Assembly: GCA_017555105.1 (NCBI GenBank)
Contig: JAFZHB010000018.1
Location: forward strand, 104,715 to 168,714
DNA length: 64,000 nt
From: Alistipes sp.
GTDB taxonomy: Bacteria; Bacteroidota; Bacteroidia; Bacteroidales; Rikenellaceae
Reading direction: 5' to 3'
Shown here: positions 1 to 64,000 of the stretch, piece by piece
Layout: each line of letters begins with the position of its first letter
Position numbering within the stretch: position 1 is the stretch's first letter
Translations under genes and position numbers: made by a program
Notes under the pieces: generated by a model
Told to the model about the DNA's origin: nothing
What the model saw: only the letters and a program-made list of their open reading frames with translations
Database searches by the model: none

Positions 1-2
1 CG

Positions 3-926
3 GTCGAGAACTCGCTGCAGGAGCAACTGGCCGAGCGCCTGGGCGCCGCATCGGGATATGACGACTACCGTCTCTTCCTCTGCAACTCGGGTGCCGAGGC
101 TAACGAGAACGCTCTGAAGATCGCCTCGTTCCAGACGGGGCGCGAGCGCGTATTGGCCTTCCGCAAGGCCTTCCACGGTCGCACCTCGGGTGCTGTAGTG
201 GCCACGGATAATCCGAAGATCATCGCCCCCTACAACCGCACGGATAAGGTCGACTTCGTAGCCTTGAACGATCTGGAGGCTGTTCGCGAGCACCTCCGCA
301 CGGAGCAGTACGCTGCCGTGCTGATCGAGGGTATTCAGGGTGTGGCAGGCATCCACCTGCCAAGCGACGAGTTCCTGCGCGAGCTGCGCACGCTCTGCAC
401 CGAGACCGGCACCCAGCTCATCCTCGATGAGATTCAGTCGGGCTATGGCCGTTCGGGTCGCTTCTTTGCCCACCAATACAGCGGCATTCGTCCCGACCTG
501 GTCACGATGGCCAAGGGTATGGGTAACGGTTTCCCGATTGGCGGTGTGCTCGTTGCACCCCACTTCGAGGCGTGGCCGGGCATGCTCGGCACGACCTTTG
601 GCGGCAACCACCTAGCTTGCGCCGCCGCATCGGCCGTATTGGATGTGATGCGCGAGGAGCAACTCGTAGCAAATGCCGCCGAGGTAGGTAGCTACCTGCT
701 CGAGGAGCTGCGTCAGATTCCGCAACTGAAGGATGTGCGCGGCCGAGGCCTGATGATCGGCATGGAGATCGAGGGTTCGGCTTCGGAGCTGCGCAAGCGT
801 CTCCTCTTTGAGGAGCACATCTTCACGGGTGGCGCCGGCGTCAACACCGTGCGTCTGCTGCCCGCACTCGGTCTGAAGAAGGAGCAGGCCGATCGTTTTA
901 TCACTGCACTCAAAAAACTGCTTTAA
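3..926 (+). CDS. argD: Acetylornithine/succinylornithine aminotransferase, 5' end outside window
   Basis: Class III PLP-dependent aminotransferase of arginine synthesis, converting N-acyl-glutamate semialdehyde to N-acylornithine with glutamate as donor. The reading frame is open from base 3, so the gene starts upstream of the window. In-window residues include the class III signature CNSGAEANENALK near base 83, the PLP-pocket stretch LILDEIQSGYGRSG and the Schiff-base lysine region MAKGMGNGFPIGG (K near base 513). It ends 2 bases before the carbamoyltransferase gene, so the two are surely co-transcribed. Because the next gene is of the succinylornithine type, this enzyme probably handles succinylated substrates; that is inference. 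Ornithine aminotransferase is the main alternative, but the operon argues against it. Confidence 0.9.
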   Translation, partial: VENSLQEQLAERLGAASGYDDYRLFLCNSGAEANENALKIASFQTGRERVLAFRKAFHGRTSGAVVATDNPKIIAPYNRTDKVDFVALNDLEAVREHLRTEQYAAVLIEGIQGVAGIHLPSDEFLRELRTLCTETGTQLILDEIQSGYGRSGRFFAHQYSGIRPDLVTMAKGMGNGFPIGGVLVAPHFEAWPGMLGTTFGGNHLACAAASAVLDVMREEQLVANAAEVGSYLLEELRQIPQLKDVRGRGLMIGMEIEGSASELRKRLLFEEHIFTGGAGVNTVRLLPALGLKKEQADRFITALKKLL

Positions 927-928
927 GC

Positions 929-1882
929 ATGAAAAAATTTACCTGCGTAGAGGATATCGGCGACCTGAAAAGTGCGGTTGCCGAAGCGATGGAGATCAAG
1001 CGGGATCGCTACCGTTACTGTGAGCTGGGGCGCAACAAAACGCTCCTGATGCTCTTCTTCAACTCGAGCCTGCGCACGCGCCTCTCGACTCAGAAGGCCG
1101 CCATGAACCTCGGCATGAATGTCATGGTGCTCGATGTCAATCAGGGTGCCTGGAAGCTCGAGACCGAGCGTGGCGTGGTGATGGATGGCGACAAGCCCGA
1201 GCACCTCTTGGAGGCGATCCCCGTCATGGCTTCGTACTGCGACCTGATCGGTATCCGCTCCTTTGCGCAATTCCGCGACAAGGCGGAGGATTACGAGGAG
1301 CGTATCCTGGAGCAGTTCCTGCGCTACTCGGGGCGTCCGGTCTTCTCGATGGAGGCCGCTACGCGCCACCCGCTACAGAGCTTTGCCGATCTGATCACGA
1401 TCGAGGAGTACAAGACGAAGGAGCGTCCGAAGGTGGTGCTCACCTGGGCACCCCACCCGAAGGCTCTTCCGCAGGCTGTCCCCAACTCGTTTGCCGAGTG
1501 GATGAATGCCGCGGAGTATGACTTCGTGATCACCCACCCTGAAGGGTATGAGCTCGACCCGCAGTTTGTGGGGAGCGCCAAGGTCGAGTACGACCAGCGC
1601 AAGGCCTTCGAGGGGGCTGACTTTATCTACGCCAAGAACTGGGCGGCCTATGCCGATCCGAACTATGGCAAGGTGCTCTCGACGGATCGCTCGTGGACGG
1701 TGGATGAGGAGAAGATGGCGCTGACAAACAACGCCTACTTCATGCACTGCCTGCCCGTGCGCCGCAACATGATCGTGACGGACGAAGTGATCGAGTCCGA
1801 GCGCTCGCTCGTGATTCCCGAGGCTGCAAACCGCGAGATCTCGGCTACGGTCGTCTTAAAGCGCCTGCTCGAATCGCTCTAA
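929..1882 (+). CDS. argF': N-succinylornithine carbamoyltransferase (argF')
   Basis: Transfers a carbamoyl group from carbamoyl phosphate to an N-acylated ornithine, giving N-acylcitrulline. The 317-residue length fits the family. The carbamoyl-phosphate motif appears as SSLRTR (residues 46-51) in place of the ornithine enzyme's STRTR, and HCLPVRR near the C terminus is the acyl-type version of the HCLP motif. Residue 90 is proline, in GDKPEH. In the Bacteroides fragilis enzyme Pro90 gives specificity for succinylornithine, while the equivalent residue in the Xanthomonas acetylornithine enzyme is Glu92. So the product is predicted to be succinylcitrulline, removed later by argE'. The ATG follows the argD stop by 2 bases. 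Confidence 0.92.
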   Translation: MKKFTCVEDIGDLKSAVAEAMEIKRDRYRYCELGRNKTLLMLFFNSSLRTRLSTQKAAMNLGMNVMVLDVNQGAWKLETERGVVMDGDKPEHLLEAIPVMASYCDLIGIRSFAQFRDKAEDYEERILEQFLRYSGRPVFSMEAATRHPLQSFADLITIEEYKTKERPKVVLTWAPHPKALPQAVPNSFAEWMNAAEYDFVITHPEGYELDPQFVGSAKVEYDQRKAFEGADFIYAKNWAAYADPNYGKVLSTDRSWTVDEEKMALTNNAYFMHCLPVRRNMIVTDEVIESERSLVIPEAANREISATVVLKRLLESL

Positions 1883-1894
1883 CGGAAAACCAAT

Positions 1895-2668
1895 ATGGAA
1901 CAGATCACGGTCATCAAGATTGGTGGCAATGTCATCGATAACGCCGAGGCGCTCGAGCGCTTCGTGAAGGCCTTTGCGGCCATCGAGGGGGCGAAGATCC
2001 TCGTGCATGGAGGCGGCAAGCTCGCTACGCGCATGGCTGAGCGTTTGGAGATCCCCGTGCAGATGATCGACGGACGCCGCATCACGGATAAGGCCACGCT
2101 CGACATCGTAACGATGGTCTATGCCGGTCTGGTCAACAAACAGCTCGTGGCTGCCCTGCAAGGTGCAGGGTGCAACGCACTCGGCCTCTCGGGTGCTGAC
2201 GGACACATCGTGCGTGCCCACCGCCGAGCTCCCAACCCGATCGACTACGGCTTCGTAGGCGACATCGACGGAGTGGACAGCGCGCTGCTTGGCACGCTGC
2301 TGGAGGCGGGTATCACGCCCGTCTTCTCGGCCATCATGTACGACGGTGAGCGCTCGCTGCTGAACTGCAACGCCGACAGCGTGGCCGAGGCGATTGCTCG
2401 CGGTGCTGCCACGCTGGCACCCACCGACCTGATCTTCTGCTTCGAGAAGCGCGGTGTGCTGCGCGATGCCGACAATGAGGATTCGGTCATCGCACGCATC
2501 ACCCCCACCTCCTACCCGCCGCTCAAAGCGGACGGTGTAGTCAAGGGTGGCATGATTCCCAAGATCGAGAACGCCTTGAAGGCGGTAGAGGCCGGCGTGC
2601 GTCGTGTCTGCATCAAGCATGCCGACGATCTGCTCATCGAGGGCGGCACAATTATCACAAACGACTAA
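1895..2668 (+). CDS. argB: Acetylglutamate (probably succinylglutamate) kinase
   Basis: Amino acid kinase family member that phosphorylates the gamma-carboxyl of N-acylglutamate, the second step of arginine synthesis. At 257 residues it has the usual length. Visible motifs are K8 and GGN (10-12), HGGGK (38-42), the NCNADSVAEAIA substrate/nucleotide stretch around residue 157 and VKGGMIPKI near 216. It lacks the N-terminal helix seen in arginine-inhibited hexameric kinases, so feedback control may be weak (inference). It sits 12 bases after argF' and 14 before argE'. The operon context suggests N-succinylglutamate as true substrate, which the sequence alone cannot prove. Confidence 0.9.
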   Translation: MEQITVIKIGGNVIDNAEALERFVKAFAAIEGAKILVHGGGKLATRMAERLEIPVQMIDGRRITDKATLDIVTMVYAGLVNKQLVAALQGAGCNALGLSGADGHIVRAHRRAPNPIDYGFVGDIDGVDSALLGTLLEAGITPVFSAIMYDGERSLLNCNADSVAEAIARGAATLAPTDLIFCFEKRGVLRDADNEDSVIARITPTSYPPLKADGVVKGGMIPKIENALKAVEAGVRRVCIKHADDLLIEGGTIITND

Positions 2669-2682
2669 CCAAAAACTGCAGC

Positions 2683-3750
2683 ATGGAGTTTGCCACACAA
2701 CAAGCCGTCGAGTTACTCATGCAACTCATTGCCACCCCCTCCCACTCACGGGATGAAGGGGCAGCAGCCGACTTGCTGGCACAACACCTCGAAAAGGAGG
2801 GGGTAACGATCGAGCGGATCCACAACAACCTGCTCGCCCGCAGCACCCATTTCGACCCTTCGAAACCCACGCTGCTGCTCAATTCACACCTCGACACGGT
2901 ACGCCCCGTCGCCTCCTACACGCGCGATCCCTACACCCCGACCATCGAAAACGGTGCGCTCTACGGCCTCGGATCCAACGATGCCGGCGCATCGCTCGTC
3001 ACGCTGATTGCCACCTTCCTGCACTTCCGCAAGGAGGCTCTTCCGTTCAACCTGCTGCTCGGCATCTCGGCCGAGGAGGAGTGCTCGGGCGAGAAGGGTC
3101 TGCGTGCCTGGGTCGACCGAGTGGAAAGGATCGACATGGCGTTGGTCGGCGAGCCTACCTCGATGCAGGCAGCCATTGCCGAGCGTGGTCTCGTAGTCTT
3201 GGATTGCGTGGCTCATGGTCGCAGTGGTCATGCTGCACGCGGCGAGGGGGTCAATGCCCTCTACATCGCACTCGACGATATTCAAACGCTGCGCACCCTG
3301 CGCCCCGAGCGCACCTCTGCCACGCTGGGCGAACTGCGTCTCACTACGACAATGATCCACTGCGGCACGCAGCACAATGTCGTGCCCGACCGCTGTGAAT
3401 TTGTGGTCGACATCCGCACCACGGACGCCTACACGAATGAGGAGACCGTCGAACTGATCCGCGCAGCCATTCAGTCGGAGGTCACACCACGCTCGACGCG
3501 CATTCGCGCCTCGGTGATCGACGCCGAGCACCCGCTGGTACGGGCGGCTGTGGCGGCAGGCGCGAAGACCTTCGTATCGCCTACCACCTCCGACCGCACG
3601 CTGATGCCCTTCCCGGCCTTGAAGATTGGCCCGGGAGAGTCGTCACGCTCACACACGGCCGATGAGTACATCCTGCTCGAGGAGATCGAGCAGGGCATAA
3701 ATACCTATCGAAAAATCATTGAAAATCTTGCAGCAGAATATGGCAACTAA
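2683..3750 (+). CDS. argE': M20 deacylase, N-acyl-citrulline/ornithine type
   Basis: Zinc-dependent M20 peptidase-family amidohydrolase of 355 residues, expected to remove the acyl group from N-succinyl- or N-acetylcitrulline and release citrulline for argG. Metal-site residues are visible: H69 and D71 in NSHLDTV, D100 in GSNDAGA and the E131-E132 pair in ISAEEECSG. A dimerisation domain occupies the middle third. Its position directly after a carbamoyltransferase that acts on acylated ornithine suggests acyl-citrulline deacylation rather than classical acetylornithine deacetylation. The last 11 bases overlap the argH start, suggesting translational coupling. The related enzymes DapE and LysK are less likely by context. 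Confidence 0.85.
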   Translation: MEFATQQAVELLMQLIATPSHSRDEGAAADLLAQHLEKEGVTIERIHNNLLARSTHFDPSKPTLLLNSHLDTVRPVASYTRDPYTPTIENGALYGLGSNDAGASLVTLIATFLHFRKEALPFNLLLGISAEEECSGEKGLRAWVDRVERIDMALVGEPTSMQAAIAERGLVVLDCVAHGRSGHAARGEGVNALYIALDDIQTLRTLRPERTSATLGELRLTTTMIHCGTQHNVVPDRCEFVVDIRTTDAYTNEETVELIRAAIQSEVTPRSTRIRASVIDAEHPLVRAAVAAGAKTFVSPTTSDRTLMPFPALKIGPGESSRSHTADEYILLEEIEQGINTYRKIIENLAAEYGN

Positions 3751-5038
3751 ACTGTGGGACAAGGGATTCGACACAAGTGCCCTTGTCGAAGATTATACGG
3801 TCGGCAACGACCAGGAGCTCGACCTCCGTCTGGCACGCTATGATGTAGAGGGGTCGCTGGCCCACATCCGCATGCTCGAATCGATCGGTCTGCTGACGGC
3901 CGAGGAGCTTCCGGTGCTCGTGGAGGGGCTGGAGCAGATCGCACGCGAGATCGAGGCCGGTGAGTTTGAGATCGAGCCCACCTCGGAGGATATCCACTCG
4001 CAGGTCGAGCTGCTGCTGACGCGCCGCCTGGGCGATGTCGGCAAGAAGATCCACTCGGGACGCTCGCGCAACGATCAGGTGCTGGTCGACCTGAAGCTCT
4101 TCCTGCGCGATGAGCTGAAGCAGCTTGCCGAGGAGGTACGCACCCTCTTCGATCGCCTACAGGCACTCTCCGAACAGCACAAGGAGGTGCTGATGCCGGG
4201 CTACACCCACCTGCAGGTGGCTATGCCCTCATCGTTTGGTCTCTGGTTCGGTGCTTACGCCGAAACGCTGATCGACGACATGCGCCTGATTGTAGCCGCT
4301 TGGCAGATCGCCAACCAGAACCCGCTCGGCTCAGCCGCAGGATATGGTTCATCGTTCCCGCTCAACCGCACGATGACCACCGAGCTCCTCGGCTTCGAGA
4401 CGCTCCACTACAATGTGGTGGCCGCACAGATGAGCCGCGGCAAGAGTGAGCGTGCCGCTGCCAATGCCATGGCTGCCGTGGCCGCTACGGTAGGTCGTAT
4501 GGCGATGGATCTCTGTCTCTTTATGAGCCAGAACTTCGGCTTCGTGAAGCTGCCCGACACGCTGACGACCGGCTCTTCGATCATGCCGCACAAGAAGAAC
4601 CCCGATGTGTTTGAGATCATGCGCGGCCGCTGCAATCGACTGCAGGCACTGCCGAACGAGATGGCGCTGCTGCTGACGAACCTCCCCGTAGGTTATCATC
4701 GTGAGATGCAGCTGCTGAAGGATATCCTCTTCCCCGCCACCACGGAGCTCAAAAAGACGCTGCGCATGGCTGACTTTATGCTCTCGAACCTGACGGTCAA
4801 CGAGCAAATTCTCGAGGACTCGAAATACGACTATCTCTTCACGGTGGAGGATGTAAACCGCCTCGCCCTCGAGGGTCTCCCCTTCCGCGAGGCCTACCGT
4901 CAGGTGGGCATGCAGGTACAGCGTGGCGAATACAAGCCCACGCGCGAGGTGCACCACACGCACGAGGGTAGCATCGGCAACCTCTGCACAGCGGAGATCA
5001 AGGCGAAGATGGAGCGCGTGATGCGCGAGATGGAGTAG
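3740..5038 (+). CDS. argH: Argininosuccinate lyase
   Basis: Cleaves argininosuccinate to arginine and fumarate, the last step of the pathway; a member of the aspartase/fumarase superfamily. The start at the ATG within GAATATGGC gives MATKLWDKG and 432 residues, and overlaps the argE' stop by 11 bases; an upstream in-frame TTG at 3719 is less plausible. The superfamily signature SSIMPHKKNPD lies near residue 280, with SGRSRNDQ near 109 and the YTHLQ region near 155. argG and argC are not in the window and presumably lie upstream. A hairpin terminator follows at 5064. Confidence 0.95.
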   Translation: MATKLWDKGFDTSALVEDYTVGNDQELDLRLARYDVEGSLAHIRMLESIGLLTAEELPVLVEGLEQIAREIEAGEFEIEPTSEDIHSQVELLLTRRLGDVGKKIHSGRSRNDQVLVDLKLFLRDELKQLAEEVRTLFDRLQALSEQHKEVLMPGYTHLQVAMPSSFGLWFGAYAETLIDDMRLIVAAWQIANQNPLGSAAGYGSSFPLNRTMTTELLGFETLHYNVVAAQMSRGKSERAAANAMAAVAATVGRMAMDLCLFMSQNFGFVKLPDTLTTGSSIMPHKKNPDVFEIMRGRCNRLQALPNEMALLLTNLPVGYHREMQLLKDILFPATTELKKTLRMADFMLSNLTVNEQILEDSKYDYLFTVEDVNRLALEGLPFREAYRQVGMQVQRGEYKPTREVHHTHEGSIGNLCTAEIKAKMERVMREME

Positions 5039-5063
5039 CCAAGCGATCTCAACCATTAAACAG

Positions 5064-5095
5064 AAGAGCGACCCTTTCGGATCGCTCTTTTGTTT
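5064..5095. terminator. Bidirectional rho-independent terminator after argH
   Basis: An inverted repeat AAGAGCGA / TCGCTCTT with a short loop, with T-rich sequence on both flanks. It can end both the + strand arg operon and the convergent gene at 5094-5783. Confidence 0.8.
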
Positions 5096-5783
5096 AGCTC
5101 TTGCGCAGAGCCTCGATGAAATCGGGGAATCGTTCCCACAAGCTCTCGGTCTGCAACCAAAGCTCGCGCGCCTCGGCCTCGGGCGTAGGGCGCTCGCTCT
5201 CTATGGCACGCAGGTAGGCCTCATCGGCAGGGTGCTCAGAGGCGGTAAACTCTTTGTAATAGGGGGCAAAACGCTCGCGCAGGCGGGTTAACTCGCCCTG
5301 CGGGAGCTTACCCTGCTGACGCCAGCCGGCCCACAGCAGCAGGATCTGGCGCACGGCATGCTTATCCGACACATCGTTAATCACCTCGTCGAAGAGCTCC
5401 TGCTCGTCCATGGCCTGGTAGTCGAAGGCCAGGAGGTTCGTGCCCTCCAGGTGATCCTCGGGATCGAGCTCCACGAGCAACTCGAGCATCGCAGCCGAGA
5501 GTTCGTAGTCACCAATCAGGAAGTGATCCACCGCCGAGGCGTAAAGCAGCTCCAGCACCGCACGCGAGTTGCGATGGTTCCACTCGAGGATGATCTCCTC
5601 CTCTTCGGGCAAGAACTCCATCAGGCGCTGAAAGGCCTGGAAACGGAGGTTGCAGGCCTGCTCCACCTCACCACGCTGCTGCAGCGCGTGCGACTCGGAG
5701 AGCACCTTCACAAAATCGTATTCACCCGAGCCAATCAACTCGAAGGTCTGATCGGGGGTGGGTTTAAGCTGTGGCTTTTGCAT
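5094..5783 (-). CDS. Helical repeat (TPR-like) protein of unknown function
   Basis: A 229-residue acidic, helix-rich protein without signal peptide or membrane segment. I do not recognise a named family. The pattern of paired amphipathic helices (FDFVKVLSES-type, QRGEVEQACNLRFQAF, YELSAAMLELLVELDPEDHLEGTN split by loops) resembles tetratricopeptide-like repeats, which usually mediate protein contacts. I chose the ATG giving MQKPQLKPTP. A GTG at 5870 would add 29 residues of low-complexity start, and a TATCTTCG box near 5883-5890 would allow either. The gene is convergent with argH and shares its terminator. Confidence 0.6.
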   Translation of the reverse strand: MQKPQLKPTPDQTFELIGSGEYDFVKVLSESHALQQRGEVEQACNLRFQAFQRLMEFLPEEEEIILEWNHRNSRAVLELLYASAVDHFLIGDYELSAAMLELLVELDPEDHLEGTNLLAFDYQAMDEQELFDEVINDVSDKHAVRQILLLWAGWRQQGKLPQGELTRLRERFAPYYKEFTASEHPADEAYLRAIESERPTPEAEARELWLQTESLWERFPDFIEALRKS

Positions 5784-5990
5784 CGTGTCGAAATTTTCGA
5801 GTAAGAAGCGTCGGGGCTCACCACACGCAAAAAGCGCCGTGCAGGGCATTAAAAGTGCTGGATAAGCCACCCGAAATGCTTAATTTTATGCGAAGATACA
5901 AAGAAATGTGAGTTTTTTTGCAAAATAGTTGTGAGATTTAATTTTTTTTCTGATATTTGCACTCCGAAACGGGAACACTAATCCCGAAAG

Positions 5991-6062
5991 GCCGAAATAG
6001 CTCAGCGGTAGAGCACTTCACTCGTAATGAAGGGGTCCCGAGTTCAAATCTCGGTTTCGGCT
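5991..6062 (+). tRNA. tRNA-Thr(CGT), integration target
   Basis: A full cloverleaf: acceptor GCCGAAA/TTTCGGC with discriminator T, D-arm GCTC..GAGC, anticodon arm CTTCA-CTCGTAA-TGAAG with anticodon CGT, and T-arm CCGAG-TTCAAAT-CTCGG. CCA is not encoded. Its 3' 48 bases, with one further base on, recur at 17850-17898, showing it is the attachment site of the element that follows. The gene is intact because the element brings an identical 3' end. Confidence 0.97.
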
Positions 6063-6063
6063 C
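6015..6063 (+). repeat. attL: 49-bp direct repeat inside tRNA-Thr
   Basis: Bases 6015-6063 are identical to 17850-17898 and diverge immediately on both sides (C versus A before, G versus A after). The repeat runs from the anticodon arm of tRNA-Thr to one base past the discriminator, as is typical of tyrosine-recombinase crossover at tRNA 3' ends. Confidence 0.95.
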
Positions 6064-6071
6064 GAAAAATC

Positions 6072-6101
6072 AAGGAGTTACAGCAATGTAACTCCTTTTT
6101 T
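6072..6101 (+). terminator. Element-supplied terminator after tRNA-Thr
   Basis: Inverted repeat AAGGAGTTAC / GTAACTCCTT followed by TTTTT. It lies just inside the left end of the element, so after integration the tRNA uses this terminator while the original chromosomal one is at 17901-17939. Confidence 0.85.
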
Positions 6102-6151
6102 GTTGGGTAAAAATCGACTCAAATAGGGGTAAAAAAGGCTCTTCTTAGGGA

Positions 6152-6174
6152 AATGTTGTACCTAAAGTTGTACC
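6152..6174. repeat. Candidate integrase arm-site repeats, left end
   Basis: AATGTTGTACC at 6152-6162, and a second GTTGTACC at 6167-6174, 12 bases further on. The same 11 bases AATGTTGTACC occur at 17771-17781 near the right end. Repeats near both ends, inside the att sites, are where arm-type recombinase sites lie in lambda-like and CTnDOT-like elements. The function is inferred. Confidence 0.4.
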
Positions 6175-6216
6175 CAAAACACATCACACATCCGCTTGCT
6201 GAAAGATTGCAAGTCA

Positions 6217-7428
6217 ATGAAAATCAAAGTTATTTTACGAACGCAAAAGAGAAACAAGGACGGACAATCGCCGTTGATGTTGCGTTTTAGTCACAATCGC
6301 ACCACAAAAATGGTCTCTTTAGGGGTATCTGTGGAGGCCTGCTATTGGAATCAAGAGGGCGAAATGCTTTTGCCCGATTGTCCGAATAGGGCTGCGTTAC
6401 AGAGCCTGCTCGACAAACAGGTCTCCGCCTATCAGAAAAAGATGCAACGCCTCGAAGCGTTGGATATTCCCATTACATTCCAAACACTCCTGGAATCGAA
6501 AGAACGCAATTGGGGGATGACTATTGAAGATGGTTTTGTGGCAGAAATCGAGCGACTGAATGCGCTTGGGAAAATTCAATCTGCCAACAAACATCGTTAT
6601 GCATTGAAAGTGCTGTCGGAGTTTCAATCAGTCCAAATGGCTCTGGAACAAATAGATCTGACTTATCTACAGAATTTAGAGCGTTTTTTTAGAGAACGCG
6701 GAAATCAATCCAACAGTATTGCAACTCGTTTTGCCATCTTAAAAGCAATCTATAATAAAGCGATTAAAAAGGGAAAATTTGCCGTTCAACAAAATCCGTT
6801 TAACCTTTTTCAGGTAGGTGCTTTGTGGACAACCACCCGCAAGCGAGCAATCGCCAAAGATGATGTGCGCAGACTAATAGAGCTTTCCATTCCATCAAAT
6901 TCCCAAAATCATTATTCTCGCTTAGCCAGAGATCTTTTTGTCTTCTCCTACTTTACCGCAGGAATGAATTTTGGAGATATTGCACGACTACGCTACCTAA
7001 ACATTACGCAGGGAAAGGTGAGTTATTATCGGCATAAAACACAACGCCTTATTTCGTTGCAACTATCCCCCATTGCAACTGCAATTGTTGAAAAATATAG
7101 CCATGCGGAATATGACTCCGAAGACTATATATTCCCAATTCTTGATCGAACCAACCATAGGACACCGCAACAAGTATATGACCGTATTCACAAGACACTC
7201 CGCAAGGTCAATTGTGCTTTGAGAATCTTGGGCAAGCAAATCGGCCTAGATTTTCCGCTCACGACCTATGTGGCCCGTCATACCTATGCAACTGTTCTCA
7301 AACGATCGGGAGTAAGTGTTGCGTTAATCAGCGAATCTCTTGGACACTCCAACCTGTCAACAACTCAAATCTACCTCGACTCATTCGAAAATGAACAGAT
7401 TAATGAGGCGATGCAACATTTGCTGTAA
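6217..7428 (+). CDS. int: Tyrosine recombinase (element integrase)
   Basis: Site-specific recombinase of the Bacteroidota phage-integrase type, 403 residues from the ATG (an upstream TTG at 6196 is less likely). It has an N-terminal arm-binding domain (1-95), a SAM-like core-binding domain (100-200) and a catalytic domain (205-400). Catalytic residues visible are K274 (RHKTQ), R354 (YVARHTY), H377 (LGHS) and nucleophile Y386 (TTQIYL). The first catalytic arginine, normally the R in RGM, is replaced by A248 (FTAGMNF); IntDOT of CTnDOT also lacks this arginine, having serine. Its place beside the att tRNA makes it the element's own integrase. Confidence 0.95.
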   Translation: MKIKVILRTQKRNKDGQSPLMLRFSHNRTTKMVSLGVSVEACYWNQEGEMLLPDCPNRAALQSLLDKQVSAYQKKMQRLEALDIPITFQTLLESKERNWGMTIEDGFVAEIERLNALGKIQSANKHRYALKVLSEFQSVQMALEQIDLTYLQNLERFFRERGNQSNSIATRFAILKAIYNKAIKKGKFAVQQNPFNLFQVGALWTTTRKRAIAKDDVRRLIELSIPSNSQNHYSRLARDLFVFSYFTAGMNFGDIARLRYLNITQGKVSYYRHKTQRLISLQLSPIATAIVEKYSHAEYDSEDYIFPILDRTNHRTPQQVYDRIHKTLRKVNCALRILGKQIGLDFPLTTYVARHTYATVLKRSGVSVALISESLGHSNLSTTQIYLDSFENEQINEAMQHLL

Positions 7429-7489
7429 GGACGGACTTTGCCGTAGGGGCTTTTTTAAGGCCCCTCGGTAAAGTTTGTCCTTTTTTTTT
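7429..7489 (+). terminator. Strong terminator after int, first member of a hairpin pair
   Basis: A 52-nt near-palindrome starting GGACGGACTTTGCC and ending in AAAGTTTGTCC, with loop TTTTTTAAG-like and nine Ts behind. A related 52-nt hairpin ends the cargo operon at 17601-17652. The next gene's promoter box TACCTTTG follows at 7491-7498. Confidence 0.85.
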
Positions 7490-7518
7490 GTACCTTTGAT
7501 TGCACCAACAATCCAGCT

Positions 7519-8400
7519 ATGGCGATCATTAAACTAACGCTTACATGGGATGAGTTTCAACAGATGAAGCAACTCACCTCGCAATTTTACGGAATAACTT
7601 CCAACCTCTCTTTTCTGGTCAATTATGAGGACTACAAAGGTTCTATCCCGCCTGAAACCGTGCAACTGTGGGCTTCAACAGAAATAGGAGAACTATTTGC
7701 AGAAACAACCATTTGCTGTTATTTCCAGAAAGCGGGAATTGATATGTGTGGTCAACAGTCCATACTCAGTGCGGTGCAAGGAGTATATATGTGTTACCTT
7801 GCAAAGCGCATCTTAGAAAAAGCCTATGCTGATGAAAATTCATTCAATTGGGATATCGATCACTTCTACCGAGATCGTATAGAAGATGAATTGATACGAT
7901 TGTATGGATTCTGTGTTTCGATGCAAAAAAAACAGCATACCGAACAACGGATTGAGTTGATTTCGCAAACGAGCGAGAAAATAGTGTTAAACAACTACGA
8001 CAATTATCTGTGTCGGGTGCTCAAAAAATACTGCGAGGAACATGTGCCCAATGTTCAAATGAAATATGAAGCTCTTAAGAATAAGAAAGGAGGGCGTCCG
8101 CAAGACGATAAATTTATTACAGATGTGATGGTGGGGACCTATAAACTTCTGAAACAATTCTCACGGGAAACAACCGCCATTAGCAATGGTATTTGCCGTT
8201 TTATTTATCGTCTCATACGCTGTTTTGATAGTTCCTTTTATCAATTTCAGGAGGAAAAAGTGGCTATCAAAAGTATCCGAACACGCCTAAATCATGCTTT
8301 GTCCATCGCCATAGAGCCGTCCTTGGATCTTTTCCAATCTTGTAGCCTTGAAGATTTAGCGGAAGTGCCACTAAAGAGATACGAAGATTTATATTCATAA
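7519..8400 (+). CDS. Element protein of unknown function
   Basis: A 293-residue protein I do not recognise. It has no signal peptide or membrane segment. A basic stretch KNKKGGRPQDDKF near residue 195 suggests nucleic-acid contact, followed by a helical region with several aromatic residues. A Bacteroidota -7 box TACCTTTG lies 20 bases upstream of the ATG, with short leader, so it probably starts a transcript separate from int. It stands where elements of this type often carry a control or replication accessory protein, but nothing in the sequence shows such a role. Confidence 0.6.
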   Translation: MAIIKLTLTWDEFQQMKQLTSQFYGITSNLSFLVNYEDYKGSIPPETVQLWASTEIGELFAETTICCYFQKAGIDMCGQQSILSAVQGVYMCYLAKRILEKAYADENSFNWDIDHFYRDRIEDELIRLYGFCVSMQKKQHTEQRIELISQTSEKIVLNNYDNYLCRVLKKYCEEHVPNVQMKYEALKNKKGGRPQDDKFITDVMVGTYKLLKQFSRETTAISNGICRFIYRLIRCFDSSFYQFQEEKVAIKSIRTRLNHALSIAIEPSLDLFQSCSLEDLAEVPLKRYEDLYS

Positions 8401-8512
8401 GTTCCCTCATTTTTGAAGAAAAACCAATAAAAATAAGCCTAAATTCTTCTCCTAAGCGGATTCGTTGTAGCCATTTTCTTGCCATACTTTTGTGCCATAT
8501 TTATAAATTAAT

Positions 8513-10279
8513 ATGGCAAAAGAAATCAAAATAGCCCAAGGACAATACTTGTCCGATGTACTGAAAGCGATTCCCAGTAATGTGTTGCTGAACAAGCAAA
8601 TCACTGGATGTGGCGCAACGACACTTGAAATTGATGCCCCGAGGCACTCGATTATCATCGAGCCGAATGTGCCTGTGATACGAGGTAAGGCTGAAAAATA
8701 TCCTCATGTGCTACCCGTATATGAGGCGATTTCAATGGAACAAGTGGTAGCGTATCTTCAAAAAGAGGGGTGGCGTAAGATTGTCACAACGCCTGAAGGT
8801 TTTGGTAGCAAAGTCTGTCCCGCTCTAGAAAATGTATGGCCGAACTATCAACAAGATTTCTTCCTGCTCTTTGACGAATGCGAGAAGATCATCCAAGATG
8901 TTGGCTATCGAGGTGATATAGCTTTACCAATCGATGATTTCTTTGCCTTCTCAAAGAAGGCGATGGTTTCAGCAACCCCAATCATACCAAGCGATCCTCG
9001 TTTTAGAGAGCAGGGCTTCTCGGTGGTGAAAATACAGCCGACATATGACTACAAACAACACCTTAACCTATGCTTTACGAATAACACCGTGGAAGTGCTG
9101 GATCGCTTTATAGCTAAGCACAAAGAACACATCTGTGTCTTTATCAACTCTACGGATACTATCCTCCGTATCATCGAACGATTACATTTGGAGGAGCGAA
9201 GCCAAGTATACTGTAGCGAGAAAAGTGTAAAAAAGTTGCGGGAGAAAGGCTATAATCGCTGTTACGATATCTTACAAGATCAATTTGCAGAGATTTGTTT
9301 CTTTACCAGCCGTTTCTATTCGGCTGTTGATATTGAGTTGCCCTATAAACCGTATGTTGTCATCTTGTCCGAGGTCATTGGTGCGCCTTTCTCAGCTATT
9401 GATCCTGCAACAGAGGTTGTGCAAGCAATCGGCCGATTTAGAAAGGGAACAGCTAGTATCTGCCACATCACCAATTTAGCCCCCAAAATGGCAGCCCTAT
9501 CCAAAGCCGACTTAACAAAACGATTGGAAAGCCATGAAAAAGTGTATCAACAGATATATGCGTTGCCTGCTCAAAATCGCAATGAAATTGAGGCAAAGAA
9601 GCAGGCTTTACGGGGTATGGATCACAAAATCTATATGACACCCCAGGGAAAGCGAAATTACTTCATGTGGGATAACGCCTTTGATGATGCACGCATCAAG
9701 CAGTATTACCAAAATAAAGAGAAATTGGAAAGGGCTTACTCAAACGCTCCTTTCCATGTGAAAACCTATACACAGCGATACTACTTAACAGATGCGGATA
9801 GGACTAGTTTAGAGACGCCCACAAAAAGCAAAAGCGCTTTGTGGCGAGAAGTTATCCGAGTAGCCAGAAAGATTTACAAAAAGAAAGGCGGCCACGTAAC
9901 AGAAGATGAGATCGTCAACATTATAGGGGAGAAACATCGGGATAAAATACACAGTTGTTTCCTAATCTCGGCGAAGGAGATTGAACGGCTAAACTACAAA
10001 GAAAGTGCTATCAAAAAGGCCGTTCAGCAGAAAGAGCATCTTCTACGAGTCAAATCGGAATTATGGGATGATGTTCACCGCATCTTTCAACAAGGCAAGG
10101 TCGAAACCGTGGCACAAATCAACTCAACCATGAAGAAATTACTCGATCAACACTCGATAGAACCTTATGGGAGAGTCGACAAACGCTACATAGAACTATT
10201 CTTCAAAATTAGAGAGGGGAAACGCAAAGGAGCAAGATGTATCCAACTGCTCAACAAAAGGCGACATCCCAAACAATAA
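8513..10279 (+). CDS. SF2 helicase-like protein with degenerate Walker A
   Basis: A 588-residue protein with superfamily 2 helicase motifs in order. Motif I is GCGATT (32-37), with alanine at the position of the usual lysine. Motif II is DECEK (121-125), motif III SATP (153-156) and motif VI QAIGRFRKG (from residue 304). The C-terminal third is highly basic and helical and may bind nucleic acid. Lack of the P-loop lysine suggests weak or unusual ATP hydrolysis. It has its own TACTTTTG promoter box (8485-8492) and ends in a hairpin terminator at 10289. A role in element replication, recombination or anti-phage function is open. Confidence 0.75.
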   Translation: MAKEIKIAQGQYLSDVLKAIPSNVLLNKQITGCGATTLEIDAPRHSIIIEPNVPVIRGKAEKYPHVLPVYEAISMEQVVAYLQKEGWRKIVTTPEGFGSKVCPALENVWPNYQQDFFLLFDECEKIIQDVGYRGDIALPIDDFFAFSKKAMVSATPIIPSDPRFREQGFSVVKIQPTYDYKQHLNLCFTNNTVEVLDRFIAKHKEHICVFINSTDTILRIIERLHLEERSQVYCSEKSVKKLREKGYNRCYDILQDQFAEICFFTSRFYSAVDIELPYKPYVVILSEVIGAPFSAIDPATEVVQAIGRFRKGTASICHITNLAPKMAALSKADLTKRLESHEKVYQQIYALPAQNRNEIEAKKQALRGMDHKIYMTPQGKRNYFMWDNAFDDARIKQYYQNKEKLERAYSNAPFHVKTYTQRYYLTDADRTSLETPTKSKSALWREVIRVARKIYKKKGGHVTEDEIVNIIGEKHRDKIHSCFLISAKEIERLNYKESAIKKAVQQKEHLLRVKSELWDDVHRIFQQGKVETVAQINSTMKKLLDQHSIEPYGRVDKRYIELFFKIREGKRKGARCIQLLNKRRHPKQ

Positions 10280-10288
10280 CCTTACACA

Positions 10289-10311
10289 AGAGTCCTTCGG
10301 GACTCTTTTTT
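10289..10311 (+). terminator. Rho-independent terminator after the helicase-like gene
   Basis: AGAGTCC-TTCG-GGACTCT stem with a stable TTCG tetraloop followed by a T tract. Confidence 0.92.
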
Positions 10312-10452
10312 GCATTTAAGTGTATCACTTATTAGAGGAGATACTCTCCAAAACAACCCCCTCCCTGCTGTATATGGGGAAATACTTTTTACAACCTAAA
10401 CATCCGACTTGTTCTTAGTGTAATTATTTAATAACCTTTAATTTGTAGAACT

Positions 10453-11160
10453 ATGCAACTAAGACAATCAATGCGCAGAGCAGCCAAAATGAGGTTGGCT
10501 CTTGCAGGGGCAAGCGGAAGTGGCAAGACCTATTCTTCGCTACTTATTGCCTATGGTATGACGGGCAACTGGTCGAGGATCGCCGTAATCGATTCCGAGA
10601 ACTGCTCAGCAGATCTTTACGCCCACCTAGGACCTTATCAGGTGCTAACCTTGGAGAACTACGCACCTGAAACCTACATCGAGGCTATCGGTATCTGTGA
10701 GCGTGCAGGTGCCGAGGTGATTATCATCGACAGCATCTCCCATTGTTGGGATTATCTGCTTGATTTCCACGCCAACCTCCAAGGCAACTCGTTCGCCAAT
10801 TGGGCAAAGGTTACGCCACGACAAAATGCCTTTATCCAGCGTATCCTGACCTCCTCGGCTCATGTTATCTGCACGATGCGCTCGAAGCAGGATTATGTCC
10901 TCTCGGACAAGAACGGCAAAATGGTGCCCGAGAAGGTTGGATTGAAAGCTGTGCAGCGCGATAATGTAGACTACGAATTTACCGCCGTGTTGGATATTGC
11001 CATGAATCACAAGGCAACAACCTCAAAAGATCGCACAGGTCTTTTTACGGGACATCCTGAGTTTACGATCACGCCTGCCGTCGGACAAGCCATTCTGCGC
11101 TGGTGTAACCTCGCACAACCCTCGGTACAACCTCAAAACACGGAGTCTTATGCAGCCTAA
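10453..11160 (+). CDS. RecA-fold ATPase, Sak4/AAA_24-like
   Basis: A 235-residue RecA-like ATPase. Walker A is GASGSGKT (19-26) and Walker B is VIIIDSISH (89-97). A sensor-like CTMRSKQDY stretch near residue 138 is typical of the phage Sak4/AAA_24 group, single-strand annealing or recombination ATPases found in phages and Bacteroidota islands. The gene overlaps the next by 11 bases, so the pair is coupled. Upstream (10312-10452) is a 140-base leader with no gene. A direct role in recombination is family knowledge; the specific function here is inferred. Confidence 0.75.
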   Translation: MQLRQSMRRAAKMRLALAGASGSGKTYSSLLIAYGMTGNWSRIAVIDSENCSADLYAHLGPYQVLTLENYAPETYIEAIGICERAGAEVIIIDSISHCWDYLLDFHANLQGNSFANWAKVTPRQNAFIQRILTSSAHVICTMRSKQDYVLSDKNGKMVPEKVGLKAVQRDNVDYEFTAVLDIAMNHKATTSKDRTGLFTGHPEFTITPAVGQAILRWCNLAQPSVQPQNTESYAA

Positions 11161-12208
11161 CTATCAGCCTGCCATACCCGTGGCTTCGGGTCAGGATTTC
11201 GACGCTCGTTTTGCGTTGACTCCCTATGTCGAGGAGGCCTCGATTATCGAAGAACGACCTATTACACCCGTTATTCCTCTGGGTGTGCGTCATAGTCGCC
11301 ACTTTATCGAAGCCAACACACACGCTGTCGATATTGCTCATCTGCGTAATGATTGTGTCGTGCCCGTCTTCAACAAGGATAATGAGGTGACCATCTCGCA
11401 TCAGACCTTTATAGAGACGGTGCTGGGTGCAGCCTATCGGATGTTTCCGCGCGAGGTGTTTGATGCCCCAGACATTGTGGTATCTCACATTATCAAAGGG
11501 CGTATTCCCGAGGCAATTCACAAGCCCGTGCATCAGTTGCTTGAATCGGATAAGACGATCTACTACGAGCGGATGGCCTTCTGCTTCGAGATACCCACCA
11601 TTTATCAAGATGTGGCGGGTTGTCGGCTCAACCTCTCCATCGGTGGGGTGCGAGCCTATAACCACGAAAATCTCTATTCGAGAAAGACGGCGGAAAAGTT
11701 CAAGGTGTTCATCGGCTTTAAGAATCTGGTCTGTTGCAACCTATGCGTTTCAACCGACGGGTTTCAGCGCGAACTGCGAGCAATGAGCGCCCAAGATCTC
11801 TTCGGGGCGACTTTGACCCTCTTTGAACACTACGATGCCGAACGACATGTGCGGCAGATGGCTCAGCTGCAAGAGCAGGGGCTGACAGAGCATCAATTCG
11901 CCCAACTAATCGGAAAAACTCGTCTCTATCAGTATCTGCCTACTCCCGAACGGAAGCGATTGCCCGCCATGGAGTTTACCGATTGCCATATCAATGCGGT
12001 AGCTAAGGCGTATTACGGGGATGAACATTTTTCTCGTGATGCGAATTCCGAAATTGACCTTTGGAGGCTTTACAACCTCTTTACAGGGGCGAATAAATCG
12101 AGCTACATCGACACCTTCTTGGATCGTTCGCTCAATGCCACCGAACTCGCTTCGGGCATTGGGCGCGCCTTGCAGGGCGATGAGACCTATCGGTGGTTTA
12201 TCGAATAG
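11150..12208 (+). CDS. DUF3871 family protein
   Basis: A 352-residue cytosolic protein matching, from memory, the DUF3871 family of Bacteroidota mobile elements: FIEANTHAVDIAHLRNDC near residue 48, IKGRIPEAIHKPVHQLL near 120 and YERMAFCFEIP near 140 are the conserved blocks. The family has no established biochemistry but resembles phage and plasmid DUF932-type proteins in layout and regularly sits next to the RecA-like ATPase, as here with an 11-base overlap. A DNA-transaction role is likely but unproven. Confidence 0.8.
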   Translation: MQPNYQPAIPVASGQDFDARFALTPYVEEASIIEERPITPVIPLGVRHSRHFIEANTHAVDIAHLRNDCVVPVFNKDNEVTISHQTFIETVLGAAYRMFPREVFDAPDIVVSHIIKGRIPEAIHKPVHQLLESDKTIYYERMAFCFEIPTIYQDVAGCRLNLSIGGVRAYNHENLYSRKTAEKFKVFIGFKNLVCCNLCVSTDGFQRELRAMSAQDLFGATLTLFEHYDAERHVRQMAQLQEQGLTEHQFAQLIGKTRLYQYLPTPERKRLPAMEFTDCHINAVAKAYYGDEHFSRDANSEIDLWRLYNLFTGANKSSYIDTFLDRSLNATELASGIGRALQGDETYRWFIE

Positions 12209-12541
12209 TTTTCCCACCCCCTCCTGCTGCTTGACAAGTGGCACGGAGGGGGGCTAGGGAATGCCACAACGACACCACGCATAAGCAAATGCAACCTGAT
12301 ATTCAGGACATTGCGTTTATATTAGCAATAGGATACAAATGATTGTATTTCAGCGCGGATTAGGTCGATCCGCCGACTATCCGTCTATGTTTCAACGAGC
12401 GGGTTTGAGCAAGTTGTAATTAAGAAAAATAATATCCAATACGCTGCGCTATTGTAAAGTTTGCTTCTTTTGTAGACATTTGCTGTGGATTTTTGCAACA
12501 ACCCCGAAAAAAGAGGTGTTGTCGTATTGCGTTTTCGGGAA
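12209..12541. other. Hairpin-rich non-coding region in the element
   Basis: Holds no convincing gene. It contains several inverted repeats: CCCCCTCC / GGAGGGGG (about 12215-12250), ATACAA-aTGa-TTGTAT near 12333, GCGGAT/ATCCGC (12355-12373) and CCCGAAAA/TTTTCGGG (12503-12510 with 12532-12539). Clustered hairpins in the one long gap between the DNA-transaction module and the cargo could be a replication origin, a transfer origin or regulatory DNA; no choice can be made from sequence alone. Confidence 0.45.
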
Positions 12542-12567
12542 ATGTCACTTAACTTTGTAGGTGACAT
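12527..12567 (+). promoter_or_regulatory. Promoter with flanking palindrome before the cargo operon
   Basis: A -33 TTG at 12527-12529, a 20-base spacer and -7 TAACTTTG at 12550-12557 fit the Bacteroidota consensus. A perfect 7-bp inverted repeat ATGTCAC (12542-12548) / GTGACAT (12561-12567) brackets the -7 box and looks like an operator. Transcription would start near 12562. Confidence 0.6.
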
Positions 12568-12753
12568 AAAAATTTACGGAAGCGTAAGTTTATTCTCGTA
12601 GAGAAATCTGGTAAATTTCAATGCGATGAGAATAGGCGACCGCATCTCCCGTCGTATCCGTCAGGATATAGGCGCGGGGTTGTTGCTTATTTTATCGCAG
12701 GGCATTACCAGAGCCTCTCTACAAATAAGCCATCAACCCTGCGCTTTCTTTTT
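12562..12753 (+). ncRNA. Candidate structured leader RNA / attenuator
   Basis: The predicted transcript folds into successive helices: AAATTTACG-GAAG-CGTAAGTTT (12570-12591), TTCTC-GTA-GAGAA (12593-12605), a long-range helix TCTGGTAA (12607-12614) with TTACCAGA (12705-12712), TGCGAT (12622-12627) with ATCGCA (12694-12699), and inside it TATCC-GTCA-GGATA (12655-12668). A competing stem, CGCAGGG (12696-12702) with CCCTGCG (12737-12743), is followed by TTTCTTTTT. The two folds share bases 12696-12699 and exclude each other, the layout of a transcription attenuator or riboswitch for the genes from 12804 on. No known RNA family is recognised. Confidence 0.5.
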
Positions 12754-12803
12754 ACTACTAACCGTCTTCTGTGGGTTGAAAGAAGGGATAAATGTGTACA
12801 AAT

Positions 12804-13526
12804 ATGAAAAATGTGCTTTTGCTATTATCGATGCTATGTTTTGCATCTAGTTCTTTTGCGGAAAACTATGGCACATATACATGTGATGGGTATAAATATA
12901 ATGTAGATGATAAATTTCTCCAGGCCATTTCTAAATATTGTCCAGCTGCATCTATTGCCTTAAAACAAGGCCACAACTTGGTGTATTATAGCGACTTGGA
13001 GGAGTTGCACGGGGTCCCAGATGAAGTGTGGATGTCGTTATATGGTCTTTCAAAAAAGCAATTAAGAAAATTTGATGGTCCACAAATGATCTTTGAAAGT
13101 TCAAGACTTACTCAAGCGAGAATATCCATCAGTAAGTTGCGCTCTTTTTCTCCACCGCTACGGGTTCTAGACTTAACTGCTACTCGGTTTCTAGAGTATG
13201 GGATTGTAAATGACATAGTGAAATTGTTGCCAACGGCCGAGAATAAAATAATAAAACAACGCATTATAGTCTATTTAAATCTAAAAAAGTTGGATACCGT
13301 GACGGATGAAACATACGATGAAATATTGGTGTATAAGAATTTCAATGATGTAGACGACGCAGAGAGATACACAAATAGCATTAGAAAATATATAACTCTT
13401 GATTTTTGGGAAAGGTTGGAAACAGGGCGTCTTACAGCTGTTGATATATCTATATTAAATTCTTATGGAATCTTTCTGAGGCAAGATTTATCCATGATGC
13501 ATCTGGGTATTTCACTCAATAAATAG
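12804..13526 (+). CDS. Exported protein of unknown function (cargo 1)
   Basis: A 240-residue protein starting with a clear signal peptide (MKNVLLLLSMLCFASSSFA, cut before EN), so it is periplasmic or secreted. I do not recognise the mature domain; it has a cysteine pair early (TCDGYKY and KYCPAAS) that could form a disulfide. Coding DNA is markedly AT-rich compared with the chromosome. It is the first gene after the candidate attenuator. An ATG at 12792 would add four residues. Context fits an effector, immunity or surface-exclusion protein, but no motif decides. Confidence 0.6.
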   Translation: MKNVLLLLSMLCFASSSFAENYGTYTCDGYKYNVDDKFLQAISKYCPAASIALKQGHNLVYYSDLEELHGVPDEVWMSLYGLSKKQLRKFDGPQMIFESSRLTQARISISKLRSFSPPLRVLDLTATRFLEYGIVNDIVKLLPTAENKIIKQRIIVYLNLKKLDTVTDETYDEILVYKNFNDVDDAERYTNSIRKYITLDFWERLETGRLTAVDISILNSYGIFLRQDLSMMHLGISLNK

Positions 13527-13583
13527 GGTTATTGTAATATATAATACTTACATATTGACATATTGTTAGTTAATATCTATTCT

Positions 13584-14081
13584 ATGAAAAAGTTTTTACT
13601 ATTGATTGCTATTTGTTTCTCGGGAGTTGTTGATGCTCAAATAGCTTATACTCCTTTTTTTCGGGATGAGGTGCGAGAAGATGTACATGTTCCCAACTTG
13701 GATTGGGAGATAGGAAGCTCGCGAAACAAGCAATTCGAAAGGCCAAGCTATAGTAATTCCCCCGAACCAAAAGGGACGCTAACTGTGGTAAAAAACTGTA
13801 TACTTATTTCACCTAATAATACGCTCCTAGAAGCTTCTATCCATGTAAAGAAAACTTCTGAAGGTGCATTTAGTCTAGGAATACTACATAGAGGGGTATT
13901 TATGTGGTTAGCACCTTCAGACATTCACTCGACTAAAGATCTAGACAACATATCTATAGAAGACCAAAAGCGGTGGCCTTATATCGCAGTATGGAAAGGA
14001 AGCGATTATTTAATTATCGGTTTCTTGCCGAATTTACAAACAACAGATGAACCTTTCTATGAATTTGAATCACATCGTTAA
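13584..14081 (+). CDS. Exported protein of unknown function (cargo 2)
   Basis: A 165-residue protein with an N-terminal signal peptide (MKKFLLLIAICFSGVVDAQ). The mature part is beta-rich, with no recognised family; an alternative TTG at 13563 would place seven residues before the signal and is unlikely. AT-rich like its neighbours. It ends 2 bases before the lipoprotein gene, so cargo 2 and 3 are co-translated. Confidence 0.6.
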   Translation: MKKFLLLIAICFSGVVDAQIAYTPFFRDEVREDVHVPNLDWEIGSSRNKQFERPSYSNSPEPKGTLTVVKNCILISPNNTLLEASIHVKKTSEGAFSLGILHRGVFMWLAPSDIHSTKDLDNISIEDQKRWPYIAVWKGSDYLIIGFLPNLQTTDEPFYEFESHR

Positions 14082-14083
14082 TT

Positions 14084-14548
14084 ATGAAAAATTTATTTGC
14101 ACTCTGTGGATTGTTGCTTCTATTAAATAGTTGCGATCTTCTCCCTTCCACTAAAAAAGAAAAATTAGAACAAGAGAAAAGAACTAAGATAGAGCAATTA
14201 AGAAAAGAATACAATAAAAAAGTGATTATAAGGGATCGAGAGTGGCTAACCCGACATGAATCGATAGCTAGAAATCTAGCAATACAATTTACGCGGGATC
14301 AAGGATACTCTATACAGTCAATTAAGTTGAATGGACAAAGCGCAAGTGACATAGGCGCTAACGAAGTGGGGGTATTTTCGTATGAACAGCCTGTGCCTAT
14401 GGTCATAAAATCAGCTTATTATAATTTTAATATAACAACAGGAGACATTAGCAATAGAGGCGGTCTAATATACATTCAAATTAGAATTTGTTATGCACAA
14501 TCTGGGGCTCCGCAATGGACCGTTGACTATTTTCAAGCATTTTCGTAA
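14084..14548 (+). CDS. Small lipoprotein of unknown function (cargo 3)
   Basis: A 154-residue lipoprotein: signal MKNLFALCGLLLLLNSC with lipobox LLNSC (C17), then a charged coiled-coil stretch (about residues 23-55, rich in K/E/R) and a compact beta domain at the C terminus. The residues after the cysteine, DLLPS, lack the acidic K/S-D/E-E surface export signal of Bacteroidota in strict form, so its face on the outer membrane is uncertain. No family is recognised. It follows cargo 2 by 2 bases and precedes the metallo-beta-lactamase-fold gene by 8. Confidence 0.65.
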   Translation: MKNLFALCGLLLLLNSCDLLPSTKKEKLEQEKRTKIEQLRKEYNKKVIIRDREWLTRHESIARNLAIQFTRDQGYSIQSIKLNGQSASDIGANEVGVFSYEQPVPMVIKSAYYNFNITTGDISNRGGLIYIQIRICYAQSGAPQWTVDYFQAFS

Positions 14549-14556
14549 TAAATTAG

Positions 14557-15585
14557 ATGGATATGTCGAAAATGGTTCGCACCTTCCATCCCGTGGGTCA
14601 TGGTGCATTTTATACGGAACGCTTTTATGATGACAATGGCGAGAATACCGCCAATGTCATCTTTGATTGCGGATGTTTCGAGGCTTGTAAGGCTGGTATC
14701 TCCTCGAAAGTGTTTGAGCAGCGAATTAAAACGACTATTCACAAGGAGTTCTGTAAAGACACAAAAATTGATGCGCTGTTTATTTCACACTTTCACACTG
14801 ATCACATCAATGGAATAGATGAATTGTTGAATTACTGCCAAGTAGCGAACTTATATATACCATGTTTGCAGGATGTCGTACTTGTCGAATCGTTTCTCTA
14901 CAATAGTATCATAGAAGGTTCAGAAGATTGCAAATCTAATCAAGTCCTGCGAAAAATTGCAGAGCGGGAATATAATACAGAAATCGATGACTCGGGTAGA
15001 TCAATCATCCCAATAGGTGCATGGCTTTATCGTTCATATGGTCCAAGCATATCACACTCAAGAGCCACCCTGATTAAGCGACAGATTCGCCAGCAATTAT
15101 CAGCGCAGATTTTCATGCAGAATGGGGTTGATTTTTCAGAGTTAAGCAAGGCAATAGCTCGTATTGGTATTGATAAGTGTAAAACTATGTATCAACAGAT
15201 CTTTGGTAATAATCATAATTCATACTCAATGACTCTGTATTCAGGATTAAATTGTTTACGGGATTGTTTAGGTATGTGCCATACAGCATGTCTATATACA
15301 GGTGACTATAAAGCCAAGGGGAAGTTTGCGGAATTGGAGCGTTTCTATACCACATCATTAAAGCGAGTGTATATTCTTCAAGTCCCGCATCATGGTTCAG
15401 AGCATAACATCAATAATAAACTATATTCCCCCGAGCGATTGTGTGTCGTATCGGCAGGAGTAACCGATAAGTATGGCCATCCCGATCAACAGACACTTGT
15501 GGCAATTCAAAATCAACGAGGAATCCCGATTATAGTGACTGAAGATCCGAAAACCAAGCAAGTATTTACCTACAATATATTATAA
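14557..15585 (+). CDS. Metallo-beta-lactamase-fold hydrolase (ComEC/Rec2-like) (cargo 4)
   Basis: A 342-residue cytosolic MBL-fold enzyme. The metal motif HFHTDH spans H78-H83 in ISHFHTDHING, a later Asp lies in LYTGDYKAKG near residue 250 and a His ligand lies in VPHHGSEHN near residue 278. The PHHGS plus TGD pattern is that of the ComEC/Rec2 C-terminal hydrolase group, often nucleases or phosphodiesterases, and related stand-alone MBL proteins occur in anti-phage loci. A 90-residue cysteine-bearing insert lies between the first and second metal blocks. It has no membrane segments, so it is not a DNA uptake channel. The substrate is unknown. Confidence 0.8.
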   Translation: MDMSKMVRTFHPVGHGAFYTERFYDDNGENTANVIFDCGCFEACKAGISSKVFEQRIKTTIHKEFCKDTKIDALFISHFHTDHINGIDELLNYCQVANLYIPCLQDVVLVESFLYNSIIEGSEDCKSNQVLRKIAEREYNTEIDDSGRSIIPIGAWLYRSYGPSISHSRATLIKRQIRQQLSAQIFMQNGVDFSELSKAIARIGIDKCKTMYQQIFGNNHNSYSMTLYSGLNCLRDCLGMCHTACLYTGDYKAKGKFAELERFYTTSLKRVYILQVPHHGSEHNINNKLYSPERLCVVSAGVTDKYGHPDQQTLVAIQNQRGIPIIVTEDPKTKQVFTYNIL

Positions 15586-15659
15586 TTATTATAGCAACAT
15601 ACTTCTTGAACAAGAATTAAAATTTGAGGTGGTTATCATGCTAATCTAATAATCAATAT

Positions 15660-16208
15660 ATGAAAAAACTACTTCTCTCTTTCCTAGCCCTTGTTGTGTT
15701 GGGCGTTGGTGCCTATTTGTGGGCTAATTGGATCTCGGTTGACGAGATTGATGAACTAATCGCAGGCAACTACGAATTGGTTTTATGTGATATATCTTTG
15801 GGCGATCAGGCTGCCGACACAATCATCATCAACCGTGCTCCTGCTCGCGGTGCAAAAATCCAACTGCATGTCTCGGAGGAAGGCAAGCTGACGATAACGA
15901 CTGACGAGGAGTATCCCGTAATACAAAGTCTTGCTACGCACGGCTGGTGGTCAGTTTACACGCTGCGCGAAAAGTGGTTTACATGGCGACATTGCCTCTC
16001 AAAGCGCTACGCGTCGGAGGCTATGAAGGAGACCAGCGGAAATGCTCGTAATGTGGTTCTTACGAAGTCGGGTGGATACAGCAAAGCATCGCTTGGTATT
16101 TATTTCCACCGCGTGTTTGTTGCGGACGATGTCATCACTCTCGGGGTTGATATAGACGACCCAACATCCGATCAGATTTACTGGCAACTGCTCTTTTACA
16201 AAAGATAG
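15660..16208 (+). CDS. Membrane-anchored protein of unknown function (cargo 5)
   Basis: A 182-residue protein with one N-terminal hydrophobic segment (residues 4-24), either uncleaved anchor or signal, followed by an extracytoplasmic domain. No family is recognised. From this gene on, codon use shifts toward the GC-richer host style, unlike the AT-rich genes 12804-15585, so the cargo seems to be assembled from at least two sources. Confidence 0.55.
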   Translation: MKKLLLSFLALVVLGVGAYLWANWISVDEIDELIAGNYELVLCDISLGDQAADTIIINRAPARGAKIQLHVSEEGKLTITTDEEYPVIQSLATHGWWSVYTLREKWFTWRHCLSKRYASEAMKETSGNARNVVLTKSGGYSKASLGIYFHRVFVADDVITLGVDIDDPTSDQIYWQLLFYKR

Positions 16209-16299
16209 AAAGGGTAAGAGCCGATAAACAAAACCGTTTGATATGCTTGAAATTTGGCGAAATTTTGTCATTAAGAGTTATTGAAAGGATAACCTGAAA

Positions 16300-16686
16300 G
16301 TGCTTTGGATTCTGTGTAAGGTGCGCGCCTATACGCTGTTCCGAAAGTCACTCAGGGTCTCTTTCAAGTGTGTCAGAGGGGCGTGGTACTGCGATATCCC
16401 AGGCTGGCCGCAGATCTATTTCCCCAATACGGTGATGGTGGGCGATGCCTCGTTGCTGATTCAGGAACAAGCGGGCGAGGGGGACTATGTCACCTTTCAG
16501 GTCGCATTTGGCAACAAGTACAAGGCGCACCGTGGGTGTGTGACACTATCGCAAAAGCATAGCAGTCTGACGGGTGGTGCGTACTACTATGGAGGGGAGC
16601 GATTCTCGGATGTATGGCTCTGCCCTGTCACGCTGTTTGTATTGGGACAATATCCAAACTTTATCTATTTCAAACGGATTGAGTGA
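16300..16686 (+). CDS. Small hypothetical protein (cargo 6)
   Basis: A 128-residue beta-rich protein with many aromatic residues (WYCDIPGWPQIYF, GGAYYYGGERF). I do not recognise the family. The likely start is the GTG at 16300; no ATG is available before residue 46, so the start is uncertain and the gene could be slightly shorter. It lies 91 bases after cargo 5 and 39 before the lipoprotein gene. Hypothetical. Confidence 0.4.
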   Translation: MLWILCKVRAYTLFRKSLRVSFKCVRGAWYCDIPGWPQIYFPNTVMVGDASLLIQEQAGEGDYVTFQVAFGNKYKAHRGCVTLSQKHSSLTGGAYYYGGERFSDVWLCPVTLFVLGQYPNFIYFKRIE

Positions 16687-16725
16687 TTCGATAATGCTGC
16701 ATGCAAAATAGTGTAAATATCAGTC

Positions 16726-17598
16726 ATGAAACGCATCTTATTTCCGCTTCTGTTCTTGCTTATTTTTGCAGGGTGTGGTGGTAAGCGCCCTACAACACAA
16801 GAATCCGCTGTGGAGGGAATTCAGATTAAGTTGCCCAAAAAGCAGGAGTTTAAGGGACAGCCGAAAGCATTAAATCTCGAACCACTACCGCCGATTGATT
16901 CGTTATTGTTGCAAAAAATTGCAGCGGATAGTGCGATAACAATCTGCTACACGAAACCCGTAAGAGGCTACACGGTACGAGGCTGGGGCATCCCAAACGA
17001 GATCTTTGAAGAGTCCTGGGATGTGGTACTCCATTTCAAAGGGAATGAGCAGGACTTTATGGTGAATGGTGGTCGAGTCTATGATTTGGCGGATTCGAGC
17101 CAACGGCAAGTGATTGCAAGCTATGAGGAGCGGTATCTACAAGGTGCTTTATGCGCACCCTTCGATCTTTTCTTCTTTGCCGATTTGGATTTTGATGGAG
17201 TTGAGGAGCTGATTACGGATCGAGAGCCTCATGCGGGCAGTCAGAGAAGTCTACCAGCCTTTACCGAAATATATACCTTTCGGAATGGCTATCCACAACG
17301 CGCTACAGCATTGTTCCGCGCCAAAAACACGCTCTTTTCCGCCATCGAACCATATTACTTTATGGTCCATCCTGAGCGCATGGAGCTTTATCAATACCGT
17401 GATGGCGGTGCTTTGGGCGGCGGATGGGAGGTCTATGCCTATGAGCAGGCTAACTATCGCTATGATCACTATGTACATTGGGAGGAGGTGATCCCCACCG
17501 ATTCGATTGCTGTAGAGATCCGCAATCCACAAAATCAGCCTCGCAGATCCTTCATCACGGATAAAAAGACCTTCGATAAAGAGCGTTGGACATACTAA
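16726..17598 (+). CDS. Lipoprotein with DxDxDG calcium-site-like motif (cargo 7)
   Basis: A 290-residue lipoprotein: signal MKRILFPLLFLLIFAGC with lipobox FAGC (C17). After a low-complexity linker the domain carries FADLDFDGVEELI, a D-x-D-x-D-G-x-x-E-L loop like those of calcium-binding FG-GAP/XAC2610-type repeats. No exact family is recognised. It is the last gene of the element and ends 2 bases before the 52-nt hairpin related to the one after int. An immunity or surface role is possible by context only. Confidence 0.65.
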   Translation: MKRILFPLLFLLIFAGCGGKRPTTQESAVEGIQIKLPKKQEFKGQPKALNLEPLPPIDSLLLQKIAADSAITICYTKPVRGYTVRGWGIPNEIFEESWDVVLHFKGNEQDFMVNGGRVYDLADSSQRQVIASYEERYLQGALCAPFDLFFFADLDFDGVEELITDREPHAGSQRSLPAFTEIYTFRNGYPQRATALFRAKNTLFSAIEPYYFMVHPERMELYQYRDGGALGGGWEVYAYEQANYRYDHYVHWEEVIPTDSIAVEIRNPQNQPRRSFITDKKTFDKERWTY

Positions 17599-17600
17599 AA

Positions 17601-17655
17601 AGACAAACTTTCCCCAAGGGTCTTATTAAAGCCCTTTGGGAAAAGTCTGTCCATG
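17601..17655 (+). terminator. Terminal hairpin of the cargo operon, second member of the pair
   Basis: A 52-nt imperfect hairpin (AGACAAACTTTCCCC ... GGGAAAAGTCTGTCC). Aligned to 7429-7480, arms and loop match at most positions, so both hairpins have a common origin. No long T tract follows, so termination here may be weaker than at 7429. Confidence 0.6.
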
Positions 17656-17770
17656 ACGAAAATTCATACCCAAAACTTCCAACTTCTATTGAGCCATCGA
17701 ATAATCGTTCGGTGGATTTGTTACCTATTGTTTCACTAGTAAGCAGATATGTGGAGTGATTGTTGGACCC

Positions 17771-17781
17771 AATGTTGTACC
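17771..17781. repeat. Candidate integrase arm-site repeat, right end
   Basis: AATGTTGTACC, the same 11 bases as at 6152-6162, 69 bases inside attR. The rest of 17656-17849 holds no gene. Confidence 0.35.
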
Positions 17782-17849
17782 AACGGGAAAAAGATAGCCG
17801 ATTTTTATTTGTAATCCCTCGATTTTTAATCAATCACGAATGAGATGCA

Positions 17850-17898
17850 ACTTCACTCGTAATGAAGGGGTCCCGAGTTCAAATCTCGGTTTCGGCTC
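17850..17898 (+). repeat. attR: 49-bp direct repeat, partial tRNA-Thr
   Basis: An exact copy of 6015-6063. The upstream half of the tRNA is missing (no acceptor 5' strand or D-arm), so it is not a second tRNA gene but the right junction of the element. Confidence 0.95.
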
Positions 17899-17900
17899 AA

Positions 17901-17939
17901 AAACAAGCGATAACCAACAGGTTATCGCTTGTTTTGTTT
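17901..17939 (+). terminator. Original chromosomal terminator of tRNA-Thr
   Basis: A perfect 13-bp stem ACAAGCGATAACC / GGTTATCGCTTGT with an AACA loop and TTTTG tail, directly after attR. Before integration it would have followed the tRNA. Confidence 0.85.
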
Positions 17940-18285
17940 ATACGCCAGATGAACTCGGGACCCCGAAGCCTCTCATATGACCCACTAGGTGCATAAAAAA
18001 AAACAAACACCCATGAGTGCTCATTGGTGTCTAGTGCTTGTAAAAACTGATTTACAGATATGAGTTGATAATGATAGTCATTTTTTTTGTGAAGACCTGC
18101 GGATCGTAGGCATCTACTGTTTGGCGTTTAACAAATCGTCAAGCTTCCTCAAATTTTCCATTCTCACACATGTGCTTAAAGCATCGTTCTGCATACTCAT
18201 AATGGGATAGATACTCTTTTGCATTGTCGTACATACCTCGATTTATCATATAATTGGCAATCAAAACAAAGAGCAATCAGACACA
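17940..18285. other. Mobile-element debris between attR and the recombinase remnant
   Basis: No intact gene. The 14 bases GAACTCGGGACCCC at 17951-17964 are the reverse complement of the T-arm side of the att repeat. On the - strand a short open frame, bounded by stops at about 18139 and 18275, reads NYMINRGMYDNAKEYLSHYE and on to a stop; it looks like a decayed protein end of the TPR-like kind. Both point to earlier insertions and deletions at this tRNA locus. Confidence 0.4.
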
Positions 18286-18723
18286 ATGTCGGTATTGAAG
18301 AAACAGAAGAGTGAGTTAGAGAATAAGTTGAAAAAATGTAAGGTCAGTCGTGGTATGGGCGATATTGATGAAGATGTTTACACCACCACGGTTGAGGTTA
18401 TCCAAGAAAAACTCGCTAAAATTGAGGTAGAAATCGCAAAGGTCAAAAGAAATTTATCGAACCTTACCTCAACGGCAGACGAAGTGGTCGCAACTTGTTG
18501 TACATTAGGATGTTTGTGGAGTAGTTCGGAATTAGAATTGAGTCAAAAAATCCAAAATTTACTCTTTCCGAGCGGAATTTTGTGGGATAAGGAAATTGGC
18601 AATTATCGAACCATAGACGAGAATAAAGCTCTTTCTATAATATCTAAATTATCAGATAGTTACAAAAATAAAAAAGAGGAAAATTCTCTCGAAAATTCCT
18701 CTTTGGTAAATTTGTGCGGATAA
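18286..18723 (+). pseudogene. C-terminal remnant of a serine site-specific recombinase
   Basis: The 145 residues match, from memory, the C-terminal region of large serine recombinases of Bacteroidota mobile elements: a coiled coil (ELENKLKKCKV, IQEKLAKIEVEIAKVKRNLSNL), the WSSSELELSQKIQNLLFP block, the GILWDKEIGNYRT strand and the ending SLVNLCG. The resolvase catalytic domain with its serine and the zinc region are absent. The same frame stays open about 40 bases upstream of the ATG and continues the similarity, so the 5' part was lost by deletion. The stop codon lies inside tRNA-Leu on the other strand. Not expected to be active. Confidence 0.75.
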
Positions 18724-18796
18724 AGGGACTCGAACCCCCACGCCGTGAGGCAACAGATCCTAAGTCTGTCGTGGCTACCAATTACACCATATCCGC
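18715..18796 (-). tRNA. tRNA-Leu(TAG)
   Basis: Class II tRNA on the - strand: acceptor GCGGATA/TATCCGC with discriminator A, anticodon arm ACAGA-CTTAGGA-TCTGT (anticodon TAG), long variable arm and T-arm GGGGG-TTCGAGT-CCCTT. No encoded CCA. The serine recombinase remnant ends within its 3' end. Confidence 0.95.
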
Positions 18797-18807
18797 AAAT
18801 CTCTCTG

Positions 18808-18876
18808 CAAAGGTATATAAAAAATCACAAAACACAATCGCCAACCGCCACATTCCGTTTTTTTTGCGTACTTTTG
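18808..18876. promoter_or_regulatory. Divergent promoters for tRNA-Leu and the FAD oxidoreductase gene
   Basis: On the - strand TACCTTTG (18808-18815) with a TTG 19 bases upstream (18835-18837). On the + strand TACTTTTG at 18869-18876, 20 bases before the ATG at 18896. Confidence 0.7.
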
Positions 18877-18895
18877 TTCCCACAATCAATTCATT

Positions 18896-20449
18896 ATGCC
18901 CCAAAACATCACCCTGCGACTGTTGCCCCGTGAGGCGGCCGATGCGAAACACTACACCGCCTTGGCGGCACGCCGTTTAGGTATCAGCGATCGTCAGATT
19001 GCGCTCATCCGCGTAGTGAAACGCTCCATCGACGCACGCCAGCGTCAGCCCTGGGTCAACCTCTCGTTGGAGGTCTATGTCGACGGCGAGGAGCAGCCTG
19101 CAGAGGTGCACTTTGACTATCCGTCGGTGGCCGGCAAGACGCCTGTCGTGGTGGTGGGATCGGGTCCGGCGGGACTCTTCGCCTCGCTGCGTCTGATCGA
19201 GTTAGGGTTGCGCCCCATCCTGCTGGAGCGTGGGCGTGAGGTCTCGGCGCGCAAAGTGGACATCGCCCGCATCAACCGCGGTGGCGAGGTGGATCCCGAC
19301 TCGAACTACGCCTTTGGCGAGGGCGGTGCGGGCACATTCTCCGACGGAAAACTCTTCACGCGCAGCAAGAAGCGCGGCGACTACAACCGCGCATTACAGA
19401 GCCTGGTTTTCCACGGCGCAAATCCCGAGATCCTCTTCGAGGCGCACCCCCACATCGGTACGGATAAACTTCCCTACATCATTCGCAACATCTGTCGTAC
19501 GATTCGCGAGGCTGGTGGCGAGGTGCTCTTCGAGCGTCGCGTCAGCGACCTGATTGTGCGCAACGGCCGTATCGAGGGCGTCGTCTGCGGAGATGAGCGC
19601 ATCGAGGGTGCAGCCGTGGTGCTTGCCACGGGTCACTCGGCACGCGACATCTACTACCTGCTCCATGAGCGCGGCATCCGCCTCGAGGCCAAACCGCTGG
19701 CTATGGGTGTGCGCATCGAGCATCCACAGGAGCTCATCGACCGAATTCAATACCACCAACCCTCGCGTGGAGAGTATCTGCCAGCTGCCTCCTACTCGCT
19801 TGTCAGCCAGGAGAATGGGCGCGGGGTCTACTCCTTCTGCATGTGTCCGGGCGGTTTCATCGTACCCGCACTGACCGAGGCAACGCAATCCGTCGTGAAT
19901 GGCATGTCTCCCAGCGGTCGAACCTCGCCCTACGCCAACTCGGGTCTTGTGACCGAGGTGCGCCTGACGGATTTCGCCCACCTCGAGCCGAAGTGGGGCG
20001 TTCTGGCGGGTCTGCGCTACCAGGAGGAGCTCGAAGCCTTGGCGCGCCGTGAGGGTGGCGACGGACAGGTAGCCCCCGCACAACGCGTGGCAGACTTTGT
20101 GGCAGGCCGTGCCTCCGCATCACTCCCTGCAACCTCCTACATTCCGGGTATCACCCCTTCACGCCTCGACCAATGGCTGCCGAGCTACATGGCCGAGGGG
20201 CTGCGCATGGGTCTTTCGACCTTCAACCGCCGCATGAAGGGCTTTGTAACGAACGAAGCGATTGTTGTCGGCGTCGAGTCTCGCACCTCGACTCCGGTGC
20301 GCATCCCGCGCGATGCAGAGCAATTGATGCATCCCGACCTGGAGGGTCTCTTCCCCACAGGCGAGGGTGCCGGCTACGCTGGAGGTATCATCTCTGCCGC
20401 CATGGATGGCGAACGCGTCGCCGAAGCGGTGCGTCGCTATGTGAAATAA
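18896..20449 (+). CDS. FAD-dependent oxidoreductase (COG2509 type)
   Basis: A 517-residue NAD(P)/FAD-dependent dehydrogenase of the uncharacterised COG2509 group. The N-terminal 80 residues form a small mixed alpha/beta domain, followed by the Rossmann dinucleotide motif VVVGSGPAGLFASL (GxGxxG near residue 86) and ARINRGGEVDP. A second FAD contact, ATGHSARD, is near 243 and the C-terminal FPTGEGAGYAGGI block is near 480. Soluble, likely flavoprotein reductase of unknown substrate. A -7 TACTTTTG box gives a short leader. It stands alone, with a weak hairpin (TTAAAATC-ACC-GATTTTAA) after the stop. Confidence 0.85.
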   Translation: MPQNITLRLLPREAADAKHYTALAARRLGISDRQIALIRVVKRSIDARQRQPWVNLSLEVYVDGEEQPAEVHFDYPSVAGKTPVVVVGSGPAGLFASLRLIELGLRPILLERGREVSARKVDIARINRGGEVDPDSNYAFGEGGAGTFSDGKLFTRSKKRGDYNRALQSLVFHGANPEILFEAHPHIGTDKLPYIIRNICRTIREAGGEVLFERRVSDLIVRNGRIEGVVCGDERIEGAAVVLATGHSARDIYYLLHERGIRLEAKPLAMGVRIEHPQELIDRIQYHQPSRGEYLPAASYSLVSQENGRGVYSFCMCPGGFIVPALTEATQSVVNGMSPSGRTSPYANSGLVTEVRLTDFAHLEPKWGVLAGLRYQEELEALARREGGDGQVAPAQRVADFVAGRASASLPATSYIPGITPSRLDQWLPSYMAEGLRMGLSTFNRRMKGFVTNEAIVVGVESRTSTPVRIPRDAEQLMHPDLEGLFPTGEGAGYAGGIISAAMDGERVAEAVRRYVK

Positions 20450-20533
20450 CGAGACGCAAATGGCCTTAAAATCACCGATTTTAACCAATTAATAAAATTT
20501 CTTCAAAATTTATTGAAATTTTTTATTAAAAAG

Positions 20534-20564
20534 TTGCACAGGTCGGAAAAGCCCCGTATCTTTG
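20534..20564 (+). promoter_or_regulatory. Promoter of a candidate small RNA
   Basis: TTG at 20534-20536, 20-base spacer, TATCTTTG at 20557-20564: near-perfect Bacteroidota promoter, but no protein gene follows on the + strand for over 2 kb. Confidence 0.7.
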
Positions 20565-20569
20565 CAGCG

Positions 20570-20717
20570 AAGTTTTAAGGTTCATTTAGGTTAGTAGTTT
20601 TAGGTTGGTGAGGAAATCGACGAGTCGAGGTACAACGCCCGATTCACGGTTTCCTTCTTTTTTATAGTCATCGTTGCTGAGGGGTAGGAAGCGCTCTTTG
20701 GCAACATGACTTTTTTT
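20570..20717 (+). ncRNA. Candidate small RNA, about 150 nt
   Basis: Starts just after the promoter. Two hairpins are visible: GGAAATCG / CGGTTTCC with wobble pairs (20612-20653) followed by TTCTTTTTT, and GTCATCGTTGC / GCAACATGAC with one bulge (20667-20710) followed by seven Ts (20711-20717), which looks like the terminator. No open frame of note. The rest of the gap (20718-20791) holds another G/C hairpin, GGGGGT...ACCCCC. I cannot assign it to a known RNA family. Confidence 0.5.
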
Positions 20718-20791
20718 ATGCGCGGGGGTAGGCTCCACCTTTCCAGGAAACACCCCCTTTAGCCCTCTTTTTGAGCATTAAGCTCAAACAA

Positions 20792-20824
20792 CAAGAGAGC
20801 CCACCTTTTCAGGCGGGCTCTCCC
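20792..20824 (-). terminator. Terminator of the EF-G paralogue gene
   Basis: GAGAGCCC / GGGCTCTC stem downstream of the - strand gene ending at 20845, with TTGTTGTTT behind it on that strand. Confidence 0.8.
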
Positions 20825-20844
20825 TGTTTTAATCGTCCGAGGGA

Positions 20845-23001
20845 TTAATCCTCATCCGTATCCGTGTAAGCCTTCAAGAGCTTATCCTGAACATCAGCAG
20901 GCACCTGCTCATACGACGAGAACTTCATCGAGTAGGTTGCCGAACCCGAGGTCAGCGACGAGAGGGTCGTCGAGTAGCGATAGAGCTCAGCCAGAGGCAC
21001 AGCAGCGCTCAGACGGTCGAAGCCCTTATCCGACTCCATACCCATGATCATCGCACGGCGGTTCTGCAGGTCGCTCATCACAGCACCCATATACTCGCTC
21101 GGAACAAGCACCTCTACGCTGTAGATCGGCTCCATAATCTTCGGACCGGCGTTACGGAAGGCCTCCTTGAAGGCGTTACGAGCTGCCAGCTTGAACGAGA
21201 TCTCATTCGAATCTACCGGGTGCATCTTACCGTCGTAGATCACTACGCGGATATCGCGAGCGTACGAGCCCGTCAGCGGGCCCTGGTCCATCTTCTCCAT
21301 CACACCCTTCAGGATAGCGGGCATGAAGCGAGCGTCGATGGCACCACCCACGATTGCCGAGTAGAACTGCAGCTTACCGCCCCAGGCCATATCGTACTCC
21401 TCCTTGCTCTTCACATTGACTACCAACTCGCCCTTCGACGACACCTTGTAGTTCTTCGGCTCGGGCATACCCTCGTAGTAGGGCTCAACGATCATGTGAA
21501 CCTCACCAAACTGACCGGCACCACCCGACTGCTTCTTGTGGCGATAATCAGCCTGAGCCACCTTCGTAATCGTCTCACGATAGGGGATCTTCGGAGCCAT
21601 AAACTCGAAGTCGATCTTATTCTCCGAAGCGATGCGCGTACGCAGGATATTGAGGTGGTGCTCACCCTGACCCTGGATAATCGTCTGCTTGAGCTCCTTC
21701 GAGTAGTCAACCAGGATGGTCGGATCCTCGTTCTTGGCGTCGTTAAGGATCTTACCGAGCTTCTCCTCGTCACCCTGATCCTTGCACTTGATAGCGGCGC
21801 GGTAGCGCGGCTCGGGGAAGACGATCGGCTCGATCGTTACCAGATCGGCAGCTGCCGAGAGCGTATCGTTGGCCTTCGTACCCTTCAACTTCACGGTGCA
21901 ACCAATATCACCGGCTGCAAGCTCCGTTACCTTCACGCGGTTCTTACCGGCAACGGCGAAGAGCTGCGAGATCTTCTCCTTGTTCTGCGTGCGGGTGTTG
22001 ATCACCTCGCAACCCTCGGTCAGCTTACCACGGATCACGCGGAAGTAGGTGATCTCACCGATATGCTGCTCCACCTGGCTCTTGAAGACGAATGCCACAG
22101 CGGGAGCCGTCTCGTCAGCCACGATCTCTGCACCCTCGGTCGAGAGGAATGCGGGAGCCTTCAGCGGGCCCGGAGCTACATTGATGATAAACTCCATAAG
22201 GCGCTTCGTACCGATATCGCGCTTACCGCTGGCGCAGAAGATAGGCATCACATCGCGGTTAGCCACGCCGATCTTCAAGCCGGCACGGATATCGTCCTGC
22301 GTCAGAGCACCCTTCTCGAAGTAGAGCTCCATGAGTGCCTCGTCGTGCTCAGCAGCCATCTCTACCAGCTCACGGTGCAGCTCCTGAGCCTTCTCCATCT
22401 CCTCTGCGGGGATCTCCAACTCCTCACGATGACCATCATGATCCTTGAAGCGGTACATCTTCATGAGCAGCACATCGATGAAGGCGTTGAACTCGGGACC
22501 CTGGTTTACGGGGTACTGTACAATCACGGGCTTCACGCGCGAAGCAGCCTTGATCGACTCGTAGGCAGCCTCAAACGATGCCTTGTCGCTATCAAGCTGG
22601 TTAATCACACCAATCACGGGCTTGTTGAGCTGACGAGCATAACGAGCCTGAATCTCGCTACCTACCTCCCAGCCGTTGGCTGCATTGAATACGAATACAC
22701 CGACATCACCCACCTTGAAGGCCGAGAAGAGCGAACCACAGAAGTCGTCCGAACCCGGGCAGTCGATGATGTTGAGCTTGCGCTCCATGAATTCGGTGAA
22801 GAGAATCGTCGAATAGATCGAGCGTTTGTATTCGTGCTCGATATCCGTATTGTCCGAGATCGTGTTATTCGTCTCGATACTACCCCTGCGGTCGATAACC
22901 TTCCCTTCATAAGCCATCGCTTCGGCAAGGGTAGTTTTTCCCGTGCCGGGAGCACCAATAAGAACGATGTTCTTGATCTCTTTTGCTAAATAGTTTTTCA
23001 T
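20845..23001 (-). CDS. fusA2: EF-G paralogue with degenerate GTPase motifs (EF-G2 type)
   Basis: A 718-residue protein with all EF-G domains (GTPase, beta-barrel, and the C-terminal domains III-V with GGAGQFGEV-type block). It departs from true EF-G in the GTPase motifs: P-loop GAPGTGKT (16-23), switch I lacks RGITI, G3 is DCPGSDDF with serine 84 in place of the catalytic histidine, and G4 is NQLD (134-137), not NKMD. From memory the Bacteroides thetaiotaomicron EF-G2, reported to act in translation without GTP hydrolysis and to be needed in carbon limitation, has the same DCPGSDDF and NQLD. A similar role is likely. The canonical fusA must lie elsewhere. Confidence 0.85.
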   Translation of the reverse strand: MKNYLAKEIKNIVLIGAPGTGKTTLAEAMAYEGKVIDRRGSIETNNTISDNTDIEHEYKRSIYSTILFTEFMERKLNIIDCPGSDDFCGSLFSAFKVGDVGVFVFNAANGWEVGSEIQARYARQLNKPVIGVINQLDSDKASFEAAYESIKAASRVKPVIVQYPVNQGPEFNAFIDVLLMKMYRFKDHDGHREELEIPAEEMEKAQELHRELVEMAAEHDEALMELYFEKGALTQDDIRAGLKIGVANRDVMPIFCASGKRDIGTKRLMEFIINVAPGPLKAPAFLSTEGAEIVADETAPAVAFVFKSQVEQHIGEITYFRVIRGKLTEGCEVINTRTQNKEKISQLFAVAGKNRVKVTELAAGDIGCTVKLKGTKANDTLSAAADLVTIEPIVFPEPRYRAAIKCKDQGDEEKLGKILNDAKNEDPTILVDYSKELKQTIIQGQGEHHLNILRTRIASENKIDFEFMAPKIPYRETITKVAQADYRHKKQSGGAGQFGEVHMIVEPYYEGMPEPKNYKVSSKGELVVNVKSKEEYDMAWGGKLQFYSAIVGGAIDARFMPAILKGVMEKMDQGPLTGSYARDIRVVIYDGKMHPVDSNEISFKLAARNAFKEAFRNAGPKIMEPIYSVEVLVPSEYMGAVMSDLQNRRAMIMGMESDKGFDRLSAAVPLAELYRYSTTLSSLTSGSATYSMKFSSYEQVPADVQDKLLKAYTDTDED

Positions 23002-23082
23002 ATTGAATCGTTTTAAGGTTTACGCAAATTTGATTTACGGAGTATAAAGTTACAAAAAAAATGAGAAACGCAAGCCTATGAC

Positions 23083-23112
23083 AAAAAAAAATCGCCCCAA
23101 ACGAGGCGATTT
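23083..23112 (-). terminator. Terminator of the superoxide reductase gene
   Basis: AAATCGCC / GGCGATTT stem with an eight-base or longer T run on the - strand. Confidence 0.85.
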
Positions 23113-23154
23113 CTGTAAAATTTAGTGAGCCATAATTGCTTCAATCTTGAAAAA

Positions 23155-23529
23155 TCACAAATTCACTTTCCAAAGGCCGTGCAGGTTGCAGTACTCGTAG
23201 ACGGCCGTCGGGCGCTCGTTGCCCAGGGCGATAACCGCTACGGGCTGATCCGTCAGGTTGACGCGGATACCGCCATGCTCGGTCTCCACATAGACGAAGG
23301 CGATGTGGTGCTCGGGGAGCATCGGATGGTGCACGCTGCCCACCTCGACCTTGATCGTCTGACCGTCGATCCAGGTCACCACCGGGAGGTGCTTCTCGCC
23401 GCTCGCATCGACCGTGTTGGGAACAAGCTCCTCCATCTTCTCGCCGCAGCAGACTACGGGGACCTTCGAATCAACCACCTTCTCAATCACATTGCCGCAG
23501 TGGCGGCAGATATAAAATTTCGTTGCCAT
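23155..23529 (-). CDS. Desulfoferrodoxin-type superoxide reductase
   Basis: A 124-residue iron protein that reduces superoxide to peroxide without releasing oxygen, a common oxygen defence in strict anaerobes. The N-terminal desulforedoxin domain binds one iron through C8-C11 (CRHCG) and C27-C28 (CCGE). The catalytic domain has E45-K46-H47, H67-H68, H74 and the C-terminal CNLHGLW (C114, H117), the His4Cys site. The start at the ATG of MATKFY is clear. A promoter box TATATTTG on the - strand (23568-23575) lies 38 bases upstream. It has its own terminator and is monocistronic; the divergent flavin reductase could be a partner (inference). Confidence 0.95.
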   Translation of the reverse strand: MATKFYICRHCGNVIEKVVDSKVPVVCCGEKMEELVPNTVDASGEKHLPVVTWIDGQTIKVEVGSVHHPMLPEHHIAFVYVETEHGGIRVNLTDQPVAVIALGNERPTAVYEYCNLHGLWKVNL

Positions 23530-23715
23530 AGTGTATTGTTTTTTGCGTGAATTCTTGTTTCTTGATGCAAATATAATACAAGAATTACCATTTGTCAAAT
23601 TGATATTTTTTATATCAAGATCAGAAAAATCTATACACAAAGCGTACCAATATCTATATAGGATATTTCCCGAAAATGTCGTACTTTTGTTACAGAACCA
23701 AAAGCAAAGAGATTC

Positions 23716-24318
23716 ATGCGCGAAGATTTCAAACCCGGAACCCTGATCTACCCCCTGCCCGCCGTTATGGTAAGCTGTGGAGCAACTCCCGAAGAGCAGA
23801 ACATCATCACCGTAGCCTGGACAGGCACGATCTGCTCGGACCCTGCTATGTGCTACATCTCCGTGCGCAAGGAGCGCCACTCGCACGCGCTGATCAGCCG
23901 CACGGGTGAATTTGTCATCAACCTCACGACGCGCGATCTGGTGCGTGCCACCGATTGGTGCGGAGTGCGTTCGGGACGCGACTACGACAAGTTCCACGAG
24001 ATGGGTCTCACGGCCGAGCCTTCGCGCCATGTCTCGGCTCCGCTCATCACCGAGTCACCCGTCAACATCGCCTGCCGCGTGAAGCAGGTCGTCGAGCTCG
24101 GCTCGCACGATATGTTCATCGCCGAGGTGGTAGGCGTAGAGGTCGATCCGCAGTACATCGACCCCGCGACGGGGCGTTTTTGCCTCGAGCGTGCCAACCT
24201 CGTGGCCTACTCGCACGGCGCCTACTACGAGCTGGGCAAGCAGCTCGGCACCTTTGGTTTCTCGGTACGCAAACGCCCTGCCGTGCGTCGCCGCAAAGCC
24301 GCCGCAAAGCGTAAATAA
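23716..24318 (+). CDS. Flavin reductase-like FMN-binding protein
   Basis: A 200-residue split-barrel protein of the flavin reductase family. The N-terminal PAVMVSCGATPEEQNIITVAW and the SDPAMCYISVR strand form the FMN-binding barrel, and the middle has the ESPVNIACRVKQV strand. The C-terminal tail (RKRPAVRRRKAAAKRK) is strongly basic and unstructured. The family includes NADH:FMN reductases and electron carriers. It lies divergently from superoxide reductase, with a TACTTTTG box at 23682-23689, 27 bases before the ATG. A role in oxygen detoxification is suggested only by that location. Confidence 0.85.
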   Translation: MREDFKPGTLIYPLPAVMVSCGATPEEQNIITVAWTGTICSDPAMCYISVRKERHSHALISRTGEFVINLTTRDLVRATDWCGVRSGRDYDKFHEMGLTAEPSRHVSAPLITESPVNIACRVKQVVELGSHDMFIAEVVGVEVDPQYIDPATGRFCLERANLVAYSHGAYYELGKQLGTFGFSVRKRPAVRRRKAAAKRK

Positions 24319-24334
24319 CCCCTCAACTACCACC

Positions 24335-26782
24335 ATGAAACGCCTTTTACTACTCCTCACCCTCGCAGCTACAGCCTGCTCGCAACCTCCGCAGGAGGGA
24401 TTGGTACTCCACTACGACAAACCCGCCTCGCTCTGGGTCGAGGCGCTCCCGATCGGCAACGGCCGCCTCGGCGCCATGGTCTATGGCGGTGCCACGCACG
24501 ATGAATTCCAACTCAACGAAGAGAGCGTCTGGGGTGGATCACCACACAACAATGTAAATCCCCACAACGCAGCCGGGCTCGATTCGATCCGTATGTTCCT
24601 CTTCGCCGGCAAGAATAAGGAGGCGCAGGCACTCTGCGGTCGTTACATCAGTGCCAAGCAGGCCAACGGCATGCCCTATCAAACCGTCGGATCGCTCCAC
24701 CTGGACTTTGACCTCACAGCAGATCCGACCGACTACTACCGCGAGCTCGATATCGCTCGCGCAGTGACCACCACCCGCTTCTCGGCAGGGGGTGTGGAGT
24801 ACACGCGTGAAGCCTTCACCTCGTTTCCCGATCAACTCTTAATCATCCGCCTCACCGCCTCGGAGCGAGGAGCCCTCTCCTTCGGTGCACGCTACACTAC
24901 CCCCTACACCGAGCAGGTGAACCGCTCGATCGAGGAGGGTATTCTGCGCCTCGATGGCAAGGCCGACGACCACGAGGGGATCGAGGGCAAAGTGCGCTTC
25001 ACGACCCTTTTGAAGATCGACCACCAAGGTGGCGTGATGCAGAGCGAGGCAGACACCCTATTGCGTGTCACGGGGGCAGATCAGGCCACGATCTACCTCT
25101 CGATCGGCACCAACTTCATCAACTACACCGATGTATCAGGCAACGCCGAGCAGGTGGCACGGCACTACCTCGATCGCGCCCCCTCGAACTACCGACGCGC
25201 CCTCGCAGCACACACGAAATACTACCGCACGCAGTTCGACCGCGTGCGTATCGACCTAGGACGCAACGCACAGGCCGACAAAACGACCGATCGCCGCGTC
25301 GAGGAGTTTGCCACGACGCACGATCCGCACCTGGCCGCCCTCTACTTCCAATTTGGTCGCTACCTACTGATCTCCAGCTCGCAACCCGGAGGCCAGGCCG
25401 CTAACCTGCAGGGCATCTGGAACTACCGTCGTCGCGCACCGTGGGATGGCAAATATACGGCCAACATCAACCTTGAGATGAACTATTGGCCGGCCGAAAT
25501 CACCGCACTTGCAGAGAGCCACGAACCGATGATCCGCCTCGTGAAGGAGGTGGCCGAGAAGGGGCGCGAAAGCGCCGCCATGTATGGCGCTCGCGGCTGG
25601 ACGATGCACCACAACACCGACATTTGGCGCTCGACGGGCGCTGTCGACGGTCCGACCTACGGCATCTGGCCCACCTGCAACGCCTGGCTCTGCCAGGACC
25701 TCTGGGACAAATACCTGATCTCGGGCGACGAGGCCTACCTGCGCGAGATCTATCCACTGATGCGTCAAGCCTCGGAGTTCTACCTTGACTTCTTGGTGCG
25801 CGAGCCGAAGTATGGCTATCTGGTCGCTGCACCCTCCTTCTCACCCGAAAATCGCCCCAATGTCAACGGGGCACGCGGCTTCTCGGTGGTACACGGTGCG
25901 ACGATGGACAATCAGATGATCTACGATCTACTGTCGAATACCATTCATGCGGCGGCTGTTGTAGGCGAAGATGTCGCCTTTATCGAGTCGCTCCGCGGGC
26001 TCGCAGCACAGCTACCTCCTATGCAGATCGGTCGCCACGGCCAGTTGCAGGAGTGGTTGGAGGATTGGGACAACCCGCAGGATCACCACCGCCACATCTC
26101 GCACCTCTGGGGGCTCTTTCCGGGTCGCCAGATCACGCTGCATAACCCCGAATTGATGGCTGCCGCCCGCCAAACGCTCGAACATCGTGGCGACCCCTCC
26201 ACGGGGTGGTCGATGGGTTGGAAGGTCTGCTGCTGGGCTCGTCTGCTCGACGGCAACCGCGCCTATAAACTGATCACCGACCAGATTCAGCCCACCACGG
26301 CCGAGTCGGGTCAGGATGGAGGCACCTACCCCAACCTCTTCGATGCCCATCCGCCCTTCCAGATCGACGGCAACTTCGGTTGCACGGCGGGTATTGCCGA
26401 GATGTTCGTACAGAGCCACTCCGGCGCGATCCACCTCCTGCCGGCCCTGCCCGACTGCTGGGCTACGGGTTCGATCGAGGGTCTGCGTGCACGCGGCGGT
26501 TACATCATCGAGCGCCTGACTTGGAGAGATGGGAAGATCCACTCCGTCACGATCCGCGCCACCCACGATGGCCTGCTGCGCCTGCGTACGGCCAATCCGA
26601 TCACCGGCCATGCACTCGCTCCGGCTACAGCGCCGACCGACCATCCGTTGCTGGCTGCGCAGGCAATCCTGCCGCCGAAACGCTCGGCCGAAGCGCCCGA
26701 GCAGATCGTTGCGCTACCTGCCTACTTCGAATACGATGTGATGACGCGCGCCGGAAAGAGCTACACCTTTCATGCGAAGTAA
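24335..26782 (+). CDS. GH95 alpha-L-fucosidase/galactosidase lipoprotein
   Basis: An 815-residue glycoside hydrolase of family 95, which cleaves alpha-1,2-linked fucose (or L-galactose) from glycans by inversion. The lipobox in LTLAATACS (C15) sends it to the periplasm or outer membrane. Family blocks are LPIGNGRLGAMV near residue 31, NINLEMNYWPAE near 377, HVxHLWGLFPG-like ISHLWGLFPG near 590 and PPFQIDGNFGC near 673, which holds the C-terminal catalytic Asp/Asn area. It follows the flavin reductase by 16 bases but is probably not functionally linked. A FucP-type transporter occurs at 32838, so fucose use is plausible. Confidence 0.92.
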   Translation: MKRLLLLLTLAATACSQPPQEGLVLHYDKPASLWVEALPIGNGRLGAMVYGGATHDEFQLNEESVWGGSPHNNVNPHNAAGLDSIRMFLFAGKNKEAQALCGRYISAKQANGMPYQTVGSLHLDFDLTADPTDYYRELDIARAVTTTRFSAGGVEYTREAFTSFPDQLLIIRLTASERGALSFGARYTTPYTEQVNRSIEEGILRLDGKADDHEGIEGKVRFTTLLKIDHQGGVMQSEADTLLRVTGADQATIYLSIGTNFINYTDVSGNAEQVARHYLDRAPSNYRRALAAHTKYYRTQFDRVRIDLGRNAQADKTTDRRVEEFATTHDPHLAALYFQFGRYLLISSSQPGGQAANLQGIWNYRRRAPWDGKYTANINLEMNYWPAEITALAESHEPMIRLVKEVAEKGRESAAMYGARGWTMHHNTDIWRSTGAVDGPTYGIWPTCNAWLCQDLWDKYLISGDEAYLREIYPLMRQASEFYLDFLVREPKYGYLVAAPSFSPENRPNVNGARGFSVVHGATMDNQMIYDLLSNTIHAAAVVGEDVAFIESLRGLAAQLPPMQIGRHGQLQEWLEDWDNPQDHHRHISHLWGLFPGRQITLHNPELMAAARQTLEHRGDPSTGWSMGWKVCCWARLLDGNRAYKLITDQIQPTTAESGQDGGTYPNLFDAHPPFQIDGNFGCTAGIAEMFVQSHSGAIHLLPALPDCWATGSIEGLRARGGYIIERLTWRDGKIHSVTIRATHDGLLRLRTANPITGHALAPATAPTDHPLLAAQAILPPKRSAEAPEQIVALPAYFEYDVMTRAGKSYTFHAK

Positions 26783-26802
26783 TTCATAGACACAAACAAA
26801 AG

Positions 26803-26833
26803 AACGGGGACTTGGCTTGGCCGAGTCCCCGTT
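26803..26833 (+). terminator. Terminator after the GH95 gene
   Basis: AACGGGGACT / AGTCCCCGTT stem, 10 bp perfect, followed by GCTTTACGG with only a short T run. Confidence 0.75.
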
Positions 26834-26881
26834 GCTTTACGGATACAAAAAAAAGAGTTGACCTCTCGATCAACTCTTCAG

Positions 26882-26963
26882 TGCCCAGGACAGGAATCGA
26901 ACCTGCACGCCTTGCGGCACACGCACCTGAAACGTGCGCGTCTACCTATTCCGCCACCTGGGC
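26882..26963 (-). tRNA. tRNA-Leu(CAG)
   Basis: Class II tRNA on the - strand: acceptor GCCCAGG/CCTGGGC, D-arm GTGGCGGAATAGGTAGAC as in bacterial tRNA-Leu, anticodon arm CACGT-TTCAGGT-GCGTG (anticodon CAG), long variable arm and T-arm CAGG-TTCGATT-CCTG. The - strand promoter TACCTTTG (26982-26989) with TTG at 27009-27011 lies just upstream. Confidence 0.93.
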
Positions 26964-27051
26964 ATTTTGGTTTTGCAGGTGCAAAGGTAGTTAAAAAAAC
27001 GCAACCTGCAAGCGAAATTTGCAAAAATTTCAAAAAAGTTCGCCAAGAGGC

Positions 27052-28341
27052 CTACAAAACCTCCGCTACGACATAGGTGCTACCACCTACGAAGATCAGA
27101 TCCGAGGGGCTTGCCAGCTCGCGGGCACGCGCCAGCGCGGCCTGTACATCGGCTACCACTTCGCCCTGCAAGCCACACGCCGCAGCCATCGTCTTGAGTT
27201 CCTCGGCCGCAATCGCACGCGGGGTCTTCGCCTGCGTGAAGATGTAGTGAGCCGTGGTCGGCAGCAGGGGCAGGATCTGCGCAATATCCTTATCGCGTGC
27301 AAAACCCACCACGCAGTAGAGCTTCTCACATGACATAGCGCTCAACTGCTCGGCCACATACTTGATACCGTGGGCGTTGTGTCCCGTATCGCAGATCACG
27401 CGCGGAAACTCCGCAATCTTCTGCCAGCGACCCATCAACTCCGTATCCTTTGCTGCCGAGCATACACCCTCGATGAAGGCGCGACGCGAGATCGTCAGTG
27501 GCGTATACTCGTGCAGGAAATCGGCCACCGAAGCTGCCGTGATCAGATTGTGGCGCTGATAGCATCCCATCAGATCTATATGCAGGTCGTAGCAGTGTCC
27601 GTCGCGCGTACGACAGAGCGAGAAGTGTTGGCTCTGAGCCTCTTGCTCCTGTCCGCAGCAGGTAAACTCCTGCTCGGCATAGATCACACGCGAGCGGTTG
27701 GCCTCCGCCAACGCCTCAATCACGCCATTGTAGCGCTCATCCGCCTCACCCAAGACAACAGGGATACTCTTCTTGATGATACCACCCTTCTCGGCAGCAA
27801 TCTCCGCCGTCGTATTGCCCAACAGATTCATGTGGTCCATGCCGACATTCGTAATGACGCTGACGATCGGCAGGATGATGTTCGTTGCATCGAGGCGACC
27901 ACCCAGACCCGTCTCGATCACAGCCACCTCCACATCGCTCTGCGCAAAGTAATCAAACGCCAATGCGGCCGTCATCTCGAAGAACGAGAGCCCCAAATCG
28001 ACCATCTTGGCCTGGTGCTTATCCACAAAGTTAACCACCTTCTGCTTCGGGATCATCTCGCCGTCGACGCGGATACGCTCGCGGAAGTCCTGCAGGTGAG
28101 GCGAGGTGAAGAGACCCGTACGATAGCCTGCCTGTTGCAGAATCGAGGCCAAGAGGTGCGACACCGATCCTTTGCCGTTTGTGCCGGCTACATGGATCGT
28201 GAAATAGTTTCGTTGCGGATTGCCCAACACACGGCAGAACTCCGTGATGCGTTCCAAACCGGGTTTATAGGCTGAAGCTCCGGTCTGCTCGAAGACCGGC
28301 AGGGCATTGAATAGAAAATCGAGCGTTTGGGTATAATTCAT
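27052..28341 (-). CDS. folC: Folylpolyglutamate / dihydrofolate synthase
   Basis: A 429-residue Mur-ligase-family enzyme that adds glutamate to dihydropteroate and to folates. The P-loop HVAGTNGKGSVSH is near residues 49-61, the omega-loop region GLFTSPHLQDFRERI follows, VIETGLGGRLDATN is near 142 and the C-terminal ligase domain has CDTGHNAHG near 316. It lies 12 bases after lnt on the same strand and is co-transcribed with it. The start is the ATG giving MNYTQTL. Confidence 0.95.
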   Translation of the reverse strand: MNYTQTLDFLFNALPVFEQTGASAYKPGLERITEFCRVLGNPQRNYFTIHVAGTNGKGSVSHLLASILQQAGYRTGLFTSPHLQDFRERIRVDGEMIPKQKVVNFVDKHQAKMVDLGLSFFEMTAALAFDYFAQSDVEVAVIETGLGGRLDATNIILPIVSVITNVGMDHMNLLGNTTAEIAAEKGGIIKKSIPVVLGEADERYNGVIEALAEANRSRVIYAEQEFTCCGQEQEAQSQHFSLCRTRDGHCYDLHIDLMGCYQRHNLITAASVADFLHEYTPLTISRRAFIEGVCSAAKDTELMGRWQKIAEFPRVICDTGHNAHGIKYVAEQLSAMSCEKLYCVVGFARDKDIAQILPLLPTTAHYIFTQAKTPRAIAAEELKTMAAACGLQGEVVADVQAALARARELASPSDLIFVGGSTYVVAEVL

Positions 28342-28353
28342 GGCTGAGTTTAT

Positions 28354-29937
28354 TTATTCAACGAGGTAATTACGGCGCTTGATGCGGTAGGCCACATAGT
28401 AGAGCAGCGAGAGCAGCGTCACATAGAGGGCGATGCGTGCCACATAGTCGCCCGCACGGGTATAGAGGGTTTGGTGGTCGGAGAGGAGCACCTCCTCGGT
28501 CAGCACGCCGCGTTCATTCCACTCCATCGTGCCCGATACATCACCGCGTGCCGAGATAAAGCCCGAGCGACCCGTGTTGGCCGAGCGGGCAATGGCACGG
28601 CGATGCTCAATCGCACGCAGGCGCGAGAGCGAGAAGAGCTGCTTATAGCCGGGCGTATCGCCCCACCACCCATCGTTCGAGAGGAGCGCCATGAGCTGCG
28701 CACCGGCACGAACATGGCTGCCAAAGTAGTCACCATAGACCCCCTCGTAGCAGATGGCAGGGCCAATGGCCAGATCGCGGTGGCGGAAGGCTGTACCCTC
28801 CTTGCCCTCACCGAGCTGACCCACAACGCCTCCCAGGTCGATCACCAGGAAGCGCATCAAATCGAAGATCCAGGTCGGGGTCGACTCCACGCCGATGACC
28901 AACTTACCCTTGTGGTGAATTTGGATATTTCCCGAGGGGTCGATGCCGACGGAGGAGTTATAGATGTCTTGGAAGTCGTTGCTGTAGGGCATACGGCGAG
29001 CTGTGCGCGTCGGTGCTCCGCCCTGGTAGTAGCGGCGCGTATTGGCACCCGTCACAAGCATGGCCTGCGGGTGGTTTGTCGAGAGCGTATCGAGCATACG
29101 CTGCCACACCTCGGCCGGCATCGGCGGATAGACATAGGCCGAGAGCAAACCCTCCCAATAGTAACCCGGCATCGCCGTCTCGGGCAGCAGGATGTAGTCC
29201 GCCTCGGGCGAAGCCTCTTCGAGCAGCGCAAAGATATTTTCGATCTGCGCCTGGTCGTCGCCGTGGAACTTATCGTAGCAGTCGACATTTGGCTGCACGA
29301 TGCTCACCGTCACCGTGCGCTCCCCCTGCGGCTCGTAGTTCAGCCAGATGCAGAGCGAGAGGATCATCGGCACCACCACCACCGCAGCAGCACGCACCAC
29401 GGCACGCACCGAGCGCATACGCAGCGCCTCGAAGATCGCCAGGTTGGCCACCAACACCCACAACGAACCACCGAAGACACCGGTCCACTCATACCACTGC
29501 ACGGCCCACACATCGTGCGAGAAGCCGTTGCCAAGCGTCAGCCACGGCCACGAGAAGTCGCTCTGCATGTAGCCGTACTCAGCCGCAATCCACGCAGCAA
29601 CAAAGATGGTATAGGCCAAGGCCTTGGGAGCGCGCTTCGAGACCGTATGGAAGGTCATGAAGGCCAACATGTTCCAGAAGGTAGAAAAGAGTGTTGCGGC
29701 AACCGGACCAACGGGCGTGGCATTCCAGATCCACCAGATTGTGGCGAGGTTCCAACCGACAAAGATGAGCAGCGCCCAACCAAAGGTCTGCCACCAGCCG
29801 CGACGCGACGCCTCGGCCTCGGCGCTCAGCCAAAGCAGGGGCACAAATGCCACGGGGAGCAACAAGCCGGTCAACCCCAGCCAGCCCAACGAGAAGAGGG
29901 CGACAGAGAGGAGCACAGCAATGAGTTTGCGTGTCAT
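28354..29937 (-). CDS. lnt: Apolipoprotein N-acyltransferase
   Basis: A 527-residue inner-membrane enzyme that adds the third acyl chain to lipoproteins. Its N-terminal half has about seven hydrophobic segments; the C-terminal half is a periplasmic nitrilase-like domain with the triad Glu in LLPETAMPG, Lys in HHKGKLVIG and Cys in AICYEGVYG; a final membrane helix ends at KRRN. Lnt completes lipoproteins such as the several in this window. The -7 box TACATTTG on the - strand at 29966-29973 lies 29 bases upstream. Confidence 0.93.
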   Translation of the reverse strand: MTRKLIAVLLSVALFSLGWLGLTGLLLPVAFVPLLWLSAEAEASRRGWWQTFGWALLIFVGWNLATIWWIWNATPVGPVAATLFSTFWNMLAFMTFHTVSKRAPKALAYTIFVAAWIAAEYGYMQSDFSWPWLTLGNGFSHDVWAVQWYEWTGVFGGSLWVLVANLAIFEALRMRSVRAVVRAAAVVVVPMILSLCIWLNYEPQGERTVTVSIVQPNVDCYDKFHGDDQAQIENIFALLEEASPEADYILLPETAMPGYYWEGLLSAYVYPPMPAEVWQRMLDTLSTNHPQAMLVTGANTRRYYQGGAPTRTARRMPYSNDFQDIYNSSVGIDPSGNIQIHHKGKLVIGVESTPTWIFDLMRFLVIDLGGVVGQLGEGKEGTAFRHRDLAIGPAICYEGVYGDYFGSHVRAGAQLMALLSNDGWWGDTPGYKQLFSLSRLRAIEHRRAIARSANTGRSGFISARGDVSGTMEWNERGVLTEEVLLSDHQTLYTRAGDYVARIALYVTLLSLLYYVAYRIKRRNYLVE

Positions 29938-30104
29938 GAGGGTAGTGGTCTAAAAAATTTGAATACAAATGTAGGAAAAGAAAGTCGGATTGAAAAATAA
30001 AAGGGGGCTTTTCGCACCGTTTTTCTTATCGACCGGATATTCTTCAAAAAAAAGGCGGTTATTCCGCGAATTTTGCGTAATTTAGCACCAAATTGTATAA
30101 TCCT

Positions 30105-31166
30105 ATGAAAAAACTGACCAACACCCCGCTTCCCGTCGATGTAGTCTTCCATCCTTCGTGGTGGAACAAACACACGGGCATCGTCTTTGACGAAGATTTC
30201 TTCTACGATCCGCGTCGCCGCGTGGCCGACGAGCAACTGATGGAGCGCACGCTCCACGAGCGCTTCGGTCGCTGGGGCCTGGGTGCCCACCACGCTGAGG
30301 AGCGCCCCGAGATTGGTGCAGTGCATCTGGCAGCAGGTTACTTGCTCTCGGAGATGCTCGGCTGCCAGATCGAGTATGGCGCCGATACAGCACCGCAGGT
30401 GATCTGTGCCCACCGCGAAGAGCTCACGATCGATGAGGAGGCTCCCTTCAAGAGCGAGGCCTTCAAGCGTCTGCAGCGCCTGATCGAGGAGCTGAAGGCT
30501 AAGTATGGCTATGTGACGGGCGACATCAACTGGGGTGGTGTGCTCAACTTGGCGATCGATCTCAAGGGCGAGAGCGTGCTGATGGATATGATGCTCGATC
30601 CCGAAGGCACGAAGGCCTACTTCGCACAGATCGGCCGCGTGGTGGAGCGCTTCTTCAGCTATATCCAGAGCCAAACGGGTTCGTCGTCGATCTCGGTGAA
30701 CCGCATCGCTCGCTACATGGACGATCCGCTCTACATCCACTCGGAGTGCTCGCACACGATGATCTCGGAGCAGGACTACGAGGACCTGCTGCTGCCGATC
30801 GACATCGAGTGGAGTAAGAAGTACCAGCCCTACGGCATCCACTACTGCGGTCGTGACCCGCACCGCCACGCAGCTCAGTTTGCCCAGATTCCGCACCTGA
30901 GCTTCCTCGACCTGGGTTGGGGTGGTGATGTAGCCGCACTGCGTGCCGCGCTGCCCGAGACCTTCTTCAGCCTGCGCATGAACCCCGTAGAGATCAACGG
31001 CTACTCGTCGGAGGAGCTGCGTGAGATCATCACCTCGCGCGTAGATGCTTCGGGCGACCTTTGGAAGACCGGTATCTGCTGCGTAAACATGGACGGCGAG
31101 GTACGCGACGAGCGCGTACACGAGCTCTACGAAATTGCTGAAGCCATCCGTCAGGAGCGCGCATAA
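30105..31166 (+). CDS. Uroporphyrinogen decarboxylase-fold methyltransferase (MtaA-like) 1
   Basis: A 353-residue member of the URO-D superfamily. It carries the H-x-C...C zinc pattern of corrinoid/CoM methyltransferases rather than of heme enzymes: H246-Y-C248 and C325-C326 (KTGICCVNM). True uroporphyrinogen decarboxylase signatures (N-terminal RAxRGxxxDRxPxW) are missing. It probably moves a methyl group to or from a thiol or corrinoid, using zinc to activate the thiolate. The start is the ATG giving MKKLTNTPL, as an upstream TTG is unlikely. A close relative follows 14 bases later, so they act together or form a heteromer. Substrate unknown. Confidence 0.75.
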   Translation: MKKLTNTPLPVDVVFHPSWWNKHTGIVFDEDFFYDPRRRVADEQLMERTLHERFGRWGLGAHHAEERPEIGAVHLAAGYLLSEMLGCQIEYGADTAPQVICAHREELTIDEEAPFKSEAFKRLQRLIEELKAKYGYVTGDINWGGVLNLAIDLKGESVLMDMMLDPEGTKAYFAQIGRVVERFFSYIQSQTGSSSISVNRIARYMDDPLYIHSECSHTMISEQDYEDLLLPIDIEWSKKYQPYGIHYCGRDPHRHAAQFAQIPHLSFLDLGWGGDVAALRAALPETFFSLRMNPVEINGYSSEELREIITSRVDASGDLWKTGICCVNMDGEVRDERVHELYEIAEAIRQERA

Positions 31167-31180
31167 CACCCCAAACAGCC

Positions 31181-32308
31181 ATGAAAGACACTTTCAATAC
31201 CAGCTTGGCCGACTCACAGGCCACCACCGTACAGCCCATCGCCCCCGAGAAGTTCGACCGCGTACGCTATGCGGAGTATGCCGCTCAGCTCGACGAGCGC
31301 TGCAAAGCCTTTTGGCAGGCCGACGAGGGCGTGCTGGTCTATCGCCGCATGCGCGTCAAGGAGGTCTTCGCCGAGGATTGCCGCGATCGCGAGAAGTCGC
31401 TCGCATGGCAGCTTGGCGCATTGGAGCAGTCGATGCGCTTCGAGGCCGATGTCCCCAACTTCCTCGAGCCGTGGTACGGCCTGGGTACGGTAGCTGCAGC
31501 CTACGGCTTCGACTACCGCTGGGAGCCCGGTCTGGCTCCTGCCGTGGATGGTAAGTTCGGCTCGACGGCCGAGCTCGTGGCTGCGCCCTACAAAGCGGTA
31601 GCAGAGACCCCGATCGGTCGCCACACGCTCGAGATGGTGGAGTACTTCCTCGACAAGACAAAGGGTGAAGTGCCGATGTCGTACTGCGATGTACAGTCGC
31701 CGCTCAACACCTTGAGTAACATCATCGACTCGAACCAGTTCTACCTCGACTTCTACCTCGATCCCGACTCGATGACCGCCGCCATGGAGCGCACGGCCGA
31801 TCTGTTGATCGACTTCACGGAGGCGCAACGCCGCTTGATCGGCTCGGCACTTGTGAAGCCCGGCCACGGTTTTGCTTCGAGCCGTATGTTCGACGGCCTG
31901 GGTATGAGCGACGACTCGGTGACGATGCTCTCGCCCGACCTCTACTTCCCGATGGCCGTTCCTGCCATGAAGCGCGCCGGTGACGCCTTTGGCGGTACGG
32001 TCTTCCACTCGTGCGGCAACTGGTCGGACAAGAAGGAGGAGATCGCCCGCATCGAGGGTCTGCGCATGGCCGACGGTGCTTTCTCGCTGGCCACCGATCC
32101 GGGAGCCAACCCCACCGAGGGCTACGCCGAGGCCTTTGCCGGCTCGGGTGCGGTACTCAATGCCCGCATCGTCGGCACGCCCGATCTGGTGTGCGAGAAG
32201 GTGAAATCACTCTGGACGAAGGGCATGAAGCTCATCGTTGTAACCTACTGCGAGACCCCCGAGGAGCAGGCTGAGGTCTATCGCCGCATCCACGAGATCT
32301 GCCGATAA
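31181..32308 (+). CDS. Uroporphyrinogen decarboxylase-fold methyltransferase (MtaA-like) 2
   Basis: A 375-residue URO-D-superfamily protein, only distantly similar to the gene before it. The zinc pattern is H276-S-C278 in FHSCGNW and C357 in VTYCETP, as in MtaA/MtbA. The final blocks (DPGANPTEGYAEAFAGSGAVLNARI) follow the URO-D barrel pattern of methyl-acceptor sites. No corrinoid-binding protein gene is next to it. The pair precedes a YbaK deacylase and a FucP-type transporter, all on the + strand with gaps of 8-35 bases, pointing to one operon. Confidence 0.75.
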   Translation: MKDTFNTSLADSQATTVQPIAPEKFDRVRYAEYAAQLDERCKAFWQADEGVLVYRRMRVKEVFAEDCRDREKSLAWQLGALEQSMRFEADVPNFLEPWYGLGTVAAAYGFDYRWEPGLAPAVDGKFGSTAELVAAPYKAVAETPIGRHTLEMVEYFLDKTKGEVPMSYCDVQSPLNTLSNIIDSNQFYLDFYLDPDSMTAAMERTADLLIDFTEAQRRLIGSALVKPGHGFASSRMFDGLGMSDDSVTMLSPDLYFPMAVPAMKRAGDAFGGTVFHSCGNWSDKKEEIARIEGLRMADGAFSLATDPGANPTEGYAEAFAGSGAVLNARIVGTPDLVCEKVKSLWTKGMKLIVVTYCETPEEQAEVYRRIHEICR

Positions 32309-32316
32309 GAGCAACG

Positions 32317-32802
32317 ATGGCCAAGAAGATCGAAAAGACGAACGCCGCCCGCCTGTTGGATCGTGCCGGGATCGCCTATGAGCTGATTCCCTACACGGTC
32401 GACGAGAGTGATCTGGCTGCTACGCATGTGGCCGAGGAACTGGGCGAGCCGATCGAGCAGGTCTTCAAGACGCTGATTCTCCGGGGTGACCGCAACGGGC
32501 ACTTTGTCTGTGTCATCCCGGGAGATCGGGAGGTCGATCTGAAGAAGGCGGCACGCCTCTCGGGCAACAAGAGCGCCGAGATGATTCCGATGAAGGAGTT
32601 GCTGCCCACCACGGGTTATATCCGCGGCGGCTGCTCGCCCATCGGCATGAAGCGCCCCTTCCCGACCTTTCTCCACACCTCGTGCGAAGCGTTTGACTAC
32701 ATCTACATCAGCGCCGGAGTGCGCGGTTTGCAGCTCAAGCTCGCACCGAGCGACCTGGTGGCCTACACACAGGCTACGCTGGCCGATCTAATCAAGGAGT
32801 GA
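32317..32802 (+). CDS. ybaK: Cys-tRNA(Pro)/Cys-tRNA(Cys) deacylase
   Basis: A 161-residue YbaK/EbsC-type editing enzyme that hydrolyses mischarged Cys-tRNA(Pro). Family blocks are EQVFKTLILRGD (residues 48-59), the catalytic lysine in that block, GDREVDLKKAARLSG near 69 and GYIRGGCSPIGMK near 101. Full length. The start ATG lies 8 bases after the methyltransferase stop. The link with the surrounding genes is not obvious. Confidence 0.93.
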   Translation: MAKKIEKTNAARLLDRAGIAYELIPYTVDESDLAATHVAEELGEPIEQVFKTLILRGDRNGHFVCVIPGDREVDLKKAARLSGNKSAEMIPMKELLPTTGYIRGGCSPIGMKRPFPTFLHTSCEAFDYIYISAGVRGLQLKLAPSDLVAYTQATLADLIKE

Positions 32803-32837
32803 CCCATTAAAAACTTAATAACCAAACAACAAAGAAC

Positions 32838-34142
32838 ATGAACAAAATCAAAGAGTCGATCTTAAAACACAACGGCGTAAACTACCTGTTGCCGTTCATT
32901 TTGATCACCTCGTGTTTCGCCTTGTGGGGCTTTGCAAACGACATCACCAACCCGATGGTGAAGGCCTTCTCGAAGATCTTCCGCATGAGCGTTACGGATG
33001 GCGCACTGGTACAGGTGGCCTTCTATGGCGGTTACTTCGCCATGGCCTTCCCCGCCGCCATGTTTATCCGCCGCTACTCCTACAAGGCCGGCATCCTGAT
33101 GGGATTGGGACTCTACGCTATCGGCGCGTTCCTCTTCTTCCCTGCCAAGATGACGGGTAGCTACTACCCCTTCCTGGCCGCCTACTTCATCCTGACCTGC
33201 GGTCTCTCGTTCCTCGAGACGAGCGCCAACCCCTACATCCTCTCGATGGGTTCGGAGTCGACTGCCACGCGCCGTCTGAACCTGGCGCAGGCCTTCAACC
33301 CGATGGGCTCGCTCGTGGGTATGTATGTAGCGATGAACTTCATCCAGGCGAAGCTCAATCCGCTCGACACGGCCGGCCGAGCAGGACTCTCGGAGGTAGA
33401 GTTCGAGGCAATGAAGCAGGCCGACCTGCAGGTGCTCATCACCCCCTACCTGATCATCGGTGCGGTGATCGCTGCCATGTTCCTCACGATCTGGCTGGCA
33501 CGCATGCCGAAGGTGCAGGAGTCGTCGAAGCAGGATGGCTTCCTGACCACCATCAAGCGCATCTTCCTACGCGCCCGCTACCGCAACGGCGTGATCGCAC
33601 AGTTCGCCTATGTCGGCGCACAGATCATGTGCTGGACCTTCATCATCCAGTATGGTACGCGCGTATTCCTAGGTGAGGGTATGGCCGAGATCGACGCCGA
33701 GGTGCTCTCGCAGCGCTACAACATCATCGCCATGGTGATCTTCTGCTCGAGCCGATTCGTCTGCACCTTCCTGCTCAAGTACATCAACCCGGGTCGCCTC
33801 TTGGCACTGCTGGCTGTTGCCGCCACGGCCTTCACCCTTGGCGTGATTGCCATCGACGGCCGCATGGGTCTCTACTGCCTCGTAGCTGTATCGGGCTGTA
33901 TGTCGCTCATGTTCCCCACGATCTACGGCATCGCCCTCGAGGGTATGGGTGAGGATGCAAAGTTTGGCGCAGCCGGTCTGATCATGGCGATCCTTGGTGG
34001 CTCGGTGCTCCCGCCCGTACAGGCAATGATCATCGATCAGGGCACGCTCTTCGGCTGGCCGGCCGTGAACCTCTCGTTCATCCTGCCGCTCATCTGCTTC
34101 CTGGTAGTGATGTGCTACGGCTTCTCGACAGCCAAGGAGTAA
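32838..34142 (+). CDS. fucP: MFS sugar:proton symporter, FucP type
   Basis: A 434-residue 12-helix major facilitator of the FucP group, importing L-fucose or a related hexose with protons. Signatures include FALWGFANDITNPMV near residues 27-41, SFLETSANPYIL near 124-135 and RLNLAQAFNPMGS near 146. The FucP acidic residue of helix 1 (FANDIT) is kept. Sugar specificity inside this group covers fucose, glucose/galactose and N-acetylglucosamine, so the symbol is only a best guess. It is the last gene of the methyltransferase operon, with a strong terminator behind. Confidence 0.8.
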   Translation: MNKIKESILKHNGVNYLLPFILITSCFALWGFANDITNPMVKAFSKIFRMSVTDGALVQVAFYGGYFAMAFPAAMFIRRYSYKAGILMGLGLYAIGAFLFFPAKMTGSYYPFLAAYFILTCGLSFLETSANPYILSMGSESTATRRLNLAQAFNPMGSLVGMYVAMNFIQAKLNPLDTAGRAGLSEVEFEAMKQADLQVLITPYLIIGAVIAAMFLTIWLARMPKVQESSKQDGFLTTIKRIFLRARYRNGVIAQFAYVGAQIMCWTFIIQYGTRVFLGEGMAEIDAEVLSQRYNIIAMVIFCSSRFVCTFLLKYINPGRLLALLAVAATAFTLGVIAIDGRMGLYCLVAVSGCMSLMFPTIYGIALEGMGEDAKFGAAGLIMAILGGSVLPPVQAMIIDQGTLFGWPAVNLSFILPLICFLVVMCYGFSTAKE

Positions 34143-34161
34143 CCACACCCCTTATCAATAC

Positions 34162-34206
34162 AACAGCAGGGCCTGCCTCCCAACGGAGACAGGTCCTGCT
34201 GTTTTT
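34162..34206. terminator. Bidirectional terminator between fucP and the plug gene
   Basis: AACAGCAGGGCCTG / CAGGTCCTGCTGTT stem with TTTTT after it; convergent genes on both sides. Confidence 0.85.
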
Positions 34207-34222
34207 ACCTATCAACGATCGT

Positions 34223-34945
34223 TTAGTGACGGTTGTGCTCGCGGTCGTAATCGAAGGTCGAAGCGCTCTTCGTGCGCACCACGATTGCACCATTTCCACC
34301 GCGCACACCATAGATCGCAGCATCCTTCATCACCACCACATAGGCCACCTGGTTGAGCTGAATGTGGTCGATCGAGCGCACCTCAATCTCATCGACAATG
34401 TAGAGCGGCGTCGGGTTGCCCGTCATACCACTCGTGTTGCGGATATTGACCGAATAGGTGCCATCCTCGGGATTCTCGCTCACATTCAAACCAGGGATAA
34501 GCCCCGAGAGCGCCGAGAGGATATCCGTACACCCCGTACGCAGCAGCTCCTCACCCGTGATCTGGCTATTGAAGCCGATATACTCGCGCTGACGCACATA
34601 CGATGAGCCGTAGTCGAGCAGCTTCATCGACTCCTCAGCACTGTAGTCCAAATCCTCCATAATGCGGATCTGCATGCTACGCTTTCCCTGCACGGGAATG
34701 TAGTAGGTACGCTTCTCCCAGCGCACCTTAAGCGTATCATCTGCCGCCACATTCGAGAGGCCAAAGCGACCCTTCTTATCGCTCTTCGCATAGCGCTCCT
34801 CCGACTTGACCCACACACGCGCCTGCTTGATGGGGTTCGAAGCCGCATCGAGCAACAGACCGTTGAAGGGGACAAATTCCTGCGCCGAGGCAGGCATCAG
34901 GTAGCAGAGTGCCACCACCAAAAAGAGCAAGCGCTTCATTGTCAT
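34223..34945 (-). CDS. TonB plug-domain protein without barrel
   Basis: A 240-residue exported protein (signal MKRLLFLVVALCYLMPASA). It has a carboxypeptidase-regulatory-like beta domain (FVPFNGLLLDAASNPIKQARV, about 24-95) followed by a TonB-receptor plug-like domain (ILSALSGLIPGLNVSENP ... MKDAAIYGVRGGNGAIVVRT). It then ends, with no 22-strand beta-barrel. The end is clean and followed by a terminator, so it does not look like a broken receptor gene. It is the third gene of an operon with a PiT phosphate transporter and DUF4924. Periplasmic, function unknown. An ATG two codons earlier is equally possible. Confidence 0.8.
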   Translation of the reverse strand: MTMKRLLFLVVALCYLMPASAQEFVPFNGLLLDAASNPIKQARVWVKSEERYAKSDKKGRFGLSNVAADDTLKVRWEKRTYYIPVQGKRSMQIRIMEDLDYSAEESMKLLDYGSSYVRQREYIGFNSQITGEELLRTGCTDILSALSGLIPGLNVSENPEDGTYSVNIRNTSGMTGNPTPLYIVDEIEVRSIDHIQLNQVAYVVVMKDAAIYGVRGGNGAIVVRTKSASTFDYDREHNRH

Positions 34946-34959
34946 CGGTTTTAAAGGCT

Positions 34960-35517
34960 CTATTTATCCTTGAAAAGATCGATCTCACCACGCTCTACCT
35001 TGCCGTGCAATGCAGCAAGCTCTGCCACCACGGGCGAGATATACTCCAGCGTATCGCTCACAGCCGAACGATCGCCCTGTCCCTTGATGCGGTAGAGCAT
35101 CGCAGCATAGAGAGCACGGAAGCAGAGTTCCGTGTCGTTCATACCCGGGTTGCCCAGCACCGCACGCAGCTTCGGCAGCTCGGGCTCGAGGCGTGCGCAG
35201 GTCGTGCGGTAGTGCTCGCCCACGGGCAGCTTCTGCAGCTGCAGGTGCAGGTCGTGCATATCCTGAATCAGGTGGAGCGTGTGCTCCAGGTGACCCTTCT
35301 CCTCCTTACCCTCCTGGCGTAGCAGGTTGGCAATATCCATATACCAGATCAGAAAGGCCGACTTCTGCTGCTCATCGAGCTCCTTACGCGGAGCGATGAG
35401 GGTCATATAAACCGCCTCGGGGCTGAACTGCAGTGCGCGCAGCAGATCCTCCAACTGCCAAAGGTAGAGGATGTATTCGGCAATGTTCTCTTTGCGTTTC
35501 GAAAGGGCTATATCCAT
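34960..35517 (-). CDS. DUF4924 family protein
   Basis: A 185-residue, all-helical cytosolic protein, recognised from memory as the Bacteroidota family DUF4924 by its opening KRKENIAEYILYLWQLEDLLRA-type pattern. Length and pattern agree; no activity is known. It lies 8 bases after the phosphate transporter and 14 before the plug protein, which suggests a common transcript. Medium confidence in the family name. Confidence 0.65.
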   Translation of the reverse strand: MDIALSKRKENIAEYILYLWQLEDLLRALQFSPEAVYMTLIAPRKELDEQQKSAFLIWYMDIANLLRQEGKEEKGHLEHTLHLIQDMHDLHLQLQKLPVGEHYRTTCARLEPELPKLRAVLGNPGMNDTELCFRALYAAMLYRIKGQGDRSAVSDTLEYISPVVAELAALHGKVERGEIDLFKDK

Positions 35518-35525
35518 CGTTCGAG

Positions 35526-37754
35526 CTATTTAATCCAAGTGGTGGGTTGTTGTTCGTTGTGGTGCTGCAGGAAGTACTGCTGCGACTTCAAGAGGTTACG
35601 CGACTGCAAAACCATATTCTTCGTTTCGGAGAGAATCGTCAGGTAGAGCATCGAGGCGCGGGTATTGGTCTTCGACGAGTCGATGCGCGAGAGCTCCGAC
35701 AACATCACCTCGGCAATGCGTTCGAAGAGGCCGTCACGCATCACCAGCACCGTCTCAATCTCCGAGAAATCACCCTTGACAAGCATCGTCGTGATGCGGC
35801 GATTGATCATCTCCACCTCATCGTTGATCGCCATCAGATCGCGCGTCTCCTCGGTCGAGAAGCCCTCGTGGCAGTTGTCGATGTGGTCAAAGGCCGGACG
35901 AGCGATGTGCAAGAGCGCCTTGGTCACCTCATTGAGGAAGTCCACCACCTGCACATAGTAGTGCGCAGCGTAGATATCGACATTTTGCAGACGCTTCAAG
36001 GTCGGCATCAGCGTATATTTGCGGTCACGCGACTGATAGAAGAGAGTATTGGCCTCCTTGACCATCGCCAGCAACTCACCGCGATTTTCGCGCATCGTAG
36101 CCAGCAGCGTGCGGTCGTAGATCTTCGTGGCACGGATCATCGTGTGTGCCACCTCCTCGCGCAGCGAGCGGATCACATCGTCGGTCGTTTCGCTCTGTGC
36201 TTGCTCCTCCGCCTGTTCCTCCTTCTTCTTCGAGAAGTTGCTGCGGATCAGCATATAGGTACAGAGCACCGTGACGATGATGAAGGCGATCGTACCACCA
36301 TAGATCAAGATCAGGCCAACGATGAAGGCGATGATAAAGCCACCCAAGGCCGTCACAAACCAACCCATCACGACCGTGATCACACCCGAGATGCGGTACA
36401 CCGCACTCTCACGACCCCACGCGCGGTCCGCCAACGACGAACCCATAGCCACCATGAAGCAGACATAGGTGGTCGAGAGGGGGAGCTTGAGCGAGGTTGC
36501 CAGGGCGATGAGCAGCGCCGAGGTGGTGAGGTTCACCGTTGCACGAATCATATCGAACGGAGCACCGCTGTGCTCGATATCCTCGAACTCGAAGCGGCGC
36601 TCGATGCGGGCACGCAGCCAAGCGGGGGTGATGTACTGCGCAGCGTTGCTGATCTGCATCGCTGCACGCACAATCGTACGCGAGAAGACCGACGAGCTGC
36701 CCTGCGAGGCATCTTCATCCTGCGAGGCGAGCTTCAGCTCGGTCTGCGAGACATGCATCGCCTTCTTCGAGGTCCAGAGCGTCACGAGCATGATGCCGCC
36801 CGCCAAGAGCAGGATCAGCATATTGGCCGGGATGTTCTCGTTGAGCGCACCCATGAGCATCGTCTGATCACCGGCCGCCGTAGCGATGCGGTAGGAGTCG
36901 AAGGCCGCCACGGGAACACCGATGAAGTTCACCAGGTCATTACCGGCGAAGGCCAGAGCCAGGGCAAAGGTACCCGAGAGGATGGTGATGCGCAGAATAT
37001 TGACCTTGAAGAGCTGAACAAACCACAGCACGAGCGAGCAGACCACCCAGCAACCGAAGAGTGCTAAGAGCAGGTTGTCGTTGATCCAGAGGATCATCGG
37101 ATGACCGGCCAAGAGGGTCTTCAAACCCTTAAAGAGGGCGAAATAGATGATTGCCGTCAGCGAAGCGCCACACCAAAAAGCACCCAATCGACGCAACATC
37201 GTCGCATAGCGGAACGAGAAGATCGTACGCGAGATGTACATCGAGATCGTACCACAAGTAAAGGCGATGACCACCGAAAGAAGAATGGCCGAGACGATAC
37301 CCATCGCACGCGAGGTGTTGATAAACGACCCGAGCGAGGCGATCGAGAGCGACTCATCGCCCGAGATCTTGAAGATCGAGACAGCAATCGCCGAACCGAG
37401 CAGACAGAAGATCAACGACACGGTGGTCGAGGTTGGCAGGCCGAGCGAGTTGTAGAGGTCGAGCAGAATGATGTTGGCAAACATCACACCCAGGTAGAGG
37501 ATCATCACCTCGTGGAAGGTGAAGAGCCCGGGGTTGAACATGCCGCTACGCGCGACCTCCATCATGCCACTCGAGGTAACAACGCCGATGATGATACCCA
37601 CCGAAGCGACCAAGAGGATGGTGCGCATCGAGGCGGCCTTTGAGCCGATGGCCGAGTTCAAGAAGTTCACGGCATCGTTCGTCACACCGACAAAGAGGCC
37701 CGAGACGGCCAAGATACCGAGAATGACGACAATTACAGTATAGATTTCACTCAT
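35526..37754 (-). CDS. pit: PiT phosphate transporter fused to PhoU-like domain
   Basis: A 742-residue inner-membrane transporter. The N-terminal part has the two PiT half repeats: GVTNDAVNFLNSAIGSKAAS near residues 23-42 and GNDLVNFIGVPVAAFDSY near 270. A further membrane region with STTYVCFMVAMGSSLADRAWG near 430 follows. The last 220 residues (from about 515) are soluble and helical, of the PhoU type, with repeated negatively charged helices. Such fusions couple phosphate or sulfate uptake to cytosolic control. A -7 box TATCTTTG on the - strand (37799-37806) lies upstream. First gene of the operon to 34223. Confidence 0.9.
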   Translation of the reverse strand: MSEIYTVIVVILGILAVSGLFVGVTNDAVNFLNSAIGSKAASMRTILLVASVGIIIGVVTSSGMMEVARSGMFNPGLFTFHEVMILYLGVMFANIILLDLYNSLGLPTSTTVSLIFCLLGSAIAVSIFKISGDESLSIASLGSFINTSRAMGIVSAILLSVVIAFTCGTISMYISRTIFSFRYATMLRRLGAFWCGASLTAIIYFALFKGLKTLLAGHPMILWINDNLLLALFGCWVVCSLVLWFVQLFKVNILRITILSGTFALALAFAGNDLVNFIGVPVAAFDSYRIATAAGDQTMLMGALNENIPANMLILLLAGGIMLVTLWTSKKAMHVSQTELKLASQDEDASQGSSSVFSRTIVRAAMQISNAAQYITPAWLRARIERRFEFEDIEHSGAPFDMIRATVNLTTSALLIALATSLKLPLSTTYVCFMVAMGSSLADRAWGRESAVYRISGVITVVMGWFVTALGGFIIAFIVGLILIYGGTIAFIIVTVLCTYMLIRSNFSKKKEEQAEEQAQSETTDDVIRSLREEVAHTMIRATKIYDRTLLATMRENRGELLAMVKEANTLFYQSRDRKYTLMPTLKRLQNVDIYAAHYYVQVVDFLNEVTKALLHIARPAFDHIDNCHEGFSTEETRDLMAINDEVEMINRRITTMLVKGDFSEIETVLVMRDGLFERIAEVMLSELSRIDSSKTNTRASMLYLTILSETKNMVLQSRNLLKSQQYFLQHHNEQQPTTWIK

Positions 37755-37887
37755 TGCAGTGTGTTTGGTTTTCGTCGCTCAAAAAGAGAAACATTTTCAC
37801 AAAGATAACAGAAAAGCAGGAAAAGCGAGACCCAAATGATGCTATTTAACATTAATTTAACATTGGCCATTTAGCCAATCTAACAAA

Positions 37888-37926
37888 GTTAGGGGATCTA
37901 GAGACACTGCCCTAAATCCCCTAAAC
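37888..37926 (-). terminator. Terminator after the GH43 gene
   Basis: Stem GTTAGGGGAT / ATCCCCTAAAC, with TTTGTTAGATT on the - strand behind it. The rest of 37755-37944 holds only the pit promoter. Confidence 0.75.
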
Positions 37927-37944
37927 CGTTTAACAGACTTCACC

Positions 37945-39432
37945 TTACTCCAGCGAGCGATATGTAAAGTTCTTGAAGGTTGCATAGCCATCACCGGCAC
38001 AGAAAACGCCCGGTAGGACGCTCTGGAACTCATAGAGCGTATTGTGGTCGTATCCGTTGATCATCATGCCCCAGGTCTCGCGGTGCCACTCCACACCGTC
38101 GAAGCTGTACTCGCCCGTGACGATGTGGTGATGGTTGCGCAGGCGCAGCCACATGTGCTCAGCCGAGCGACCTCGGCCCGACTCGCTACCCTTGCGGTAG
38201 CGCATGCGGCGCTCCTTGTTAAAGCCCGTACCCTGGAAGAAATCGCTGTTGTAGACCAGCAGCAGACCGGCCGTCACATCGCCATGCAGCTCGATCTCAG
38301 CCTCGATCTCGTAGGCGTGCTCGCCGGCCACAAACATCATCGGCGAGGAGTCGGCAGCGCGCGTACCCTTGCCCTGCAGGGTCAGCACACCCTCCTCAAC
38401 CCGGACACGCTCGGGGTCGAACGACTTGTAGAATTTCCACTCGTAGCCCAAACGGAACTCGCCGATGAGCGCCTTACGATCCACCTGCTCCTGCAACGGT
38501 AGCGGTGCTGCAATTGGCTCGGCCACATCCTTCACCACGGGGTAGAACCAACCATCCTCACCCAACACAACGGGCTCCATGAGCGTCTGGCGACCCAGGT
38601 TCGTGAAGCTATTCTCGTAGGCGTGGTAGACCACCCACCAACGCCCGTCGGGCGTATCAATCAGCGAGCCGTGACCCTTCGACCACCAGCGGTCGGCAGG
38701 ATCGTAGGTGTGCACCAACGGATTAAAGGGCGAATCCTCCCACGGGCCGTGGATCGACTTCGAGCGCGCCACAACCACCATGTGGCTCGTCGGCGGGCCG
38801 GCCGTGCCACCCTCGGCATTCAGGTAGTAGTAGTATTCGCCAATCTTGCGCAGCTTCGGTCCTTCGAGACACAAACCTTCGGTTGCCCACTCCTCGGGGT
38901 ACTGCCACCCTGCATAGACCGTCTCCATCGTCTCGGGGAGAATGGCCAGGCCATCGTCCGTGAGTCGCACACGCTTGCCAGCCGACATAAAGAGCCAGCG
39001 CGAACCATCCTCGCCCACCACATGGCAAGGGTCGATGTTTCCCACCTTCAGGTCGATCGGATCGCTCCAAGGCCCATAGGGCGAGTCAGCGTAGGTGACG
39101 AAGTTCATGCGTCCCTTAGGGTGCGCCACCGTGAAGTAGATGTAGTACTTATCCCCATATTTGCAGATGTCGGGTGCCCATACCGAGCCGAGGTACTCCT
39201 TCAGCGCATAGCTGATCGGCGTCCAATTGACCAGATCCTTCGAGTGAAAGACCGTCAGGCCCGGCTGATAGTCGAAGGCCGAGTGGGTCATATAGTAATC
39301 CTCGCCCTCACGCATAATAGTCGGGTCGGGGTAGTCGCCTCCGAGGATCGGATTCGTGTAGGTGGCCACACTCGCTCCACCGCAGGAGGTCAAAAAGATT
39401 ACCAGCGCAAAAAGGGTCAATAGTCGTTTCAT
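37945..39432 (-). CDS. GH43 glycoside hydrolase lipoprotein
   Basis: A 495-residue five-bladed propeller hydrolase of family 43, expected to cleave arabinose, xylose or galactose side chains. The lipobox LTSC (C17) anchors it. Catalytic residues are visible: base D36 (GGDYPDP), pKa modulator D88 (SVWAPDI) and acid E190 (CLEGPKL). After about residue 310 a beta-sandwich, concanavalin-like C-terminal domain follows. It stands alone, not in a SusC/D locus. Its promoter -33 element overlaps the rnpB terminator. The exact sugar cannot be told. Confidence 0.9.
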   Translation of the reverse strand: MKRLLTLFALVIFLTSCGGASVATYTNPILGGDYPDPTIMREGEDYYMTHSAFDYQPGLTVFHSKDLVNWTPISYALKEYLGSVWAPDICKYGDKYYIYFTVAHPKGRMNFVTYADSPYGPWSDPIDLKVGNIDPCHVVGEDGSRWLFMSAGKRVRLTDDGLAILPETMETVYAGWQYPEEWATEGLCLEGPKLRKIGEYYYYLNAEGGTAGPPTSHMVVVARSKSIHGPWEDSPFNPLVHTYDPADRWWSKGHGSLIDTPDGRWWVVYHAYENSFTNLGRQTLMEPVVLGEDGWFYPVVKDVAEPIAAPLPLQEQVDRKALIGEFRLGYEWKFYKSFDPERVRVEEGVLTLQGKGTRAADSSPMMFVAGEHAYEIEAEIELHGDVTAGLLLVYNSDFFQGTGFNKERRMRYRKGSESGRGRSAEHMWLRLRNHHHIVTGEYSFDGVEWHRETWGMMINGYDHNTLYEFQSVLPGVFCAGDGYATFKNFTYRSLE

Positions 39433-39463
39433 AGTCGTTTTCGTATTGGTATTGGTATTTGTA

Positions 39464-39495
39464 CAAATATAGCAAGAAAAAAGGCACCTTGCAAA
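39464..39495 (-). promoter_or_regulatory. GH43 promoter overlapping the rnpB terminator
   Basis: On the - strand: TTTG (39492-39495), 20-base spacer, TATATTTG (39464-39471). The -33 sits in the loop of the rnpB terminator hairpin, whose T tract is the spacer. The leader repeats TACCAA. Confidence 0.65.
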
Positions 39496-39509
39496 TGCAA
39501 AGTGCCTTT
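39481..39509 (-). terminator. rnpB terminator
   Basis: Stem AAGGCACTTTGC / GCAAGGTGCCTT on the - strand followed by TTTTTTCTTG. Confidence 0.85.
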
Positions 39510-39513
39510 ATAT

Positions 39514-39940
39514 CAGCAGATCCTATAAGCCGGGTTCTGTTGCCGACGCTGAAGCATTGTTCTCACGACAAAACTGCCTTAAAACGCGCTCCCCTCATCG
39601 ACCCCCTGTCATTTATCTACGACGGTGCTCTCACACCGCCTCCAGCAACCTACCCCCCGACATTGGGCGAGCAACCCTTAATTGTCGGTATACATGGTCT
39701 TGCAACCCACGGGATGTACGGACCGAGTGACATTGCTGCCCTCGCGGTGGGCTCTTACCCCACCTTTTCACCCTTACCGCATCGCAGATGACCCACAACG
39801 GAGTCTCCCAACACGGCGGTTATTTTCTGTTACACTTGCCATAAGCTCACGCCCATCAGGCCGTTAACCTGCGTGGTGCTCTATGTTGCCCGGACTTTCC
39901 TCCCCCGACCGAAGTCGGCAGCGACAGAGCGGATCTGCGG
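39514..39940 (-). ncRNA. rnpB: RNase P RNA
   Basis: Catalytic RNA of RNase P, which trims tRNA 5' leaders. On the - strand the 5' end GCAGATCC pairs with the 3' GGATCTGC (P1). The universal core GAGGAAAGTCCGGGC lies about 40 nt from the start, and the 3' ACAGAACCCGGCTTAT is the conserved P4 partner. A -7 box TATCTTTG (39943-39950) places the start at about 39939. The length of about 427 nt suits a type A RNA of this phylum. Confidence 0.95.
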
Positions 39941-39965
39941 GGCAAAGATATGAAAAATATTTGTC

Positions 39966-40012
39966 TGGGTGGTCGGTTTTTTAGATTTTTCTGACAATGA
40001 ACCGACCACCCA
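39966..40012. repeat. Large inverted repeat upstream of rnpB
   Basis: TGGGTGGTCGGTT / AACCGACCACCCA, 13 bp perfect, with a 21-base loop. It lies between the rnpB promoter and the end of batB. It may end transcription from batB or be a cruciform; GGGAGGCTTTAGAAAGGGAGG repeats follow to 40112. Confidence 0.6.
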
Positions 40013-40139
40013 CCCAAATACCGCGTTCTGCGAACGCGAATCCGCTCTGTGATATAGACAATCCCTCCAAACCTCCCTTTGAAAAGGGAGGCTTTAGAAA
40101 GGGAGGGCTTTAGATTTTGTTTAACTTTTCTTGAAGGAT

Positions 40140-41174
40140 TTACCGCTCCTCGCGGAAGATGTTCAGGTGCGCCAGAAGAGGGTTGCGACGATCGAGCAGC
40201 AGCAGTTCGATCAGGAGCAACACCAAACCGATCAAGAGCGGCAGACGATACTGCTCGTCAAACTCCTCGAAGCGGATCGTCGAGAGCTCCTGCTTCTCCA
40301 TCGCCTCGATCTCCTTCACGATCTCATCCAGTCCGATCGACTGCAGGGTCGAACGCACATAGAGTCCATCCGTCAGCTCGGCGATCTCGGTCAGCATCTC
40401 CTCGTTGAGCTTCGAGACAACCATCTCACCGCGCTCATCGCGGATAAAGTCGCCCCCAATCGTGATCGGAGCGCCCTCAGGCGTACCGATACCGATCGTA
40501 TAGATGCGCACACCCAATTCGGCGGCCCGGCGCGCCACCGCCACGGCGTCATCCTCGTGGTTCTCACCATCGGTGATCAGGATGATCACACGACTCTGTG
40601 CCCCCTCCTCGCTGCGTTCGCCCGAGAAGGAGAGGAGCGCCTGCTCCAGGGCCTTACCGACAGCCGTGCCCTGCACGCTCACCAACGAGGGGTCGATGCG
40701 ACGAGCAAAAGCCTTTGCCATGCGATAGTCGGAGGTGATCGGCAGCTGCACCTTCGGCTCACCGGCAAAGACCACCAGGCCGACACGATCCTGCTTCATT
40801 CCCTCGAAGAGTTTGTTGATGGCATATTTCGTGCGCTCGAGGCGGTTCGGAGCAAAGTCCTCGGCCAGCATCGAGTTCGATACATCGACCACAAGCATCA
40901 TCTCCACCCCCTCGGCCTTCTCCTCGCGGAGCTTCGAACCAAACTGCGGACGGGCAGCGGCCAAAATCAGGAAGCCAATGGCCAGCGTGAAGAGCAGGTG
41001 CTTGAGGAAGATGCGCCCCGACGAGTAGTCGGGCATCAACGCTTGCAGGGTTGTCAGTTCTCCGAAGCGCGCCAAACGGCGACGACGCGCGTGTCGAGCC
41101 CACAGATAGAGGAGCACCATCAGCGGCAAGAGCCACAGCAACCAAAGATATTGCGGATGTGCGAAACGAAACAT
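40140..41174 (-). CDS. batB: BatB-like von Willebrand A membrane protein
   Basis: A 344-residue inner-membrane protein with two N-terminal helices (about 8-25 and 58-75), a VWA domain with intact metal-ion site D97-V-S99-N-S101 (DVSNSM) and later TDGENHED, and a C-terminal helix. BatA/BatB are linked to aerotolerance in Bacteroides fragilis and act with MoxR-type chaperones. It lies 4 bases after batA and ends the operon. Confidence 0.9.
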   Translation of the reverse strand: MFRFAHPQYLWLLWLLPLMVLLYLWARHARRRRLARFGELTTLQALMPDYSSGRIFLKHLLFTLAIGFLILAAARPQFGSKLREEKAEGVEMMLVVDVSNSMLAEDFAPNRLERTKYAINKLFEGMKQDRVGLVVFAGEPKVQLPITSDYRMAKAFARRIDPSLVSVQGTAVGKALEQALLSFSGERSEEGAQSRVIILITDGENHEDDAVAVARRAAELGVRIYTIGIGTPEGAPITIGGDFIRDERGEMVVSKLNEEMLTEIAELTDGLYVRSTLQSIGLDEIVKEIEAMEKQELSTIRFEEFDEQYRLPLLIGLVLLLIELLLLDRRNPLLAHLNIFREER

Positions 41175-41178
41175 AGTA

Positions 41179-42165
41179 CTACGGAATGCGTTTTAACACG
41201 AAAATCGAGAGGAGGAACTCCGCCAACAAGAGCGCCAAAGCACCCAGCAGCCACTCCACAAAGCGTTCGTGATAGGAGATGTGTTCCATCACCTCCACCT
41301 TCGATTTTTCCATGCGGTTAATCTCATCGTAAATAGCGCGGAGCTTCTCCTTATCCGTGGCGCGGAAGTAGCGACCCCCCGTCAGCTCGGCAATGGAGGA
41401 GAGGGTCTTCTCATCAATCTCAACCTTCTGCTGCACGAAGGTCGTCTGACCGAACATATCCACAGCCGGATAGGGTGCCATGCCCTCCGTACCGACACCG
41501 ATCGTATAGACACGAATACCCTGCGCCTTGGCGATCTCGGCCGCTGTCATCGGGGCGATCTCACCGCGGTTATTCACACCGTCGGTCAACAGGATGATCA
41601 CCTTCGACTTCGCCTCGCTCTCGCGCAGGCGGTTGATGGCCGTCGCCAAACCGTTACCGATGGCCGTACCATCCTCGATCAGGCCGCTGCGGATGCGGCT
41701 CAACAGCGTCTGCAGCGTACCCTGGTCGGTCGTCAGGGGCGATTGCGTGAAGGCCTCACCGGCAAAAGCCACCAAACCGATGCGATCGCCGTAGCGATCG
41801 GCCACAAAGGCTCCGGCCACCTCCTTGGCTGCCGTAATGCGGTCGGGCGTAAAGTCGCGTGCCAACATCGAGCCACTGACATCGATCGAGAGCATGATAT
41901 CGATACCCTCTGTATTGGTATGCGAGAGGCGCTCGACATCCTGCGGACGCGCCAACGCCACCACAAGCATCGCCAACGCACCCATGCGCAGGGCAAAGGG
42001 GAGGTGGCGCAGGTAGTAGCGCACGGTGCGCGGTGCCCGCAAGAGGGCATCCACACTCGAAAAACGAATCGTGGCACCCCCGCGCAGCGTCTTCCAGATG
42101 TAGTAACCTACCAACGGGAACAGTGCTACGAGCAGCCACAACAGATATGGATAAGCAAAATGCAT
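41179..42165 (-). CDS. batA: BatA-like von Willebrand A membrane protein
   Basis: A 328-residue paralogue of batB with the same layout: N-terminal membrane helices, VWA metal site D95-V-S97-G-S99 (DVSGSM), TDGVNNRGE, and a C-terminal membrane helix (about 300-322). BatA and BatB probably form a heteromer at the membrane facing the periplasm-to-cytosol interface, as in B. fragilis. It follows the TPR gene by 13 bases. Confidence 0.9.
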   Translation of the reverse strand: MHFAYPYLLWLLVALFPLVGYYIWKTLRGGATIRFSSVDALLRAPRTVRYYLRHLPFALRMGALAMLVVALARPQDVERLSHTNTEGIDIMLSIDVSGSMLARDFTPDRITAAKEVAGAFVADRYGDRIGLVAFAGEAFTQSPLTTDQGTLQTLLSRIRSGLIEDGTAIGNGLATAINRLRESEAKSKVIILLTDGVNNRGEIAPMTAAEIAKAQGIRVYTIGVGTEGMAPYPAVDMFGQTTFVQQKVEIDEKTLSSIAELTGGRYFRATDKEKLRAIYDEINRMEKSKVEVMEHISYHERFVEWLLGALALLLAEFLLSIFVLKRIP

Positions 42166-42178
42166 ATATTATTCTCTT

Positions 42179-42937
42179 TTACCAATTCTTCGATCCACGG
42201 ATCACCACACCCTGCTTCTCCTTCAGCTTCTCCTGCGTACGATCCTCCTGCGCCTGAATGGCGTCGAGCATCTGCTCCTGTTCTTGCTCGGAGATACCGC
42301 TCTCTACAGGCTTTGGCTGGGCAGGCTGCTCCTGCTGATCGCCCTCATCGGGCTGTTGATCTTGCTGGTCCTGCTTCTCTTGCTGATCCTGCTGATCGTC
42401 TCCACCCTGCGGTTGTTGCTGTTGGTTTTGGTTCTGATCCTGATTTTGATCTTGGTTCTGGTCTTGGTTTTGATCTTGATTCTGATCCTGATTCTGCTGT
42501 TGATCCTCCAACAGCTTCTTCGTATAGGCGTAGTTATACTTCGTCTCCATGTCGTTGGGGTTGAGTCGTAACGCCCCACGGTAGCTCTCCAACGCCTCCT
42601 GATACTGCTGCTGCTTGAACTGCGCATTGCCCAGGTTGTAGAGCGCGTGAGCTCGCTCCTCATCCGAGCGCAGTGAGTCGGCTGCAGCCTGCTGCATCGC
42701 CTTCGTCGCCGCCTCGTAGCGCTCCATGCGATAGAGCGCATTACCCTGGTTATAGGTCGCCTCGAATTGTCCGGGTTGCGCCTCCAAGGCGCGATTATAG
42801 TGCTCGATGCTGCGTTCGTAGCTCCCCTTATTGAAGGCGCGATTACCCCGACGCACCGCTGCGCGCTCGGGCATCTGCTGTGCCGCCAAAGGCAGCGCAA
42901 GCAGCAACAACGCAATCGTCCATATCGTCTGTTTCAT
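42179..42937 (-). CDS. batC: TPR protein with Q/N/D repeat tail (BatC-like)
   Basis: A 252-residue exported protein: signal peptide (MKQTIWTIALLLLALPLAAQ), three tetratricopeptide repeats (about 28-150), then a tract of repeated NQDQ units and Q-rich sequence (about 155-215), then a charged C-terminal helix. BatC of B. fragilis is also a TPR protein. I prefer the ATG at 42937, since the signal peptide starts there and the GGAGGAG lies upstream; 42949 would overlap the previous stop. In B. fragilis batC follows batB; here it stands before batA. Confidence 0.8.
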   Translation of the reverse strand: MKQTIWTIALLLLALPLAAQQMPERAAVRRGNRAFNKGSYERSIEHYNRALEAQPGQFEATYNQGNALYRMERYEAATKAMQQAAADSLRSDEERAHALYNLGNAQFKQQQYQEALESYRGALRLNPNDMETKYNYAYTKKLLEDQQQNQDQNQDQNQDQNQDQNQDQNQNQQQQPQGGDDQQDQQEKQDQQDQQPDEGDQQEQPAQPKPVESGISEQEQEQMLDAIQAQEDRTQEKLKEKQGVVIRGSKNW

Positions 42938-42941
42938 CTGT

Positions 42942-43898
42942 TTACTCATTCTCCTCCTCATTCGGCTGTTGCTCCATCGGCTTCGTCTCCTCCACGAAGT
43001 AGTAGGCGCGGTTATAATCCTCCTCATTCTGCTCCGCCTCGGGGGTAAACTTGGCGAACTTCACCAGATCGGCATCGCGCAGAATCGTCGTCAAATCCAT
43101 GCGTGCCTTATCAGGCAGCTCCACCGAGCGCATCGCACTCAAAATCTCGTCCGAGGTCATCTCCATAGCGCCCACACCCCATCGGCCGGCGATGTAGGTG
43201 CGCAGGATATCGGTCAGCAACGAGTAGTAGAGTTTATGGCGGTTGTTCTGCCAGAGTTTCTGGTGGTGCAACGCCTCCAAGGCCTGAATGGCCACCACAT
43301 GGGGCGGCTGCGGCGGTGCCGGCTTGAAGAGGTCACCCAGACGCTTGCCGCGCTCTCGGAGGTAACGAGCCAGCGCCCAAACTCCTCCTGCGAGGAGCAG
43401 AAGCACCAACACGCCCCAAAGCAGGTAGCCCTTGATCTCGGCCATGCGGAAGTGGAGCGTGTATTGCGGTTTGAGATCGTAGATCGACTGCGAGGTGGAG
43501 TCAATCTGGAAGGTTGCCACCTTCAAGTAGACCGAATCGCGTGCAAAGAGCGTATCGGTGATGTTCTTATCGGCATAAAGTACTCCCGCTGCACCCATGT
43601 TGATCAGCCCCTCCTCGAAGGCGGCCAGGCGGTATCGCTTCTGCAGACGGAGGAAGCGACCCTCGCGCTGCAAGGTGTCGATCGGAAGCTCCTCAACCAG
43701 CTCAATGGCACGGCTATCGGTCATATTGAACTGCGGGAAATAGACCTCCTGCACGAGGTCCTTCTCCACCTCGATCACATAGTCAAAACGGTCGCCAATA
43801 AAGACGCTGTCGGGCTCGACATGCGCCTTCACCACGGGCGTCTGTGCCGCAGTCGTGGCTACCATCGCCACAAAGAGAAGCAATAGGAGGCGTTTCAT
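42942..43898 (-). CDS. BatD-like membrane protein, short form
   Basis: A 318-residue protein with signal peptide (MKRLLLLLFVAMVATTAA), an Ig-like periplasmic domain (about 20-150), one membrane helix (GYLLWGVLVLLLLAGGVWAL, about 157-176) and a cytosolic domain. The opening (VVKAHVEPDSVFIGDRFDY) has the oxygen-tolerance BatD pattern, but a full BatD is nearly twice as long. Its ATG overlaps the DUF58 stop by four bases (ATGA), so translation is coupled. Role: scaffold of the Bat complex (inference). Confidence 0.7.
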   Translation of the reverse strand: MKRLLLLLFVAMVATTAAQTPVVKAHVEPDSVFIGDRFDYVIEVEKDLVQEVYFPQFNMTDSRAIELVEELPIDTLQREGRFLRLQKRYRLAAFEEGLINMGAAGVLYADKNITDTLFARDSVYLKVATFQIDSTSQSIYDLKPQYTLHFRMAEIKGYLLWGVLVLLLLAGGVWALARYLRERGKRLGDLFKPAPPQPPHVVAIQALEALHHQKLWQNNRHKLYYSLLTDILRTYIAGRWGVGAMEMTSDEILSAMRSVELPDKARMDLTTILRDADLVKFAKFTPEAEQNEEDYNRAYYFVEETKPMEQQPNEEENE

Positions 43899-44782
43899 CG
43901 TTGCTTAAAGAGTTTGATCAGTTCCACCACATAGTCACCCTCGGTCGAGACCTCGGCCGTGTCGATGCGGTGCTGTTTCAGCGTGGCGGTGATACGCTCA
44001 CTGCGAGCCTGCCACTGCGCTGCATAATGGTCGCGCACAGCGCGCGACGAAGTGTCGACCCAGACCTTGCGTCCCGTCTCGGCATCACACAGCTCGACAA
44101 TACCCACATCGGGCAGCGCGCGTTCACGCGGATCAACCACGCGGATACCCACCAGGTCGTGACGCCCGCGAGCGATCTTCAGTGCATCGTCCAATGCAGC
44201 CTCGTCGCGCGAGGAGTCGAGGAAGTCGGAGAGGATAAAGGTCGTACAGCGCTTCTTGTTGACATTCGTCAAGAAGCGGATCGGCTCGGAGATGCGCGTG
44301 CGGGTTGACTGCGGCTCAAAGCCGATCAACTCGCGGATGATCATCAGAATGTGGCTTCGACCCTTCTTCGGGGGGATAAATTTCTCCACCCGATCCGAGA
44401 AGAAGATGCACCCCACCTTATCGTTGTTCTGCGCAGCCGAGAAGGCCAACACAGCCGCAATCTCGGTCATAAGCTGCTTCTTCATACGACCCGTCGAGCC
44501 AAACATACGCGAAGCCGAGACATCGACCAGAAGCATCATCGTCAGCTCGCGCTCCTCCTCATAGACCTTGATGTGGGGCTTGCGCGAGCGAGCCGTTACA
44601 TTCCAATCGATATCGCGCACATCGTCGCCCGACTGGTATTCACGCACCTCAGAAAACGACATACCGCGTCCGCGGAAAGCCGTGTGGTACTTTCCGGCGA
44701 AGATCTCGTTCGACAGACCTCGGGTCTTGATCTCGATCTTGCGAACGCGTTTTAAGATATCGTTCTCGTTCTCCTGCATCAT
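43895..44782 (-). CDS. DUF58 family protein of the MoxR-Bat operon
   Basis: A 295-residue cytosolic protein. The DUF58 signature is seen in GRGMSFSEVREYQSGDDVRDIDWNVTAR-type order near residues 38-66 (GDDVRDIDW). A VWA-like fold follows, with LLVDVSASRMFG near 84 holding DVSAS as a metal-site motif. Such proteins pair with MoxR ATPases in assembly or activation of metal proteins or membrane complexes. The start codon overlaps the moxR stop by one base (TAATG). Confidence 0.9.
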   Translation of the reverse strand: MMQENENDILKRVRKIEIKTRGLSNEIFAGKYHTAFRGRGMSFSEVREYQSGDDVRDIDWNVTARSRKPHIKVYEEERELTMMLLVDVSASRMFGSTGRMKKQLMTEIAAVLAFSAAQNNDKVGCIFFSDRVEKFIPPKKGRSHILMIIRELIGFEPQSTRTRISEPIRFLTNVNKKRCTTFILSDFLDSSRDEAALDDALKIARGRHDLVGIRVVDPRERALPDVGIVELCDAETGRKVWVDTSSRAVRDHYAAQWQARSERITATLKQHRIDTAEVSTEGDYVVELIKLFKQR

Positions 44783-45780
44783 TAGGGAACAATTACATTG
44801 TTCAGGATCTCGGTGATGATCTCCTCGGTCGAGATATTCTCCGCCTCCGCCTCATAGGTCAGGCCGATGCGGTGGCGCAATACATCGTGACACACGGCAC
44901 GCACATCCTCCGGGATGACATAACCGCGACGACGGATAAAGGCGTAGGCACGCGCCGCCTTGGCCAGCGAAATCGAAGCACGGGGCGAGCCACCGTAGGA
45001 GATCAACGCTGCGAGTCGGTCGAGGTTATACTCCTTCGGTTCGCGCGTAGCGAAGATGATATCGACAATGTACTTCTCGATCTTCTCATCCATGTAGACA
45101 TCCTCCACTACACGACGCGCCTTGACGATATCCTCGGGCGTGATGACCTTGTTTACGGTCGGCATACCGGCACCCGAGAGGTTCATGCGCACGATGTCGT
45201 GCTCTTCCTGCTTTTTCGGATAGCCGATCTTAGCCTTGAGCATAAAACGGTCAACCTGCGCCTCGGGCAGCGGGTAGGTACCCTCCTGCTCCAGGGGGTT
45301 CTGCGTAGCCAACACGAGGAAGGGCTGCGGCAGGGGATAGGTCTCATCGCCGAGCGTCACCTGGCGCTCCTGCATTGCCTCGAGGAGGGCCGACTGCACC
45401 TTGGCCGGCGAGCGGTTGATCTCATCGGCCAGGACAAAGTTGGCGAAAATCGGACCACGCTTCACGACAAACTCCTCGTTCTTCTGCGAGTAGATCAGCG
45501 TGCCGAGCAGGTCGGCCGGCAGCAGGTCGGGGGTAAACTGAATACGCGAGAAGTTGGCATCCACAGCCTTAGCAAGCGTGGTGATGGCGAGCGTTTTGGC
45601 CAGACCCGGCACACCCTCCAGGAGGATGTGACCGTTCGACAGCAGACCGATGAGCAGCGTATCGACCAGATGGCTCTGGCCTACGATGACCTTGCTCATC
45701 TCCTGACGGAGCGTATCGACAAAAACCGATTCGCGCTCAATGCGCTCGTTGAGTTCCTTGATATTGATCACTTCGGACAT
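44782..45780 (-). CDS. moxR: MoxR family AAA+ ATPase
   Basis: A 332-residue AAA+ ATPase of the MoxR branch. Walker A is LLEGVPGLAKT (about 54-64), Walker B VLADEINRSPAK near 115 and sensor ATQNPLEQEGTYPLPEAQ-type near 155. It is the first gene of a six-gene operon (moxR, DUF58, BatD-like, TPR, batA, batB) with gaps of 13 bases or less. Its leader holds a palindrome ATCGTTC-TAT-GAACGAT (45814-45830) and a -7-like TAATTTTG further upstream. Confidence 0.93.
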   Translation of the reverse strand: MSEVINIKELNERIERESVFVDTLRQEMSKVIVGQSHLVDTLLIGLLSNGHILLEGVPGLAKTLAITTLAKAVDANFSRIQFTPDLLPADLLGTLIYSQKNEEFVVKRGPIFANFVLADEINRSPAKVQSALLEAMQERQVTLGDETYPLPQPFLVLATQNPLEQEGTYPLPEAQVDRFMLKAKIGYPKKQEEHDIVRMNLSGAGMPTVNKVITPEDIVKARRVVEDVYMDEKIEKYIVDIIFATREPKEYNLDRLAALISYGGSPRASISLAKAARAYAFIRRRGYVIPEDVRAVCHDVLRHRIGLTYEAEAENISTEEIITEILNNVIVP

Positions 45781-45922
45781 AGTATTGTGTTTAATTACAT
45801 TTGCTCTGCTACGATCGTTCTATGAACGATTCCAAACACAAAATTATTGCAAAATTTACGAAATTTCAAATTTTCATTCCTCTACGGTGATTTTTAACCC
45901 TTTACCTGCTGTTGAAAAATAT

Positions 45923-45950
45923 AATTGCGAATCGTGAATTGCGAATCGTG
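45923..45950 (+). repeat. Tandem 14-bp repeat in the pcrA promoter region
   Basis: AATTGCGAATCGTG occurs twice in tandem (45923-45936, 45937-45950), followed by AATTC. The -7 box TACTTTTG lies 9 bases later, so the repeats overlap the -33 region and could be protein binding sites. Confidence 0.6.
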
Positions 45951-45985
45951 AATTCTTCGTACTTTTGCAAAAAAGTCGATAGCAG

Positions 45986-48487
45986 ATGACGCATTCCGAT
46001 ATATTGAAAGGACTCAACGAGGCGCAGCGTGCCGCCGTAAGCAACTACGAGCGACCGTCGCTCATTATCGCCGGTGCCGGTTCGGGCAAGACGCGCGTAC
46101 TAACTTCGCGCATTGCCTACATGATCGCACAAGGAGTTGCCCCGTCGAGCATCCTCGCCCTCACCTTTACAAACAAAGCAGCCGCCGAGATGCGTGCCCG
46201 CATCGAGCAGATGGTGGGCAGCGAGAGCCGCTTCATCCGTATGGGTACCTTCCACTCGGTCTTCTCGCGTATCTTGCGCGAGAATGCCGATCGCATCGGC
46301 TTCCCGCAGTCGTTCACCATCTACGAACCGAACGATGTAAAGAGCCTGCTGAAGACGATCATCAAGGAGATGCGTCTACCCGACGATAAGTACAAGCCCA
46401 ACCTGATCGCTTCGCGCATCTCCTACGCCAAGAATGCACTCGTCACGCCGGGCGCCTACCTCGCCAAGACGATCTACGCTACCGAGGATCGACAAGCTCA
46501 GATCCCCGAGTTTGGCCACATCTACAACGAATACTGCCGCCGCTGCAAGCAGAACGGCGCGATGGATTTCGACGACCTGCTGCTGCAGACCAACATCCTG
46601 CTGAAAGATTGCCCCGATGTGTTGGCGCGCTATCAGGAGCTCTTCCAATACATCCTGGTCGATGAGTACCAGGACACGAACTACGCACAGTACATCATCA
46701 TCCGCCGCCTCTCGCAGCTCCACGGACGCGTCTGCGTCGTGGGTGACGATGCGCAGTCGATCTACTCGTTCCGCGGTGCGAAGATCGAGAACATCCTCTC
46801 GTTCCGCAACGACTACCCCTCGGCCGAGGTCTTCAAGCTGGAGCAGAACTACCGCTCGACCCGCACCATTGTCGATGCAGCCAACTCGGTCATCAACCAC
46901 AACTCCCGCCGTATGCAGAAGACCTGCTTCTCGGAGGGTGCTGTGGGTGAGAAGATCCGCATCCTACGCGCATACACCGATCGCGACGAGGCCGAAATGG
47001 TGGTGAGTGACCTGCGCGACAAGATCCGTTCGACGGGCGATACCTGGTCGGAGGTGGTGATTCTCTACCGCACGAACAACCAGTCGGCCGTCTTGGAGGA
47101 GAACCTCCGCCGCCGCGGCATCCCCTATCGCATCTACAAGGGATCGTCGTTCTATGACCACAAGGAGATCCGCGACCTGATGGGTTACATCCGTCTGGTG
47201 ATCAACCCGCGCGACGACGAGGCCTTCAAACGCATCATCAACTACCCGACCCGCGGCATCGGCGACACGACGATCGATCGCATCGCCCAGCTGGCCGCCA
47301 TGCGCAACACCTCGATGTGGGAGGCGGTGGATCAGCTGGTGGAGGAGAGTGCGGCGGTGGTCGATCCTACGCAGCGTGCCATCGTGCGCAAGGTTTCCGA
47401 GTTCGTGCAGATGATCCGCGCGCTCTCGGCTGCGCGCACGACCCTCTCGGTCTACGATTTCGGTATGGAGATCGCCGTGCGTTCTGGCATCCTGGCGCTC
47501 TATCGCAGTGAGAACACCCCTGAGGCTGCCTCGGCGCTCTCGAACATCGAGGAGCTCTTGAACTCGATGCAGGAGTTCAAGGAGCGCTGCGATGCCGAGA
47601 TCCGCAACGGGGAACGCGAGCCGAGCGACGAGGCGACGATCGAGGAGTGGTTGCAGGAGGTGATGCTGATGACCGATGCCGACAAGGAGGATGGCGACGA
47701 GCAGCAGAAAGTAACGCTGATGACCGTACACTCGGCCAAAGGTCTCGAGTATAAATATGTCTACATTGTCGGATTGGAGGAGAACCTCTTCCCCTCGATG
47801 CGTGCTGCCGAATCACCCGACGGCATTGAGGAGGAGCGTCGACTGTTCTATGTAGCCCTTACGCGCGCCAAAGTCTCGGCCGTAATCTCCTATGCCGAGA
47901 TGCGTTTCAAGTGGGGCAATATGGAATTTTCTCGTCCCAGCATGTTCCTGCGCGAGATCGACCCGTGCTACATCGAGTCGGAGATTGACTTCACGCAGCG
48001 CCCCTCGCGCACGGAGACACGCGAAGAGGGAACAACGGCCATCGAGGAACTGCGCCGCCGCTACGACTACCGCTTCCAGCAGAAGCGACAGGGCGGAGGG
48101 GGTACACCTGTCGGCAACCGTCCGACCGACGGCGATTCCGGCCGTGCGCAGCGCTTTACGCGCCAGAACGACCCCTACCGCAAACCCCAGGGAACGAGCT
48201 ACCCGCACACCAAGACCCAATTCGACGAGCGTGTCGAGCGCGCCATCGAGCAGTTGGGCAACGAGCCGCGCCGTAACCTGCGAGCCATCCCGACCACGCC
48301 GACAAGCAGCCCCGCAACGGGCAGTGTCCACTACACGGTGGGCGACCGCGTGGAGCACACACTCTTTGGCGTAGGCGAGGTGATTCGCATCGAGCAGCAA
48401 CCCGCCGATCAGAAGCTCGTGGTTGAGTTCCCGAAGCATGGACAGAAGACCCTGTTAGCCAAATTTGCCAAACTCCGCAAACTCTAA
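45986..48487 (+). CDS. pcrA: UvrD/PcrA-type ATP-dependent DNA helicase
   Basis: An 833-residue superfamily 1A 3'-5' helicase for repair and replication-conflict removal. Motifs in order: Q-motif LNEAQRAAV near residue 9, Walker A GAGSGKT near 30, LTFTNKAAAEM (Ia), VDEYQDTN (II, near 225), GDDAQSIYSFRGA (III), LEQNYRS (IV), VTLMTVHSAKGLEYKYV (V) and LFYVALTRAK (VI). The C-terminal tail contains a low-complexity linker and an SH3-like domain (YTVGDRVEHTLFGVGEV), as in PcrA proteins that bind RNA polymerase. It is followed 4 bases later by nth. Confidence 0.95.
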   Translation: MTHSDILKGLNEAQRAAVSNYERPSLIIAGAGSGKTRVLTSRIAYMIAQGVAPSSILALTFTNKAAAEMRARIEQMVGSESRFIRMGTFHSVFSRILRENADRIGFPQSFTIYEPNDVKSLLKTIIKEMRLPDDKYKPNLIASRISYAKNALVTPGAYLAKTIYATEDRQAQIPEFGHIYNEYCRRCKQNGAMDFDDLLLQTNILLKDCPDVLARYQELFQYILVDEYQDTNYAQYIIIRRLSQLHGRVCVVGDDAQSIYSFRGAKIENILSFRNDYPSAEVFKLEQNYRSTRTIVDAANSVINHNSRRMQKTCFSEGAVGEKIRILRAYTDRDEAEMVVSDLRDKIRSTGDTWSEVVILYRTNNQSAVLEENLRRRGIPYRIYKGSSFYDHKEIRDLMGYIRLVINPRDDEAFKRIINYPTRGIGDTTIDRIAQLAAMRNTSMWEAVDQLVEESAAVVDPTQRAIVRKVSEFVQMIRALSAARTTLSVYDFGMEIAVRSGILALYRSENTPEAASALSNIEELLNSMQEFKERCDAEIRNGEREPSDEATIEEWLQEVMLMTDADKEDGDEQQKVTLMTVHSAKGLEYKYVYIVGLEENLFPSMRAAESPDGIEEERRLFYVALTRAKVSAVISYAEMRFKWGNMEFSRPSMFLREIDPCYIESEIDFTQRPSRTETREEGTTAIEELRRRYDYRFQQKRQGGGGTPVGNRPTDGDSGRAQRFTRQNDPYRKPQGTSYPHTKTQFDERVERAIEQLGNEPRRNLRAIPTTPTSSPATGSVHYTVGDRVEHTLFGVGEVIRIEQQPADQKLVVEFPKHGQKTLLAKFAKLRKL

Positions 48488-48491
48488 TCCC

Positions 48492-49133
48492 ATGAGAACC
48501 AAAGAACGCTACGAAGGGATCATCGACTACTTCCAGCGGGAGATGCCCGTAGCCGAGAGCGAGCTCAACTTCAAGAACCCCTGGCAGCTGCTGGTGGCCG
48601 TAGTACTCTCTGCGCAGTGCACCGACAAGCGGGTAAACATGATCACCCCCGCCCTTTTCGAGGCCTATCCTACCCCTGCGGCGATGGCCGAAGCCTCGGC
48701 CGAGGAGATCTACACCTACATCCGCTCGATCTCCTACCCCAACAACAAGGCGAAGCACCTGGCCGCTGCTGCGCGTATGCTCTGCGAGGAGTTTGGCGGC
48801 GAGGTACCCGACGACCTGGTGCAGCTGCAACGCCTTCCCGGCGTAGGACGCAAGACGGCCAATGTGTTGGGTGCGGTGCTGTGGAACAGAGAGGTGATGC
48901 CCGTCGATACGCATGTCTTCCGCGTCGCGGAGCGCATTGGTCTCACCACCCGCTCGAAGAGTCCGCTCCAAACGGAGCTCACCCTCTCGAAGAACATCCC
49001 AGGACACCTGCTCCCCATCGCCCACCACTGGCTGATCCTCCACGGACGTTATGTCTGCATAGCGCGTGCACCTAAATGCACCACCTGCGGAATCCGCGCT
49101 TGGTGCCGCTATGCGAGCCGTTTGGCAGATTAG
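48492..49133 (+). CDS. nth: Endonuclease III (DNA glycosylase/AP lyase)
   Basis: A 213-residue base-excision repair enzyme that removes oxidised pyrimidines. The helix-hairpin-helix LPGVGRKTANVL (catalytic Lys) is near residue 115, catalytic Asp in MPVDTHVFR near 137 and the 4Fe-4S cluster C-x6-C-x2-C-x5-C in CIARAPKCTTCGIRAWC. The start is the ATG giving MRTKERYEG, 4 bases after pcrA stop. The end overlaps the nrnA promoter. Confidence 0.95.
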   Translation: MRTKERYEGIIDYFQREMPVAESELNFKNPWQLLVAVVLSAQCTDKRVNMITPALFEAYPTPAAMAEASAEEIYTYIRSISYPNNKAKHLAAAARMLCEEFGGEVPDDLVQLQRLPGVGRKTANVLGAVLWNREVMPVDTHVFRVAERIGLTTRSKSPLQTELTLSKNIPGHLLPIAHHWLILHGRYVCIARAPKCTTCGIRAWCRYASRLAD

Positions 49134-49152
49134 ACAAATTATCGTACCTTTG
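49121..49152 (+). promoter_or_regulatory. nrnA promoter inside the nth 3' end
   Basis: TTTG at 49121-49124, 20-base spacer, TACCTTTG at 49145-49152. The ATG of the next gene starts 5 bases after the box, so the mRNA is probably leaderless. Confidence 0.75.
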
Positions 49153-49156
49153 TTCC

Positions 49157-50182
49157 ATGGAGTTGCAAAAAGAACACATTGAGGCGATGCGAGCGATGCT
49201 CACCACCACTCCCCAGCGCATTGTCGTGGTTTCGCATACGAACCCCGATGGCGATGCCGTCGGCTCGTCGTTGGCTTGGGCTGCGGCCCTGCGCACACTC
49301 GGACACGAGGTGCACTGCCTGGTGCCGAATCGCTATCCCTACTTCCTAAATTGGATGCCGCAGATCAAGGAGGTGGTGATCTTCAAGGATCAGCCCGAAG
49401 AGGCCAAACAACTCTTGGCCGAGGCCGATCTGCTCTTCTGCCTCGACTTCAACGACCTCTCGCGCTTGGAGATTCTCTCCGACACGATTGCCGCCAATAC
49501 CCATATGCGTCGTGTGCTGATCGACCACCACCTCTCGCCCGCCGAGGGGTATGAGATCGTCTTCTCACATCCCGACTCATCGAGCACCTGCTTCCTGGTC
49601 TACTCGCTTATCGAGGCCCTCTTCGGTACGGAGATCATCTCCAAGCAGATGGCCGAGCAGCTCTATGTCGGCATGATGACCGACACGGGCAACTTTGCCT
49701 TCTCGTTCCTCACGCCCGAGCTCTTCCGCGCCGTGGCCGTGCTGATCGAGCGTGGTATCACCGTGCCCGAGATCCACAACCGCGTCTACAACTCCTACAC
49801 GGCAGGGCGTGCTCGCCTCTTTGGTTACACGATCAACCGCAAGATGGAACTCATCCACGGCGGCCGCGTAGCCTACATGTCGCTCACCGAGCCCGAGATG
49901 CGTCGCTTCGGCTTCCAGCAGGGCGATTCGGAGGGTTTCGTGAACTACCCGCTGACGATCAAAAAGGTGAAGATGTCCGTCATGTTCCTCCAACACACCC
50001 ACTTCATCCGTGTATCGTTGCGTTCGCGTGGCAATGTGGATGTCAATCTCTTTGCTCGCAAATACTTCAACGGCGGAGGCCATAAAAATGCTGCCGGCGG
50101 CAAGTCGTTTGTGTCGATGGAGGAGACCATCGCTCACTACATCCGCTCGGTCGAGGAGTTCGCCGCCGAGGGGGGCATATAA
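49157..50182 (+). CDS. nrnA: DHH-family oligoribonuclease / pAp phosphatase
   Basis: A 341-residue DHH/DHHA1 phosphoesterase that degrades very short RNAs and 3'-phosphoadenosine 5'-phosphate. Motifs are NPDGDAVGSSLA near residue 30, the signature LIDHHLSP near 115, the metal block TDTGNFAFS near 178, and the DHHA1 GGGHKNAAGG near 318. I chose the ATG giving MELQKEH because the promoter box lies immediately before it; an ATG at 49076 would overlap nth and the promoter. Confidence 0.9.
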   Translation: MELQKEHIEAMRAMLTTTPQRIVVVSHTNPDGDAVGSSLAWAAALRTLGHEVHCLVPNRYPYFLNWMPQIKEVVIFKDQPEEAKQLLAEADLLFCLDFNDLSRLEILSDTIAANTHMRRVLIDHHLSPAEGYEIVFSHPDSSSTCFLVYSLIEALFGTEIISKQMAEQLYVGMMTDTGNFAFSFLTPELFRAVAVLIERGITVPEIHNRVYNSYTAGRARLFGYTINRKMELIHGGRVAYMSLTEPEMRRFGFQQGDSEGFVNYPLTIKKVKMSVMFLQHTHFIRVSLRSRGNVDVNLFARKYFNGGGHKNAAGGKSFVSMEETIAHYIRSVEEFAAEGGI

Positions 50183-50218
50183 TCCGTAACCAACGCGCAT
50201 GCAACGCTCATACAACAA

Positions 50219-50257
50219 AACAGAGGCTGCCTGTCTTGGACAAGCAGCCTCTGTTCT
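50219..50257. terminator. Bidirectional terminator between nrnA and lspA
   Basis: Perfect 10-bp stem CAGAGGCTGC / GCAGCCTCTG with A-rich left and T-containing right flanks; convergent genes on both sides. Confidence 0.85.
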
Positions 50258-50272
50258 ATCTATACGAAAGAT

Positions 50273-50884
50273 CTATCGGTTGAAGTAGCGATACTGAAAA
50301 ACCACCAGATAGGCTACCGCCACCGAGATATATGCGTCGGCCAGGTTGAAGATCGGGCCGAAGAAGTAGTTGTTGTGATCGAGCAGGAAGCGCAGGAACT
50401 CGGGGCAGCTGTTCCACTGGAAGAGCGGGAAGTAGAACATATCCACCACCTTGCCCATCATCGGAGCTGCATACGATCCACCGAAGTGTGCCACCGTGAA
50501 GGGGGTCGACTCCGAGAAGATCAAGCCATAGAAGGCCGAGTCGAGGATGTTACCCACTGCACCGGCAAAGATGAGCGCGAAGCCGATGAGCACCCCTTTG
50601 GGGGTCTTCCCATCACGCGACAGACGCAGCGTGTACCAGGCGATAAAGCCCGAAAGCACAACGCGAAAAAGGCTCAGGAGGAGCTTGCCCCAATCGTATC
50701 CGCCACCCGTTACAATGCGCATTCCAAAGGCCGCGCCGGGGTTCTCGATGAAGTGCAACTGAAACCAATCGGGGAAGACCGTGATTGCCTCACCCAGCGC
50801 CATGTGGGTCTTGATCCAGATCTTCAAAGCCTGGTCGGCCACCAACAGGACGACAACCAGCAGCGTAAGTTTTTTCCAATTCAT
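50273..50884 (-). CDS. lspA: Lipoprotein signal peptidase
   Basis: A 203-residue inner-membrane aspartic peptidase that cuts prolipoproteins. Four membrane helices and both catalytic aspartates are visible: GNILDSAFYG (about residue 115) and FNLADAYIS (about 182), as well as FIENPGAAFG near 50. It is longer than the E. coli enzyme because of an insert before the last helix, common in Bacteroidota. Its promoter box is 4 bases from the ATG. Confidence 0.95.
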   Translation of the reverse strand: MNWKKLTLLVVVLLVADQALKIWIKTHMALGEAITVFPDWFQLHFIENPGAAFGMRIVTGGGYDWGKLLLSLFRVVLSGFIAWYTLRLSRDGKTPKGVLIGFALIFAGAVGNILDSAFYGLIFSESTPFTVAHFGGSYAAPMMGKVVDMFYFPLFQWNSCPEFLRFLLDHNNYFFGPIFNLADAYISVAVAYLVVFQYRYFNR

Positions 50885-50888
50885 AGTA

Positions 50889-50896
50889 CAAAGATA
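50889..50896 (-). promoter_or_regulatory. lspA -7 box next to the start codon
   Basis: TATCTTTG on the - strand; only four bases separate it from the ATG at 50884, so the transcript is probably leaderless. 50897-51101 holds no gene. Confidence 0.65.
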
Positions 50897-51101
50897 GTGA
50901 AACCCTGCTGCCCCGCCAAATTTTCGAAATTAATCTACCAAAATAGTCGCATTATCCCTTTCCCCTCTTCAAGCACAAGTCCCTTTATCCACACAGAAAA
51001 ACAAAGTAAAACTTCAATTCGGACTATATCTGTATATATAAATCTGCTGGGGTCTTAGCTCAACAGCGTAATTTAGGTCTCCTTTATGATCATTAAGCCA
51101 T

Positions 51102-51140
51102 AAAAAAAGAACCTGCTTGAATCCAAGCAGGTTCTTTTTT
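51102..51140 (-). terminator. Terminator of the first SusC/D operon
   Basis: AAGAACCTGCTTG / CAAGCAGGTTCTT stem with T or A runs on both flanks. Confidence 0.92.
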
Positions 51141-51154
51141 GTTATGTGTGTTAA

Positions 51155-53413
51155 TTACTCAACATCGATCAGCGGATCGCAGGTACCAGCAGCACCATTG
51201 TTGATGTAATCCTCCCAACCTACCGTCTGGGGCAGCGTCGGGTTCTTGTCCTGGTTACCCTTCGTCAGACCGAAGAAGTAGTAACGGGGCTGCCAGGTCA
51301 TCGTCAGCTGGTTGTTCGACGAGTCATAGCTGTCGCCCTTGCGGGTCTTACGAACCAGGTACTTGTCGTAGAACTCCTTCAACAGATCCTGCTGCTCGGC
51401 TACCGACTTAGCGTCGAGATCCATAGCATAAGCATCGCGAGCCTCACGACCGATCTCCTGAATGAGCTTATCGGGGTTCGAGCTGTCGCGGAGCTTAGGA
51501 TCAGCCTTATCGGCGTCAGCGGGCTTCCAGGTGCGGCCGCTCTCCTTGTCCGTGTAGTTGTACTCATCCTTCAGACGGAACTGCATATCCTCACGGCGCT
51601 GGCCTACGAGCGAACGGAAACCGAGCCACGTCAGCGTGTTACCACCCCAGCCGGTCAGCTGCTTAGCGCCGATCGAAGCGAAGTTAGCACCACCATCATA
51701 GAGCAACCAACGACGCATATCCTCCGAACGCTTACCCTCGTAAGCGAACTCGATCTGACGCTCGTAGAGGATAGCTGCCATACAAGCATTCTGGCTGCTA
51801 GCCAGGTTAGCCTGCAGACCGTAGTTGTTGTCAGCCGTGTAACCAGCACGAGCGCGGATACGCTCCAGCTGAGCTACAGCAACACCCATGTTATTCGTCA
51901 TACAAGCAGCCTCAGCATAGTTGAGCAGCACCTCTGCGTAGCGGATCTCGAAGGTCGAGGTCTGGTCGCAACGGAAACCGATCGACTTACCAGCCGTGTT
52001 GAAGATGTAGTTTACATTCTCCTTGCGGTCGTCGGTGAACTTACGGATGTACATACCCTTAGCCTGGTCGAGCAGGTTATCAGCACCCCAGTAGTCGCCC
52101 GACGAGGGATCGTCATACTTCTCGGGGTTGTTGTACCATACATAGTTCCAGAGGATGTACTTGTCGCCCTTGTAGGGGTTGCAGGTGTCACCCGTCGTCG
52201 TGTTGGGGTCACCCGAGAAATACCAGTATACACCCGGGAACGCGAACGTGCGGTAGAAACGCGGGTCGCGGTTCATGAAGGGATGCTCAGCGTCGTAAGC
52301 GATCGTCGAAGCCTCCAGCTCGCTGTAAGCGTCGTACGAAGCGGGGCGCTTACCATCGGCCATCGGGAAGAGGTCTACCATCATAGCCGAGGGAACCTTA
52401 CCGTTGTTACCAAGCGTGTTCGACGGACGAGCACCCTGGTGCCAGATGTTGTTACGCTGGTAGTCGGGGGTCAAGTCGGGGGTCTGCGTGTTGTAAACCG
52501 TTACATAGATACCCTCTACATTGTTACCCAGATCGAGGAAAGCCTGACGCCAACCTGCGCCGTTCAGGCCTGGATTGCCCTCGTAAGCGAGGCCGAAGCC
52601 GCTGGCGTTGATCGTCGGGAGAGCCGTCTCGGTCATGTAGGTGTAAGCATCCGACCAACGCTGCTCCTCGTTATCGCGGTTGAAGAGCGGGCTAGCCCAG
52701 AGGTTCATCACGCGAGCCTTGAGAGCCATGGCAGCAGCGGTCGTGATACGGCCGTAGTTGTCCGAACCCCAACGGCTCTGTACCGTGCGAGCGTAGAGCT
52801 TCTCAGCAGCGATATCCAGATCCGAGCAGATGAACTCGAAGCACTGACGAGCGGTCGAGCGCGGCGTGATCGAGCTAGCCACGGGATCCTGAACGGTCGT
52901 TACGATGGGTACACCACCGTAGTAACGCCACAGGTAGTAGTAGCACCATGCGCGGAGGAAGTATGCCTGACCAAGCAGCTCATCCTTCTCAGCCGTCTGG
53001 AGCTTACCATTCTCAATACCGATGATGGCATCGTTCACATTGCGGATACGCTGGTAAGCGTAGGTGAAGTAGTCGGGGCACTGGTCGGTACCCGAAACCG
53101 TGTTCAGGTTCTTCTGCGGGTTTACGAATACGCTGAAACCGCTATACTCCTCGGTTGCCTGCGAGTGCTCATCGGCATAACCCATGCTCGGGAACTGGTA
53201 GGTACGCGAAGCCTGGATGTTGGGGTTACAAGCCTGATACAAGTCGCTGATACGCGCATTTGCACCGCTGTAATAGTCATAAATCTCGGACGTGTAGTTG
53301 TCGTAGTTCTTCTTATCCTGCAAGAAGTCGTCGCTACACGAGGTTGCACCAACCACGGCGGTGAGCGCTACACCGAGAACAATCTTCGAAAATATGGTTC
53401 TTTTCATTGTCAA
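51155..53413 (-). CDS. SusD/RagB outer-membrane lipoprotein, long form
   Basis: A 752-residue surface glycan-binding lipoprotein working as lid on its SusC partner. The lipobox is in VVGATSC (C26), followed by SDDFLQ. SusD TPR elements occur in AYFLRAWCYYYLWRYYGGVP (about 150-170) and YAEVLLNYAEAA (about 515), ending in DPLIDVE. It is about 200 residues longer than a typical SusD; extra length lies in the middle and near the C terminus. It follows SusC by 8 bases. Ligand unknown. Confidence 0.92.
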   Translation of the reverse strand: MTMKRTIFSKIVLGVALTAVVGATSCSDDFLQDKKNYDNYTSEIYDYYSGANARISDLYQACNPNIQASRTYQFPSMGYADEHSQATEEYSGFSVFVNPQKNLNTVSGTDQCPDYFTYAYQRIRNVNDAIIGIENGKLQTAEKDELLGQAYFLRAWCYYYLWRYYGGVPIVTTVQDPVASSITPRSTARQCFEFICSDLDIAAEKLYARTVQSRWGSDNYGRITTAAAMALKARVMNLWASPLFNRDNEEQRWSDAYTYMTETALPTINASGFGLAYEGNPGLNGAGWRQAFLDLGNNVEGIYVTVYNTQTPDLTPDYQRNNIWHQGARPSNTLGNNGKVPSAMMVDLFPMADGKRPASYDAYSELEASTIAYDAEHPFMNRDPRFYRTFAFPGVYWYFSGDPNTTTGDTCNPYKGDKYILWNYVWYNNPEKYDDPSSGDYWGADNLLDQAKGMYIRKFTDDRKENVNYIFNTAGKSIGFRCDQTSTFEIRYAEVLLNYAEAACMTNNMGVAVAQLERIRARAGYTADNNYGLQANLASSQNACMAAILYERQIEFAYEGKRSEDMRRWLLYDGGANFASIGAKQLTGWGGNTLTWLGFRSLVGQRREDMQFRLKDEYNYTDKESGRTWKPADADKADPKLRDSSNPDKLIQEIGREARDAYAMDLDAKSVAEQQDLLKEFYDKYLVRKTRKGDSYDSSNNQLTMTWQPRYYFFGLTKGNQDKNPTLPQTVGWEDYINNGAAGTCDPLIDVE

Positions 53414-53421
53414 AATCGGTT

Positions 53422-56400
53422 TTAGAAGGTAACATTAAGACCAATCGTAAACTTACGCAGCGTCGGGTACGCGCCGTAGCCCATCATCGGATCGATGAAG
53501 TTGTCGGGGTACGGGTTGTAGAAGCTCAACAGGTTCTGGCCCGTTACATTCACGCGGCATACACCGATACCGAGCTTGCTCGTGATCGACTTAGGCAGCG
53601 CGTAAGCCAGCGTCAGGCGGTTCAGCGTTACACGCGTACCGCTTACACGCCAGAAGGTCGAAACCTTGCTGTTCACATCGTAACGCATGTTCGGGTAGTG
53701 AGCGTCGCGGTTCTCAGCAACTACGAGGTTACCCGAAGCGTCGTATACATCCTGATACGAGAACATGTTCTCAACATTCCAGAACGAAGGCATGTTGATG
53801 TACTCCAGGTTCTTCCAACCCGAGTTCGTACCATCGGTCGGCTTCAAAGCTGCGCTCGGAATGGTGCTGTAACCACCCCAGCTTGCACCGATCTGAGCCG
53901 TTACCGACAGACCCTTCCACTCAGCGTTGAGGTTGAGGGTTACGTGGTAGGGGTTCGAACGGTTCGACAGGCGTACCTTATCGTCGCTCTCGCTCACGAT
54001 ACCATCGGGACCCAGGTAGGTACCGTCGGTCTGCTGTGCGCTACGAACATCCTTGAAGATCAACATACCGGGACGAACCTGATCCTTCGTCATACCCATG
54101 TACGAGGTGATGTTGTACTTAGCGAAGTACTCCTCAATATCCTGGAACGAACGGAACATACCGATGTGCTGCATACCCCAGGTACCCTGATCCGTACGGT
54201 CGCCCTTCAGAGCTGCCATGTAGAGGTCAGCGGTCGGCCACTCCTTCTTCAGGATCTTGTTGTCCGAGTAACCCGTGTTCACACCAACGCGGTAGGTGAA
54301 GTCCTTACCGATCTTATCCTTCCAGGTCGTCGAGAACTCAATACCCCACGAATCCATCTCACCGTAGTTCTGCGATGCCGAGTTAGCACCTACCGTGCCC
54401 GGAACCGAGCCCGAGAAGGACATCAACATCTCGCGATCCCAGGTGTAGTAACCCTCGATCGTGAACGAGAGACGGTTGTTCAGCAGGTTCCAGTCGATAC
54501 CGAGGTTACCCTTGTACGACTTGTCCCACGTTACATTGCGGTTCACCGTGCTACCAGCCGAGATGTGGTTACCGGCTACACCGTTTACACCCAATACACC
54601 ACCCTTGTCGTTGGCGATCGAGTAGGTCTGCATCCACTGCCAAGCGGCGATGTTATCGCGACCCGTCAGACCGAACGATGCACGCACCTTCAAGAAGTCG
54701 ATCCACTTCACATTGTCAGCGAACCAGTTCTCCTTCGATACGATCCAACCAGCCGACAGCGACGGGAAGGTACCCCAGTAGTTCTCGGGAGCAAACTTCG
54801 TCGAAGCGTCCGAACGAACGAGGAGCTCCAAGAGATACTTGTTGTCATAAGCGTAGTTTACGCGGCCTACATACGACAGCGTACCCGACTCCGAACGACC
54901 CCAGCTCGACGAGGTGGTTGCATCACCCTTGATCTGCGAGTTGAGCGAGTTCGACTGACCCGTCGAGAACTCGTACGGGTTCACACCCTGAGCGTATACA
55001 TTCTCAGCCTCCGACTCAGTCTTCTCGATCGAGAAGAGGGCCGAAACCGAGTGCTTACCGAAGTCACGAGCGTAGTTAGCCGTGAAGTTGAGCTGGTAGT
55101 TATCCGAGCGGTTCATCGAGCGGCTGATGTAACCACCGTCCGTACCGTTCGAGATCTTACCACCGTGAGCCTGCTGGAAGTTACCACCCGAGAGGATCAC
55201 ATCGTTGTAGTATACATAGTCGTTGGTCGGCGTGTAGAGGTGCTGACCCGAACCGGTGCGCTCAGCGAGCTTGTAGAGGCTGAACTGCGTACCCATCTCG
55301 TTGCTCTTCGAGGTCGAGATGGCCTTCGAGTACGACAGACGGAGGTTCAAGCCCTTGAGGATCTTGCTCCAACCGAAGTTGTACTCCAATGCACCGTTAA
55401 TATACATGTTCTGCGACATGTTGCGCGAGTAGTCGCTCGACTGCTGCAGATAAGCGTAGTTGTAGCACTGCGTAGCATTCACCTCGTTGTTCGAGATACC
55501 GTAGGCAGCCATGTAGTTGCCGTTGATCTCCTCGGGAATGTACTGCGGGTGGGTGAGCAACATCATGTAGTCACGCTCCGACGAGGTGTTCTGAACCTTC
55601 ATCAGGGGGGCGTTCTTCTTACCATAGTTACCCGAAACCTGCAAGCTGGCCTTCAACGACTTGGTCACCTTCAGGTCAACACCTGCGCGGAAGTTCCAAC
55701 GATCGTAGTCGAGCTTACCAAGGTTACCATCCTGCGTGAAGTAGCTGATGTTAGCGAAGTAGCTAGCCTGCTCCGTAGCACCGCTCAGGTTTACGCTGTG
55801 CTGGTGCGTTACGGCTGCCTTCCAATACTTGTCGAGCAGATCGTAGTTCAGCTTCTTCATGGCTACCAACTCGTCAGCCTGGAAGAGGTCGGTCAGCGGG
55901 TTGAGGTCAACATCCGTGGGATCAGCAGCGCGAACTGCGTTCCACAACTGACCGTACTGCTTCGTCGACAGCATCTTCGGCGTCGAAACAGCGTCGGTGA
56001 TACCTACCGTACCCGAGTACGAAATCTTCGGAGCACCGAGCTTACCCTTCTTCGTCGTAACGAGGATAACACCACCTGCTGCACGCGAACCGTACACAGC
56101 AGCCGAAGCGTCCTTCAGCACCGAGATCGACTCTACCGAAGCCATATCGAGGTTGTTGAAAGCCTCTGCATCGAGGATGAAACCGTCGATTACATACAAG
56201 GGAGGCTGCGAAGCCGAGATCGACTCGTTGTTGTTACGAATGTAGATCGTAGCGGCCGAACCCGGACGGGTCTCGCCACCCGACACCGATACACCCGGCA
56301 TCATACCCGAGAGGGCGTTCGACAGGTTACCCGTCGAGATGTCCTGGATGTCCTCCATCGGAACGGCTGCCACCGAACCGGTCAGGTGCGCCTTCTTCTG

Positions 56401-56733
56401 CGTACCGTAACCTACGACAACGACCTCCTCAATGTTCTGCTTATCCTCCTTGAGGACGATGTTCGTCTTACCCATGTTGTCCACCGTCTCGGTGATGTAG
56501 CCGATGTAGGAGATCTCCAACGCGCCACCCTTCGGAACGGGGATCGAGAACTTACCGTCAACGCCGGTGGTCGTACCGGTCGTCGTGCCCTTAACCATCA
56601 CGGTCGCACCGATCACGGGCTGGCCGCTCTCATCGACAACCGTTCCCTGAACGGCGGTCTGTGCCATCACCGACAACGACATGCAGAGTGCTGCCAGCGT
56701 CAGGCAAAAGCTGTATATGAAATTTTTCTTCAT
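53422..56733 (-). CDS. SusC/RagA TonB-linked outer-membrane transporter
   Basis: An 1103-residue TonB-dependent importer of the SusC class. Signal peptide, then a carboxypeptidase-like domain (VQGTVVDESGQPVIGATV near 28), the TonB-box and plug start (VVVGYGTQKKAHLTGSVA near 116), SVLKDASAAVYGSRAAGGVI near 205 and a large beta-barrel ending in an aromatic residue (IGLNVTF). It forms a gated pair with the SusD protein after it. A DUF4957-like lipoprotein precedes it by 28 bases. Substrate unknown. Confidence 0.95.
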   Translation of the reverse strand: MKKNFIYSFCLTLAALCMSLSVMAQTAVQGTVVDESGQPVIGATVMVKGTTTGTTTGVDGKFSIPVPKGGALEISYIGYITETVDNMGKTNIVLKEDKQNIEEVVVVGYGTQKKAHLTGSVAAVPMEDIQDISTGNLSNALSGMMPGVSVSGGETRPGSAATIYIRNNNESISASQPPLYVIDGFILDAEAFNNLDMASVESISVLKDASAAVYGSRAAGGVILVTTKKGKLGAPKISYSGTVGITDAVSTPKMLSTKQYGQLWNAVRAADPTDVDLNPLTDLFQADELVAMKKLNYDLLDKYWKAAVTHQHSVNLSGATEQASYFANISYFTQDGNLGKLDYDRWNFRAGVDLKVTKSLKASLQVSGNYGKKNAPLMKVQNTSSERDYMMLLTHPQYIPEEINGNYMAAYGISNNEVNATQCYNYAYLQQSSDYSRNMSQNMYINGALEYNFGWSKILKGLNLRLSYSKAISTSKSNEMGTQFSLYKLAERTGSGQHLYTPTNDYVYYNDVILSGGNFQQAHGGKISNGTDGGYISRSMNRSDNYQLNFTANYARDFGKHSVSALFSIEKTESEAENVYAQGVNPYEFSTGQSNSLNSQIKGDATTSSSWGRSESGTLSYVGRVNYAYDNKYLLELLVRSDASTKFAPENYWGTFPSLSAGWIVSKENWFADNVKWIDFLKVRASFGLTGRDNIAAWQWMQTYSIANDKGGVLGVNGVAGNHISAGSTVNRNVTWDKSYKGNLGIDWNLLNNRLSFTIEGYYTWDREMLMSFSGSVPGTVGANSASQNYGEMDSWGIEFSTTWKDKIGKDFTYRVGVNTGYSDNKILKKEWPTADLYMAALKGDRTDQGTWGMQHIGMFRSFQDIEEYFAKYNITSYMGMTKDQVRPGMLIFKDVRSAQQTDGTYLGPDGIVSESDDKVRLSNRSNPYHVTLNLNAEWKGLSVTAQIGASWGGYSTIPSAALKPTDGTNSGWKNLEYINMPSFWNVENMFSYQDVYDASGNLVVAENRDAHYPNMRYDVNSKVSTFWRVSGTRVTLNRLTLAYALPKSITSKLGIGVCRVNVTGQNLLSFYNPYPDNFIDPMMGYGAYPTLRKFTIGLNVTF

Positions 56734-56761
56734 ATCGTTTCAACTTGTTAGAAATGAATGA

Positions 56762-58327
56762 TTATAACCAGCGCGGGTCACCAACCGTCGGAGCGAGCTC
56801 GCCACCGATCGCCTTGAAGTTAACACCACCGTCCTCCTTGTCGAGGTCGAGAATTGCGTCAACAAAACCGTCGCCTGCCGACATCATAGCAGCATCAAAG
56901 GTGAAGCTCTCCTCCTTACCGCAACGCGTCTTATCGGTGTTATCCAGCGAGGTGTTCACACCAACCAGTGCGTTCGTGGTCTTCGCATCGCTGTTCACAC
57001 GACCATCGCTCTGCATAAACTTCTGCAGACGGAAGCAGTCGTAGATTACATTACCCTTGAAGATGATCGGATAGGTATCCTTGTTCGGCGTGTTGTTAGC
57101 GAACTCCTTACCGGTCATCACCTGAATAATCGTGTTGTTCTCGAGCGTAGCCGAACCCTGAGCGTTCTCAAAGCACTTCGCCAGGTCGTTGTTCTGGAAG
57201 CGGATGAAACGGTTCTTCGAGTTCTTCTTAACATTCCAGATGGTCGAGTTCTTCACCGTGACGTGACGGATAGAACCGCGCCACGTCTGCTTGCCGAGGT
57301 ACCAGCAACCGCTGTTGTACTGACCGATGAAGGCAACATCACCGTACTTCGTACCATCGTTCGTCATCTGTACAACCGAGTTCAACAGGCGAATATCCGT
57401 TACACCCCAAGCATCCTCCTTACTTGCGTGGAACCAAGCATAGGGAACCTGACGGAAACGGCAGTTCTCAACAATGATCGGATCCGTGAACACATAAGCG
57501 TTGCCACCGGGGCCTGCCAGCTCAGCGGTCGGGTTGTCCGAGCACATGATGATACCGATCGAAGTCGTAGCCTCGCAATCGAAGTCGATGTTCTTGATCT
57601 GCAGACCCGACGAGGTCTTGATCACACCATCCGTATCGAGCGTTACGCGAGCGCGTACCGACGAGATGTTGTAAACATTGTTCTCAGCGTCGTACTCTGC
57701 GGGGTAGATCTGCGTATTGTGGCGCTTGAAATCAAGCGAGCCCGAGAGGGTGTAGCGTGCACCCGGCTCCAATACATAGATAGCGCGGCTCGTCGGGTTC
57801 TCCTGGTCGATCTTGATAGCCTCATAGAGGTCAGCACCTGCCGGGATCGGGGTCGGAACCGTGTAGTAGAGGTACTTAGCGGGCTCACCAACGGGCGACT
57901 CGGTGTTGTTGAGTTTCTCGTTGCCCATAGCCTGTACCACTACGCCATACTGGTAGCCGTACTCGCAAGGGAAGGTCACCGAGCAAGCGTCGAGCTCAAC
58001 GACCGTCTTGTCACCATCGAGGGGAACAGCAACGGGGTCGATCTCGACCAGCGAACCATTCTCCATCACAGCCACCTTGTCAACATTGACACGGTAGCCA
58101 CCAGCGCCCATTACCACGGGCCACTCCACCTTGATAGCCTCGCTACCGTCGGCAGCAAGCACCAAAGCAAAGCTCTCACTGGTCAGCACGGGAGCCTCCA
58201 ACTGCTGGTTGGAAACACCATTGGTGAAGCGCTCGTCGCTGTCGAAGCCCTGAGCGCAACCGCCCAGCAGCATCGAGAAGGCAACGATACCTCCCATAAG
58301 CCTCATTTTCAAAGTCATCTTTTTCAT
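56762..58327 (-). CDS. Beta-helix lipoprotein, DUF4957/DUF5123-like
   Basis: A 521-residue lipoprotein (lipobox LLGGC, C24) and first gene of the operon. After a fibronectin-like region (LEAPVLTSESFALVL to about 150), the main part has the repeated short strands and N/G turns of a right-handed parallel beta-helix (IKNIDFDCEATTSIGIIM, VENCRFRQVPYAWF, VKNSTIWNV, LENNTIIQV). From memory this matches DUF4957/DUF5123 proteins of Bacteroidota sugar loci. It could be a surface glycan-binding protein or a polysaccharide lyase-like enzyme; no lyase catalytic residues are evident. Confidence 0.75.
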   Translation of the reverse strand: MKKMTLKMRLMGGIVAFSMLLGGCAQGFDSDERFTNGVSNQQLEAPVLTSESFALVLAADGSEAIKVEWPVVMGAGGYRVNVDKVAVMENGSLVEIDPVAVPLDGDKTVVELDACSVTFPCEYGYQYGVVVQAMGNEKLNNTESPVGEPAKYLYYTVPTPIPAGADLYEAIKIDQENPTSRAIYVLEPGARYTLSGSLDFKRHNTQIYPAEYDAENNVYNISSVRARVTLDTDGVIKTSSGLQIKNIDFDCEATTSIGIIMCSDNPTAELAGPGGNAYVFTDPIIVENCRFRQVPYAWFHASKEDAWGVTDIRLLNSVVQMTNDGTKYGDVAFIGQYNSGCWYLGKQTWRGSIRHVTVKNSTIWNVKKNSKNRFIRFQNNDLAKCFENAQGSATLENNTIIQVMTGKEFANNTPNKDTYPIIFKGNVIYDCFRLQKFMQSDGRVNSDAKTTNALVGVNTSLDNTDKTRCGKEESFTFDAAMMSAGDGFVDAILDLDKEDGGVNFKAIGGELAPTVGDPRWL

Positions 58328-58629
58328 AGGCTGATAATTAAGATTGTTTGGTTAATAAAAAATGTGAATTGTGTTTATGTTTTTTCTTCCTATTTGTAGT
58401 CTGACACCCCTTCGGAGCGCCATTTTATTGTTTTCTCGGCCCAATTTAGGGAGTTTTTCAACTCTTTCCGCCCCTGCAGGATATGCTCCCGCGGGTGAGC
58501 ATGATCGTTTTGTTCTATTTGTTAGTTTTGTTCTTTTGCACACAAAATAGCGGATAACAATCTGCACCTCAATCACTTAACCCGCTTATAGGCTGATTTT
58601 GAGGTACATTTCGCCGCCAATTATCTACA

Positions 58630-58658
58630 CAAAGATATAAAAACAATCCGCTTACAAA
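58630..58658 (-). promoter_or_regulatory. Promoter of the - strand SusC/D operon
   Basis: On the - strand TTTG (58655-58658), 17-base spacer, TATCTTTG (58630-58637). This leaves a leader of about 300 nt to the ATG at 58327, including a hairpin ATGCTC / GAGCAT near 58484-58503; no gene in it. Confidence 0.6.
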
Positions 58659-58897
58659 AAAATTTTTTTAAGGTTTTTAGTTGCAGTTTGTTACATAAAT
58701 TTCATTTTGAACATTTTTGACATTTGTTATTAAAATTTTTTATTAAATAGAATCCGCCGAAGTGCTCCTGCTAACGCACCGAAAAACAGCGATTTGCTTC
58801 CCACGCAGCGCTGCAGAGGCGATTTGAGCAGCTGTCTCAGCCCCAGAAGCCCGCGAGGCTCTTTTTAATAATTTGCCAGAATTTTTTTCTTCATTTT
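58659..58897. other. Intergenic region between divergent SusC/D operons
   Basis: No gene or recognised regulator. The left part (58659-58745) is A/T tracts; 58750-58862 is GC-richer with short inverted repeats (GCAGCGCTGC near 58805). With both promoters on either side it may hold binding sites for a distant regulator. Confidence 0.4.
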
Positions 58898-58928
58898 TTT
58901 GCCGGTTCGCATAATTATAGTATTTTTG
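58898..58928 (+). promoter_or_regulatory. Promoter of the + strand SusC/D operon
   Basis: TTTG (58898-58901), 19-base spacer, TATTTTTG (58921-58928). The leader of about 140 nt to the ATG is A/G-rich and contains CCACCTCCAAG and CCACCTCTTCG near-repeats. Confidence 0.7.
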
Positions 58929-59076
58929 TGTAGTTTTAGGCTCGGAAGTCCACCTCCAAGAAGGAAAAATCCACCTCTTCGAGGGGCGAAAAAAAGAGGA
59001 CAAACCAACCCTGAAGGGCTCAAATAAGCGCAAGAAAAAAACAAACTTTATAAACCAATTGTCTAACTTAAAACTG

Positions 59077-62000
59077 ATGAACATGAAGAAAAGTTCAACA
59101 ACAGTGTTCGCAGGCGTAGCACGCAAGCTATCGTTGATGGTATGCATGCTGTGCATGGCTGCGTTCGCCTACGCGCAGCAGCGCGTAACGGGTACTGTAA
59201 CGGACGCCGCAGGGCAGCCCGTAATCGGTGCCAGTGTGATTGTCGCAGGGACCATGTCGGGTACGACGACCGACGTGAATGGCCAGTACTCGATCGATGT
59301 ACCGGCTAAGGGTTCGCTGGAGATTTCGTATGTCGGCCTCAAGACGCAGGTTGTGGCTGTTGCCGGCAAGTCGAATGTAGATGTGCAGATGGCTGAGGAC
59401 GCCGCTCTGCTCGACGATGTAGTCGTTATCGGTTACGGTACGGTGAAGAAGCGTGACCTGACCGGTTCGGTTGCTTCGATCAAATCGGACAAGATCGCGC
59501 AGGCTCCCACCTCGAGCGTAGTTAGCTCGCTGCAGGGTCGCATCGCAGGTCTCGATGTAAACGGTTCGGAGATGCGTATCCGCGGTAACCGTTCGATCAA
59601 CGGTTCGAACGACCCGCTGGTGATCATCGACGGTGTACAGGGTGGTTCGATCAGCGATATCAACCCCGCCGACATCGAGTCGATCGATGTACTGAAGGAT
59701 GCCTCGTCGACCGCTATCTACGGTTCGCAGGGTGCCAACGGTGTTATCATCATCACCACCAAGTCGGCTAAGGCCGGTGAGGTTTCGGTAACCTACGACG
59801 GTTATGTAACGCTGGGCTTCCGCAACCAGCACCCCGAGTACCGTTCGGGTAACAACTACTACCAGGCTCGCAAGCTCGCAGCTGTAAACGCAGGTCTGTG
59901 GAACAGCTCGGCTGACGATGAGGCTCTCTTCGGCACGCCCGAGGCTTATGCAGCTTTCAAGGCCGGTCAGTGGACGAACTATGAGGATCTCCTGCAGAAG
60001 GATGTAACCATCAGCCAGCGCCACACGGTGTCGGTATCGGGTGGTACGGAGAAGACGCGCGCTCGTTTCTCGCTGGGCTACGCCGGTGATGGCAGCAAGT
60101 GGGAGGACAGCAAGGGTACGCAGCGTTTCAACATGCGCGCCAACATCGACCACAAGTTCTATGATTGGATCAACGCAGGTGTTAACTTCCAGCTGACGCA
60201 CAACCGCTCGGAGGCCAGCCCCTATCAGGCTGCTTCGACGACGGGTGTAGAGCTTGGTAAGCCCTACGACAAGGATGGCAACATCGTAACCTATCCTTTG
60301 AGCCAGTCGGACTATGTTAACCCGCTGATCGACAACGCTCAGGGTGCTCTCTACAGCGCTCAGTCGTACAGCACGAACGCCGTGGCTAACGCCTATGTAG
60401 ATCTGAAGCCCATCAAGGGTCTGACGATCCGTTCGCAGCTCAACTCGCACCTGACGAACGCTTCGAGCGGTAGCTACAAGGATCAGGGTCACTCGACCGA
60501 GCTGAACTCGACGAAGACCACGACCGCTTCGGAGAAGAAGGCGAACGGTGTATATGTAGAGTGGAACAACATCGTGACCTACAACTTCACGATCGCTGAC
60601 GACCACAACTTCGGTATCACGGCGCTGACGGCTTGGAACAAGTCGATGCGCGACGAGCTCGAGGGTACGGACTACAACCAGCTCGTATCGAGCAACCTGT
60701 GGTGGAACCTCGGTAGCGGTGATCAGGATCAGCGTGGTTTGGGTTCGGCTTATGTTCAGACGCAGAACTTCTCGTACGCAGGTCGTATCAACTACAACTA
60801 CAAGGGTCGCTACCTCTTCACCGCTTCGGTACGCCGCGACGGTGCATCGGTACTGGCTAAGGGTCACAAGTGGGCTACCTTCCCCTCGGCTGCTGTTGCA
60901 TGGCGCATCTCGGATGAGGGCTGGATGGAGAACACGAAGAACTGGCTCGATGACCTGAAGCTCCGCGCAACCTATGGTGTGACGGGTAACTCGGGTATCG
61001 CTGCTTACGGTACGCAGAGTGGTGTAACCGCTGCTAACTGGCAGTCGGCATTCCAGGATGAGGCCGTTAACCGCTACATCTTCAACAACATCCTCGGTAA
61101 TGTGGATACGAAGTGGGAGATGTCGGCTACGATGGACTTCGGTATCGACGCTACGCTCTTCAACGGTCGTGTAAACCTCGTTGCTGACTACTATGTAACG
61201 AACACGAGCGACCTGTTGCTGCTCCGCTCGCTGCCCACCTCGTCGGGTAACGACGGTAACTTCTCGCTCTACCAGAACATCGGTGAGACGCAGAATAAGG
61301 GTTTCGAGTTCACGCTGAACACGCGTAACATCGTGAAGAAGGATTTCGAGTGGACCTCGACGCTGACCTTCTCGACCAACAAGGAGAAGATCGTTGACCT
61401 GATCGAGGGTCAGGACATCCAGCTCGGCAACTCGAAGGAGACGCAGACCTTGATGATCGGTCGCCCGATCCACTCGATCCAGGCTTACAAGTACCAGGGT
61501 ATCTGGAAGACGAGCGAGGCTGCAGAGGCTGCTAAGTACTTCGCCGACGCTGCTAAGACGATCCCCTTCAAGCCGGGTGACATCAAGGTAGCCGACATCG
61601 ACGGTAACTCCATCATCGAGGACGGTAAGGACTTCACCTACCTGGGTTCGACCTCGCCGAAGTGGTTTGCCGGTTTCAACAACGACTTCCGTTACAAGAA
61701 CTTCGACCTGAATGTATATATGTATGTACGCTGGGGTCACTGGGGCGACTCGCCGATGGCAGCTTACAACCCCTCGACCGGTGGTGCTTACACGAACATG
61801 AACTACTGGGTTGCCAAGACCAACGAGGGTGGTCGCCTGCCCGCGCTGATGCAGAACAAGAAGTTCTACGAGTACTATGGCTACCAGGGTCTGAACTACT
61901 GCGATCAGTCGTTCTTCAAGATCAAGCGTATCACGCTGGGTTACACCCTGCCGCAGAGCATCTCGAAGAAGGCTCACATCTCGAAGCTGCGCGCTTACGC

Positions 62001-62106
62001 TACGGTAACCGACCCGTTCCACTGGGAGAAGTCGGAGTTTATGGATGGTTACGATCCCGAGGGCTTGGCTCGCACGGTTGTAATTGGTCTGAACCTGAAT
62101 TTCTAA
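59077..62106 (+). CDS. SusC/RagA TonB-linked outer-membrane transporter, second
   Basis: A 1009-residue SusC-class importer. Signal peptide to AFAYAQ, carboxypeptidase-like domain (VTGTVTDAAGQPVIGASV near 36), TonB-box and plug (VVVIGYGTVKKRDLTGSVA near 114; SIDVLKDASSTAIYGSQGANG near 205), then the beta-barrel ending in VIGLNLNF. It is paired with the SusD gene 20 bases after it. I chose the ATG at 59077; 59083 is equally possible. Substrate unknown. Confidence 0.95.
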   Translation: MNMKKSSTTVFAGVARKLSLMVCMLCMAAFAYAQQRVTGTVTDAAGQPVIGASVIVAGTMSGTTTDVNGQYSIDVPAKGSLEISYVGLKTQVVAVAGKSNVDVQMAEDAALLDDVVVIGYGTVKKRDLTGSVASIKSDKIAQAPTSSVVSSLQGRIAGLDVNGSEMRIRGNRSINGSNDPLVIIDGVQGGSISDINPADIESIDVLKDASSTAIYGSQGANGVIIITTKSAKAGEVSVTYDGYVTLGFRNQHPEYRSGNNYYQARKLAAVNAGLWNSSADDEALFGTPEAYAAFKAGQWTNYEDLLQKDVTISQRHTVSVSGGTEKTRARFSLGYAGDGSKWEDSKGTQRFNMRANIDHKFYDWINAGVNFQLTHNRSEASPYQAASTTGVELGKPYDKDGNIVTYPLSQSDYVNPLIDNAQGALYSAQSYSTNAVANAYVDLKPIKGLTIRSQLNSHLTNASSGSYKDQGHSTELNSTKTTTASEKKANGVYVEWNNIVTYNFTIADDHNFGITALTAWNKSMRDELEGTDYNQLVSSNLWWNLGSGDQDQRGLGSAYVQTQNFSYAGRINYNYKGRYLFTASVRRDGASVLAKGHKWATFPSAAVAWRISDEGWMENTKNWLDDLKLRATYGVTGNSGIAAYGTQSGVTAANWQSAFQDEAVNRYIFNNILGNVDTKWEMSATMDFGIDATLFNGRVNLVADYYVTNTSDLLLLRSLPTSSGNDGNFSLYQNIGETQNKGFEFTLNTRNIVKKDFEWTSTLTFSTNKEKIVDLIEGQDIQLGNSKETQTLMIGRPIHSIQAYKYQGIWKTSEAAEAAKYFADAAKTIPFKPGDIKVADIDGNSIIEDGKDFTYLGSTSPKWFAGFNNDFRYKNFDLNVYMYVRWGHWGDSPMAAYNPSTGGAYTNMNYWVAKTNEGGRLPALMQNKKFYEYYGYQGLNYCDQSFFKIKRITLGYTLPQSISKKAHISKLRAYATVTDPFHWEKSEFMDGYDPEGLARTVVIGLNLNF

Positions 62107-62126
62107 TCTAAAAATCGCGAATAGCA

Positions 62127-63941
62127 ATGAAAAAGATGAAATATAGCCTTTCGATTATGCTGGCAGGTCTGCTGGCTGTAGTCGGGCTTCAGTCGTGCGA
62201 CCTCGAGGAGTACAACCCCTCGGGTACGACCGCTGATGTGGTATTCTCGACGCCCGAGGGTATCGAGTCGTTGGTTAACGCCATGTACTATAACTACCGC
62301 TGGAAGTATTTCGGTCGTGAGGATCCGGTTCTCTACATCGAGGGTAGTACCGATATCTGGCTGAATATCGGTAACGAGAACTACGGCCAGAAGATGACCC
62401 GCTACGAGGGTCTGCAGGGCGATGTTGGTCAGATCGCGAATGTTTGGAACCGTGTTTACGATGTTGTAAACCTTGCAAACGCTGTGATCAACCGTATCGA
62501 CGCTGTTCCCTATGCTAACTCGGTAGAGAAGGACCAGCACAAGGGTGAAGCACACTGGATGCGTGCTTTCGCTTACTGGTGGTTGGTAGAGTTCTTCGGT
62601 GATATCGAGATGCGTACGCAGGAGACGAACGCGCCTTCGTTCTACGCTTACCGCACCCCCGCCGAGACGATCTACGACGAGGTGATTATCCCCGACGCTG
62701 AGGCTGCCGTTGCTAAGCTGCGCGCTCAGTCGCTGGACGGCCTGACGGGTCGTGCTACGCTGAAGGCTGCTTACGGTCTGTTGGCTCGTGTTTGCCTGAC
62801 CCGTGCCGCTTACTGCGAGGCAGGCAGCAAGGAGCAGAAGGATCTCTACACGAAGGCCCTGGACGCTGCTAACTATGTAATCAACAACAAGGCTTCGCTC
62901 GGCATTCAGATCTACAACACCTATGATGAGATCTGGCGTGCTGACAACAACAAGAACAATACGGAGTATCTGTTCGTTGTAACGCACTCGTCGGTTTCGT
63001 CGCTCAACCCGAACGCCAAGAACCCCAACCGTCTGCACGGTTACTTCACGCCGAAGTTGAGCGGTCACGTAGGTATTGCTACGACGGCTGACAGCTGGGA
63101 GTATCCGAAAGAGCAGTGCAAGCTGATGCCCACGAAGTACTTCCTGAACCTCTGGGAGGAGGGTGACGCTCGTTACGATGTAATCTTCCAGGAGAAGTTC
63201 TACGCAAATCAGGACTTTACTTGGACGGAGAACAGCGGTGACCTGGCTCACTACCAGAAGGAGTTCGCTCCGATCGTAAACAAGGAGGTTAAGAAGGGCG
63301 ACCTGGCTCTCTACTTCACGCGCAAGAAGATCAGCGACGAGGAGAAGAAGACGGCAAGCTACGCTGTGGTTGACATCGACATGGTATACCACGAGAATGG
63401 TCTGCTGAAGACGGCTGCTGAGGCTACCAGCCAGATCATCTACAGCTGCCCCCGTATGATGAAGTATCGCGTATACGATCCGGATAGCAATGTGAAGCTG
63501 CTGCAGGCTCCCAACGGCGTTGTAGGTCACGGTGATGTGCCCCTGATGCGCTACGCTGAGATGCCGCTGATCGCTGCAGAGTGCTACATCGGTCTTGGTC
63601 AGCCGGCACTGGCTGCTCAGGTGATCAACAGCGAGATCCGTACGGCTCGCGTTATCAAGCCGGGCTACGAGGCTCAGATGAAGGTTACGGCCGCTCAGAT
63701 GAATGTCGATTGGATTCTGGCAGAGCGCGCTCGCGAGCTTTGCGGTGAGTGGATCCGTTGGTTCGACCTGAAGCGTACGGGTAAGCTGGTTGAGTACTGC
63801 TCGACCCACAACCCGAACATCGGCTCGAACATCCAGGAGTACCACAACCTCCGTCCGATCCCGAAGACCTTCTTGGACAAGCTGCTCAACCCCGAGGAGT
63901 TTGGTCAGAACCCGGGCTACGATCCCTATGTGAAGCAGTAG
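62127..63941 (+). CDS. SusD/RagB outer-membrane lipoprotein, second
   Basis: A 604-residue SusD-class lipoprotein (lipobox GLQSC, C24). Typical helices are seen in EAHWMRAFAYWWLVEFFGDI (about 138-157), MRYAEMPLIAAECYIGLGQ (about 474) and WILAERARELCGEWIRWFDLKRTG (about 530). Usual length. It is the last gene of its operon, with a terminator 15 bases behind. Together with SusC it makes a glycan or peptide importer; no hydrolase is linked within the window. Confidence 0.95.
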   Translation: MKKMKYSLSIMLAGLLAVVGLQSCDLEEYNPSGTTADVVFSTPEGIESLVNAMYYNYRWKYFGREDPVLYIEGSTDIWLNIGNENYGQKMTRYEGLQGDVGQIANVWNRVYDVVNLANAVINRIDAVPYANSVEKDQHKGEAHWMRAFAYWWLVEFFGDIEMRTQETNAPSFYAYRTPAETIYDEVIIPDAEAAVAKLRAQSLDGLTGRATLKAAYGLLARVCLTRAAYCEAGSKEQKDLYTKALDAANYVINNKASLGIQIYNTYDEIWRADNNKNNTEYLFVVTHSSVSSLNPNAKNPNRLHGYFTPKLSGHVGIATTADSWEYPKEQCKLMPTKYFLNLWEEGDARYDVIFQEKFYANQDFTWTENSGDLAHYQKEFAPIVNKEVKKGDLALYFTRKKISDEEKKTASYAVVDIDMVYHENGLLKTAAEATSQIIYSCPRMMKYRVYDPDSNVKLLQAPNGVVGHGDVPLMRYAEMPLIAAECYIGLGQPALAAQVINSEIRTARVIKPGYEAQMKVTAAQMNVDWILAERARELCGEWIRWFDLKRTGKLVEYCSTHNPNIGSNIQEYHNLRPIPKTFLDKLLNPEEFGQNPGYDPYVKQ

Positions 63942-63956
63942 TCTTCAGACAACAAC

Positions 63957-63993
63957 AGAAGAGCCTGTCCGATGGACCGGCTCTTCTTGTTTT
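63957..63993 (+). terminator. Terminator of the second SusC/D operon
   Basis: AGAAGAGCC / GGCTCTTCT stem followed by TGTTTTATA. Confidence 0.88.
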
Positions 63994-64000
63994 ATATAGA

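Follow-up and report, generated by a model that had tools for sequence, protein, structure and literature searches.

Sequence comparison identifies the 11.9 kb of AT-richer DNA that starts at a tRNA-Thr(CGT) gene and lies between two repeat copies in the window (the whole stretch of 64,000 nucleotides that was analysed) as a non-conjugative element that integrates at a tRNA gene and belongs to a family in Bacteroidota. This is apparent from the site, the repeats, the occupied and apparently empty sites in relatives, the shared core and the exchanged cargo. Taken as a whole, the reading regarded as probable is an element of this family whose cargo operon stands behind a conserved pseudoknotted leader RNA that would switch cargo translation. 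If true, gut Bacteroidota would possess a layer of gene control not charted so far, acting before surface-type genes and mobile cargo.

Integration site and boundaries

The following features define the ends of the element:
5991..6063, + strand: tRNA-Thr(CGT), found with ARAGORN; attL is its 3' part
6015..6063, + strand: attL core, left copy of the 49-bp repeat, from the repeat search
17850..17898, + strand: attR core, right copy of the 49-bp repeat, from the repeat search
7428..7484, no strand: 56-bp imperfect palindrome after int, with an inverted copy at 17597-17652

The initial annotation had described an exact 49-bp direct repeat bounding AT-richer DNA, and both the repeat and the GC content per kb agree with this. 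When extended to 54 bp, the two copies are identical at 53 of 54 positions. GC per kb is 0.37-0.52 within the element, 0.55-0.62 to its left (1-6 kb) and 0.44-0.63 to its right (19-64 kb), where all intervals except two lie above 0.5. AT-rich DNA also extends beyond attR up to a tRNA-Leu(TAG) at 18714. The site-specific recombinase adjoins the att site, with int at 6196-7428 beside the tRNA gene, and its annotation as a tyrosine recombinase was borne out by three Pfam domains above the cut-off. It is taken to recombine the tRNA-derived att core. The palindrome behind int is probably terminator-like and recurs between genes in relatives.

A 16-kb relative in a related species occupies the same tRNA-Thr site with the same repeats. 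In the proposed comparison with unoccupied sites, 12 of 14 other tRNA-Thr(CGT) loci carry a single repeat copy and no neighbouring ORF resembling the window integrase and are thus apparently empty, a count that is limited to the fetched stretch, where an unlike integrase or a farther second repeat would escape. The remaining two loci hold another integrase and an 8.8-kb element, respectively; a 15th locus has no tRNA. Since this relative shares both site and repeats and most related sites appear empty, the region is regarded as an integrated element, in line with the original proposal of a compact integrative element in tRNA-Thr.

Core genes and element family

The core comprises five genes:
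6196..7428, + strand: tyrosine recombinase (integrase); Pfam Arm-DNA-bind_5, Phage_int_SAM_5 and Phage_integrase
7519..8400, + strand: orf293, function not assigned; homologues at the equivalent place in other elements
8513..10279, + strand: degenerate SF2 helicase-like protein, the family signature; motifs by eye, weak ResIII in homologues
10453..11160, + strand: AAA_24/phrog_1366 ATPase, weakly Sak4-like; Pfam and PHROG
11150..12208, + strand: DUF3871 protein; Pfam

This core defines a family of 79 loci, mostly in Bacteroidota, where the suspected order of integrase, helicase, Sak4-like ATPase and DUF3871 recurs. Delimitation by repeats, for which six loci (L020-L025) were dropped as duplicates of named contigs, yielded 26 family copies of 6-15 kb, of which 21 adjoin tRNA genes. 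The window and the element of genome G039 are 93.8% identical over 5882-12786, a range spanning the core and the leader. This long alignment ends just ahead of the first cargo start codon (12792), beyond which only islands match. The element family shows cargo exchange behind a constant core and leader.

Assignments within the core differ in strength. DUF3871 was matched clearly (3.4e-138), and the ATPase was confirmed as AAA_24/phrog_1366, with a weaker match to the Sak4-like phrog_124 (9.3e-6). Among the papers found, a single one mentions DUF3871. The label of a degenerate helicase is based on motifs read by eye in the homologue alignment and on ResIII, which 7 of 34 homologues match weakly (0.0078 at best); the protein of the window itself has no Pfam match. 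Searches of solved structures with the helicase and DUF3871 profiles returned nothing useful.

Several records outside chromosomes were also considered. A 14,396-bp viral contig (L154) whose gene order resembles the element and which carries a 104-bp terminal repeat was rejected as a circular form. When 60-bp pieces of this repeat were tested, they turned up three times, each time where a paralogous lipocalin-like gene starts, and no 3' end of a tRNA could be located in the contig; since the terminal repeat is a gene repeat, the contig is no proof of an excised circle. Carriage on plasmids was likewise rejected, as the two helicase matches in Bacteroides 'plasmids' sit among housekeeping genes and look like pieces of chromosome. 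Three short matches of the core (68-69%) were found in unannotated fecal 'Bacteriophage sp.' records.

Cargo genes

Seven cargo genes follow the leader:
12792..13526, + strand: exported-type protein, 244 aa, no Pfam family
13563..14081, + strand: exported-type protein, 172 aa, no Pfam family
14084..14548, + strand: lipoprotein-like, 154 aa; N-terminus by eye, Pfam search
14557..15585, + strand: metallo-beta-lactamase-fold (MBL) hydrolase; Pfam, PHROG and defence models
15660..16208, + strand: membrane-anchored type, 182 aa; comparison with G039
16300..16686, + strand: DUF6717, from a family match
16726..17598, + strand: lipoprotein-like, 290 aa, with a relative at the right end of the element in G039

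An operon of mostly exported proteins had been expected, which fits the signal- or lipoprotein-like N-termini judged by eye in 5 of the 7 proteins. Among the defence models, the MBL protein matches LmuA best (9.3e-17) and Avs1a far under the cut-off. It is the only such match, and no partner family of Lamassu or Avs1 was found among the proteins of the element. The same protein matches a 'tail protein' PHROG (2.9e-12) across its hydrolase region. Compared with G039, 65 bp at the start of the gene at 15660..16208 are 97% identical while the protein is 29% identical, and 16243-16707, the DUF6717 region, is 93% identical.

Transfer between cells

The absence of transfer, capsid and packaging genes noted initially holds for the 12 window proteins, the tail-type match of the MBL protein being the one oddity: neither a relaxase or recognised mob gene nor a terminase, portal, capsid or packaging gene was recognised among them. 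Among 144 non-core proteins from 22 relatives, the commonest 25 of 69 and 25 of 56 families include no relaxase, terminase or portal; one match to a 'major tail protein' and one to a 'structural protein with Ig domain' occur among the families listed. Because no transfer genes are recognised, the element may hitch-hike on a helper between cells.

Which kind of helper this would be can be weighed to some extent. Mobilisation by the conjugative machinery of a helper through an unrecognised oriT is given a little under even chances. It would explain the lack of a recognised relaxase, and helper-dependent elements are the subject of reviews (PMC11389934, PMC5704250). Packaging by a helper phage is considered unlikely. 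An integrase, a Sak4-like ATPase and a helicase without a recognised conjugation gene, a size range of 6-15 kb, and the single tail- and structural-type matches in relatives and in the MBL protein would suit a phage satellite. However, the window lacks a recognised terminase, portal or capsid gene, three loci were confirmed in viral contigs versus 79 in genomes, and a gene repeat accounts for the only contig with a terminal repeat.

The element resembles known systems only in part. With the mobilizable Bacteroides elements of the NBU1/NBU2 type it shares small size, tRNA integration, a tyrosine recombinase and Bacteroidota hosts, but it has no recognised relaxase or primase gene and carries the helicase-AAA_24-DUF3871 core and the leader RNA instead. 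PICI and P4-like phage satellites are also compact islands with an integrase, DNA-metabolism genes and exchangeable cargo; in contrast, no terminase, capsid-size or packaging-interference gene is recognised in the window, and few family loci lie in viral contigs.

Leader RNA: position and fold

The long untranslated region reported between core and cargo (12210-12790) was confirmed, and its 3' end is explained by a conserved RNA; the following features lie in it or beside it:
12550..12557, + strand: TAnnTTTG promoter box of the RNA, by eye; TTG at 12527-12529
12563..12753, + strand: conserved pseudoknotted leader RNA, about 190 nt; alignment and covariation
12608..12614, + strand: loop L2a (CTGGTAA), complementary to L4a at 12705-12711 (TTACCAG)
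12622..12627, + strand: segment X (TGCGAT), complementary to X' at 12694-12699 (ATCGCA)
12495..12506, + strand: segment U, which precedes the promoter box and is complementary to A3 within the RNA
12671..12686, + strand: segment A; A5 complementary to B3 and the P3 5' strand, A3 to U
12733..12748, + strand: segment B; its B5 part is complementary to C, its B3 part to both A5 and the P1 5' strand
12773..12779, + strand: segment C (GGGTTGA), complementary to B5; the start codon of the cargo follows 12 nt later

The RNA ends 38 nt ahead of the first cargo gene. Its 82 sources were hand-picked from the matching ones, with near-duplicates and the weak copy L195 excluded, and L124 fell below the cut-off; dropping two identical rows reduced 85 rows to 83. 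The promoter box is found in 78 of these 83 copies, compared with 1/83 in each of two control windows, and 52 of the 78 also have TTG where it is expected. The RNA thus appears to have its own promoter of the Bacteroidota type, with a start site inferred from the consensus box.

Covariation shows that the RNA folds as a compact pseudoknotted body. Both-sided changes occur in 27 of 29 modelled pairs, and 95.1% of cells are paired, versus 84.5% after shuffling and 43-60% when slid, although the 83 copies take in the 17 used for model building and the alignment leans to the modelled structure. Two interlocked pairings outside the model have at least five pairs in 83/83 (L2a-L4a) and 80/83 (X-X') distinct copies, while 200 shuffles gave means of 22 and 7 and maxima of 33 and 15, and swapped controls gave 3/83 and 5/83. 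These two pairings and the six modelled helices covary, with many G-U pairs. A conserved fold with covariation support is a property expected of a cis-regulatory leader.

Alternative helices and flank pairings reached z scores of 8.4-12.7 over the 83 copies, with relatedness handled through control pairs alone (A3 x U2 -0.6, B5 x D2 0.3, A3 x C -0.7, B5 x U 1.2, A5 x U 0.1). A3 x B5, which would be expected were A and B one long helix, is weak (z 3.8). Statistical support from the sequences was obtained for both partners of A5, both partners of B3, and B5-C. The complementarity of U and A3 has a z of 12, but at least eight pairs in only 31 of the 83 copies; since U lies upstream of the promoter box, a leader starting at the box does not explain it.

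Leader RNA: distribution and known RNAs

Matches to the RNA were found in 104 of 150 genomes searched; within one gut genus, 85 of 91 genomes match, with up to 16 matches each, and both counts include its own genome. One copy is present in the cultured strain Phocaeicola vulgatus ATCC 8482, at 15470-15694 of locus L109. No element core gene lies within the fetched flanks of 0.8-9 kb around 9 of the 10 copies in its own genome. Conversely, 37 of 86 helicase-type sources have no RNA at E<=0.01, many of these sources being short, and blastn gave no match of the RNA stretch in the plasmid collection. In the close species compared, the RNA and its gene or genes mostly occupy different positions. 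At the rubrerythrin locus, it occurs in 1 of 30 loci, these reaching at most 1.5 kb downstream; in four genomes (G020, G032, G054, G023) the region of the next gene follows 129-288 bp after rubrerythrin. The RNA unit of G000 is flanked by a 55-bp repeat (89%), which is absent beside the other own-genome copies.

The genes after the RNA often encode surface-type proteins and belong to many different families; one survey of downstream ORFs covered a single strand and had no control. In 78 of 83 copies, an ATG ORF of at least 20 aa starts at a distance of 25-90 nt after the RNA (median 48 nt, with quartiles at 44 and 52), which is a weak test, as a control window gave 40/83 and the median falls within the preset range. 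The narrow spread alone argues for a fixed spacing between RNA and start codon. Within the limits of this count, the near-constant distance is what a cis-regulatory leader should have.

Covariance models of Rfam 15 gave no match to the leader RNA; in the window and 18 other loci they returned tRNAs and sub-threshold chance matches to miRNA and plastid families. The consulted parts of PMC10994844 and PMC2864571 contain nothing that fits the leader RNA. An earlier name may nevertheless exist, as the Bacteroidota motifs of PMC2864571 and a 2017 survey (224 motifs) lay outside the sequence comparison.

Leader-like position, conserved fold, loop-loop contact and putatively competing helices near the translation start are shared with riboswitch-like leaders such as the cobalamin class. 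Unlike those, this RNA has no match in Rfam 15 and precedes genes that do not form one pathway but encode, for the most part, surface-type or unknown proteins. GOLLD, ROOL and HEARO are likewise structured RNAs on mobile DNA, but the first two are longer, and here the start codon is at a near-constant distance and no RNA-guided nuclease gene is recognised in the window element.

Proposed function of the leader RNA

The RNA is most likely a cis-acting leader switch. The cargo operon would sit behind a conserved leader with its own promoter, and helices would compete near the cargo start: B3 with the P1 5' strand or A5, A5 with the P3 5' strand or B3, and B5 with C. A ligand, a protein or a physical signal may tip this balance and thereby open or close cargo translation. 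The same leader class precedes host chromosomal genes, often of the surface type, so that the cargo of the element would come under a control that the host also uses.

Alternatively, the RNA could act in trans as a separate non-coding RNA with its own T-rich end, the nearby start codon reflecting shared descent as a module. The T-rich run after B3 in aligned copies, the compact pseudoknotted body, and the complementarity of U and C, outside the body, to parts of it would be consistent with this. It is considered unlikely, since the peak of start codon spacing is narrow before many protein families and the B5-C complementarity reaches toward the translation start. There is still less to be said for a DNA element (origin, oriT or operator pair) with U/A and B/C as inverted protein-binding sites, which we judge improbable. 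The block is located at the border of core and cargo, and U, upstream of the promoter box, covaries with A3 like paired operators; against this, both the helices and the interlocked pairings covary and contain many G-U pairs, the orientation of the block matches that of promoter box and gene, and nearly all own-genome copies lack a core gene nearby.

A further reading, held to be very improbable, is that the RNA marks mobile gene units and may help to place them, as a guide or tether for cargo insertion. U and C flank the RNA and covary with A3 and B5 inside it, as expected of an RNA recognising DNA beside its own gene. Exchangeable cargo would then be placed behind a leader that stays fixed, whether in elements at tRNA genes or on its own in the chromosome. 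For the cis-acting leader switch, the alignment of 83 copies, together with the paired segments and the nearly constant start distance, offers a handle for finding the signal of the RNA.

A conserved RNA, probably a leader

Between the DUF3871 gene and the first cargo gene of the 11.9-kb element in tRNA-Thr(CGT) (6015-17898) lies a conserved pseudoknotted RNA with the following segments and flanks.
12495-12506: segment U, upstream of the inferred promoter box
12563-12753 (+): leader RNA
12608-12614 and 12705-12711: segments L2a and L4a
12622-12627 and 12694-12699: segments X and X'
12671-12686: segment A (A5, A3)
12733-12748: segment B (B5, B3)
12773-12779: downstream segment C

An Nhmmer search with the window's non-coding stretch detected this RNA in other elements, Sphingobacteriales among them. 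Covariance model R1 was built from 17 core RNA sequences (alignment A2), which are included in the 85 copies, 83 of them distinct, of alignment A3. In the latter, 27 of the 29 modelled pairs show changes on both sides, the observed values were reached by none of 500 shuffles, and a sliding control lowered pairing from 95% to 43-60%. Independently of the model, at least five Watson-Crick pairs are possible between L2a and L4a in 83/83 copies (shuffles: mean 22, maximum 33) and between X and X' in 80/83 (mean 7, maximum 15), compared with 3/83 and 5/83 in swapped controls.

Strong complementarity was also found for A5 with B3 (z 11.9) and with the 5' strand of P3 (z 8.4), for B3 with the 5' strand of P1 (z 11.2), for B5 with C (z 12.7), and for segment A3 with U (z 12.0), while five control segment pairs gave z values of -0.7 to 1.2. 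Complementarity of segment A3 with B5 was weak (z 3.8), and U pairings of at least eight pairs occur in 20 of the 48 copies at helicase-type loci and in 11 of the remaining 35. A leader switch is the favoured role of the RNA. P1 and P3 would be formed in one state and A5-B3 in the alternative, and pairing of B5 with C would close the region preceding the start codon. As a guess, U might be an operator, or might allow read-through transcripts from the core genes to adopt another fold (U with A, B with C) than those started at the RNA's own promoter. The box inferred for this promoter, TAnnTTTG, lies at most 62 nt upstream of the RNA in 78/83 copies, against one occurrence in each of two control windows.

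Distribution of the RNA

R1 matched 49 of 86 helicase-type sources at 51 places (E<=0.01), all on the helicase strand and 50 of them downstream of the helicase; the exception, L150:2863, adjoins another AAA_24-DUF3871 pair. With at most 16 candidates scored per genome, 104 of 150 genomes matched (E<=0.01), 85 of 91 within the genus and 19 of 59 outside it, the host genome being counted in the total and the genus; a few matches are weak, e.g. G026 (0.0013). The host genome itself has ten, one of them weak. Across the phylum, a search with strict filters and at most eight candidates scored matched 23 of 296 genomes, the host included (E<=1e-4). No Rfam 15 family matched the RNA, and the published literature searched yielded no description of it. 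It is widespread enough to matter.

Genes downstream of the RNA

In 83/83 copies, the searched strand has an ORF that starts within 400 nt downstream (within 100 nt in 61) and either encodes at least 80 aa or stays open to the locus end. ATG ORFs of at least 20 aa start 25-90 nt downstream in 78/83 (median 48, quartiles 44-52), compared with 40/83 for a control window. The 82 downstream proteins scanned include BspA-type LRR_5 (12), DUF4988 (4), BACON, collagen-like and Lipocalin_4 (3 each) and Mfa-like fimbrillin (1). In several copies with a distant larger gene, a small peptide ORF lies in between. At five loci (L188, L190, L191, L193, L167), peptides of 35-43 aa with a common VEQGFA motif, possibly a small-peptide family, separate the RNA from larger lipoprotein-like genes. 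At L214:8177-10752, a copy precedes two genes, one of them resembling, by eye, a cytosine methyltransferase; the leader may serve restriction-type cargo as well.

Nine RNA loci of the host genome were set against 20 from G039, G027, G024 and G034, which account for 23 of the 43 matches in these four genomes. Within this coverage, eight between-species locus pairs have any flanking protein in common (60% identity), one with three such proteins and one with two; three of the eight involve the host, and the other matches could raise these numbers. At the rubrerythrin locus, the RNA is within reach in the host only (1/30 loci), and G020, G032, G054 and G023 have no insertion. The few conserved positions and this absence in relatives indicate that at least a subset of the genes behind this RNA shows the turnover of accessory units. 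A 55-bp direct repeat (89%; L202:8350-8408 and 11617-11676) surrounds a stand-alone RNA-led gene, which relatives lack.

The element, its site and its family

Re-examination confirmed the repeat, tRNA, composition step and integrase described in the initial annotation. The host genome, with the window in contig C16, comprises 1.77 Mb and is 86% complete. A related element occupies the same tRNA in the host's relative G039, with att copies about 16 kb apart (G039:C9:65340-65393 and 49408-49461). Both elements share 93.8% identity across 5882-12786, just short of the first cargo start codon (12792). Past 12786, similarity is restricted to islands: 65 bp at the start of a 182-aa gene (97%), a DUF6717 stretch (93%), and parts of the last lipoprotein gene with the right end (75-85%).

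Fifteen further loci of the site were retrieved, one without the tRNA. In the proposed comparison with empty sites, 12 of the remaining 14 look empty: the stretch retrieved contains a single repeat copy, and none of the adjoining ORFs resembles the window integrase. In G020, a related integrase (43%) adjoins the tRNA, and in G174 two exact repeats bound an 8.8-kb element at the site. The EF-G gene lies past the element, tRNA-Leu and an FAD-dependent gene in the window, 57 bp past the tRNA in G085 (87% like the window's) and 0.8 kb past it in G048; hence, the right flank departs from strict colinearity.

A helicase homologue is present in 16/150 genomes, the host included (E<=0.001). Profile searches gave three loci in viral contigs and 79 in genome contigs labelled Alistipes, Bacteroides, Phocaeicola, Parabacteroides, Dysgonomonas, Prevotella, Pedobacter, Mucilaginibacter and others; two labelled Firmicutes may be misbinned. 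Among 83 sources with a helicase ORF, an integrase lies within 5.5 kb upstream in 63 and a tRNA adjoins it in 41. A downstream direct repeat (15 bp or longer) delimits elements of 6.2-15.4 kb in 26, of which 21 have a tRNA beside the integrase and a few are near-duplicates (L109, L129); contig ends truncate some of the remaining sources. AAA_24 is present at fewer loci than DUF3871. The non-tRNA repeats of L085, L091 and L126 seem, by eye, related. The island is of an ordinary kind; no name was found for the family. The B. finegoldii records L026 and L027, annotated as plasmids 5 and 17, contain housekeeping genes and resemble chromosomal fragments.

Protein functions

The integrase is predicted to integrate the element and, by analogy, to excise it. 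In the helicase, as read by eye, motifs GxGAT, DExx, SAT and QxxGRFR are retained and the usual P-loop lysine is missing; a sequence search of solved structures gave no useful relative. The helicase may act jointly with AAA_24 and DUF3871 in processing or replication of the DNA after excision.

As annotated initially, none of the 12 proteins of the window's element could be recognised as a transfer or packaging protein; the cargo MBL protein matches a PHROG 'tail protein' family across its hydrolase region. A scan of 22 relatives covered 144 of their 154 non-core ORFs of 110 aa or longer. The families listed (25 of 69 and 25 of 56) include RadC, resolvases, integrases, AbiH, HEPN, D12 methyltransferase, BACON, BspA-type repeats and replication-type families, with one 'major tail protein' and one 'structural protein with Ig domain' match, and no relaxase, terminase or portal among them. 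For the MBL-fold hydrolase (14557-15585), the nearest models are LmuA and Avs1a, whose partner genes are absent.

The 65-bp signal-sequence DNA at 15658-15722 is 97% identical to G039, while the encoded proteins are only 29% identical. Such near-constant DNA before divergent mature proteins suggests recombination at signal sequences. At L022:13928-17712, five adjoining proteins have, by eye, similar signal peptides.

Between attR (17850-17898) and tRNA-Leu(TAG), the AT-rich stretch 17904-18713, with an inverted T-arm-like sequence near 17950 and a 145-aa coiled-coil-like ORF (18286-18723) that extends into the end of the tRNA, looks like a remnant of another tRNA-targeting element. A 56-bp imperfect palindrome follows the integrase gene (7428-7484) and, mutually inverted, the last cargo gene (17597-17652); six copies occur along the L022 element, so this may be a terminator-like repeat that spreads.
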